A DNA stretch of 36,072 bases from Ruminiclostridium sp. (lineage in GTDB: Bacteria; Bacillota; Clostridia; Oscillospirales; Ruminococcaceae): positions 1 to 36,072 of the forward strand of contig JAGBMA010000144.1 of NCBI GenBank assembly GCA_017635095.1. Reading direction: 5' to 3'. The position numbers were made by a program, and so were the translations under genes. The notes beneath the pieces were generated by a model. The model searched no databases. It saw only the letters and a list, made by a program, of their open reading frames with translations, and was not told the DNA's origin. This document shows, piece after piece, positions 1 to 36,072 of this stretch (within the stretch, counting starts at the first letter, position 1; each line of letters begins with the position of its first letter).

Positions 1-2
1 AA

Positions 3-142
3 TTTGAGAGAAAAAGAGCTAGCCACGCCGTCTACTGCGTCAAACCTCCTAACCGGGCGCCAGCCCGGCTTCGTCGGCTTTCCTTGTATCCGACGCAGCT
101 ATCTCATTTTCTCTTTTCAAAGCGGTTTTTAGAGGTACCCTA
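3..142 (+). repeat. 140-bp structured terminal repeat, left copy
   Basis: This stretch recurs in inverted orientation at the right end of the window (35933-36072) with one mismatch (position 22, G against T). It folds on itself. The outer arm 3-18 pairs with 103-121 (10 of 11 matches plus a TTTGA/TCAAA end), CTGCGTC at 35-41 pairs with GACGCAG at 92-98, and CCGGGC-GCCA-GCCCGG at 53-68 is a perfect hairpin. An alternative stem pairs 72-77 with 90-95. A tail containing GGTTTTT and GGTACCC joins it to unique DNA at a TA. It carries no gene. It could be a MITE-like element or a repeated structured RNA; the sequence alone does not decide. Confidence 0.9.
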
Positions 143-171
143 TTGACGTATCGCGGTATTTGTGATATAAT
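143..171 (+). promoter_or_regulatory. Promoter of thrH
   Basis: TTGACG at 143-148 and TATAAT at 166-171 are separated by exactly 17 bases, with TGTGA just before the -10 box. The -35 box begins at the very edge of the terminal repeat. Transcription would start about 40 bases before the thrH start codon. Confidence 0.85.
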
Positions 172-218
172 ATCAAAGTCAAAAAATCACAGACAAAAGA
201 AAGTTGAGGACATAAATT

Positions 219-818
219 ATGAATATTGTTTGCTTGGATATGGAAGGCGTGCTCGTTCCCGAAATCTGGATAGCATTCTCCGAGGCTTCCGGTATCCCGG
301 AGCTTCGCAGAACGACCCGCGATGAGCCCGACTACAACAAGCTCATGAATTTCCGACTCGGTATCCTTAAAGAGCATAAGCTCGGTCTGAAAGAAATTCA
401 GGCAACTATTGCAAAGATCGACCCGCTTCCCGGCGCAAAAGAGTTCCTCGACGAGCTCCGTTCGATCACCCAGGTGCTTATACTCAGCGATACGTTTGAA
501 CAGTTCGCTATGCCGCTTATGAAAAAGCTCGGCTACCCCACTATTTTCTGCAACACCCTTGAAGTTGCTCCCGACGGCGAGATCACAGGATTCAAAATGC
601 GCTGTGAGAAATCAAAACTCACAACCGTTAAGGCGCTCCAGTCCATAGGCTACGATACGATCGCCAGCGGCGACAGCTTCAATGATCTCGGTATGATACA
701 GGCAAGCAAGGCAGGTTTCCTCTTCAAGAGCACCGACAAGATCAAGGCAGACTATCCCGATATCCCCGCGTTTGAGGAATTCGGCGACCTGCTCGATGCA
801 ATAAAGAAAGCGCTTTGA
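219..818 (+). CDS. thrH: Phosphoserine phosphatase / homoserine phosphotransferase ThrH
   Basis: This 199-residue cytoplasmic HAD-family enzyme is close in length and sequence to Pseudomonas ThrH, which dephosphorylates phosphoserine and can transfer the phosphate to homoserine. The HAD motifs are visible: motif I with nucleophile D7 in CLDMEGVLVP, motif II with S90-D91-T92, a conserved lysine near 131-133, and motif IV GDSFND at 151-156. E9 sits where most HAD phosphatases have the second aspartate, as in ThrH itself. GAGG at 206-209 supports the ATG start. The gene stands alone between its own promoter and a strong hairpin terminator, so it is probably monocistronic. It would serve serine or threonine metabolism. 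Whether phosphatase or transferase activity dominates cannot be read from the sequence. Confidence 0.9.
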   Translation: MNIVCLDMEGVLVPEIWIAFSEASGIPELRRTTRDEPDYNKLMNFRLGILKEHKLGLKEIQATIAKIDPLPGAKEFLDELRSITQVLILSDTFEQFAMPLMKKLGYPTIFCNTLEVAPDGEITGFKMRCEKSKLTTVKALQSIGYDTIASGDSFNDLGMIQASKAGFLFKSTDKIKADYPDIPAFEEFGDLLDAIKKAL

Positions 819-823
819 AAGTA

Positions 824-855
824 AAGGCGGGCTGTATTCAGCCCGCCTTGGTTTT
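824..855. terminator. Bidirectional rho-independent terminator
   Basis: A perfect 11-bp stem (824-834 with 839-849) closes a TATT loop and is followed by GGTTTT. It lies between thrH and the convergent minus-strand gene, whose stop codon falls inside the hairpin, and TTTACTTTC follows it on the minus strand, so it can stop both transcripts. Confidence 0.85.
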
Positions 856-1041
856 ATCATATACCAGACCGTATTTCGCGTAGAACGCTTTTATGTCACG
901 CTCTGTCCGCACAAGCTCGGAGCAGTGAAGCTTCCTGTCATGCTTGTCATAAAATCCGATAGTTTTCTCGCCGGTGCAGGTCGATGATTCAAGCCGTATA
1001 TCATCTTTCGAGTAGCCGTCGGGGATAGGTGTTGTTTTCAT
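838..1041 (-). CDS. Small protein of unknown function (67 aa)
   Basis: I do not recognise a family. The 67-residue product is polar and charged with no membrane segment or signal peptide, so it should be cytoplasmic. It has two cysteines (one in STCTGEK, one in LHCSEL). It is the third gene of a minus-strand operon. Its ATG overlaps the stop of the cysteine-peptidase gene by four bases (ATGA at 1041-1038), which implies translational coupling. Its own stop lies in the shared terminator hairpin. The tight coupling supports a real gene; the function is open. Confidence 0.65.
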   Translation of the reverse strand: MKTTPIPDGYSKDDIRLESSTCTGEKTIGFYDKHDRKLHCSELVRTERDIKAFYAKYGLVYDKTKAG

Positions 1042-1397
1042 AGCTTTACCTCCCAGTAGTATTTTCTTCTGCAGTCGGGAAAATCGTCAAGTACGCCGTG
1101 CTCCGGATCGTAAAATGTACCGTATGCGTAAAGTGACCAGTGCCAGCATCTCGGCGTCTCAAGGCTGAGAACGCACAGCGGCGGAAGATCGTCCCTGCAG
1201 GAAGCTTCACGGCGGGGATCCTGCATTATGTACCCGCGGCGCGCAAGATAGCTCTTCATCTCGGAAAGGCGGGTTTCACGGTCGTTGCCTAGTTCCCGGC
1301 ATACGTCGCCCACATCTGTGCCGGTTATCATGGCAAGTACAGCCTGACCGCACTGCAGGTCGTTGGGTTCATGCACAAAAATTATTTCTCTCTTCAT
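1038..1397 (-). CDS. C39-like papain-fold cysteine peptidase
   Basis: This 119-residue protein has the order of catalytic residues expected for the C39/papain-like fold. The cysteine is C16 in DLQCGQAVLAM, the histidine is H86 in CWHWSLY, and the aspartate is D97 in the YDP motif that follows. No signal peptide or membrane segment is present, and there is no ABC transporter domain, so it is not a bacteriocin-exporter peptidase. It is stand-alone and presumably cytoplasmic. It overlaps both neighbours by four bases, downstream of a YgjP-type metallopeptidase and upstream of a small unknown gene. The substrate is unknown. The call rests on motif order and spacing; a non-catalytic papain-like protein is possible. 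Confidence 0.65.
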   Translation of the reverse strand: MKREIIFVHEPNDLQCGQAVLAMITGTDVGDVCRELGNDRETRLSEMKSYLARRGYIMQDPRREASCRDDLPPLCVLSLETPRCWHWSLYAYGTFYDPEHGVLDDFPDCRRKYYWEVKL

Positions 1398-1972
1398 TCT
1401 CCGGTCATTCTCCTTATGAGCAGTCTCCCGTTTTCTTTAAGCCACCTGTCACAGCGGTCATAGTCGGGAAAGACCTTGTAAACATCGGCGTAGAACGCCT
1501 TTGAGTGGTCGTGGTGCAGTATATGGCACAACTCATGCACAACTACGCTGTCGAGCACTTCCGGCGGCGTCATCACCAGCAGGCAGTTGAAGTTCAGGTT
1601 CCCGCCGGTGGTACAGCTCCCCCAGCGTGTTTTCTGATTACGGATAGTGATGCGGTTGTACGTTACTCCCATAAGTTCAGCAAAGTAGGCTGTGCGGCTG
1701 GGAATTATTTCGGAAGCGAGTTCCGCCATTTTTCTGATCTCTGCTGCCGTGAAAGGGCGGGACTCCGCAAGCCGGGTGTTCTCTTCGAGCCGTTTGCGGA
1801 CGTGTTTTTCTATGACCGCGCTTTTTTCCGTGAGAAAACGGACGATCTCTGTATTTGCAAGCCTCATGGGTGCGCGTACAACGACCCGTCCGTCCGCGGC
1901 TATTTCTGCCGACATGGTCTTACGGTGGCTGCGGATCACTTCTATTTCGGCAGAAATGCCGTCAATATGCAT
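1394..1972 (-). CDS. YgjP/DUF45-family zinc metallopeptidase
   Basis: This is a 192-residue member of the YgjP (DUF45, M48-related) metal-dependent hydrolase family. The zinc motif is H146-E147-L-C-H150 with a third ligand probably at H156 (in HSKAF). It follows the family signature KTRWGSC at 114-120 and the NLNFN strand. The N-terminal half has the usual beta-rich recognition region. No export signal is seen. It is the first gene of a three-gene minus operon and overlaps the C39-like gene by four bases. The next gene upstream is the divergent acylphosphatase, only 31 bases away, so the promoters of the two must be interleaved or lie within coding DNA. YgjP proteins have been found beside restriction and repair loci, but the physiological role remains unclear. 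Confidence 0.85.
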   Translation of the reverse strand: MHIDGISAEIEVIRSHRKTMSAEIAADGRVVVRAPMRLANTEIVRFLTEKSAVIEKHVRKRLEENTRLAESRPFTAAEIRKMAELASEIIPSRTAYFAELMGVTYNRITIRNQKTRWGSCTTGGNLNFNCLLVMTPPEVLDSVVVHELCHILHHDHSKAFYADVYKVFPDYDRCDRWLKENGRLLIRRMTGE

Positions 1973-2003
1973 TGTAACAACTTCTTTCGGTCAGGGGATA
2001 AAT

Positions 2004-2291
2004 ATGGACAACGAATATAAAACCAAAGTGGTGCGAAAACATATCATATTCTATGGCAGCGTTCAGGGTGTTGGATTCCGCTGGAGAGCGGAACACGCCG
2101 CTGAGAGCTATGGGGTGAGCGGCTGGGTGCGCAATCTGTATGACGGAAGCGTGGAAATGGAGGCCGAGGGCACCGAACAGAGCATCGACAATATGATACT
2201 TGCCATAGAACGGGGATCTTACATCAGGATAGATGACATGAAGGTCAGGAACATACCGCCGGAGGGAAGCCGGTATTTCGGGATAAAATAG
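2004..2291 (+). CDS. acyP: Acylphosphatase
   Basis: This 95-residue protein has the full acylphosphatase signature. GSVQGVGFRWRAE supplies the phosphate-binding loop and catalytic R26; GWVRNLYDGSVEMEAEG supplies catalytic N44. The length is typical. The enzyme hydrolyses acyl phosphates such as carbamoyl or acetyl phosphate in the cytoplasm. The ATG at 2004 is preceded by AGGGGA at 1993-1998. Longer in-frame readings upstream run antisense to the YgjP gene and are not supported. It ends two bases before the convergent potassium channel gene. Confidence 0.92.
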   Translation: MDNEYKTKVVRKHIIFYGSVQGVGFRWRAEHAAESYGVSGWVRNLYDGSVEMEAEGTEQSIDNMILAIERGSYIRIDDMKVRNIPPEGSRYFGIK

Positions 2292-2293
2292 GC

Positions 2294-3277
2294 TCAGCGC
2301 TTGTTCTTGCCGCCTTTTTTTTCTTTGGCTTTGATGAGTTTTTCGGTGTTTACTATAAGAATGTCGTTTTCGGCTGTGACGATATGTTCGTTGGGGATGA
2401 TCGTAAGTTCCCCGCGTATCATCATATACACCTTGACTCCGTATTTTGCGTTTATCTCGTCTATGTGCAGCCCCACAAGCCCGCTGGTCTTATCACAGAG
2501 TATCTCGCCGACCTCTTTTATATCATGGAAACGGGTGTCGGAATACTCGTTCTTGCTGTATTTTTCAACAAATCCCGCGCTTATGATACCGGTAGGGACT
2601 GCAACAACGCATACGCCGAGGAACGCGATCATGATCGCAATGATCTTGCCCACAACCGTTATGGGGTAAATATCGCCGTAACCCACTGTAAGTACGGTAG
2701 AAACGCTCCACCATATGCCGGAGAAAGCATCACGGAAAGACTCGGGCTGGGCATCATGCTCCGCGCCGTACATGGCGAGGGAAGCCGCGAGCATAAGAAT
2801 GATTATCAGGAACAGCGAAGAAAAAAGCTGTTTTCTTTTTTCTATGAGGACTTCTTTTATAAGGTTGAACGAGTCGTACTGGGAATTTATCCTGAAAAGG
2901 TGGAATATACGCACGATACGGAGCATTCTGAACACCACAAATCCGTCCAGGAAGAAGAAGGGAAGTATGGTCAGCAGATCTATGATGCCTTCAACGGAGA
3001 AAATGAATTTCAATGCCGACCGCATTTTGCTTTTGCGGGGATAAAGAAGATCGGAAGTCCATATGCGAAGAAGGTATTCTATGCAGAAAATAATTATCGT
3101 CACATATTCCGTGGCTTTCAGGAAGAAAAGTATCGGTGAAAGTTCCGGGAACGTTTCGAGGAACATCACGAGGATATTTATTATAACGACAGCGGATATG
3201 AAGATATCAAATATACGGCTCGGTATGTCCTCTTTGTTGCCGATCTGGATTATGTCAAAAACGCGTTTCTTGCTCAT
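2294..3277 (-). CDS. Voltage-gated-type potassium channel with TrkA-C domain
   Basis: This 327-residue integral membrane protein has six predicted segments. S1-S3 fall within residues 25-110, an S4-like helix at about 116-130 carries arginines R117, R120, R123 and R129, and a pore loop with selectivity filter TVGYGD (197-202) sits between S5 and S6. A soluble C-terminal region (about 250-315) resembles TrkA-C/RCK ligand-binding domains, so gating may respond to both voltage and a cytoplasmic ligand. The ATG at 3277 is chosen because GGAGGAG lies immediately upstream. An in-frame TTG at 3295 lacks such a site. It is monocistronic with its own promoter and convergent with acylphosphatase. Confidence 0.9.
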   Translation of the reverse strand: MSKKRVFDIIQIGNKEDIPSRIFDIFISAVVIINILVMFLETFPELSPILFFLKATEYVTIIIFCIEYLLRIWTSDLLYPRKSKMRSALKFIFSVEGIIDLLTILPFFFLDGFVVFRMLRIVRIFHLFRINSQYDSFNLIKEVLIEKRKQLFSSLFLIIILMLAASLAMYGAEHDAQPESFRDAFSGIWWSVSTVLTVGYGDIYPITVVGKIIAIMIAFLGVCVVAVPTGIISAGFVEKYSKNEYSDTRFHDIKEVGEILCDKTSGLVGLHIDEINAKYGVKVYMMIRGELTIIPNEHIVTAENDILIVNTEKLIKAKEKKGGKNKR

Positions 3278-3334
3278 ACTCTCCTCCGTGCGCAACGTAC
3301 TTCATGGGGTTATGCAATATATCCCGGTCGATAT

Positions 3335-3363
3335 ATTATATCACAAAAGCAGAAAATAGTCAA
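3335..3363 (-). promoter_or_regulatory. Promoter of the potassium channel gene
   Basis: On the minus strand, TTGACT (3363-3358) and TATAAT (3340-3335) are 17 bases apart, with TGTGA directly before the -10 box. It is back-to-back with the promoter at 3382-3410. Confidence 0.85.
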
Positions 3364-3381
3364 ATATCCGGCAAAAAACTG

Positions 3382-3410
3382 TTGATAATTTATGCATTTT
3401 GTGATATAAT
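3382..3410 (+). promoter_or_regulatory. Promoter of the c-di-GMP/redox operon
   Basis: TTGATA (3382-3387) and TATAAT (3405-3410) are 17 bases apart, with TGTGA before the -10 box, nearly the same core as the divergent and thrH promoters. The expected transcript start is about 35 bases before the first start codon. Confidence 0.85.
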
Positions 3411-3451
3411 TAATGGGTGTGAGAATTTTTTGTTCTCAGGAGGACTCACTG

Positions 3452-5329
3452 ATGATCGACGGATATAAAATCGCTGCAGTATGCACTTCGCGCATTCACG
3501 AAGAGTATGTGAACAGTTACATAAATGAATTGAACAGCGTGCTCACAGAACATGGGTGGCGCGTATTGGTATATAGTGTCAATTCCGATCTCTATCACAA
3601 GACACGCTCGGATACAGGTGAAGCTGCGGTATTTGATCTTATAGATCCCGGCCGCACGGACGCGCTTATACTGTTCTGGGATAATCTGCTTGATGAGAGC
3701 GTAAGGGAAAAGCTCGTCGAAACTGCACGAAAAAATGATATTCCCGCCGTTGTTCTTAATCACGGGGTGATAGACGGCTGTATCAATATGATGTTCGACT
3801 ACGAAAACGGATTCAGGGACATGGTAAGGCACGTTTTTGAACATCACCGGATCAACAGGATCCACATGATCGCGGGCTCCCGAGGTGTTGAGACGTCCGA
3901 GGTAAGGATAGCTGTCGTGAAGGAGCTTGCGGAAGAGTTCGGAGTAAGCTTCGGTGATGATAATATAAGTTACGGGGATTACTGGTCCCGGCCTACGGTC
4001 GAAGCCTGTGAGGCGCTTATCGCGAAAGGTGACCTGCCCGAAGCGATCATCTGTGCGAACGATACCATGGCTATAGCGGCATCAGGCGTGTTCAGAAATC
4101 ATGGAATAAAAGTACCGGACGATATAATCATAACAGGATTTGACGGTATCAATGAGACAAAATACACTTCCCCGAAGATAAGCACGGTGAAATGCGATTT
4201 CGGTGAACTTGGAAAAGCAAGCGCCGAGGTGCTCCTGAGCGGGGATACTTCACCGAGAAGCATTTATATAATGCCGGATCTTCTTCCGTCGGAGTCCTGC
4301 GGCTGCAGCCCCGCGTACGCGGTAGATGTGTCCGAAGTGCTCACATCATACTGGAATATGTTTGAGCGCTACAGGAACGATGAGAGAAAGCTCAACATAA
4401 TGTCTTCCAAAGTACAGAGCTGCACAGACCTTGACGAGGTGGAAAAGATACTTAATGACAGGGTGTTCTATGAGATGGTCTGTGTACTGAAAAAGGAATG
4501 CACGGATCCTTCCTGTGATCCGCTGACGGTGAATACCGACACGACTTTCGGCAGGGACATGGTGGTGCTTTTCGACACCGACAGATCTTACATCGGAAAA
4601 GACCGTAGGTTCGATATCTCTCAGATATTGCCGAGACTTGGCGAGCTTTTTGAGAGGAAGATCCCGCTTATTTTTACTGCAGTCCATTATTCCGACATTG
4701 CACTGGGGTATATCTGCTACTTTTTCAGTGCTCCCAACCAGGAAGAATACAATAAAATAGCTCAGACCAGCGGGTATATCAATTCGGCAGTGAGCGGCTA
4801 CCGGAATATGCGCTATCAGCACAGGCTCAGGGAATGGATCGAGGAAGTCTATAAGTATGACGAGCTTACCGGTCTTTATACGCGAAAAAGCTTCTGCAAG
4901 GAGTATGAGCGTATGCTGGAAGAAGAAGGCTGCACGGAAATGACGCTTGTGCTGTGTGACCTTGACGGGCTCAAATACATCAATGACAATTTCGGCCACT
5001 CGGAAGGCGATATGGCGATACGCGTTGTTGCGAAAGCGCTGGAACTTGCTTGTCCGGGCGGTATCTGTTCCAAGCACGGCGGAGATGAGCTCCTCGCGGC
5101 AGTGCCGAGAATCGTGGATACCGATAAAGTAAAGCATGATATCGAGACTTTCATAAATGATTACAACGAAGCTTCCTGCAAGCCCTATAAGGTTTCGTCG
5201 AGCATAGGCATATGCACCGTATCGGGCGGGGATATGAGCTTTTCGAAGCTGTTTGCGGAAGCAGATGATCTTATGTACACGGATAAGGTCAAGAAGAAAA
5301 ACAACCGTGCACGGTTTCCGGTAAACTGA
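3452..5329 (+). CDS. LacI-type ligand-binding domain fused to GGDEF diguanylate cyclase
   Basis: This 625-residue protein starts at the ATG behind AGGAGG (3438-3443). Residues 1 to about 290 resemble the sugar-binding domain of LacI/GalR regulators (for example PDDIIITGFDGINET). There is no helix-turn-helix, signal peptide or membrane segment, so it should sense a cytoplasmic ligand rather than bind DNA. A middle region of about 300-465 has no family I can name. The C-terminal GGDEF domain begins near YKYDELTGLYTRK. Its active-site motif is GGDEL (543-547), a tolerated variant. No RxxD inhibitory site precedes it, so product inhibition may be absent. It probably makes c-di-GMP under ligand control. 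It heads an operon with FIST and a hydrogenase-like EAL protein. Confidence 0.85.
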   Translation: MIDGYKIAAVCTSRIHEEYVNSYINELNSVLTEHGWRVLVYSVNSDLYHKTRSDTGEAAVFDLIDPGRTDALILFWDNLLDESVREKLVETARKNDIPAVVLNHGVIDGCINMMFDYENGFRDMVRHVFEHHRINRIHMIAGSRGVETSEVRIAVVKELAEEFGVSFGDDNISYGDYWSRPTVEACEALIAKGDLPEAIICANDTMAIAASGVFRNHGIKVPDDIIITGFDGINETKYTSPKISTVKCDFGELGKASAEVLLSGDTSPRSIYIMPDLLPSESCGCSPAYAVDVSEVLTSYWNMFERYRNDERKLNIMSSKVQSCTDLDEVEKILNDRVFYEMVCVLKKECTDPSCDPLTVNTDTTFGRDMVVLFDTDRSYIGKDRRFDISQILPRLGELFERKIPLIFTAVHYSDIALGYICYFFSAPNQEEYNKIAQTSGYINSAVSGYRNMRYQHRLREWIEEVYKYDELTGLYTRKSFCKEYERMLEEEGCTEMTLVLCDLDGLKYINDNFGHSEGDMAIRVVAKALELACPGGICSKHGGDELLAAVPRIVDTDKVKHDIETFINDYNEASCKPYKVSSSIGICTVSGGDMSFSKLFAEADDLMYTDKVKKKNNRARFPVN

Positions 5330-5342
5330 CGGAGGAGCGGAG

Positions 5343-6479
5343 ATGGAACGTTGTATAGCTGCATTCAGCAGCCGCAGCACTCAGATAGGACAGACGTATT
5401 CGTTTGACGATGTATATGAACGTATTTACGAAAGCGGAGAAAAGCCTGTACTCATTATATTTGCGTCGGATTATGATAATTTCATGCTTTATTCCGGACT
5501 TTTCGGCGATAGATTTCCGGATACTACCGTTATAGGCATGAGCTCGTTCACGAGTTCTTCCTCCGAGGGTGGTTCGTCATCGGGGCTTGCGGCGGTCGCG
5601 GTCTTCAGCGGCATAGAATGCGCCGGCGGAGTTCTTAACGATGCCTCAAGATGTCCTCTTCTGCATAAAAAAGAAGCGGAACGTGCAATATCGACTCTCG
5701 GGATAAATAAGAAAGATGCGGGAAAGGTGTGCTGTCTTGAGTTCACGCCAGCCTTCGGAAAGCGGGAGGAGCTTGTGCTCGACGCATTCCGCGAAGCTTC
5801 CGGAGATCTTGATATCCCCGTTTTCGGCAGCACTGCGGGAGTACGCCGCGGCACAAAGCGTTCGCTTGTTTCCCTGAACGGGAAAGTGTATGATGACGCG
5901 TGCGTTTTTGTTTACATACGCAATCTTTGCGGAAGGATAGCTCTTCTCCGCGAGAACACATACAAGCATACCGATAATTTTTTCATGATAACCAATGTGG
6001 ACAGCGAGCGCCGTATTGTCCACGAGTTCAACGGCAGACCTGCAGGAACGTATATCGCCGCGCTTCTCGGAGTGGAACCGGATGTCCTTAACAGAGATAT
6101 CATGCTCCACCCGATAGGTCGGATATACGGGGAGAATATATATATCACAGATGGGGAAAGTGTTGACAAAAACGGGTCGGTAAGCTGTTTTTCCTATCTG
6201 TACAATTATTCCCGCGCGGTGCTTCTTGAACCCGATGATGCGAATGTATCATCAAAGCGTCTTATGGAAAAGATAGACCGTCTCGGATTTGCTCCGTCGT
6301 TCTCTGTTGCAATAAACTGTGCATATGACTTCGATATATTTGAGGATAAGGGATTTACCGAAGATTTTATAAAGCGGATCGGGGAAGATGCCGGTACATT
6401 TGTCGGAATGTCCGGGTGCGGCGAACAGGCTGACGGGCTGCATCTCAACAAGACGATGCTGTTTGCCGCATTTGAATGA
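5343..6479 (+). CDS. FIST N- and C-domain sensor protein
   Basis: This 378-residue protein matches FIST (F-box and intracellular signal transduction) proteins. An N-terminal FIST_N-like half covers about 30-210, including the stretch with PVFGSTAGVRRG. A C-terminal FIST_C half covers about 225-365 and ends in a motif like TFVGMSGCGEQ. There is no output domain, signal peptide or membrane helix, so it is a stand-alone cytoplasmic sensor module, probably for a small ligand. GGAGGAG precedes the ATG, 13 bases after the GGDEF gene, and the hydrogenase-like gene follows after 18 bases. FIST proteins often accompany signalling output genes, which fits this operon. The ligand is unknown. Confidence 0.82.
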   Translation: MERCIAAFSSRSTQIGQTYSFDDVYERIYESGEKPVLIIFASDYDNFMLYSGLFGDRFPDTTVIGMSSFTSSSSEGGSSSGLAAVAVFSGIECAGGVLNDASRCPLLHKKEAERAISTLGINKKDAGKVCCLEFTPAFGKREELVLDAFREASGDLDIPVFGSTAGVRRGTKRSLVSLNGKVYDDACVFVYIRNLCGRIALLRENTYKHTDNFFMITNVDSERRIVHEFNGRPAGTYIAALLGVEPDVLNRDIMLHPIGRIYGENIYITDGESVDKNGSVSCFSYLYNYSRAVLLEPDDANVSSKRLMEKIDRLGFAPSFSVAINCAYDFDIFEDKGFTEDFIKRIGEDAGTFVGMSGCGEQADGLHLNKTMLFAAFE

Positions 6480-6497
6480 CGATCTTTGGAGGAAGCT

Positions 6498-9056
6498 ATG
6501 GAAAGCATCACAAAAGGGTATGTTTCCGTTAATGATAACTGCATAGGCTGCGGGAGATGTATGCTTGAGTGCCCGGCGGCCGAATCTAATTATTCCGTTT
6601 ACAGAGGCGGTTCCAGAAAACTTGAGATCGAACCGGCAAACTGTATAAGCTGCGGAAACTGCATGAATATATGCACTCACGACGCAAGAAGGTATGTGGA
6701 CGATACGGATAAGTTCCTTGAGGCACTCAGAGCCGGAGAAAAGGTTTCCGTTATCTTATCCACAAGTTTTTATACGATTTACGGAAAGCGTGCGGAAAAC
6801 ATACTCGGGTATCTGCGGTCACTCGGCGTGAATAAGATATACGACTCCGGATATGGCGCTGATATATTCGTGTATCTTAACGCGAGGTATGTAAAAGAGT
6901 ACATCGGCGATCCGAAGAAACGTCCGTTTATCCTCAACTCCTGTCCCACCGTTGTCAATTACATTCAGCGGTTTGTTCCCGAGTCGATAGACTATATCAT
7001 TCCCGTGCAGTCGCCTCCGATATGTACTGCCATATACGCCCACAAGTATCTCGGAGATGATTCAAAGATCGCGTATCTGAGTCCCTGTCCGGCGAGACGT
7101 TCGGAATTTGATCTGCCTTCATCTGCCGGAAACATTGATTTCACAGTAACGTTCCGGTATCTCATGGAGCGTATCGGCGATGTTGATATGAGCGGTTTCA
7201 GTGCTGTCTCCGATCTGAACGCACCGGGATTCGGAAATATAATCTCCGCCGGAAGCGGGCTTCGCGAGTATCTCGCGTCCCTTTTCTCCGACGATGAGAT
7301 AATCGTCAACTACAATAAGCTTGATGAAAGGACCACGGCGCTTATCGCGTCAATCCGCGATGAGAATGTACCGCACCCGTTCCTTGTTTCCGTTTCCGCG
7401 TGTGAGTTCGGCTGTGTTTCCGGAAGCGGCTCGGATATTTCCGTGCAGAACAATTTCGGGACTTATCTCGGCTCACTACAGAGAATACGCCGTGAGTCTG
7501 TGGCAAAGAAGCGTCAGTACCCGTCTTACTGGGAGCTTTACAGGTCTGTTGCGGATATGTTTATTGACATAGATCCGGACGATTTTACCGCCCATTTTGA
7601 GGACAGGTATATCCAGCTTCATAAAGTCCCCGAAAGAATAATAAATGATATTTTCGGCTGGATGCACATGAATACGGAGGAGAAGAGACACACGGACTGC
7701 CGTGCCTGCGGATACAAGACCTGCAAAGAAATGGCGTCCGCTGTCGCAAAGGGTCAGGCAAGGATAGAGGACTGTGCAAGATATGTGAACGAGGAGTTCA
7801 AACGCAAGCTGTTCTTTGATGACCTTACCGGGATCCTGAGCAGCCAGGGATTTCATGCGGAGATACCGCTATTCCTCCGCGCGAACAGGGACAAGAAGCT
7901 TATCATCGCTGCCGGAAACATAAACGGCATCAAGACTATCAACGATCTGTACAACTTCAATACCGGAAGCCAGGTCATCATATATGTTGCGAGAATGCTC
8001 AGCAATATCGTGAGCGGAAGGGGCATCTGTGCAAGGCTCGGCGGAAACAACTTCGTAATGTGCTTTGAAAACACGGAGGAGAACCTGCGCCGGCTCACTG
8101 CAATAAGATATTTCGACTGCGGCGAGATGGGGATAAATATGCCTGTGACCATGAGGTTCGGATTATGTGATATGTCCGGAATGTCGGATGTTCAGCGTCT
8201 TGTTAACTACGCTTCCTTTGCGATGCAGAAAAGTTATGATCGTTCGCGGAATTCTTTCAGGTGGTATGACGAAGAGATGAAAAACGAGATATCCGTTGAG
8301 TCTGCAATAACATCTCAGATGCGTCACGCTATGTACAACAACGAATTTACCATGTATCTCCAGCCTCAGTATGGGAGATCGGGCACGGAGCTTCTCGGCG
8401 CGGAATCGCTCTGCAGATGGATAAAGAATGACGGATCCATGATCTCTCCGGGTGTGTTTATCCCGATCTTTGAGAAGAACGGATTTATCAAGAAGCTTGA
8501 CCGGTATATGTGGGAAAGCGCTTTCCGTCAGATAAGGGCATGGACGGATTCCGGGATTCATTGCGTTCCGTTATCCGTAAATATCTCGCGAATAAATCTT
8601 GTTGACGACGAGATAATAGATGTCATAGCCAAGCTCAAAGACACATATAAGATAAACGAAGATCTGCTTCATTTCGAGATCACAGAAAGTGCATATACCG
8701 ATGATCTTAAAGCTATAATCGGCAGGATATCGAAGATACGCGAAATGGGATTCAAGATCGCCATGGACGATTTCGGGAGCGGTTATTCGTCGCTCAACAC
8801 TCTCAAGGATATCCCTATAGATATACTGAAGCTCGATATGGGATTTCTCAGGGGCGAATCAAATATGGAAAAGGGAAGATGCATAATCGGATCCGTTATC
8901 GGAATGGCTCATTCCCTCGGGCTCAGTATTGTGGCGGAAGGCGTTGAGACTTCCGAACAGGCGGAATTCCTGAACAGCCTCGGCTGTGATGTGATCCAGG
9001 GGTATCTGTATGCAAGACCGATGACTGTCGGGAAATTTGAGGAACTTATCCGCTGA
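6498..9056 (+). CDS. Ferredoxin / [FeFe]-hydrogenase-like / 4Fe-4S / GGDEF / EAL fusion
   Basis: This 852-residue cytoplasmic protein starts at the ATG behind GGAGG (6488-6492). Two 4Fe-4S ferredoxin motifs (C15-18-21-25 and C49-52-55-59) lead into a hydrogenase large-subunit-like domain (about 60-395). Its H-cluster loops are divergent: NSCP with C149, SPCPARRSE with C197, and SACEFGC with C302 and C306. The four cluster ligands remain, but the cysteine used for proton transfer in catalytic enzymes is a serine. A CxxCGYxxC motif (C401, C404, C409, then C426) adds a further cluster. The GGDEF motif is degenerate (GGNNF, 515-519). The EAL domain keeps ESL (636-638), FEITES, MDDFGSGYSS, DILKLD and EGVET. 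I infer a redox- or H2-sensing c-di-GMP phosphodiesterase rather than an H2-producing enzyme. Confidence 0.85.
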   Translation: MESITKGYVSVNDNCIGCGRCMLECPAAESNYSVYRGGSRKLEIEPANCISCGNCMNICTHDARRYVDDTDKFLEALRAGEKVSVILSTSFYTIYGKRAENILGYLRSLGVNKIYDSGYGADIFVYLNARYVKEYIGDPKKRPFILNSCPTVVNYIQRFVPESIDYIIPVQSPPICTAIYAHKYLGDDSKIAYLSPCPARRSEFDLPSSAGNIDFTVTFRYLMERIGDVDMSGFSAVSDLNAPGFGNIISAGSGLREYLASLFSDDEIIVNYNKLDERTTALIASIRDENVPHPFLVSVSACEFGCVSGSGSDISVQNNFGTYLGSLQRIRRESVAKKRQYPSYWELYRSVADMFIDIDPDDFTAHFEDRYIQLHKVPERIINDIFGWMHMNTEEKRHTDCRACGYKTCKEMASAVAKGQARIEDCARYVNEEFKRKLFFDDLTGILSSQGFHAEIPLFLRANRDKKLIIAAGNINGIKTINDLYNFNTGSQVIIYVARMLSNIVSGRGICARLGGNNFVMCFENTEENLRRLTAIRYFDCGEMGINMPVTMRFGLCDMSGMSDVQRLVNYASFAMQKSYDRSRNSFRWYDEEMKNEISVESAITSQMRHAMYNNEFTMYLQPQYGRSGTELLGAESLCRWIKNDGSMISPGVFIPIFEKNGFIKKLDRYMWESAFRQIRAWTDSGIHCVPLSVNISRINLVDDEIIDVIAKLKDTYKINEDLLHFEITESAYTDDLKAIIGRISKIREMGFKIAMDDFGSGYSSLNTLKDIPIDILKLDMGFLRGESNMEKGRCIIGSVIGMAHSLGLSIVAEGVETSEQAEFLNSLGCDVIQGYLYARPMTVGKFEELIR

Positions 9057-9089
9057 TACTTCCTGAGTGAATGATGAATATTTGAAGAG

Positions 9090-9223
9090 CGGACTGCATA
9101 AATATAATAATGTGTCCTGAAATACGAAGCTTTCGTATTGATGCCGCCTAAAAGTATCGGTCTGTTTCCGTGAAATATCGCGGGCGCGGATCGGTGCGTC
9201 AAAATGCAGTCCGACAATGTCGG
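9090..9223. other. Structured intergenic stretch, possible small RNA
   Basis: The 212 bases between the hydrogenase-like gene and the next gene hold paired sequences: CGGACTGCAT (9090-9099) matches ATGCAGTCCG (9204-9213), a perfect 8-bp-arm palindrome lies at 9121-9139, and CCGACAATGTCGG lies at 9211-9223. A TATAAT at 9103-9108 has a weak -35 (TTTGAA, 16-base spacer), and a strong terminator follows at 9231. This could be a small transcript of about 145 bases, a 3' UTR structure or a short mobile repeat. I do not recognise a known RNA family. Confidence 0.35.
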
Positions 9224-9230
9224 TAAAACA

Positions 9231-9262
9231 AAAGCCTGTATTATTGCAATACAGGCTTTTAT
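9231..9262. terminator. Bidirectional rho-independent terminator
   Basis: A 12-bp stem (9231-9242 with 9248-9259) with loop ATTGC is followed by a T run on the plus strand and preceded by A-rich DNA that gives T on the minus strand. It separates the c-di-GMP operon from the convergent flavoprotein operon. Confidence 0.85.
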
Positions 9263-9268
9263 ACTGTT

Positions 9269-9445
9269 CTACTGTTTTCTTGCAAGGAAATAATCGTCGT
9301 CTTTCGTATAGTATGGACAGGCATTGCGTCCCTCGGACATGAGTCTGCAGAACTCGTCCTCGTCCATATTCACCGCACAGACATAATCGCCGTACTCGTC
9401 GTCATAGACGTTGTTTGCACAGCTGTCGCATGATATCTCAGCCAT
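9269..9445 (-). CDS. DUF6472-like cysteine-rich mini-protein
   Basis: A 58-residue protein starts MAEISCDSCANNVYDDEYGDYVC in pattern, with cysteines in CDSC, YVC, EFC and ACPYY arrangement, and acidic stretches DEYGDY and MDEDE. This pattern matches the small DUF6472 family of Clostridia as I know it; the function is unknown. The four to five cysteines suggest a metal or Fe-S site, which is inference. Its start overlaps the end of the COG2509 flavoprotein gene by eight bases, making it the last gene of that operon, and a terminator follows directly. The pairing with the flavoprotein suggests a shared redox role. Confidence 0.75.
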   Translation of the reverse strand: MAEISCDSCANNVYDDEYGDYVCAVNMDEDEFCRLMSEGRNACPYYTKDDDYFLARKQ

Positions 9446-11027
9446 TTCCGATCACCGCCTCCGCACATTTTATCCCGTCCACTGCAGCCGAAACGATACC
9501 GCCTGCATGACCCGCTCCTTCTCCGCAGGGATACAGTCCTCTGAGAGAAAGAGAGCAAAGTTCCGGACCCCTTATTATGCGCACAGGAGAAGAGCTTCTC
9601 GTTTCCGGTGCAGTTATCACAGCCTCCGGTTCCGCGAAGAAATCCGCTTTCCGCGCAAGGAGCGGAAGCCCGTCTCTCAGCGTTTCCGCAATGAATCCCG
9701 GAAAAAGCTCGTCTATTCTTGCAAAACGAACGCCGGGCAGGTAGCTCGGCTTCACTTTCCCGAAATGATCCGAAAGCCGGGAACCGAGAAGATCCCCCGC
9801 GAGTGTCACCGGAGCCGAGTAGTCCGAGCCGCCCGATATGAATGCCGCCTTTTCGATGCTGCGCTGGAGAGCGGCTCCGGCGAGAGGATCGTCGCCGTTG
9901 AGATCTTCCGGAGTTACATTAACGAGCAGCGCCGAGTTTGCGTTGACAGCATCACGGGCATGGAGACTCATTCCGTTTGTCACCACAGTCTCCGGTTCGG
10001 AAGCCGCTGCCATGATATATCCTCCGGGGCACATACAGAATGTATAGAGGCTCCTTCCGTCGGGAAGGTGCACCGCGTATTTGTATTCGGCAGGCGGCAG
10101 GGCAGGGAGTCCGGCGAAGTTCCCGTAAAGGCTTCTGTTCACATCTTCCTGAAGATGCTCGATGCGAACGCCCATAGCGAATATCTTTCGTTCCATGGCG
10201 ATATCCTGTTCCCTCAGATATCCGAAAGTATCGCGGGCGCTGTGACCGATAGCGAGAATAATGTTGTCGGTCATAAGTTCTGTCTCTCTGCCGTCTTTCT
10301 CATATACCGCGCCTGTGACTTTATCGTCTTTCCTCAGAATTACGGTCATCTTTGCGTCAAAGATGACATCTCCGCCCAGTGCTTTTATCTCACCCCGTAG
10401 TGCCTTTACCACATTTCTCAGGATATCTGTGCCGATATGCGGCTTTGCGCTGTACAGTATCTCCTCCGGCGCTCCGAACCTGACTAATTCGCGGAATATA
10501 TGACGAATACGGGGATCGCGTATCCCGGTGGTGAGCTTTCCGTCGGAGAATGTGCCCGCGCCGCCCTCGCCGAACTGCACATTCGTATGCGCTGAAAGTA
10601 TTCCGTTTTTGCGGAAGTTATCGACTGCGGCGGTACGGGTATCAACATCACTGCCGCGTTCGAGAACTATCGGAGCAAGCCCGCTCTGAGCAAGACAAAG
10701 GGCTGCAAACATTCCCGCCGGTCCGAATCCGATCACCACCGGGCGGTGTGCACGGGGGCTCAGATGCGGGACAGAGTATGCCTGTTCGTTTGCAGGGCAA
10801 ACTTTGTTCGGCGGGTATTTTTTCAGTATTGCCGCTTCATTCCGTACTTTGAGCTCCACGGAGACGGTGAAATGGATATCATTTTTCTTGCGGGCATCTA
10901 CCGATCGTTTCGCAAGATGAAGCTCCGATATATCCGACCGCTTCACGCCTATTGCTTTTGCCGAACGTTCCGCAAGCATCTCGTCGGTGTAGCCGAGTGG
11001 CATATAAATATCGTTTATTCTTATCAT
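9438..11027 (-). CDS. COG2509-family FAD-dependent dehydrogenase
   Basis: This 529-residue flavoprotein belongs to the uncharacterised COG2509 group. An N-terminal domain of about 95 residues (from MIRINDIYMPLGY) is followed by the FAD-binding loop GFGPAG (100-105). Conserved segments include VQFGEGGAGTFSDGKL and, near the end, GLYPCGEGAGHAGGIVSAAVDG. It should be a cytoplasmic oxidoreductase; the substrate is not known. The start at 11027 is preferred because family members begin close to this point and it follows the upstream stop by one base. An in-frame extension up to 11150 would lie wholly inside the upstream flavoprotein gene. It overlaps the mini-protein gene by eight bases. Confidence 0.88.
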   Translation of the reverse strand: MIRINDIYMPLGYTDEMLAERSAKAIGVKRSDISELHLAKRSVDARKKNDIHFTVSVELKVRNEAAILKKYPPNKVCPANEQAYSVPHLSPRAHRPVVIGFGPAGMFAALCLAQSGLAPIVLERGSDVDTRTAAVDNFRKNGILSAHTNVQFGEGGAGTFSDGKLTTGIRDPRIRHIFRELVRFGAPEEILYSAKPHIGTDILRNVVKALRGEIKALGGDVIFDAKMTVILRKDDKVTGAVYEKDGRETELMTDNIILAIGHSARDTFGYLREQDIAMERKIFAMGVRIEHLQEDVNRSLYGNFAGLPALPPAEYKYAVHLPDGRSLYTFCMCPGGYIMAAASEPETVVTNGMSLHARDAVNANSALLVNVTPEDLNGDDPLAGAALQRSIEKAAFISGGSDYSAPVTLAGDLLGSRLSDHFGKVKPSYLPGVRFARIDELFPGFIAETLRDGLPLLARKADFFAEPEAVITAPETRSSSPVRIIRGPELCSLSLRGLYPCGEGAGHAGGIVSAAVDGIKCAEAVIGNG

Positions 11028-11028
11028 T

Positions 11029-12270
11029 TCATTGCCTTCCGAGTAAGTCAGACGCGGCACTTTTTCCTGCAAGAGCACCGGAAGAAAATGCAAAATCAAG
11101 ATTGTATCCGCCGCATTGTCCGCAGATATCGAGCAGCTCTCCGCAGGCATAAAGCCCTTTTATCTTTCTGAACTCAAAGTTTTCTCTGAGTTCTTCTGCA
11201 ACTATTCCGCCGCCTGTTATCTGGGAACGTTCATATCCTGCCGTACCCGTAACAGGGAAGGAAAGTGACTTGAGCGTCGCTACGGTCTTATCTATCATTC
11301 TGTCGTCAATATCTTTTGTAAGTTCCGGACAGTTACCAAGCGCCCGCTTCAGTACATATATGCCGAGCGGTCGGGTGAAGATACCGCTGAGGTAATCATC
11401 TGTACTTGCATAAGAGCGTATCTGCCTGAGGTTCAGAAGAAGTTCCCTGACCGCTTTCCTGCTTATATCCGGGAGGAGATCCATGCGGAGCTCACATTCG
11501 CTGTTTTTGTACAGTTCGTAAAGATGCGAAAGATCAAAAACGCAAATCCCGGAAACGAGACCGTCCGTGAACTGGACTTCACCGCGGATACTTTTTATGC
11601 CTTTACCGTTTGCGCAGAACACAACGTTAGCGTCTGCCCTCTGACCTTTGAGGGGTTTTACGAGCTTAGGATCCGTCATTAGCGGAACGAGCGCGGGGTA
11701 CGCAGGTATGGTCTTTATCCCAAGAGCCTTGCATATGCCCAAAAGGCTCCCGTTGCTTCCGAGAGCGGGCTGGGACATACCGCCGCCGGCAAGAATGATC
11801 CTTTTTGCGGAGATGATGTCATCGCTGGCTTTGACCGCGAGCATCATTCTGTCGGAAACGTTGTTCCTGTCGATTCCCGAGATCTCAAGACCGCATATCT
11901 CCTCGACCCCGAGCCGGCTGCACTCAAGACGGAGCGCGTCGAGAACGGAGGCTGCGGAATGGCTTCTCGGGTATATGCGTCCGGCGCTGTCGCTTTCGCA
12001 GATAACTCCGAGTGACATGAAGAAATCGGTCACGGAGAAACCGCTTGTCCTTTTTATGAATTCTTTGCAGGTACCGCTGTAATTATCCGGAGAAAGGTCA
12101 ACGTTGGAAAGATTGCATCTGCCGTTTCCCGTGGCAAGTATTTTCTTTCCCGTCCGCGGGAGACGTTCGATTATTGCTGCGGAGGATCCCGGTGAAGTCC
12201 TTTTCGCGTTTATTGCAGCGGCAAGTCCCGAAGCGCCGCCGCCGATGACAGCTATATCGAATGACCTCAT
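11029..12270 (-). CDS. HI0933/YhiN-family flavoprotein
   Basis: This 413-residue protein is an HI0933-like (BaiN/YhiN) NAD(P)/FAD-dependent oxidoreductase. The FAD loop GGGASG lies at 10-15. The family motif TGKKILATGNGRCNLSN follows, and the C-terminal FAD segment includes GLYACGELLDICGQCGGYNL. The related clostridial BaiN acts in bile-acid dehydroxylation, but there are no other bai genes here, so that role should not be assumed. Its ATG overlaps the AEC permease stop by four bases and its own stop is one base before the COG2509 start, so translation of the three genes is coupled. Confidence 0.9.
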   Translation of the reverse strand: MRSFDIAVIGGGASGLAAAINAKRTSPGSSAAIIERLPRTGKKILATGNGRCNLSNVDLSPDNYSGTCKEFIKRTSGFSVTDFFMSLGVICESDSAGRIYPRSHSAASVLDALRLECSRLGVEEICGLEISGIDRNNVSDRMMLAVKASDDIISAKRIILAGGGMSQPALGSNGSLLGICKALGIKTIPAYPALVPLMTDPKLVKPLKGQRADANVVFCANGKGIKSIRGEVQFTDGLVSGICVFDLSHLYELYKNSECELRMDLLPDISRKAVRELLLNLRQIRSYASTDDYLSGIFTRPLGIYVLKRALGNCPELTKDIDDRMIDKTVATLKSLSFPVTGTAGYERSQITGGGIVAEELRENFEFRKIKGLYACGELLDICGQCGGYNLDFAFSSGALAGKSAASDLLGRQ

Positions 12271-13223
12271 AATGTGTGAAGCACCTCCAGACAGTAACTT
12301 CCCAGACTTACGATAAAGGGAAGAGTTATAAGAGAAAGTAAGGTGGAAACCGCAAATATCTGTGATGCATACTCGGAGTTGCGCTCATATTTGATCGCAA
12401 ACATCGTACCTATCGCAGCGGCGGGACAGGAGAACTCAATAAGGGTTATGAGCTTCGCCGTATCTGCACACGGAAGGAAAGCGATAAGTGCAAATCCCGC
12501 TATCGGGAGCACAATGAGCTTGACTGCCGCAACAATATATATCCTCAGATTTTTCACGCTTTTGATTATGCCGGCGCTCATTATCGAAGCACCCGCAACT
12601 ATCATCGCCAGTGGCGTTGTCATTTCGGCGACGTTGTTCAGCGCGGTGAATATCATATCCGGGAGCTTTATCTGCGTGAAGAAGAAGATTATGCCGAGTA
12701 TAACGGCGATCACGGCAGGGGAGGTGACGGCCTTCAATAACGATGTGCGTCCTTTGCCTGCGGCTTTTCCCGACGACATCATAATTACTCCGTGGGTCCA
12801 CACGAAGAGGTTGAACACGGTGATGAAGCCGTTCATTATGAACACGCCGTCGCTGCCGAAAACGCCGAAAATGAGCGGCGTTCCCATGAACCCGCAGTTT
12901 GAGTATATGACCGAGAACCGTTCTATGAGCGGATCCCGGCTATTTTTATCCCGGAAGATGAGTTTGGAGAGAAAAATGAATGCGATATAGGTAATGGCAG
13001 CCATCGCAGCGGTCCACAAAAATCCTTCTATGAGCTCGGCTCGCATATCTGTCATATATGAAAGGAAGATCAGGAGAGGATTTACTACATAAAGAACGAG
13101 GTTTGAAAGCTGCTTACGTCCCTCATCGTTTATCAGCCCGAATTTATAACAAAGAGCGCCGATAATGACGATCATGAACATTATCACCGTCTGGTTGAAT
13201 ACAGATTGTGCAGCGTCGGTCAT
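12267..13223 (-). CDS. AEC-family (auxin efflux carrier-type) permease
   Basis: This 318-residue membrane protein is nearly all hydrophobic segments, about ten predicted, in the arrangement of the AEC family. Examples are the opening FNQTVIMFMIVIIGALCYKFG and the conserved YVVNPLLIFLSY and SNCGFMGTPLIFGVFG regions. Characterised members export or import organic acids such as malate, or amino acids. The substrate here is unknown. It is the first gene of the minus operon with two flavoproteins, so it might transport a substrate or product of theirs; that is inference. I see no strong promoter in the 90 bases upstream. Confidence 0.85.
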   Translation of the reverse strand: MTDAAQSVFNQTVIMFMIVIIGALCYKFGLINDEGRKQLSNLVLYVVNPLLIFLSYMTDMRAELIEGFLWTAAMAAITYIAFIFLSKLIFRDKNSRDPLIERFSVIYSNCGFMGTPLIFGVFGSDGVFIMNGFITVFNLFVWTHGVIMMSSGKAAGKGRTSLLKAVTSPAVIAVILGIIFFFTQIKLPDMIFTALNNVAEMTTPLAMIVAGASIMSAGIIKSVKNLRIYIVAAVKLIVLPIAGFALIAFLPCADTAKLITLIEFSCPAAAIGTMFAIKYERNSEYASQIFAVSTLLSLITLPFIVSLGSYCLEVLHTL

Positions 13224-13265
13224 GGTTGTTTCCTTTGCATAGATGTTTTTCTGATTTTATATCAA

Positions 13266-13286
13266 CTGCCCCGTCCGGAGGGGCAG
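13266..13286 (-). terminator. Hairpin after ahcY, possible terminator
   Basis: CTGCCCC (13266-13272) pairs with GGGGCAG (13280-13286). It lies between ahcY and the AEC permease on the minus strand. The following sequence TTGATATAAAAT is only partly T-rich, so termination may be weak. Confidence 0.5.
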
Positions 13287-13314
13287 GGCAGTCATACGGT
13301 AATCTTATGGATCA

Positions 13315-14562
13315 TCACACGTCCCAGCTGTTAAGGTACTTCTCCTGCTCGGGAGTAAGTTTGTCGATCTCAAAGCCCCAGAACTTTATCTTGCGCTCTG
13401 CGACAGCTATATCGACTTCCCTCGGAACGTTGTTTATCATGCTTGTGAGCTTGCCCTTGTTTCTTACGAGGTACAGAGCGGACTGCGCCTGTATCGCAAA
13501 GCTCATATCCATGATCTCGGCGGGGTGTCCGTCTCCCGCCGCAAGGTTCACAAGTCTGCCCTCGGCGATAACATTGATGGTATTGCCGTTGGAGAGCTTA
13601 TAAGCCATGATGTTGTTTCTTGCAAGGTGGCTTTCCACTGCGATCCTGCGCAGGCACGCAACATCGACCTCAACGTCGAAGTGACCGGCGTTGCAGCATA
13701 TAGCCCCGTCGTGCATCTTCATGAAGTCCTTCTCTGTGATGACTCCGCTGCAGCCCGTTACAGTAACGAAGAAATCGCCTATCTCCGCCGCCTTGTTCAT
13801 GGGCATTATGGTAAAGCCGTCCATTACCGCTTCCATAGCCTTTATCGGGTCAACTTCGGTAACGATGACTTTTGCGCCGAGTCCTTTTGCGCGCATAGCC
13901 ACACCTTTTCCGCACCAGCCGTAGCCTGCGACAACAACGTTTTTGCCTGCGACGATAAGGTTTGTGGTACGGTTTATACCGTCCCATACGGACTGGCCGG
14001 TACCGTAACGGTTATCGAAGAGGTGCTTGCAGTCTGCGTCATTTACGAGCATCATCGGGAATTTAAGCTCGCCCGCCTTGTTCATTGACTTGAGACGGAT
14101 AATTCCGGTAGTGGTCTCCTCACAGCCGCCTATAACGTTGGGGATAAGGTCAGTGCGTTTGCTGTGGATATAATGCACGAGGTCACCGCCGTCGTCGATG
14201 ATGATGTTAGGACCGGCGTCGATAACTTTTGATATGTGGCGTTCATATTCCTCGGGCGTGCAGTCATGCCATGCGAACACATTGAGTCCGTCGTGAACGA
14301 GGGCTGCCGCTACATCGTCCTGTGTTGAAAGGGGATTGCTTCCGGTGATGTACATTTCCGCGCCGCCTGCCGCAAGAGTCTTGCACAGGTACGCGGTCTT
14401 TGCTTCGAGATGCACGGAGAGAGCGATCTTCAGACCTGCAAAGGGCTTCGTCTCTTCAAATTCAGCCTTATAGCTCCGGAGCAGGGGCATATTGCGCTCT
14501 ACCCAGTCTATCTTTCTCTTACCGTCTTCCCAGAGGTTTTCATCGCGAATTTCACTTGCCAT
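13315..14562 (-). CDS. ahcY: S-adenosylhomocysteinase
   Basis: This 415-residue enzyme splits S-adenosylhomocysteine to adenosine and homocysteine, relieving inhibition of methyltransferases. It is of the shorter type without the internal insertion of many bacterial and eukaryotic forms. Visible motifs are the NAD-binding GYGWCGKG (about 214-221), CCNAGHFDVEVD, and LAAGDGHPAEIMDMSF. The C terminus ends in YLNSWDV instead of the KPDHYRY-like end of eukaryotic enzymes. It has its own promoter and is probably monocistronic. The nearby cobalamin operon encodes several SAM-dependent methyltransferases that release the substrate of this enzyme, but a direct link is not shown. Confidence 0.95.
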   Translation of the reverse strand: MASEIRDENLWEDGKRKIDWVERNMPLLRSYKAEFEETKPFAGLKIALSVHLEAKTAYLCKTLAAGGAEMYITGSNPLSTQDDVAAALVHDGLNVFAWHDCTPEEYERHISKVIDAGPNIIIDDGGDLVHYIHSKRTDLIPNVIGGCEETTTGIIRLKSMNKAGELKFPMMLVNDADCKHLFDNRYGTGQSVWDGINRTTNLIVAGKNVVVAGYGWCGKGVAMRAKGLGAKVIVTEVDPIKAMEAVMDGFTIMPMNKAAEIGDFFVTVTGCSGVITEKDFMKMHDGAICCNAGHFDVEVDVACLRRIAVESHLARNNIMAYKLSNGNTINVIAEGRLVNLAAGDGHPAEIMDMSFAIQAQSALYLVRNKGKLTSMINNVPREVDIAVAERKIKFWGFEIDKLTPEQEKYLNSWDV

Positions 14563-14597
14563 TTTATTACGTCCTTTCGGTTTATTTACCGGAGATA

Positions 14598-14626
14598 ATT
14601 ATAACATATTTTGCCTGTTTCGTCAA
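14598..14626 (-). promoter_or_regulatory. Promoter of ahcY
   Basis: On the minus strand, TTGACG (14626-14621) and TATAAT (14603-14598) are 17 bases apart with a TG extension. The -35 box overlaps the stop codon of the upstream kinase gene, and no terminator separates the two. Confidence 0.85.
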
Positions 14627-15393
14627 GCGTTCACTGTAACATCGACTTCGTCGGGAGCGGGCGGCTCGAATAAGCCGTCCGCCTTTGCGAGAAGTCCTTC
14701 GTCGATATAGTAAGCTGTAGTGAGCCCGGCTGCTATATCCTCATTGCGTTTTTGGCGTCTTCGTTCCCATTCCTCGTCCGATATATCTATATAGTGGAGT
14801 TCGCAGGCTACCCCGTGTTCCGAGTAGAATTTCCGCGCATACTCACGTTCGCTTCTTTGCCACAGCCCGGTATCGAGCACCACGTTTATGCCTGTTTCAA
14901 CAATTTCAACCGACTTTTCAAACAGGTATGCCCTGATCTTTTCAACATATTCATCGTGTTTTTCAACGGCGTACAAGCCCGAAAGCGCGAGATTTATCTC
15001 ATCTATGGACAGTATTACCGCATTCCTTTCCTTACGCATCTTTTGTGCGTATGTGCTCTTGCCGCTGCATATCCTGCCGCAGGTCATTATTACTTTAGGT
15101 GTTCGTTTATATGCAGAAGCGCTTTTTTTCTTTAGCAGGATCAGGATAACAGTGCTTATTACGGCAGTGATCGCTGAGATGATATACACAGGCATGAACA
15201 CGAGAGGAAGGATCGCCGCAGTATATAGGAATGCTTCGATCCCGTAGATCGCTGTAGTTGCCTCAAAAAGCCCGACATCTGTACCGGTAAAGAATGTGAT
15301 GGCGGCAACAGCGATCAGGAAAGCCCAGGGCAGCAGGGAAATGGCGAGTATTACGAACGCTATGACTTTTATTGTTTTATGCTTCTGTGACAT
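14623..15393 (-). CDS. Membrane-anchored P-loop kinase-like protein (AAA_33 type)
   Basis: This 256-residue fusion has about three N-terminal membrane segments (roughly 8-88) followed by a cytoplasmic P-loop domain (about 98-256). The Walker A is GRICSGKST (106-114). Downstream come LSIDEINLAL and VVLDTGLWQRSERE, and then an arginine-rich ERRRQKRNE segment, as in AAA_33 kinases that include zeta-toxin and small-molecule kinases. The membrane part resembles the neighbouring 99-residue protein: compare KVIAFVILAISLLPW with KIIAFILLGISQIPW. The gene overlaps that neighbour by 17 bases. The substrate is unknown. A toxin role is not supported, because no antitoxin partner is recognisable. Confidence 0.75.
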   Translation of the reverse strand: MSQKHKTIKVIAFVILAISLLPWAFLIAVAAITFFTGTDVGLFEATTAIYGIEAFLYTAAILPLVFMPVYIISAITAVISTVILILLKKKSASAYKRTPKVIMTCGRICSGKSTYAQKMRKERNAVILSIDEINLALSGLYAVEKHDEYVEKIRAYLFEKSVEIVETGINVVLDTGLWQRSEREYARKFYSEHGVACELHYIDISDEEWERRRQKRNEDIAAGLTTAYYIDEGLLAKADGLFEPPAPDEVDVTVNA

Positions 15394-15676
15394 TGTCTTT
15401 CCCCCTTTGCTTTTTGTCCTTGTTTATAGCTGTTATCGCCCCGACTATTGAAGCCGCGGTAAGTATGACCGCACAGATATATACGGGAAAGGCTTTAGAC
15501 AAATGTTCTGTCCATGTCAGTATAAACGCGACGAGACCATATGCTCTGCCGGTCATAAACCATATTCCCTCAAAGATATTGTATATGCTGATAACGAGAG
15601 TATAAAGCCACGGTATCTGTGAGATACCGAGAAGAATGAACGCAATGATCTTTATGGGTCTTGTCTTCATCACCAT
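15377..15676 (-). CDS. Small membrane protein, paralogue of the kinase membrane domain
   Basis: This 99-residue protein has two to three hydrophobic segments and a charged C-terminal tail (KDKKQRGKD). Its first 35 residues match the membrane domain of the next gene, so the pair arose by duplication with gain or loss of the kinase domain. The ATG at 15676 has GAGGAG just upstream. A second ATG at 15670 is possible. It overlaps the DUF6171-like gene by seven bases and the kinase gene by 17 bases. The function is unknown; a heteromeric membrane complex with the kinase is a reasonable inference. Confidence 0.7.
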   Translation of the reverse strand: MVMKTRPIKIIAFILLGISQIPWLYTLVISIYNIFEGIWFMTGRAYGLVAFILTWTEHLSKAFPVYICAVILTAASIVGAITAINKDKKQRGKDNVTEA

Positions 15677-15927
15677 TTTCTCTCCTCATGCGGGCAGTAC
15701 ATACGTTTCTTCAGCGCCCGGAACTCAACGTAACAGCCGCACTTTGCGCACGTCCCGTCGTTCAGAGAGTCACATTCGCGGCAAATTGCAAGACGGCGTC
15801 CGTATTCGGCGCTGTCAGCCCTGTCTTCTTCTGGCATGGCTTCTTTCAGCTCTTCGAGGGTTTGTATAAGGTCGGAAGCTCCAAGTTCTTCAAGCAGACA
15901 CCGCCTGCAAATACGATTTTCCTGCAT
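15670..15927 (-). CDS. DUF6171-like cysteine-rich protein
   Basis: An 85-residue soluble protein with paired cysteines: CRRC near the start, CRECD in the middle, then CAKCGCYVEFRA and a final YCPH. The pattern fits the DUF6171 family of Clostridia and looks like a zinc-ribbon or small Fe-S fold; the function is unknown. It is the first gene of a three-gene minus operon, with GGAGG before its ATG and a good promoter upstream. It overlaps the small membrane protein gene by seven bases. Confidence 0.75.
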   Translation of the reverse strand: MQENRICRRCLLEELGASDLIQTLEELKEAMPEEDRADSAEYGRRLAICRECDSLNDGTCAKCGCYVEFRALKKRMYCPHEERKW

Positions 15928-15958
15928 AGAGCTCCCTCCGTGTCACCAGATTTCTTCC

Positions 15959-15987
15959 AGTATAACATATTTTTGTATGTAATGCAA
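15959..15987 (-). promoter_or_regulatory. Promoter of the DUF6171-membrane-kinase operon
   Basis: On the minus strand, TTGCAT (15987-15982) and TATACT (15964-15959) are 17 bases apart, with TGT directly before the -10 box. Confidence 0.75.
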
Positions 15988-16056
15988 TAAGCAGGCAGGA
16001 AAGATGCACAGAAACAGAATGATTTATGGTTTTTCTGATAAATTTTAAAAAAACTA

Positions 16057-16085
16057 TTGACTTATTCGGAAAAATGTGTTAAAAT
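16057..16085 (+). promoter_or_regulatory. Promoter of the serine tRNA pair
   Basis: TTGACT (16057-16062) and TAAAAT (16080-16085) are 17 bases apart, with TGT before the -10 box. The first tRNA begins about 38 bases after the -10 box. Confidence 0.8.
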
Positions 16086-16123
16086 AGATAAGCAATCGGG
16101 TCACGGCTCGATAAATGAACTTT

Positions 16124-16213
<90 letters not shown>

Positions 16214-16246
16214 CCTTTTGGCTTTATATTTGATGGATCGGCACTT

Positions 16247-16336
16247 GCAGAAATACCCAAGTGGTGAAGGGGCTCCCCTGCTAAGGGAGTAGGTCGGGAA
16301 ACCGGCGCGAGGGTTCAAATCCCTCTTTCTGCGCCA
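16247..16336 (+). tRNA. tRNA-Ser (anticodon GCT)
   Basis: A 90-base tRNA with encoded CCA. The acceptor stem GCAGAAA/TTTCTGC is perfect, anticodon stem CTCCC/GGGAG encloses CTGCTAA with anticodon GCT for AGC/AGU codons, a long variable arm is present, and the T arm is GAGGG-TTCAAAT-CCCTC. It follows the first tRNA after 34 bases in the same transcript. Confidence 0.95.
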
Positions 16337-16357
16337 GGCGCAACGGCGCCACCGGAT

Positions 16358-16396
16358 AAAGCCTCCGCGAGATACTTCTTGTCGGAGGTTTTGTTT
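16358..16396 (+). terminator. Terminator after the tRNA pair
   Basis: CCTCCG (16362-16367) pairs with CGGAGG (16383-16388), extended inward by CGAGA/TCTTG with one bulge and a TACT loop, and followed by TTTTGTTTT. Confidence 0.85.
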
Positions 16397-16449
16397 TACC
16401 CTGAAAATTATAGCATTCAAGAAAGTAAGGCGCGACAGAGCCGCCGAAT

Positions 16450-16491
16450 CCCGTCCCGGATTTACCTGAGACGGGCATTTTTCTTTTGTTT
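16450..16491 (+). terminator. Second terminator ahead of the cobalamin promoter
   Basis: CCCGTC (16450-16455) pairs with GACGGG (16470-16475) and is followed by CATTTTTCTTTTGTTTT. It may act as a backup stop insulating the cobalamin operon from the tRNA transcript. The 50 bases between the two terminators hold nothing I can identify. Confidence 0.7.
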
Positions 16492-16512
16492 TCCCAAAGT
16501 TCGGAAATACTA

Positions 16513-16541
16513 TTGACAATTCCGTAAAAAAGTTGTATAAT
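16513..16541 (+). promoter_or_regulatory. Promoter of the cobalamin operon
   Basis: A consensus TTGACA (16513-16518) and TATAAT (16536-16541) are 17 bases apart. Transcription should start about 16548, ahead of the riboswitch. No other convincing promoter is seen in the next 18 kb on this strand. Confidence 0.9.
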
Positions 16542-16591
16542 ACCTTCCATATCGTAAGGATATATTTTGCAATAAAACTGAATAAGAAACA

Positions 16592-16770
16592 TCAGGTGTC
16601 GGGAAGTCTGATATTATCAGGCTTGTTCCGATGAAAAGGGAAACAGGTGAAAATCCTGTACGAACTCGTCACCGTAAACGGGGAATGCTGCGATGATTAT
16701 GCCACTGCCGAATGGCGGGAAGGTTTCGCAGTGTGACGATCTGTAAGCCGGGAGACCTGCCTGCTGTTTG
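16592..16770 (+). promoter_or_regulatory. Cobalamin riboswitch aptamer
   Basis: Conserved elements of the adenosylcobalamin-class aptamer appear in order: GGGAA at 16638-16642, GGTGAAAATCC at 16646-16656, a GTCACCGTAA core close to the family consensus, a GCCACTG segment, and the B12 box GCCGGGAGACCTGCC at 16747-16761. The outer limits are approximate. It heads an operon of corrinoid uptake and synthesis genes, as expected for feedback control by the end product. Confidence 0.92.
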
Positions 16771-16860
16771 TACAGAGAGTGATACTCTCAATGCCGCGAG
16801 TAATCGGCAGTATGGTTTTCAGAGATCCGTTCTTATCGGACGGGTATTCTTGATCGTGCT

Positions 16861-16892
16861 ATGCTCCTGCTCAGGCAGGGGCATTTTCGTTT
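16861..16892 (+). terminator. Riboswitch-controlled attenuator terminator
   Basis: A 10-bp stem (16861-16870 with 16875-16884, one G-T pair) with loop TCAG is followed by TTTCGTTTT. CAGGCAGG at 16872-16879 is perfectly complementary to CCTGCCTG at 16756-16763 in and beside the B12 box. Pairing of those two would break this terminator, so ligand capture of the B12 box should let it form and switch the operon off. Confidence 0.85.
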
Positions 16893-16917
16893 TACTGGGG
16901 AAAAGGGGGAGAACGGA

Positions 16918-17340
16918 TTGAACGACGGGGTATTTACTGTCGAATTGACTATGAGCGGCGGTACGGGAAAAGCGCACATTCTGTCACCGGTAACACTTAC
17001 CGTGAACGGCGGAAAGATGACCGCTTCGGTGGAATGGAGCAGCTCTAAATACGATCTCATGGTGGTCGGAGGAGAGAACTTTTATCCTGTGAACGATGAC
17101 GGCAATTCCCGGTTCGAGATACCCGTATATACTCTTGAAGAACCGCTTCCTGTGCAGGCTGAAACTCTTGCAATGAGCGAACCTCACCTTATAGATTACG
17201 AACTTGTTTTTGATGCCGGGACGCTGAGACCGCTGCATTCGGAAGGATCGTTCCCGGTACTGCCTGTTGCTGCGGGAGCTGCAGCAGTGATCTGCGTTAT
17301 CATTGTTTCGGCTGTGTTGGTGAAAAAGAGAAAGAAATGA
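16918..17340 (+). CDS. Beta-rich domain protein with C-terminal membrane anchor
   Basis: This 140-residue protein begins at TTG (16918), chosen because GGGGGAG lies just upstream and everything earlier is attenuator. Residues 2 to about 105 form a domain beginning DGVFTVELTMSGG and including LTVNGGKMTASVEW. The same pattern occurs at the C terminus of the exported chelatase in this operon. A hydrophobic helix (about 112-134) and KKRKK tail follow, predicting a surface domain with a cytoplasmic tail. Oddly, no signal peptide is present. It is the first gene after the riboswitch and overlaps the binding lipoprotein gene by ATGA. It may help capture a corrinoid or other tetrapyrrole; that is inference from context. 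Confidence 0.65.
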   Translation: MNDGVFTVELTMSGGTGKAHILSPVTLTVNGGKMTASVEWSSSKYDLMVVGGENFYPVNDDGNSRFEIPVYTLEEPLPVQAETLAMSEPHLIDYELVFDAGTLRPLHSEGSFPVLPVAAGAAAVICVIIVSAVLVKKRKK

Positions 17341-18479
17341 AAGTGACCAGAAGGATCGCTGCGGTAATTTGCACGGGTATGATGATAATTAACCTGTGCG
17401 GCTGCAATACCGCAACGGAAGCTGACGCATTGCCTTTGTTTGAAAGCTGCGGAGAACCGCTGAAACTTGAAAACGATATTGCGGAGTGCTTTACGATTTA
17501 TGAATACTCAAACGGCGGTTCGCTTATCGAAACGAACAGCGGCGACAGACTTCTCGTTGTCCCGGAAGGTGAGAAAGCTCCGGCTGTGAACAGTAGCACT
17601 ACAGTGATATCTCTGTCTCCTGAAAGAATATATATGGCTGCAAGCGCGGTGATGTGCTTCTTTGACGCTCTTGAAAGGATAGACGACATACGTTTTTCCG
17701 CTCTTGAAGCGGGGGACTGGTATATTGAAAACGCCCGTGACGCAATGGAAGCGGGTGAGATGGTTTACGCCGGAAAGTACCGTGAGCCGGATTATGAAAC
17801 TCTTCTTGCGGAGGGCTGTGATCTTTCCGTCCAGTCCACAATGACCGAACACGTTCCGGAGGTCAGGGAAAAGCTCGAAGAACTCGGCATTCCTGTGTTT
17901 GTTGACAGATCAAGCTATGAACCGCACCCTCTCGGACGATGCGAGTGGATAAAAGTGTATGCGCATATCTGCGGCTGTCCGGAACTCGGAGAAAGGCTTT
18001 TCAATGACCAGAAAGCCCATTTCGACGCGCTTGCGGTAAATGATACCGGAAACGAAGCGCGGCTGACTGCCGCATTCTTTTATATAAGCTCATCGGGCAG
18101 AATAGTCACGAGAAAGTCCGGTGATTACATCACAAAGATGATAGAGATAGCCGGCGGGGAAAATGTTTTTGATTTCGTCGGAGATGATAATGCGTCATCT
18201 TCCGTCACCGTGGAGCCGGAGCAGTTCTATGCAGATGCAAAGGACGCGGACGTTATAATATACAACTGTACCATAGGCGGAGAGATAGCGGATATCGGCG
18301 AGCTGATATCAAAGAACAGCCTGCTTGCGGATTTCCGCGCGGTAAAGAACGGGAATGTATGGGCTACGAACAGGAGCGTATATCAGGAGATAATGAAAAC
18401 GGGAGAGATACTTACGGATCTGAGCAATATTTTTTCCGGCTCGGACAGCGAACTTGAATATCTGTACAGACTGCAATGA
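17337..18479 (+). CDS. btuF: BtuF/FecB-type binding lipoprotein of an ABC importer
   Basis: This 380-residue lipoprotein has a basic, hydrophobic signal (MKVTRRIAAVICTG) and lipobox LCGC with the acylated cysteine at C23. The mature part resembles class III substrate-binding proteins for cobalamin and iron chelates. Two lobes are linked by a long helix, with segments such as VISLSPERIYMAASAV and EIAGGENVFDFVGDD. It would deliver ligand to the permease and ATPase encoded next. It overlaps both neighbours by four bases. Cobalamin or another corrinoid is the likely ligand because of the riboswitch and operon, but ferric siderophore or heme cannot be excluded from sequence. Confidence 0.85.
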   Translation: MKVTRRIAAVICTGMMIINLCGCNTATEADALPLFESCGEPLKLENDIAECFTIYEYSNGGSLIETNSGDRLLVVPEGEKAPAVNSSTTVISLSPERIYMAASAVMCFFDALERIDDIRFSALEAGDWYIENARDAMEAGEMVYAGKYREPDYETLLAEGCDLSVQSTMTEHVPEVREKLEELGIPVFVDRSSYEPHPLGRCEWIKVYAHICGCPELGERLFNDQKAHFDALAVNDTGNEARLTAAFFYISSSGRIVTRKSGDYITKMIEIAGGENVFDFVGDDNASSSVTVEPEQFYADAKDADVIIYNCTIGGEIADIGELISKNSLLADFRAVKNGNVWATNRSVYQEIMKTGEILTDLSNIFSGSDSELEYLYRLQ

Positions 18480-19483
18480 AAAAAAGACTTATCTTTTCCT
18501 TTGCTCTGCTGGTTCTGCTGCTCATAGTGTTCATAGCCGTGAGCATAACTGCGGGAAGCGTTAACATACCGCCGGAGGAGCTTCTGAGGATATTTGCGGG
18601 AAATCCGGAAAACGAAACTGCTTCCGCTATAGTCCTCAAGATAAGGGTGCCGCGGACACTTGCCGCCGCTATACTCGGCGGTGCGCTCGCATTGTCGGGA
18701 TATATGCTACAGACGTATTTCCATAATCCAATAGCAGGACCGTTCGTGCTCGGTATATCGTCGGGCGCGCGCCTTACAGTGGCACTGGCACTGATAGCGT
18801 CGGCGGGCGGTGCGCTCAGAATGAACTCTGCGGTAATGGTCATATCGGCGTTTGCCGGAGCGCTCATTTCAATGCTTGCTGTATTGCTGATGTCGTCGCG
18901 CATAAAAAGTATGTCGCTTCTGGTGGTATGCGGAGTTATGATAGGGTATATCTGCACCGCGATAACAGATATCGTCGTGAATTTTGCGGACGACTCGGAT
19001 ATCGTAAATCTGCATGACTGGGCGATAGGAACGTTCTCGGGAATGAAGAGCGACGGGCTTGCCGCCTGTTCGATAGTCGTGTTTGCCGCGCTTGCAGCCG
19101 TGTTCATGCTTTCAAAGCCGATAGATGCGTACAGACTCGGTGAGGGTTACGCTGTGGATATGGGTGTGAATATAAAGGCAGTGCGCATAGCCATGATCGT
19201 GCTTTCAAGCCTGCTGTCCGGCTGTGTTGCCGCCTTTGCGGGACCGGTATCGTTTGTGGGGATAGCTGTTCCGTTTCTTGTGAAGATGCTGCTCGGTACT
19301 GCAAGACCGATATTCATGATACCGGCGAGCTTTCTCGGCGGCGGTGTTTTCTGCATCGTGAGCGATATCATAGCGAGAACGGTCATAGCACCCTCGGAGC
19401 TTGGCATAAGTACGGTCACGGCAGTCCTCGGAGCGCCTGTGGTGCTTGTGATCATGTTACGGAAGAATAAAGAAAATGCTTGA
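18476..19483 (+). CDS. btuC: FecCD/BtuC-family ABC permease
   Basis: This 335-residue polytopic membrane protein fits the FecCD/BtuC family, which forms a homodimeric channel with about ten helices per subunit. Family features include LKIRVPRTLAAAILGGALALSG, the stretch NPIAGPFVLGISSGA, and GPVSFVGIAVPFLVKML, which holds the loop contacting the ATPase. It overlaps the lipoprotein gene by four bases and the ATPase gene by eight. It should transport the ligand captured by the BtuF-like lipoprotein. Confidence 0.92.
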   Translation: MKKRLIFSFALLVLLLIVFIAVSITAGSVNIPPEELLRIFAGNPENETASAIVLKIRVPRTLAAAILGGALALSGYMLQTYFHNPIAGPFVLGISSGARLTVALALIASAGGALRMNSAVMVISAFAGALISMLAVLLMSSRIKSMSLLVVCGVMIGYICTAITDIVVNFADDSDIVNLHDWAIGTFSGMKSDGLAACSIVVFAALAAVFMLSKPIDAYRLGEGYAVDMGVNIKAVRIAMIVLSSLLSGCVAAFAGPVSFVGIAVPFLVKMLLGTARPIFMIPASFLGGGVFCIVSDIIARTVIAPSELGISTVTAVLGAPVVLVIMLRKNKENA

Positions 19484-20237
19484 AGTCAGGAACCTATGTG
19501 CAGGATATAACGGGGTCGGTATCGCACATGACATTTCATTCACCGTGAAAAGCGGTGAGATATTCACGCTTATCGGCAGGAACGGCTCCGGAAAATCTAC
19601 ACTGCTAAAAACGCTTTGCGGCCAGCTTCCGCCGGTATCCGGTGAGATCTTCATTGACGGCTGCGAGAAGTCCGGAATGTCACGGAATGCTTTTGCAAGA
19701 ATAGTTTCCGCTATGCTTACGGACAGACCCAAGACCGATATGATGACCTGCCGGGAGGTTACGGAGACCGGCAGATATCCATATACCGGAACTTTCGGGC
19801 TCCTCGCGGAGAACGATAAACGTGCAGTAGATGAAGCCATGCGCCTTACAGACACAACGGATCTTGCCGACAGATACTTCTCGGAGATAAGCGACGGTCA
19901 GAAACAGCGTGTCATGCTTGCCCGCGCAGTCTGCCGCGAACCTAAACTGCTGCTTCTCGATGAGCCTACATCTTTTCTCGATATACACTATAAGCTGACA
20001 TTCCTTGAAATGCTGGATAAACTGCGGCGGGAACGTGATATTGCAGTCGTCATGTCCATGCACGAGACGGAGCTTGCAGGAAGCATTTCCGACAGAGTAA
20101 TGCTCATCAGGGACGGCGTGTGCAAAGGCGTGGGCACTCCTGCGGAGATGCTTGACAAGCACACTCTCACAGAGCATTTCGGCCTTACGGAAGAGCTTTA
20201 CGACAAGTATATGAACAACGTAAACCAGGGTCAATGA
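19476..20237 (+). CDS. btuD: FecE/BtuD-family ABC transporter ATPase
   Basis: This 253-residue protein is the nucleotide-binding subunit. Walker A is GRNGSGKST (34-42), the signature is ISDGQKQR (138-145, a variant of LSGGQ), Walker B is LLLLDEP (158-164), and the H-loop histidine is H196 in MSMHE. It has the usual FecE-type length. It completes the importer with the two genes before it. The exported chelatase gene follows after 30 bases. Confidence 0.92.
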   Translation: MLEVRNLCAGYNGVGIAHDISFTVKSGEIFTLIGRNGSGKSTLLKTLCGQLPPVSGEIFIDGCEKSGMSRNAFARIVSAMLTDRPKTDMMTCREVTETGRYPYTGTFGLLAENDKRAVDEAMRLTDTTDLADRYFSEISDGQKQRVMLARAVCREPKLLLLDEPTSFLDIHYKLTFLEMLDKLRRERDIAVVMSMHETELAGSISDRVMLIRDGVCKGVGTPAEMLDKHTLTEHFGLTEELYDKYMNNVNQGQ

Positions 20238-20267
20238 CCTTGAAATAAAGAAAAGGAGATAACAAAA

Positions 20268-21644
20268 ATGGCAAGAACAACAAAAGCAACGGCAGCGATC
20301 ATGAGTGTGATCTGCACACTTTCACTTGCAGGCTGCGGCGCAAACACGGCATCTACAACGACTGCAGCAGCACAGACGGCTGCTACGGAAACAACGACAA
20401 CGGCTTCAGAAGCCGCTGAAAAGGCAGAAGATACAACGACGACTGCTGCATCTTCCGAGGAGGCGGAAACTGTGAACGAAGAAACATCTGATGTAAAGCC
20501 CGTTATTCTTACCGTAAGTTTCGGTACGAGCTATAACGACAGCCGTGAAGCTACTATCGGCGCGATTGAAAAAGCCATAGCCGACGCAAATCCCGACAAG
20601 GAACTGCGCCGCGCTTTCACAAGCCAGATCATCATAGATAAGCTCAAGGAGCGTGACGGTATCGAGATCGACAACGTCGATGAGGCATTTGACCGCCTTG
20701 AGAATGACGGCATAAAGGAGCTTATCGTTCAGCCTACACACGTTATGAGCGGATTTGAATACGACGATCTTATGAAGGTAGTGAGAGAACAGGCCGATAA
20801 GTTCGACAGCGTAAAAGTCGCTTCTCCGCTTCTTACCACCGACAATGACTATACTGACGTGATAAACGCGATAACCGTTGCGACGGAGGAATTTGATGAC
20901 GGCGAGACCGCTGTCGTATTCATGGGACACGGCACAGAGCACCCTGCAAACGCGACTTACGCAAAGCTCCAGAGTATGCTTACAGACGCGGGAAAGACCA
21001 ACTACTGCATCGGAACTGTGGAAGCTGAACCGTCCATAGATGATGTTATTGCATTCGCAAAGAACGGCGGTTACAAGCGCGTTGTTCTTGAACCTCTCAT
21101 GGTAGTTGCGGGCGATCACGCAAACAATGATATGGCAGGCGACGAAGAAGATTCGTGGAAGACTATACTCACGAATGAGGGATTTGAAGTAGTTCCGGTA
21201 CTCAGAGGTCTCGGAGAGATCCCTGCTATACGCGATATATATGTGGCGCACACCGCTTCCGCACAGCCTCTTTCCGCTGAAAGCGCGGCTCCCGCAGCAG
21301 TCGGCGCAGTAGAAGACGGAACTTATAATATCACTGTTGATTCGAGCTCGTCCATGTTCAAGGTGGTGAACTGTGAACTCACAGTCTCCGGCGGTGAGAT
21401 GACCGCTGTCATGACACTGAGCGGTACGGGTTACGGCAAGCTTTTTATGGGCACGGCGGAAGAAGCTGCAGCAGCAGAAGAGAGCGACTGCATACCCTTT
21501 GTCGAGAACGCGGACGGTGCATATACATACACTGTTCCCGTTGCAGCCCTCGATACACCCATAAACTGCGCGGCATGGAGCATAAAAAAGTCGGAATGGT
21601 ATGATCGTGAGCTCACTTTCAATTCCGCAGATATCCGTGCATAA
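20268..21644 (+). CDS. Exported CbiK-type chelatase lipoprotein with C-terminal beta domain
   Basis: This 458-residue protein has a lipoprotein signal with lipobox LAGC (C23), then a low-complexity Thr/Ala/Glu linker to about residue 75. Residues 77-330 are a CbiK-like chelatase domain. Candidate metal-site residues are E164 (in SGFEYDD), H221 (MGHGTEH) and H284 (GDHANNDMAGDE). The 63-residue spacing of the histidines is close to that of H145 and H207 in Salmonella CbiK. Residues 348-456 repeat the beta domain of the first operon gene (DGTYNITV, LTVSGGEMTA). Location should be the outer face of the membrane. AGGAG precedes the ATG. CbiK inserts cobalt into sirohydrochlorin in the cytoplasm, so an exported form next to an importer suggests tetrapyrrole binding, metal exchange or metal removal. 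That role is inference. Confidence 0.82.
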   Translation: MARTTKATAAIMSVICTLSLAGCGANTASTTTAAAQTAATETTTTASEAAEKAEDTTTTAASSEEAETVNEETSDVKPVILTVSFGTSYNDSREATIGAIEKAIADANPDKELRRAFTSQIIIDKLKERDGIEIDNVDEAFDRLENDGIKELIVQPTHVMSGFEYDDLMKVVREQADKFDSVKVASPLLTTDNDYTDVINAITVATEEFDDGETAVVFMGHGTEHPANATYAKLQSMLTDAGKTNYCIGTVEAEPSIDDVIAFAKNGGYKRVVLEPLMVVAGDHANNDMAGDEEDSWKTILTNEGFEVVPVLRGLGEIPAIRDIYVAHTASAQPLSAESAAPAAVGAVEDGTYNITVDSSSSMFKVVNCELTVSGGEMTAVMTLSGTGYGKLFMGTAEEAAAAEESDCIPFVENADGAYTYTVPVAALDTPINCAAWSIKKSEWYDRELTFNSADIRA

Positions 21645-21660
21645 AATAAGAGAATAAGAT

Positions 21661-22800
21661 ATGCTGAACGAATATGTATTCCGCAGCGGTAAAAAACTCC
21701 GCTGCGGTTATACTACAGGATCATGTGCGGCGGCAGCTTCAAAGGCTGCCGCTGAAATGCTGTTATCCGGGGAAAAATGCGGCACTGTTGAGCTTGCTAC
21801 GCCGAAGGGTATAATGCTGAGTCTCGATGTAGCGGATCCCGTAATTGAAAGCGGATATGCGTCCTGCGCCATAAAAAAGGACAGCGGCGATGACCCCGAT
21901 ATAACGAACGGGACTCTTATTTATGCAAGGGTCTCTCTGAAGCCTGAGGGTATCGCTATAACCGGCGGTATTGGTATCGGAAAGGTAACGCGACCGGGGC
22001 TCGACCAGCCTGTAGGTGAAGCCGCGATAAATTCCGTACCGCGGAGAATGATCGGAGAGGCAGTTGAAAGCGTTGCCGATAAGTACGGATACAAGGGCGG
22101 TTTTGCAGTCGAGATAAGTGCTCCGGACGGAGAACGTCTCGCAAAACGCACATTCAATCCGCGGCTCGGGATAGAAGGCGGCATCTCAATAATCGGTACG
22201 AGCGGAATAATTGAGCCTATGAGCAATGCCGCACTCGTCGATACGATAAGAACGGAAATAAAAATGAGAAAAGCCGAGGGCCACGAAACGCTTTTGTTCA
22301 CCCTCGGAAATTACGGTGAAAATTTTATCCGTCGGGAACTACCGATGGATCTTGAAAAAAGTGTCAAGATAAGCAACTTCATAGGCGATGCCATCGACAT
22401 TGCACTTGAATACGGTTTCCGCGGGATATTGATAATAGGACATATCGGAAAGCTCGTGAAGCTCGGTGCAGGGATAATGAACACCCATTCGTCACAGGCG
22501 GACGGGAGAATGGAAGTGCTCGTCACTTGCGGTCTGCTTGCAGGCGCGGATAATGAGACGCTCCGTAAGATCCCGGAGTGCGCCACGGCAGATGCCGCGC
22601 TCGATATACTCGATGAAGCGGGATATATGCAGAAAACACTTGATGTCCTCGCCGGTCGTGCAGGATATTATCTTGATGCGAAAGTAAAAGGTGAAGCGGT
22701 CACGGGGGCTGTGATGTTTTCGGATATGCACCCGGTGCGGGTGATGACAAAGGACGCGGAAGAACTTATACGGCGTGTTGCGGAGGAATATAATGGTTGA
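21661..22800 (+). CDS. cbiD: Cobalt-precorrin-5B C1-methyltransferase CbiD
   Basis: This 379-residue enzyme of the anaerobic cobalamin pathway uses SAM to methylate C1 of cobalt-precorrin-5B. Recognition is from the N-terminal CGYTTGSCAAAASKAA (15-30), the central NPRLGIEGGISIIGTSGI and the later GHIGKLVKLGAGIMNTHS, all family hallmarks. The length is normal. It is the first biosynthetic gene, 16 bases after the exported chelatase gene, with no strong ribosome binding site visible, and it overlaps cbiF by eight bases. Confidence 0.95.
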   Translation: MLNEYVFRSGKKLRCGYTTGSCAAAASKAAAEMLLSGEKCGTVELATPKGIMLSLDVADPVIESGYASCAIKKDSGDDPDITNGTLIYARVSLKPEGIAITGGIGIGKVTRPGLDQPVGEAAINSVPRRMIGEAVESVADKYGYKGGFAVEISAPDGERLAKRTFNPRLGIEGGISIIGTSGIIEPMSNAALVDTIRTEIKMRKAEGHETLLFTLGNYGENFIRRELPMDLEKSVKISNFIGDAIDIALEYGFRGILIIGHIGKLVKLGAGIMNTHSSQADGRMEVLVTCGLLAGADNETLRKIPECATADAALDILDEAGYMQKTLDVLAGRAGYYLDAKVKGEAVTGAVMFSDMHPVRVMTKDAEELIRRVAEEYNG

Positions 22801-23548
22801 TTTTGTTGGAGCGGGGTGTGGTGCACCGGATCTCATAACGGTACGCGGAATGCGGCTTTTGCAGGCGGCGGACGTGATAATATACGCGGGATCGCTCGTA
22901 AATCCGGAATTGCTTTATCTCGCTGAAAAGGGCTGCAAGGTATTTAACAGCGCAAAGATGAGCCTTGACGAGATCATTGATGTGATACGAAAAGCGGAGA
23001 GTGAAGGAAAACATACGGTACGTCTCCAGACCGGAGATCTTTCGCTTTACGGCGCGCTCAAAGAGCAGACAGAGCGGCTCGATGAACTTGGGATAGGCTA
23101 CAGGATAACGCCCGGGGTAAGTTCCATGTTCGGCGCGGCTGCTGCGCTCGGAGCGGAATATACGCTTCCCGGAGTTTCTCAGTCCGTGATAATTACACGA
23201 ATGGCGGGACGGACGGAAGTTCCCGACGCGGAGAGTATCGAAAAGCTTGCTTCCCACGGCTGCACAATGGTGATATTCCTGAGTTCGGGAATGACGGAGG
23301 AGCTTTCCGGGCGTCTTATAAACGGGGGCTTTCTGCCGGAAACGCCGGCGGCGATCGTTTATAAAGCAACATGGGATGACGAAAAAATTATGCGCTGCAC
23401 GGTCGGAACACTTCACAAAACTGCCCTTGAAAACGGCATAAAAAAGACGGCTCTCATAATAGCCGGAAATGTTCTCGGGAGCGATCATGAGCTTTCAAAG
23501 CTTTATGACCGGACATTTGAGACGGAATTCAGAAAGGCTGAAAAATGA
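22793..23548 (+). CDS. cbiF: Cobalt-precorrin-4 C11-methyltransferase CbiF
   Basis: This 251-residue member of the tetrapyrrole methylase family methylates C11 with SAM. The SAM-binding start VDFVGAGCGAPDLITVRG, the following VIIYAGSLVNPELL, and RLQTGDLSLYGALKEQ are characteristic of CbiF/CobM. The ATG at 22793 is used, with GGAGGA just upstream inside cbiD. An earlier in-frame TTG-type start has no such site. It overlaps cbiD by eight bases and cbiG by four. Confidence 0.95.
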   Translation: MVDFVGAGCGAPDLITVRGMRLLQAADVIIYAGSLVNPELLYLAEKGCKVFNSAKMSLDEIIDVIRKAESEGKHTVRLQTGDLSLYGALKEQTERLDELGIGYRITPGVSSMFGAAAALGAEYTLPGVSQSVIITRMAGRTEVPDAESIEKLASHGCTMVIFLSSGMTEELSGRLINGGFLPETPAAIVYKATWDDEKIMRCTVGTLHKTALENGIKKTALIIAGNVLGSDHELSKLYDRTFETEFRKAEK

Positions 23549-24591
23549 AGATAGCTGTCATCTCTCTGACCGGAAACGGGAGAATATTGTCCGGGAAAAT
23601 CGCCGCCGGGCTCGGGAGCAGGCACAGCGTGACGCGTTTCTGTCATACCTCACACAGCGACGATGATTCTGTCCCGTTTGACAGCCTTAATTCCCTCACA
23701 GAACGGATCTTCGGCAGTTATGACGCACTTGTTTTTCTGTGTGCAGTCGGTATAGCCGTCCGTGTCTGCGCCCCGCATATAGTATCAAAGCTTTCGGATC
23801 CTGCGGCGGTCGTGGTCGATGACACCGGAAAGTTCGCCGTGTCGCTTTTTTCCGGCCATATAGGAGGTGCGAATGCACTTGCCGGAAAGATCGCGGAGCT
23901 CATAGATGCCACCCCGGTGATAACTACGGCAACAGACAGGCACGGGCTTTTTTCACCGGATATCTTCGCAAAGCAGAACAGGCTCGTGATCTGCAATATG
24001 AACGCGGCAAAGGCGGTCGCGGCGGCTGTGGTGAACGGAGAAAAAGTCGGTGTGGTATGCAGATACCCGCACGGCGCTGTACCGGCGGAACTTACGGAAT
24101 GCACCGGCGGCAGCATCGGAATATGTATAACGGATAAAGCAGGTGACAGACCGTTTGATACCACTCTCGTACTGATGCCGGAAAATCTTGTGGCAGGTAT
24201 CGGCTGCAAAAAAGGCACTTCGGAAGAAAAAACAGAGGAACATATAGCAGCTGTGTTTTCGGCGAACGGACTTGATATACGGAGATTATCCGCGGCTGCA
24301 ACAATAGATATAAAGGCTGATGAACCCGGACTTAACGGATTTTGCAAAACGCACGGCATCACATTGAGGACTTTCTCTGCGGAAGAGCTCATGAGAGCCG
24401 AGGGAGAATTTACTCACTCGGATTTTGTCGAAAAGACTACCGGCGCGGATAACGTGTGCGAACGTGCCGCGGTCTGTGCAGGCGGCAGGCTTATAGTCCC
24501 CAAGACCTGCGGCGGCGGAGTGACTGCCGCAGTGGCGGAACTTGCTGTGAATATTGATTTTGAAAGGAAAGACGACCTATGCTTTATATAG
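23545..24591 (+). CDS. cbiG: Cobalt-precorrin-5A hydrolase CbiG
   Basis: This 348-residue protein opens the delta-lactone of cobalt-precorrin-5A and releases acetaldehyde, a step specific to the anaerobic route. Family segments are FLCAVGIAVRVCAPHI, DDTGKFAVSLFSGHIGGANALA and, in the C-terminal half, LVAGIGCKKGTS. N-terminal, linker and C-terminal parts are all present. It starts with ATGA overlap on cbiF and overlaps cbiH by 13 bases. Confidence 0.93.
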   Translation: MKIAVISLTGNGRILSGKIAAGLGSRHSVTRFCHTSHSDDDSVPFDSLNSLTERIFGSYDALVFLCAVGIAVRVCAPHIVSKLSDPAAVVVDDTGKFAVSLFSGHIGGANALAGKIAELIDATPVITTATDRHGLFSPDIFAKQNRLVICNMNAAKAVAAAVVNGEKVGVVCRYPHGAVPAELTECTGGSIGICITDKAGDRPFDTTLVLMPENLVAGIGCKKGTSEEKTEEHIAAVFSANGLDIRRLSAAATIDIKADEPGLNGFCKTHGITLRTFSAEELMRAEGEFTHSDFVEKTTGADNVCERAAVCAGGRLIVPKTCGGGVTAAVAELAVNIDFERKDDLCFI

Positions 24592-25301
24592 TCGGAATGG
24601 GAAAAGGCTCTTACGAGGGCATGACCGGAGAAGCAGTGAACGCGGTCACATCAAGCTCGGTCATAGTCGGCTACACAGTCTATGCCGATCTTCTCAGACC
24701 GTATTTCCCGGACAAGACGTATTATACTACCGGAATGAGGCAGGAGAAGGAAAGAGTGCTGTATGCGCTCGGGAAGGCGGCGGAGGGAGTTGATGTGTCG
24801 CTTGTATGCAGCGGAGATGCGGGCGTTTATGGTATGGCGTCACTTGCGTATGAGCTGGCGAGCGGATTTCCCGGTGTCACGATCAAAGTCATCGAAGGGG
24901 TCACTGCCGCGCTTTCCGGGGCAGCGTTGCTCGGTTCTCCGCTCACCAACGATTTTGCGGTAATAAGCCTGTCCGATCTGCTTACTCCGTGGGAAGTGAT
25001 AGAGAAAAGACTGAAAGGGGCTTCCGAGGGTGATCTTGCAATAGTTCTGTACAACCCTATGTCGCATAAGCGCACCGAAAACCTGCGAAAAGCCTGTGAT
25101 ATCATTTCCGGATACCGACCGGACGAAACGCCCTGCGGGATCGCGTCAAACATCGGGCGGGACGGCGAGAACTGCAGGATACTCACGCTCGCGGAACTGC
25201 GGGATACTGCGGTGGATATGTTTACCACTGTGTTTGTCGGTAATTCCGTTACCCGTGTAACAGAAGGAAAACTTGTGACGCCGAGAGGGTACAGGCTATG
25301 A
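24579..25301 (+). CDS. cbiH: Precorrin-3B / cobalt-factor III C17-methyltransferase CbiH
   Basis: This 240-residue tetrapyrrole methylase contracts the ring and methylates C17. It begins MLYIVGMGKGSYEGMTGEA, and VCSGDAGVYGMASLAYEL and ITNDFAVISLSDLLTPW-like segments (here LTNDFAVISLSDLLTPW) identify CbiH/CobJ. The sequence is a plain single-domain form without the ferredoxin-like or CbiG fusions found in some lineages. It overlaps cbiG by 13 bases and cbiJ by four. Confidence 0.93.
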   Translation: MLYIVGMGKGSYEGMTGEAVNAVTSSSVIVGYTVYADLLRPYFPDKTYYTTGMRQEKERVLYALGKAAEGVDVSLVCSGDAGVYGMASLAYELASGFPGVTIKVIEGVTAALSGAALLGSPLTNDFAVISLSDLLTPWEVIEKRLKGASEGDLAIVLYNPMSHKRTENLRKACDIISGYRPDETPCGIASNIGRDGENCRILTLAELRDTAVDMFTTVFVGNSVTRVTEGKLVTPRGYRL

Positions 25302-26038
25302 AGAAGCTGCTGATCTTCGGAGGTACCACCGAGGGAAGAGAGCTTTCGGAATGGTGCGAGGCGAACGGGATTTATGCAGACGTTTCAGTCACTACAGACT
25401 ATGGCGCGAGACTTCTCGGGAGCAGCGAACTGCTTAATATATTTACCGGCAAACTCGACAGCGGTGAGATGAAGTCGCTGATAAAAGCGGGAGATTATAC
25501 TGCCGTCGTAGATGCCACTCACCCGTATGCAGCCGAAGCTACCGCAAATATTCGTGCCGCCTGCAGCGAAGCGGGAGCTGTTTACTATCGTCTTTTGCGC
25601 AGACCGGCTGAGCTTTCGGGAGTATGTGTAAACAGTATGAAGGAGCTTATACAGATCCTCGACAGCACCGATAAAGTTATTCTCAGCACACTCGGCAGCA
25701 AGGAGCTCCCGGAGCTTGCAAAAGTAAAAAACAGAAGCAGGATATGGCTTCGTGTGCTTCCCGCGGAGGGGATAGCCGAACAATGTGTAAGATACGGCTT
25801 TGACGAAAATCATGTAATTCAGGGAAAAGGCCCGTTCACAGTCGATCAGAACATTGCGCACATAAAACAGAGCGGCGCACAGTTACTCGTTACTAAGGAA
25901 AGCGGTGCAGCAGGAGGCTACCCGGAAAAAACGGAGGCTGCCGCAAAATGCGGGATCAGAACAATAACTATCACACGCCCGAAAGAAGAAGGGCTGACTT
26001 TTGATGAGCTCAAAATGATAATAACGGAGAAAATATGA
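25298..26038 (+). CDS. cbiJ: Cobalt-precorrin-6A reductase CbiJ
   Basis: This 246-residue NAD(P)H-dependent reductase acts on cobalt-precorrin-6A. The N-terminal LLIFGGTTEGRELSEW, the VVDATHPYAAEATANI segment and the C-terminal LLVTKESGAAGGYPEKTEAA are typical of CbiJ/CobK. It is coupled by ATGA overlaps to cbiH and to the cbiET fusion, so the successive steps of ring modification follow one another in the operon. Confidence 0.94.
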   Translation: MKKLLIFGGTTEGRELSEWCEANGIYADVSVTTDYGARLLGSSELLNIFTGKLDSGEMKSLIKAGDYTAVVDATHPYAAEATANIRAACSEAGAVYYRLLRRPAELSGVCVNSMKELIQILDSTDKVILSTLGSKELPELAKVKNRSRIWLRVLPAEGIAEQCVRYGFDENHVIQGKGPFTVDQNIAHIKQSGAQLLVTKESGAAGGYPEKTEAAAKCGIRTITITRPKEEGLTFDELKMIITEKI

Positions 26039-27225
26039 AGATATATATTGTCGGCATCGGCATGGACGGTGACAAGACACTGACAGCCGAAGCAAGGAAC
26101 GCAATACTGGGCGCCGATGTTCTTATCGGCGCGCGACGCATGACAGGGCCGTTTCTCGGACTTGGAAAACCTGTCTTTGAAAGCTGGAGACCGGAAGAGA
26201 TACGGGAGCATATCCTGAATAGCGGCTGCGGTACAGCGGCTGTTCTCATGTCGGGGGACTGTGGATTTTTCAGCGGCACCGAAAAGCTGCTTGAAGCCCT
26301 TTCAGACTTCGATACGGAAGTGATACCCGGTATTTCCACTCCGGTCTTTCTGTGTGCAAAAGCCGGGATCCCCTGGCAGGATATGCATTTCGTAAGTCTG
26401 CACGGCACAGACGGGAACATCGTCCGAAATGTGCGCAGGAACAAGCGGTGTTTTTTTCTGCTTGGGGGCGATGCAGCGCCGGCGGATATTTGCAGGAAAC
26501 TCTGTGAATACGGTATGAACGCGGTAAAAATTTATATCGGTTCTCGGCTCGCATATGTTGACGAATATATTGCCGAGGGGACTGCGGAGCAGTTCACCGA
26601 TATAAAATGCAACGGGCTTTGTGCGGTAATAACCGAGAATAATGAGCCGGAAATGAGCATACCTTCCGGCATTCCCGACGGCGAGTTTATACGCGGCAGC
26701 GTTCCTATGACAAAATCCGAGATACGGGCGGCTGTTGCATCGGAGCTGAAAATATGCTATAATGATACGGTATGGGATATAGGCTGCGGCACAGGCTCGG
26801 TAAGCATTGAATGCGCTCTTTCTGCATGGAACGGAACTGTTATTTCCGTTGATAAAAACGAAGAAGCAGCGGCTTTGACGAGAGAAAATGCAGTTAAATT
26901 CGGCTGCGATAATATACAGGTAGTATGCGGCAGTGTCCCGGAAGTGCTTGCCGGACTGCAGCGGCCGGATCGTGTGTTCATAGGCGGCGCGGGCGGAAAC
27001 ATTTCAGCCGTAATTGGAACCGCGTTCGCCGATGAGAACAGCCCGCGTACCGTTGTGACCGCTGTTACCGTTGAAACGCTCAATGAAGCGGTCTCCGCGT
27101 TCAGGGAAAGGGGCATCGAGCCCGGGATCACACAGATCTCGGCGGTACGCACGAGGAGTGTCGGAAAGCATACCATGTTCGATGCACAAAATCCGGTTTT
27201 CATAATAACGGGCGGTGGAAGATGA
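26035..27225 (+). CDS. cbiET: Fused CbiE-CbiT precorrin-6B methyltransferase/decarboxylase
   Basis: This 396-residue fusion combines CbiE (residues 1 to about 195, a tetrapyrrole methylase beginning IYIVGIGMDGDKTLTAEA) with CbiT (about 205-396). CbiT has the class I methyltransferase loop DIGCGTG at 248-254 and VFIGGAGGN near 317. It methylates C5 and C15 and decarboxylates C12, the work done by CobL in the aerobic pathway. Fusion is common in Firmicutes. It overlaps cbiJ and cbiA by four bases each. Confidence 0.94.
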   Translation: MKIYIVGIGMDGDKTLTAEARNAILGADVLIGARRMTGPFLGLGKPVFESWRPEEIREHILNSGCGTAAVLMSGDCGFFSGTEKLLEALSDFDTEVIPGISTPVFLCAKAGIPWQDMHFVSLHGTDGNIVRNVRRNKRCFFLLGGDAAPADICRKLCEYGMNAVKIYIGSRLAYVDEYIAEGTAEQFTDIKCNGLCAVITENNEPEMSIPSGIPDGEFIRGSVPMTKSEIRAAVASELKICYNDTVWDIGCGTGSVSIECALSAWNGTVISVDKNEEAAALTRENAVKFGCDNIQVVCGSVPEVLAGLQRPDRVFIGGAGGNISAVIGTAFADENSPRTVVTAVTVETLNEAVSAFRERGIEPGITQISAVRTRSVGKHTMFDAQNPVFIITGGGR

Positions 27226-28592
27226 GAAGAGTGCTTATTGCCGGAACTCACAGCGGCTGCGGAAAAACTACGGTGACCTGTGCAGTGCTTGCTGCTCTTA
27301 AAGCGCGGGGGACAGATGTTTCCGCGTTCAAATGCGGTCCGGATTATATAGACCCAATGTTTCACCGCGAGGTGCTCGGGATTCCGTCTCATAATCTCGA
27401 CAGCTTTTTTTGCAGCGACGATACGCTGAAGTATCTGCTTATGGAGAATTCTCGGGGAAGCGATATTGCGGTGATCGAGGGCGTAATGGGATATTATGAC
27501 GGTGCCGACGGGCGCGGCAGTGCTTTTTCCGTAGCTCAGCTTACGGGAACACCTGTGGTCATTGTCATAGACTGCCGGGGTATGAGCGAGTCAATAGGCG
27601 CGGTGATGCGTGGGTTTCTTGAATACAGGAGCCCATGCATGATCGTCGGATTTGTGTTCAACAAGCTGCCGGAGAAGCTTATCCCGCTTGCAGGAAAACT
27701 TTGTGACGAGCTCGGAACGAAGTATCTCGGGTATTTCCCGAAAACGGATCTTACAATTGAAAGCCGTCATCTTGGACTTGTAACCGCGAATGAGATAACG
27801 GATATAAGGCAGAAGCTTGGAAAGCTCGGGGATATTGCAGAGAAATGCATTGATCTCGACGCTATCATGGCGCTGGCGGATAACAAATTCCCGGAGTTCC
27901 GAGCTCCGTCTTTCCCGCAGCTGAACGGTGACGGACCTGTGGTTGCAGTCGCTCGTGATAAAGCGTTCTGCTTCATTTACGATGATAACATAAGGCTGCT
28001 CGAAAAGCTCGGTATCGTGGTACGGTTTTTTTCTCCGTTCACGGATAAAAGGCTGCCGGAAAACGCATCGGGACTGATACTCTGCGGCGGCTATCCGGAA
28101 CTGCATTCGGAAGAGCTTGCGGCAAACAGGGAGATGCTTGACGATATACGTTCCCGCATTGAGAGCGGGATGCCGACCATCGCCGAGTGCGGGGGATTTA
28201 TGTATCTTCATGACTCATTCGAGGATATGGACGGAAATGCTCACAGCGGCGCCGGTGTGATACACGGCAAGGCTTATAGGACACCGAAACTGCAGCGATT
28301 CGGATATATAACGATGACTTCCGGAAAAGACGGACTTCTGTGCAGTTCGGGAGACTGCATAAAAGCCCACGAGTTCCACTATTTCGACAGCACGGACTGC
28401 GGCTCGGACATGACTGCGCGGAAACCGGACGGGCGCTCGTGGGAGTGTGTTCATATGAACGATCATTTATACGCGGGATTTCCGCATCTTTACTTTTATT
28501 CGGATATAGGCATGGCTGTGCGTTTCGCGGAAGCCTGCAGAAAATATATGGAGAACGGGACAAATGAAGACAAAGATATCTCCGCTCGATGA
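27222..28592 (+). CDS. cbiA: Cobyrinate a,c-diamide synthase CbiA
   Basis: This 456-residue glutamine amidotransferase amidates the a and c side chains of cobyrinate using ATP. An N-terminal P-loop (GTHSGCGKT, 8-16) belongs to the synthetase domain. The C-terminal class I glutaminase has nucleophile C323 in AECGGFMYLH and histidine H422 in GFPHLYF. The length is normal. It starts on the cbiET stop (ATGA) and overlaps cobT by 29 bases, the longest overlap in the operon. Confidence 0.95.
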   Translation: MRRVLIAGTHSGCGKTTVTCAVLAALKARGTDVSAFKCGPDYIDPMFHREVLGIPSHNLDSFFCSDDTLKYLLMENSRGSDIAVIEGVMGYYDGADGRGSAFSVAQLTGTPVVIVIDCRGMSESIGAVMRGFLEYRSPCMIVGFVFNKLPEKLIPLAGKLCDELGTKYLGYFPKTDLTIESRHLGLVTANEITDIRQKLGKLGDIAEKCIDLDAIMALADNKFPEFRAPSFPQLNGDGPVVAVARDKAFCFIYDDNIRLLEKLGIVVRFFSPFTDKRLPENASGLILCGGYPELHSEELAANREMLDDIRSRIESGMPTIAECGGFMYLHDSFEDMDGNAHSGAGVIHGKAYRTPKLQRFGYITMTSGKDGLLCSSGDCIKAHEFHYFDSTDCGSDMTARKPDGRSWECVHMNDHLYAGFPHLYFYSDIGMAVRFAEACRKYMENGTNEDKDISAR

Positions 28593-29595
28593 AGAAGCGG
28601 GAAAGCGGGCAAAAGAGCGGTGGGACAGCATAGCAAAGCCCCTGGGAAGTCTTGGTGACTTTGAGGATATTATCATAAAGATAGCTAAGATACGTCATAC
28701 CGAAAACATTCGGCTGAAAGACCGGTGCGTGATAGTGATGTGCGCGGATAACGGGGTTGTGTGCGAGGGTGTGACCCAGACCGACAGCAGCGTTACCGCG
28801 GTATGCACAGATGAGATCGTTCGCGGTAATTCAAGCGTCAATATAATTGCAAAGTACGCGAATGCTTCCGTTCTTGCAGTCGATATGGGAGTCATAGGAA
28901 AGACCGCAGCCTGTGACCGTAAGATCGCAAACGGTACCGCAAATATGGCCGTCGGTGCCGCAATGACACGCGGGGACGCGGAAAAAGCGGTCATGACCGG
29001 CATTGAGATAATGCGTGAACAGAAGAGAAGCGGAACCGATATCGTTGTTACGGGAGAAATGGGGATAGGCAATACCACCACATCGTCGGCAGTATCTTCG
29101 GTCTTTCTCGGACTACCGCCGTCTTCAGTAACAGGACGGGGGGCGGGGCTGGACGACGAACGGCTTGCACATAAGATAGATGTCATAGAACGGGCGATAA
29201 AAATAAACAGACCTGATCCCGGTGATCCCATAGATGTGCTTGCAAAAGTCGGAGGGTTCGATATTGCGGGAATGACAGGTCTTTTCCTCGGAGGTGCGGA
29301 GTGCGGGATACCTGTGGTGATCGACGGGGTGATCTCGGCTGCTGCAGCACTTGCCGCAGTAAGAATAGAACCGGACTGCAGCAGATATATGCTTGCAAGC
29401 CATGTATCTGCGGAACCGGTAGGTAAGATGCTGCTGGATGCGATAGGCGTAAAGCCGGTGATAACTGCCGGAATGAGGCTCGGAGAGGGGACGGGCGGAC
29501 TTATGCTCCTTCCGCTCCTTGACTGCGCACTCGGAGTTTACAATGAAGCACACACTTTTGACGGGATCAGTATAGAAAGGTACAGACCGCTTTGA
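28564..29595 (+). CDS. cobT: Nicotinate-nucleotide:dimethylbenzimidazole phosphoribosyltransferase CobT
   Basis: This 343-residue enzyme activates the lower-ligand base to its ribotide. Family segments include KPLGSLGDFE, VVMCADNGVVCEGVTQ, GEMGIGNTTTSSAV and the end GMRLGEGTGGLML with the catalytic glutamate E308. Its presence points to a benzimidazole-type or phenolic lower ligand attached by this organism. GGAG before the ATG supports the start inside the end of cbiA. Its stop overlaps the TTG start of cobU. Confidence 0.95.
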   Translation: MKTKISPLDEEAGKRAKERWDSIAKPLGSLGDFEDIIIKIAKIRHTENIRLKDRCVIVMCADNGVVCEGVTQTDSSVTAVCTDEIVRGNSSVNIIAKYANASVLAVDMGVIGKTAACDRKIANGTANMAVGAAMTRGDAEKAVMTGIEIMREQKRSGTDIVVTGEMGIGNTTTSSAVSSVFLGLPPSSVTGRGAGLDDERLAHKIDVIERAIKINRPDPGDPIDVLAKVGGFDIAGMTGLFLGGAECGIPVVIDGVISAAAALAAVRIEPDCSRYMLASHVSAEPVGKMLLDAIGVKPVITAGMRLGEGTGGLMLLPLLDCALGVYNEAHTFDGISIERYRPL

Positions 29596-30110
29596 CTACA
29601 CTTATAACAGGCGGCGCAAAGTGCGGTAAATCGCGTCTTGCGGAAGAACTACTCGAAGGTTTCGGAAACAAGATCTACATAGCGACGATGCAGCCCTACG
29701 GTGAGGAAGCGCACGCCGCGATAGAGCGTCACCGCAGGATCCGCGCCGGAAAAGGTTTTGAAACGATAGAAAAATATACCGATATTGATGAGACAGAATT
29801 GCCTCGGGATTGCAGTATCCTGCTGGAGTGCATGGCGAATCTGTGCGCAAACGAGATGTTCCGCTATGATGTGATAAACGATCCCACTGAGCGTATAATG
29901 CGGGGTATAATGCATTTGCAGAATTGTTCGCGGGAGCTTGTCATCGTTACGAACAATGTCGGCTCAGACGGTATAATATACAGTCCGGAAACCGAAAAAT
30001 ACATAGAGGTCATGGGGCGCGTGAACGCGCTTACGGCGGATATCGCCGACAATGTGGCCGAGTGCGTTTACGGTGTTCCTGTTGTGTTGAAAGGCAAATT
30101 ATGTTGTTGA
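29592..30110 (+). CDS. cobU: Adenosylcobinamide kinase / guanylyltransferase CobU
   Basis: This 172-residue bifunctional enzyme phosphorylates adenosylcobinamide and transfers GMP to it. The P-loop GGAKCGKS (7-14) is followed by IATMQPYGEEAHAAIERHRRIR, with H47 as the expected guanylylated histidine. The C-terminal half has VTNNVGSDGIIYSPETEKY. Translation starts at TTG in a TTGA overlap with the cobT stop; no ATG is in place. It overlaps cobS by ten bases. A second, reduced CobU-like gene lies just downstream of cobS. Confidence 0.93.
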   Translation: MTTLITGGAKCGKSRLAEELLEGFGNKIYIATMQPYGEEAHAAIERHRRIRAGKGFETIEKYTDIDETELPRDCSILLECMANLCANEMFRYDVINDPTERIMRGIMHLQNCSRELVIVTNNVGSDGIIYSPETEKYIEVMGRVNALTADIADNVAECVYGVPVVLKGKLCC

Positions 30111-30862
30111 AGTCTCTTGCGAGTGCATTTCTTATGTACTCGCGAATACCCGCTCCGAAAGTTGAGTGGAGGGAGGAGAACCGCAGGTACGCGCTGTGCT
30201 TTTTTCCGCTCATCGGCGCGGTAACAGGCGGGCTGCTCGTCTTATGGCAGTATATATGCGGAATGACGGGGATCGGTAACGCGGTAAATGCCGCAGTTTC
30301 CGTTCTTATCCCTGTGCTTGTGACCGGTGGTATCCATATTGACGGATTCTGTGACACCACCGACGCAATATGCAGCTATGCGGACAAGCAGAAAAAACTT
30401 GCGATAATGTCCGATCCCCACATCGGTTCTTTTGCAGTTATCGGGCTGTGCGCAATGCTGCTGCTGCAGTTCGCGCTGTTCTGTGAGATACGGGGCACTG
30501 CCGTTGTCGCTGTGGGATATGTGCTTTCCCGCGCACTCAGCGGGCTTGCGGCAGTTACGCTGCGTTCCGCCAAGAACGAGGGAGCTTTGCAGAATTTTGT
30601 GAAGCCTGCCCATAAAGCCGCCACGATCACCGTTCTTGCGGTCATCACCGCAATATGTGCGGCTGCGGTATGTGTTATTGATATGCTTTCAGGAATAACG
30701 GTGTGTGCAGCCGCCGCGCTTTGTTTTCTGATATACAGATTTTCAGCATATAAGAATTTCGGCGGTATAACGGGAGATACGGAAGGTTGGTTCCTGCAGC
30801 TTACCGAGACTGCTGTGCTCGCGGCAGTTTACATTTCGGAAAGGATAGCGGTGATGTTATGA
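30101..30862 (+). CDS. cobS: Adenosylcobinamide-GDP ribazoletransferase CobS
   Basis: This 253-residue membrane enzyme joins the activated corrinoid to the lower-ligand riboside phosphate. The acidic motif DGFCDTTDAI (D81, D85, D88) and DPHIGSFAVIG are the family's metal-binding segments, set among several hydrophobic helices. The ATG at 30101 falls inside the end of cobU. Reading further upstream in this frame gives only antisense-like sequence without family similarity. It overlaps the next gene by ATGA. Confidence 0.92.
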   Translation: MLLKSLASAFLMYSRIPAPKVEWREENRRYALCFFPLIGAVTGGLLVLWQYICGMTGIGNAVNAAVSVLIPVLVTGGIHIDGFCDTTDAICSYADKQKKLAIMSDPHIGSFAVIGLCAMLLLQFALFCEIRGTAVVAVGYVLSRALSGLAAVTLRSAKNEGALQNFVKPAHKAATITVLAVITAICAAAVCVIDMLSGITVCAAAALCFLIYRFSAYKNFGGITGDTEGWFLQLTETAVLAAVYISERIAVML

Positions 30863-31239
30863 TAATGATAACCGGCGGAGCGTACCAGGGAAAGCTGGAA
30901 TTTGCAAAAAGGCAGTTTTCGCTTGCGGAAAGCGACATTATGGACGGCGGAAGCTGTGACATATCTGTGCTGAGGACAGCCCGGTGTATCTGCAATTACG
31001 AGCTTGCGGTGAAACGTCTGATCGCCGAAGGAAAAGATCCCCTCGGATTTACGGATAAGCTTGAATGCGAAGTCGTTATAATGAATGAGATCGGCTGCGG
31101 GATCATACCGCTTGACAAGAGCGAACGGGAGTGGCGTGAAGCCACAGGACGCGCCGGCTGCATGATCGCAGAAAAGTCGGAAACGGTGTACCGCGTTTGC
31201 TGTGGGATACCGAAAATCATAAAAGGAGAAAAGAATTGA
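30859..31239 (+). CDS. Reduced CobU-like protein
   Basis: This 126-residue protein aligns with both ends of CobU but is shorter. It begins MIMITGGAYQGKLEFAK, a P-loop with leucine where the serine or threonine should be. It ends with CEVVIMNEIGCGIIP and WREATGRAGCMIAE, matching the C-terminal CobU region. The middle section carrying the guanylylated histidine is missing. Catalysis as a normal kinase/guanylyltransferase is doubtful; it might regulate or partner CobU, or act on another nucleotide. It starts on the cobS stop (ATGA) and its stop overlaps the TTG start of cobC. Clean reading frame and coupling argue against a pseudogene. Confidence 0.75.
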   Translation: MIMITGGAYQGKLEFAKRQFSLAESDIMDGGSCDISVLRTARCICNYELAVKRLIAEGKDPLGFTDKLECEVVIMNEIGCGIIPLDKSEREWREATGRAGCMIAEKSETVYRVCCGIPKIIKGEKN

Positions 31240-31796
31240 CTGTCAACTTTATTCGTCACGGAAAAACAGCGGGAAATCTTGAAAAGCGATATATAGGACG
31301 TACAGACGAACCGCTGTGTGATGACGGGATAGCGGAGCTCGGAAAAAACGAGTATCCCGCCTGTGACATTGTTATTACAAGCCCGATGAAACGTTGTATC
31401 GGGACTGCGGAAATAATATATCCGGGAATGTCCGTCAAAACGTATGAGGATCTGCGGGAATGCGATTTCGGACACTTCGAGGGCAGGAACCATATTGAGA
31501 TGTCCGATGATCCGGAGTACGCGGACTGGCTTGAAAAGGGCGGAATGGCGGCATTTCCCGGCGGAGAGGACAGCGCGGATTTCCGTGAACGCTGTGTAAA
31601 GGCATTTCTTGAAGCTGTGAATGACAGCGCCGGAGCGGACACTATTTCATTTGTTGTTCACGGCGGAACAATAATGGCGGTGCTTGAAAAACTTGCTGTT
31701 CCTCATAAGGAATTCTACGAGTATATGATCGAAAACGGGCATGGATATGTGACGGCTTTTGACGGAAAAAAACTGGAGATCTTGGAAAAAATATGA
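31236..31796 (+). CDS. cobC: Adenosylcobalamin-5'-phosphate phosphatase CobC-like histidine phosphatase
   Basis: This 186-residue protein is a histidine phosphatase with R7-H8-G9 (FIRHGKTAGN) and the second catalytic histidine H142 in VVHGGT. RECDFGHFEGRNH is also typical. In cobalamin operons this family (CobC) removes the phosphate left after the CobS reaction. The start is TTG at 31236 in a TTGA overlap, with AAAGGAG eight bases upstream; no better ATG exists. The stop overlaps cbiB (ATGA). Confidence 0.85.
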   Translation: MTVNFIRHGKTAGNLEKRYIGRTDEPLCDDGIAELGKNEYPACDIVITSPMKRCIGTAEIIYPGMSVKTYEDLRECDFGHFEGRNHIEMSDDPEYADWLEKGGMAAFPGGEDSADFRERCVKAFLEAVNDSAGADTISFVVHGGTIMAVLEKLAVPHKEFYEYMIENGHGYVTAFDGKKLEILEKI

Positions 31797-32758
31797 AGTA
31801 TATCATACCTGTTATCCCGCTTGTCATCGGCTTTCTGCTCGATGCGTTCATAGGAGATCCGTACAGACTGCCCCACCCGATAAGGCTTATCGGACGGCTC
31901 ATATCCGCGCTCGAACGGTTTGTCCGCGCACATTTCAGAGATCTTACCGTTGGGGGCGTTTTTCTTGCAGTAACCACACTTCTGCTGTCTGCGGGGATCT
32001 CATTCCTGATACTGTTTCTGTGCTATTCCGTTAACCTGTGGCTCGGTGCCGCAGTCGAAAGCGTGATGTGCTACTATATGCTCGCAGCCCGTTGTCTGCG
32101 TGATGAAAGCATGAAGGTCTACCGGGCAGCGGCGGCCGATGATACGGAAGCTGCACGGAAAGCCGTCTCGATGATCGTCGGACGTGACACGCAAGTGCTT
32201 GACCGTGACGGGATAATCCGTGCGGCAGTTGAAACTGTCGCGGAGAATACTTCCGACGGTGTGGCCGCGCCGCTCATATACATGGCTTTTTTCGGCGCAG
32301 CCGGAGGGTTCTTCTACAAGGCAGCAAACACAATGGATTCAATGATAGGGTACAGGAACGAGAAATACGAAAAGCTTGGCAAATTCGCTGCAAAGCTGGA
32401 CGATGTGCTGAACTTTCTGCCGTCGCGGCTCACTGCACTTATAATGATACTGTCGTCGTTTTTGCTGGGGCTTGACGGGAAAAACGCATGGAAGATATGG
32501 AGACGGGACAGGCGCAAGCACGCAAGTCCCAATTCCGCTCAGACGGAATCGGTTTGTGCCGGAGCTCTTGATATACGGCTCGCGGGGGACGCGTACTATT
32601 TTGGCGAGCTGCACAAAAAGCCGTACATAGGTGACGATATCCGACCGATAGAAAACGAAGATATCCGGCGGGCGAACAGTCTGATGTATTTGACCTCGGT
32701 CATCGTACTCATTGTTTTTGCGGCAGTTCGCGCATTTGTATATGGGGTGATCTTATGA
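31793..32758 (+). CDS. cbiB: Adenosylcobinamide-phosphate synthase CbiB
   Basis: This 321-residue membrane protein attaches the aminopropanol phosphate arm to adenosylcobyric acid. It begins with a hydrophobic segment and FLLDAFIGDPYRLPHPIRLIG, and contains VAENTSDGVAAPLIYMAFFGAAGGF-type sequence and DSMIGYRNEKYEKLGKFAAKLDD, all family hallmarks. It is coupled by four-base overlaps to cobC and cobD, whose product supplies its substrate. Confidence 0.95.
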   Translation: MKYIIPVIPLVIGFLLDAFIGDPYRLPHPIRLIGRLISALERFVRAHFRDLTVGGVFLAVTTLLLSAGISFLILFLCYSVNLWLGAAVESVMCYYMLAARCLRDESMKVYRAAAADDTEAARKAVSMIVGRDTQVLDRDGIIRAAVETVAENTSDGVAAPLIYMAFFGAAGGFFYKAANTMDSMIGYRNEKYEKLGKFAAKLDDVLNFLPSRLTALIMILSSFLLGLDGKNAWKIWRRDRRKHASPNSAQTESVCAGALDIRLAGDAYYFGELHKKPYIGDDIRPIENEDIRRANSLMYLTSVIVLIVFAAVRAFVYGVIL

Positions 32759-33828
32759 GAAGAACCGGACAGCATCTTCACGGCGGCTATGTTTACGGCA
32801 GCCCGGTAAGATACGATTTTTCCGCAAACCTCAACCCGATGGGAATGCCGGAAAGCGTTATAAAAGCAGCTAAAGACGCGATCGACAGGAGTGACCGCTA
32901 TCCTGACCCGTTCTGCGGTGCACTTAATGAACGGCTTAAAGAAAAGTGGAAAGTGCGTGGGGACATGATCGTGTTCGGGAACGGCGCGGACGACCTTATC
33001 TACCGCATTGTGTATGCAATAAAACCGAAGCGTGCTGTTATCGTTGCTCCGACTTTTACGGAGTATGCGGCGGCGCTGGAGAACATCGACTGTGAAGTGA
33101 TCGAGCACAGGCTCGATGAGAGCAGGGATTTTGAGCTTGACGAAACGATACTTGAAAAACTGACGGACGATGTGGATATGCTCTTTCTCTGCGATCCGAA
33201 TAACCCCACCGGCAGGCTTGCAGATCCCGGACTGCTGAAACGTATAGTGAAAGCCTGTGCGCGGGGGATATACCTCGTTCTTGATGAGTGTTTTATCGAG
33301 CTTGCGGAGAACGGCGAGGAACACAGTCTTCCGGCATTTGACTTTGATTACGGTACGATAGTTCTGCGTGCATTTACAAAAACCTATGCGATGGCGGGAC
33401 TGCGGCTCGGGTACGCGGTATTCGGAAGCAAGGACATTGCCCATTTGGTCTGGCTTGCAGGTCAGCACTGGAGCGTATCCGTCCCCGCCCAGGCGGCCGG
33501 ACTGGCTGCGCTCGATGAGGAAGAATATGTTGAAACTGCAAGAAAGATGATAGCCCGTGAGCGCGGGTTTCTTACTTCTGAGATCTCGCGGCTCGGATTC
33601 AAAGTCTATCCTTCGGACGTGAACTTTATCCTGTGCAGGGCGGAAACAGCCGATAAAGCGCTCCGGCTGGAAAATGAACTTATAGCCGAGGGGATAGCGA
33701 TACGGAACTGCTGGAACTTCGCCGGACTGGGCGAGAGGTATTTCCGGCTTGCGGTAAGACCCCATGAAGAGAATGAGGCGCTTATAAGCGCAATGGAAGG
33801 GTGTGTTGAACGTTGGCAAAAGCTATAA
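32755..33828 (+). CDS. cobD: L-threonine-O-3-phosphate decarboxylase CobD
   Basis: This 357-residue PLP enzyme makes aminopropanol phosphate for CbiB. The start HGGYVYG and FSANLNPMGMPESV match CobD. The aminotransferase-fold motifs are DPNNPTGRL and the Schiff-base lysine K209 in AFTKTYAMAGLRLGY, which is the CobD rather than histidinol-phosphate aminotransferase pattern. The two families are close, but the operon position between cbiB and cbiP settles it. It overlaps cbiB by four bases and cbiP by 16. Confidence 0.93.
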   Translation: MRRTGQHLHGGYVYGSPVRYDFSANLNPMGMPESVIKAAKDAIDRSDRYPDPFCGALNERLKEKWKVRGDMIVFGNGADDLIYRIVYAIKPKRAVIVAPTFTEYAAALENIDCEVIEHRLDESRDFELDETILEKLTDDVDMLFLCDPNNPTGRLADPGLLKRIVKACARGIYLVLDECFIELAENGEEHSLPAFDFDYGTIVLRAFTKTYAMAGLRLGYAVFGSKDIAHLVWLAGQHWSVSVPAQAAGLAALDEEEYVETARKMIARERGFLTSEISRLGFKVYPSDVNFILCRAETADKALRLENELIAEGIAIRNCWNFAGLGERYFRLAVRPHEENEALISAMEGCVERWQKL

Positions 33829-35279
33829 TGCTGCAGGGCACCATGTCGAATGTCGGGAAGAGCCTGCTTACCGCGGCGCTTTGCCGTATTTTCAGGCAGG
33901 ACGGTCTTTCCGCGGCACCCTTTAAATCCCAGAATATGGCACTCAATTCTTTCATAACCAAAGACGGATCGGAGATAGGACGTGCCCAGGCTATGCAGGC
34001 GGAAGCGGCAGGTCTCGAACCGTCTGTGCTGATGAATCCTATACTGCTAAAGCCGACTACCGATGTCGGGTCACAGGTCATCGTGAACGGAAAAGTCCGC
34101 GGGAATATGCGCGCAGTCGAGTATTTCCGACACAAGAAAGAGCTCATACCCGATATAATGAATGCTTACAATACCCTTGCGTCGCAGCATGACGTAATTG
34201 TGATAGAGGGGGCAGGAAGCGCGGCAGAGCTTAACCTTAAAGCCGATGACATTGTGAACATGGGGCTGGCGAAACTCGTTGACGCACCTGTGCTGCTTGT
34301 AGGGGACATTGACCGGGGAGGGATCTTCGCACAGCTCCTCGGAACTCTCATGCTCATAGAGCAGGACGAGCGTGAGCGGATAAAAGGATTGATAGTCAAT
34401 AAATTCCGGGGCGACAAGACTATCTTCCAAAGCGGCGTGGATATTCTTGAACAGCGCGGGAATGTTCCCGTCGCCGGAGTGATACCGTATATAAAATGCG
34501 ACATTGAGGACGAAGACAGCCTTTCCGACAAGCTCGGAAATCATTCTGCCAACGGAATTATCGACATTGCCGTCATACGTCTTCCGCATATATCAAACTA
34601 TACCGACTTCGATGTGTTCCTCCAGTATGACGGAGTTTCGGTGCGGTATGTGACAAAGTACACCGAGCTCGGTGAACCGGATATGATAGTATTACCCGGA
34701 ACGAAAAGCACCATAGCGGATATGAAATGGCTGAGGGAGAGCGGCTGTGAAGCTGCAATAAAAAAAGCCGCTTCAAGGGGAGTGCCCTTGTTCGGCATTT
34801 GCGGCGGTTATCAGATGCTCGGGAAAAAAATATCCGACCCGGAGAATTCCGAGGGCGGGGGAGAGATAAGCGGCATGGGACTGCTGGACTGTGAAACGGT
34901 GTTTTCACGGGAGAAACATCAGTCTCAGACAACCGGCAGATTTCTTCGCGTAAGCGGCGCATTCCCGGCGCTGTCGGGACTTGCGTTCTCGGGATATGAG
35001 ATCCATATGGGTGAAACGAAGGTGAACGGAGACGCACTGCTGGACTGCGGAGGGGCGTTCTCGGGCAGCGTATATGGCTGCTACATACACGGTATCTTTG
35101 ATGAACCGCAGGTCGCCGGTGCAGTTGTTACGACTCTTTATGAGCGGAAAGGACTGCACTACGACGGTATGACCATTAACCGTCACGCCTATAAGGAGCA
35201 GCAGTTCGATATCCTTGCAGAGGAAGTCCGGAAGAACATAAACATGGAGCTCATATACCGTATCATCGGTCAGCGCTGA
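33813..35279 (+). CDS. cbiP: Cobyric acid synthase CbiP
   Basis: This 488-residue glutamine amidotransferase amidates the b, d, e and g side chains of adenosylcobyrinate diamide. It has the N-terminal QGTMSNVGKSLLTAALCR loop and a C-terminal glutaminase with C330 in GICGGYQMLG and H426 in CYIHGIFD. Translation is taken from TTG at 33813 because relatives begin MAKAIM; an ATG at 33828 is the alternative. It is the last gene of the long operon, and its end overlaps the convergent cbiC by ten bases. Confidence 0.95.
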   Translation: MAKAIMLQGTMSNVGKSLLTAALCRIFRQDGLSAAPFKSQNMALNSFITKDGSEIGRAQAMQAEAAGLEPSVLMNPILLKPTTDVGSQVIVNGKVRGNMRAVEYFRHKKELIPDIMNAYNTLASQHDVIVIEGAGSAAELNLKADDIVNMGLAKLVDAPVLLVGDIDRGGIFAQLLGTLMLIEQDERERIKGLIVNKFRGDKTIFQSGVDILEQRGNVPVAGVIPYIKCDIEDEDSLSDKLGNHSANGIIDIAVIRLPHISNYTDFDVFLQYDGVSVRYVTKYTELGEPDMIVLPGTKSTIADMKWLRESGCEAAIKKAASRGVPLFGICGGYQMLGKKISDPENSEGGGEISGMGLLDCETVFSREKHQSQTTGRFLRVSGAFPALSGLAFSGYEIHMGETKVNGDALLDCGGAFSGSVYGCYIHGIFDEPQVAGAVVTTLYERKGLHYDGMTINRHAYKEQQFDILAEEVRKNINMELIYRIIGQR

Positions 35280-35911
35280 TACAGTGTATAGAGCATTGCA
35301 TTTACAATGGCGGCGGCAACTGTGCTTCCGCCTTTTCTTCCGTCCGCGACGATATACGGAACGTCCGTTGACATAATAAGCTTCTTTGCTTCGATGACGT
35401 TTACGAATCCCACCGGCGCGCCTATAACGAGGGAGGGGCGGTGATCGTTTTCCGTTATGTACTCATATATGCGTATAAGCGCTGTGGGCGCGTTTCCGAC
35501 TGCAAATATAAGCGGCCGTTCGTCATCATAATGACCGAACGCTTTATCCACGGAGACCACCGCGCGGGTGACACCGCGTTTTTTTGCGGCACTTGCAACA
35601 TCGGGATCGGACATAAAACATACCGTATCGCATTTCAGAGCTTTGCAGGCAGGCTTGCTTATTCCGGACAAAGCCATCTGCGTATCCGTTACTATAACAG
35701 CTCCGGCTTTAAGAGCGTTTATCCCGATCTCAGCCGCGTTTTCGGAAAAACGCAGATTATTTTTGTAATCAAAATCTGCGGTAGTGTGTATGCAGCGCTT
35801 TACGATCAGCTTTTCATGCTCCGAAAAAGCGGACATATCGCCGATCTCGCTTTCAATGATCTCCATGCTGCGTTTCTCAATGTCGGAAGGGAGTATATTT
35901 TCTATCTTCAT
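35270..35911 (-). CDS. cbiC: Cobalt-precorrin-8 methylmutase CbiC
   Basis: This 213-residue enzyme moves a methyl group from C11 to C12 to give cobyrinate. H42 in KRCIHTTADFDY is the conserved catalytic histidine, and IVTDTQMALSGI and GAPVGFVNVIEAK confirm the family. Unlike all other cobalamin genes here it is on the minus strand, facing cbiP and overlapping it by ten bases. Only 21 bases separate its start from the right terminal repeat. AGGA lies before the ATG. I see no riboswitch and no convincing promoter of its own, so it may be transcribed from the repeat or from beyond the window. Confidence 0.95.
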   Translation of the reverse strand: MKIENILPSDIEKRSMEIIESEIGDMSAFSEHEKLIVKRCIHTTADFDYKNNLRFSENAAEIGINALKAGAVIVTDTQMALSGISKPACKALKCDTVCFMSDPDVASAAKKRGVTRAVVSVDKAFGHYDDERPLIFAVGNAPTALIRIYEYITENDHRPSLVIGAPVGFVNVIEAKKLIMSTDVPYIVADGRKGGSTVAAAIVNAMLYTLYQR

Positions 35912-35932
35912 TTTTTCGTCCTGATCTTATCT

Positions 35933-36072
35933 TAGGGTACCTCTAAAAACCGCTTTGAAAAGAGAAAATGAGATAGCTGCGTCGGATACAAGGAAAGCCG
36001 ACGAAGCCGGGCTGGCGCCCGGTTAGGAGGTTTGACGCAGTAGACGGCGTGGATAGCTCTTTTTCTCTCAAA
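35933..36072 (-). repeat. 140-bp structured terminal repeat, right copy
   Basis: This is the inverted counterpart of the repeat at 3-142, with one mismatch, and it runs to the last base of the window. In both copies the GGTACCC end faces the neighbouring gene start (thrH on the left, cbiC here) and the junction is TA. The same internal pairings can form. It leaves no room for a separate cbiC promoter except inside itself. Confidence 0.9.

Follow-up and report, generated by a model that had tools for sequence, protein, structure and literature searches.

Exported forms of the chelatase CbiK are already known from Desulfovibrio and from Porphyromonas (IhtB/FetB), and the locus described here carries another variant. 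The solved structure 2xvx is presumably a Desulfovibrio protein, which we take to be the periplasmic CbiK-P, and we likewise assume that the btuCDF-linked cbiK of Desulfovibrio encodes this periplasmic form. CbiK-P resembles the CbiK of the present locus in being exported, B12-regulated and placed beside a BtuCDF importer, and we know of no lipobox-linker-D1 architecture (D1 being the C-terminal domain treated below) for the Desulfovibrio protein. A B12 element governs both cbiK-cbiL and btuCDF in Desulfovibrio, and the delta-proteobacteria with cbiK are described in a passage of PMC545781 as having no homologs of known cobalt transporters, with cbtX proposed as a candidate. IhtB, the CbiK-like lipoprotein of the Porphyromonas gingivalis IhtA-E system, has been proposed to remove the iron from heme (excerpts of PMC10913741 and PMC13227078), and an excerpt of PMC6461909 cites this organism as being without the steps to precorrin-2. 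IhtB/FetB (9b86) is similar to the present system in combining a CbiK-like lipoprotein with a binding protein, a permease and an ATPase, but it has a TonB receptor in place of the NEAT-like domains and is filed under heme. The CbiK of Salmonella (1qgo/2xwp) has the same domain and the same catalytic histidines as the present protein, and its His145/His207 pair is named as important for cobalt insertion in a passage of PMC7689651; unlike the present protein, its matched chain of 264 residues has neither a signal peptide nor a linker nor D1.

The precorrin-2 salvagers are a predicted class with corrin genes and without early tetrapyrrole genes (Shelton et al., excerpt of PMC6461909), and the category, together with a figure of 0.6 percent, appears as cited in an excerpt of PMC8123684. 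Their uptake route is unnamed in these portions of PMC6461909 and PMC8123684, and the module described here provides a candidate importer and chelatase. Exact-phrase searches of the open-licence PMC literature gave no extracellular or surface cobaltochelatase and no sirohydrochlorin or precorrin-2 uptake, and no title or abstract start among the top-ranked papers of broader searches of the same literature names a surface CbiK with NEAT-like domains in a Gram-positive, though lower-ranked papers and full texts may.

The surface CbiK protein and its operon

The stretch of DNA analysed (the window) is the whole of contig C79, 36,072 bases, of a draft genome of 3.83 Mb in 236 contigs, and its features are collected in Table 1. 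The product of the surface CbiK reading frame begins with MARTTKATAAIMSVICTLSLAGC, comprising a basic start, a hydrophobic core and the lipobox LAGC with Cys23, which by sequence motif is the bacterial lipoprotein signature of basic n-region, hydrophobic core and lipobox cysteine. A linker of Thr, Ala and Glu extends from Cys23 up to about residue 75 and is followed by a CbiK domain (PF06180, residues 80-331, E 1.6e-87, 293.6 bits vs a cut-off of 26.2), and a separate domain of ~115 residues, D1, makes up the C-terminus (about 344-458). The catalytic pair His145/His207 of Salmonella CbiK (1qgo) corresponds in the alignment to His221 and His284, and both columns are invariant across 52 aligned sequences, while the score against the biosynthetic-CbiK equivalog NF047852 is 256 bits, below the cut-off of 400. 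The search of solved structures gave three matches, namely 1qgo (Salmonella CbiK), 9b86 (entered as 'Heme-binding protein FetB') and 2xvx (entered as a putative chelatase). By these motifs and alignments the product is a predicted lipoprotein with a CbiK domain, both catalytic histidines kept, and a linked D1; the preliminary description had reported the CbiK-like domain with preserved histidines, the lipobox, the Thr/Ala/Glu linker and the fused C-terminal domain, and all of these were recovered. A cytosolic protein with a spurious start was ruled out by the Cys23 lipobox and by the signal sequences found in nearly all of the 80 related genes examined below.

The same description had placed this Gram-positive surface form in a B12-riboswitch operon by an importer, in agreement with the RF00174 aptamer of 108.3 bits and the BtuFCD importer trio (Peripla_BP_2, FecCD and ABC, at 17337-20237) of the window operon. 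The BtuF-like protein had no solved relative at E 0.001 in a phmmer search of the PDB. The D2 gene probably starts at TTG 16918, downstream of a GGGGGAG motif, the mechanical reading frame opening at ATG 16861. The cbiF product scored 136 bits against the SUMT model, below the cut-off of 185, and the cobU, cobC and cobD matches within 28564..35279 fall below the NCBIfam equivalog cut-offs. No cbiL was seen in the window, and it was found on other contigs of the same genome.

Table 1. Features of the window, with positions counted from its first base (residues for the protein layout)
Feature	Position	Strand	Evidence and remarks
Cobalamin riboswitch aptamer RF00174, heads the operon	16577..16778	+	108.3 bits, E 2e-26
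D2, NEAT-like domain with a TM and a KKRKK tail at the C-terminus and without a visible signal peptide	16918..17340	+	
BtuF-like substrate-binding protein, Peripla_BP_2	17337..18479	+	E 5.9e-30; lipobox LCGC by eye
FecCD/BtuC-type permease	18476..19483	+	E 1.9e-73
ABC ATPase	19476..20237	+	E 5.9e-33
Surface CbiK reading frame	20268..21644	+	458 aa
Surface CbiK layout	residues		signal peptide and lipobox Cys23; linker; CbiK domain about 77-332; D1 344-458
cbiD	21661..22800	+	PF01888 E 1.1e-97
cbiF (TP_methylase)	22775..23548	+	named from score and place
cbiG	23545..24591	+	PF01890, PF11760, PF11761
cbiH (TP_methylase)	24579..25301	+	named from place
cbiJ	25298..26038	+	PF02571 E 7.2e-62
cbiE-cbiT fusion	26035..27225	+	TIGR02467 and TIGR02469 above cut-off
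cbiA, cobyrinic acid a,c-diamide synthase	27222..28592	+	NF002204 above cut-off
cobT, cobU, cobS, cobC-like, cbiB, cobD, cbiP (lower pathway)	28564..35279	+	
cbiC, precorrin-8X methylmutase	35270..35911	-	PF02570 E 1.3e-74; convergent, near contig end

Profile searches of the window genome gave no HemC match, no SUMT above cut-off and no precorrin-2 dehydrogenase, the one weak PF13241 match being a TrkA protein. The genome, a draft with a listed completeness of 98.29 percent and a contamination of 4.18 percent, thus holds corrin-ring genes without HemC, SUMT and precorrin-2 dehydrogenase, as the precorrin-2 salvagers do. The hemC, SUMT and sirC genes can cluster, for example on contig C18 of genome G004, so that a single assembly gap could mimic the loss of all three, the window genome included.

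The D1 and D2 domains

D1 is homologous to D2 (BLASTP E 8e-9; hhalign profile-profile probability 98.9), and this homology, together with its place beside 20 of the 22 lipoprotein CbiKs of the family, ruled out D1 as an unrelated filler. No Pfam match above cut-off was obtained for D1 or D2 when five sequences were scanned singly, the best NEAT (PF05031) score among them being 23.9 bits vs a gathering score of 32.8. NEAT was nevertheless the commonest Pfam match in a chosen subset of 36 D1 and 32 D2 sequences, with E <=0.01 in 8 of the D1 and 11 of the D2 and best E values of 2.3e-5 (D1) and 3.3e-5 (D2); the D1 and D2 of the window itself were not among the matches at E 0.01 or better. Searched against the PDB, the D1 profile first matched the iron-transport-associated entries 4h8q and 4h8p, weakly (E 0.0015 and 0.0016), and the D2 profile first matched 3sz6 and 3sik, also weakly (E 0.08 and 0.09), both being entered as 'Conserved domain protein' and presumably NEAT structures. 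NEAT domains capture heme in a Gram-positive surface setting, and their heme motif is YxxxY. Aligned to 4h8q, D1 keeps only the second Tyr of this motif, and the D2 alignments to PDB entries stop before its position. Because the first Tyr is not kept, D1 would not be expected to bind heme in the standard NEAT way. D1 and D2 thus have PF05031 as their commonest Pfam match but remain below its gathering score, with the heme Tyr not kept in D1, and they would be better described as NEAT-like than as NEAT proper.

The placement of D2 differs among the loci. The D2 of the window and of L006, L007, L008, L010, L012, L034, L036 and L046 has a C-terminal TM and a basic tail with no visible signal peptide, and the D2 of L013, L021, L025, L041 and L045 sits behind a lipoprotein-type signal.

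A recurrent module in related loci

A scan of named genomes gave at least 555 confirmed relatives, of which the best 80 were taken as related loci, a set biased to CbiK plus D1 since the query held both. Their hosts are mostly Bacillota, with a few Propionibacteriaceae (L025, L032), Spirochaetaceae/Treponema (L040, L059) and Alistipes (L013). Among these best 80 of at least 555, D1 was present in 75 and D2 in 69, and btuF-, fecCD- and ABC-like genes were all present in 58, some contigs being short. Different arrangements of CbiK and the two domains were observed, namely a CbiK-D1 fusion (12/80), a CbiK-D1-D2 fusion (10/80), separate CbiK and D1-D2 (38/80), separate CbiK and D1-D2-BtuF (6/80), separate CbiK and D1 (9/80) and CbiK without D1 (5/80). 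Two CbiK domains occur in one chain in L006, L008, L031, L053 and L076, and in L019 a single chain consists of CbiK, D1 and Peripla_BP_2 (PF06180 E 1.2e-74, PF01497 E 2e-26), a predicted fusion that directly links the chelatase to the importer. A crude signal test classified the 80 proteins as 63 lipoproteins, 14 with another signal or TM and 3 with none; of these three, L048 begins where its contig ends, a signal sequence can be seen by eye in L083, and only L029 is truly without one. When four related loci were scanned for the cobalamin riboswitch, it was found in L006, L012 and L046 and not in L007. Judged by domain and gene content, the surface CbiK, the NEAT-like D1 and D2 and a BtuFCD-type importer form a predicted module that is recurrent, mainly in Bacillota.

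A quick tree built from 146 CbiK domains united all but two of the 105 surface-labelled rows (103) in one group (SH-aLRT 93), which sits among signal-less CbiKs and contains a single signal-less row (from contig C185 of the window genome), and the surface label required 3 changes vs 35.9 in shuffles. FetB and 2xvx lie outside this surface clade but on long branches, and the Porphyromonas and Desulfovibrio proteins may have an origin separate from it.

Gene content of genomes with a surface CbiK

Free of the query bias toward CbiK plus D1, a sample of 148 genomes of the window's family was assembled, each at least 90 percent complete, most of them drafts or MAGs, with localisation assigned by sequence motifs. 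A CbiK match was found in 61 genomes (above cut-off in 59) and a CbiD match in 59 (above cut-off in 58), and a CbiX match of its own, not inside CbiK, was found only in G007, G033 and G088. From 68 CbiK rows, 60 were taken as loci; of the other eight, two are the window and L005, two lie inside stretches already taken, and those of G007, G073, G088 and G122:C16 were left out. Strong BLAST matches identified 54 CbiK reading frames, comprising 22 lipoproteins, 2 membrane-anchored proteins (G005, G110) and 30 signal-less proteins. D1 adjoins 20 of the 22 lipoprotein CbiKs vs 1 of the 30 signal-less ones (the second locus of G131), and G048 and G142 have a surface CbiK without D1 or D2 beside it. 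A cobalamin riboswitch lies upstream on the same strand in 20 of the 22 lipoprotein loci, none being found in the stretches of G058 and G131.

A surface CbiK lipoprotein was present in 23 of the 148 genomes, window included, and among CbiD-positive genomes these 23 (G000, G009 and G131 being classed as surface despite an additional signal-less CbiK) were compared with 30 whose sole chelatase of this type is a signal-less CbiK (27) or a CbiX (3). The CbiD match of G129 (8.1e-4, two stops) was dropped as spurious, and five of the 58 CbiD genomes then left stand in neither column: G005 and G110, whose CbiK is membrane-anchored, which have CbiM, SUMT and HemC, and which gave no D1, D2 or BtuF match in the stretches around CbiK, and G008, G036 and G111, where CbiK is absent or in fragments.

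The Fisher p values of this comparison are overstated, as the genomes are kin and the tests ignore phylogeny, and with this reading SUMT was present in 5/23 surface-CbiK genomes vs 25/30 others (p 1.4e-5; matches below 185 bits were taken as CbiF, except for a contig-edge fragment of G131 that was counted present), precorrin-2 dehydrogenase in 6/23 vs 25/30 (p 5e-5; among the PF13241 matches listed, those below 42 bits being set aside, most of them above the Pfam cut-off), HemC in 6/23 vs 21/30 (p 0.0023; the partial HemC of G009 was counted present) and CbiL in 14/23 vs 29/30 (p 0.0013; match threshold 1e-20). The cobalt importer comparison covers CbiM alone, which was present in 2/23 vs 18/30 (p 1.5e-4), matches below 35 bits being set aside (20 of 42 rows, several above the Pfam cut-off of 23.1, including those of G026, G042, G058 and G095 and the second match of G131). 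Counted by genus, SUMT was present in 5/19 vs 21/25 and CbiM in 2/19 vs 14/25, surface vs others. HemC, SUMT and the dehydrogenase (the last among the matches listed) were all absent in 16 of the 23 surface-CbiK genomes, window included, vs 5 of the 30 others, and because these three are absent, the 16 genomes probably cannot make sirohydrochlorin. No other CbiK or CbiX was found in 20 of the 23, with CbiD kept, the exceptions being the window genome, G009 and G131. Nine of the 23 gave no CbiL match, and six of these nine (G015, G028, G083, G095, G139 and G143) still carry cbiD, F, G, H, ET and A in their operons. HemC, SUMT and SirC are present in G004, G015, G090 and G120, which have the surface CbiK only, no CbiX and no CbiM. 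Among the 30 genomes with signal-less CbiK or CbiX, 12 are without CbiM.

A second sample consisted of the 50 best-ranked of the 80 related loci (L006-L055), from genomes of unlisted completeness, including L040 and L055, which have no D1, and L038 (strain 1XD42-1, with SUMT), which seems to be G120 of the family sample. SUMT was above cut-off in 18 of these 50 surface-CbiK genomes, including L006-L008, the closest kin of the window among the best 80 relatives, and a strict link between surface CbiK and precorrin-2 auxotrophy was rejected on this count; 2 of the 32 SUMT-negative genomes (G155, G165) are without even a CbiF-like match. A second CbiK on another contig was observed in 8 of the 50, signal-less in all eight, and it was found in 8/18 SUMT-positive vs 0/32 SUMT-negative genomes (p 8e-5), the remaining ten SUMT-positive genomes having the surface CbiK alone. 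A signal-less CbiK thus goes along with a capacity for substrate synthesis, and where this capacity is missing the surface CbiK is the only one kept.

The window genome departs from this pattern, since it has no SUMT and yet holds a signal-less second CbiK on contig C185, a contig of 4.9 kb on which the gene is located after cbiL and shows 75 percent identity. C185 has a GC of 0.452 and a tetranucleotide correlation to the window of 0.727 vs 0.90-0.956 for equal-sized window pieces, a comparison that favours these pieces as they were cut from the window itself. This signal-less CbiK may do the cytosolic job in the window genome or, with the atypical composition of the contig and the listed contamination of 4.18 percent, the contig may not belong to that genome.

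Discussion

On balance, we give an even chance to the reading that the CbiK gene encodes a surface sirohydrochlorin-type cobaltochelatase and that this enzyme serves as the catalytic component of a module for tetrapyrrole capture and import, the ligand, activity and transport direction of which we infer. A tetrapyrrole at the precorrin-2 or sirohydrochlorin (factor II) level, or one closely related, would be scavenged with the help of D1, D2 and the BtuF-like protein. The CbiK domain would load it with Co(II) on the outer side of the membrane, and uptake of the complex through the ABC importer would deliver ring and cobalt together, leaving the cytosolic Cbi enzymes to complete B12. This reading is supported by the fusions that join the parts of the module, by the D1 neighbours and riboswitches of the lipoprotein loci, by the contrasts in gene content, by the invariant catalytic columns and by the single group that holds 103 of the 105 surface-labelled rows. 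Action on scavenged tetrapyrroles had been suggested in the preliminary description, and the gene content is consistent with it. The same description had held cobalt insertion to be unlikely on the ground that sirohydrochlorin is made in the cytoplasm, an argument that loses its force where HemC, SUMT and, among the matches listed, precorrin-2 dehydrogenase are absent from the window genome and from 15 more family members with a surface CbiK, and where a further CbiK or CbiX is missing in 20 of 23 though CbiD is kept. Given these missing early genes, the lack of another chelatase and the conserved catalytic histidines, cobalt insertion outside the cell would be the simplest job for the surface CbiK. 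In the nine surface-CbiK genomes without CbiL, supply of the pathway would take more than factor II, and the ring imported there may already be C20-methylated (factor III).

It is conceivable, though we lean against it, that across a large set of Bacillota, most of them from gut or rumen, the cobalt step has moved outside altogether, the surface CbiK metallating scavenged sirohydrochlorin, or a factor III-like C20-methylated ring in the CbiL-less species, and the NEAT-like/BtuFCD module importing the complex in replacement of precorrin-2 synthesis and of a cobalt-ion importer. Several observations count against the capture and import reading, namely the SUMT of 18/50 genomes, the second CbiK of the window genome, the presence of CbiL in only 14/23, the 5/30 signal-less genomes without HemC, SUMT and dehydrogenase, the 12/30 without CbiM, the signal-less D2 in the group of the window, and G048 and G142 without D1 or D2.

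An unlikely but serious alternative is that the module imports a metal-free or cobalt-loaded ring of precorrin-2 level and that the surface CbiK only binds it or hands it over, with cobalt inserted elsewhere or not needed. FecCD-type genes adjoin the signal-less CbiK in G001, G034 and G035, three of the five signal-less genomes without SUMT, so that import without surface chelation seems possible, and the exported relative FetB (9b86) is entered as a heme-binding protein; the invariant catalytic His and the 20/23 surface-CbiK genomes without another CbiK or CbiX, however, speak against this alternative. An accessory role in corrinoid or B12 uptake, in which CbiK, D1 and D2 would bind cobamides or cobinamide for BtuFCD as a Gram-positive counterpart of the surface B12-binding lipoproteins, would agree with the B12 riboswitch, with the BtuFCD-type importer and with the late genes cbiP, cobT and cobU that neighbour the module in L011, L016 and L061, where the corrin-ring genes may sit elsewhere; we regard it as improbable, as it leaves the retained chelatase site and the depletion of precorrin-2 synthesis and CbiM unexplained. 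Quite improbable too is a surface enzyme that removes or swaps the metal of heme, siroheme or other rings, as the preliminary description had suggested for scavenged tetrapyrroles. The weak NEAT similarity of D1 and D2 would suit such an enzyme, but D1 does not retain the leading Tyr of the NEAT heme motif, and a B12 riboswitch lies upstream in 20/22 family loci and in the window. For removal or exchange of metal as such, the sole support here is the published proposal, in excerpts of PMC10913741 and PMC13227078, that the relative IhtB of Porphyromonas removes iron from heme. There is little to recommend a cobaltophore cycle, in which makers of sirohydrochlorin would secrete the ring, have the surface CbiK load it with cobalt outside and then take it back up, dispensing with a cobalt-ion importer, since Met8-type chelation or other importers could serve instead in G004, G015, G090 and G120, the genomes that would favour it, as they can make precorrin-2 by gene content and have the surface CbiK only and neither CbiX nor CbiM.

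Under the reading of capture, surface cobalt insertion and import, the module would be a concrete candidate both for the importer of the precorrin-2 salvagers and for their site of cobalt insertion. If this is true, gut bacteria would take up an early B12 intermediate, and the exported CbiKs that are filed under heme uptake, such as IhtB/FetB, would deserve re-examination.

Fusions, tandem domains and possible anchoring

A physical association between chelatase and importer was observed in L019, a locus related to that of the window, where CbiK is directly fused with an importer part in one chain that also includes D1, the first of the two NEAT-like domains of the module (see table). In five further loci (L006, L008, L031, L053 and L076) one polypeptide carries two CbiK domains, four of these five chains being also recovered in the CbiK search of the second genome sample, and they represent apparent tandem chelatases. 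The stretch N-terminal to CbiK in L021 and L045 has the look, by eye, of an S-layer-homology anchor.

Different signal features were also observed for D2. The window D2 ends in a transmembrane segment and a basic tail, with no signal peptide visible in its sequence, and the same pattern, likewise with no visible signal peptide, was found in L006, L007, L008, L010, L012, L034, L036 and L046; in contrast, a lipoprotein-type signal precedes D2 in L013, L021, L025, L041 and L045.

Coordinates of features in the window and related loci
Location	Positions	Feature
Window	3413-9056	Consecutive periplasmic-binding/GGDEF protein, FIST protein and Fe-only-hydrogenase-like + FeS + GGDEF + EAL fusion
Window	16918-17340	D2
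Window	29592-31239	cobU, cobS, then second ORF matching CobU C-terminus
Window	30787-31236	The second ORF
L019	7728-10193	Single reading frame: CbiK, D1, Peripla_BP_2 binding protein
L005 (G000:C185)	2536-3402	CbiK without signal, adjoining cbiL

Other genes of the window and its assembly

The GGDEF-containing gene row possibly links c-di-GMP signalling to redox, and the ORF behind cobS reflects either a duplicated or a split cobU. The signal-less CbiK of L005, in the same assembly, was placed inside the surface clade of the CbiK tree, and its contig is atypical in composition, representing either recent re-internalisation or contamination. Three CbiL-like matches were detected in this genome, on C2, C119 (partial) and C185.

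Possible precursor import

Among the 30 signal-less loci, only L136 (G131) has its CbiK adjoining D1-D2 and FecCD. Signal-less CbiK adjoins FecCD/ABC genes in L113 (G001), L117 (G034) and L120 (G035), in genomes lacking SUMT, a marker of own precorrin-2 synthesis, and the precursor is perhaps imported there without chelation at the surface. CbiL, for the C20 methylation step, was not found at 1e-20 in nine surface-CbiK genomes (G015, G020, G028, G070, G083, G093, G095, G139 and G143), six of which had their cbi operon read, with cbiD, F, G, H, ET and A present; the ring imported by these nine may be C20-methylated beforehand.
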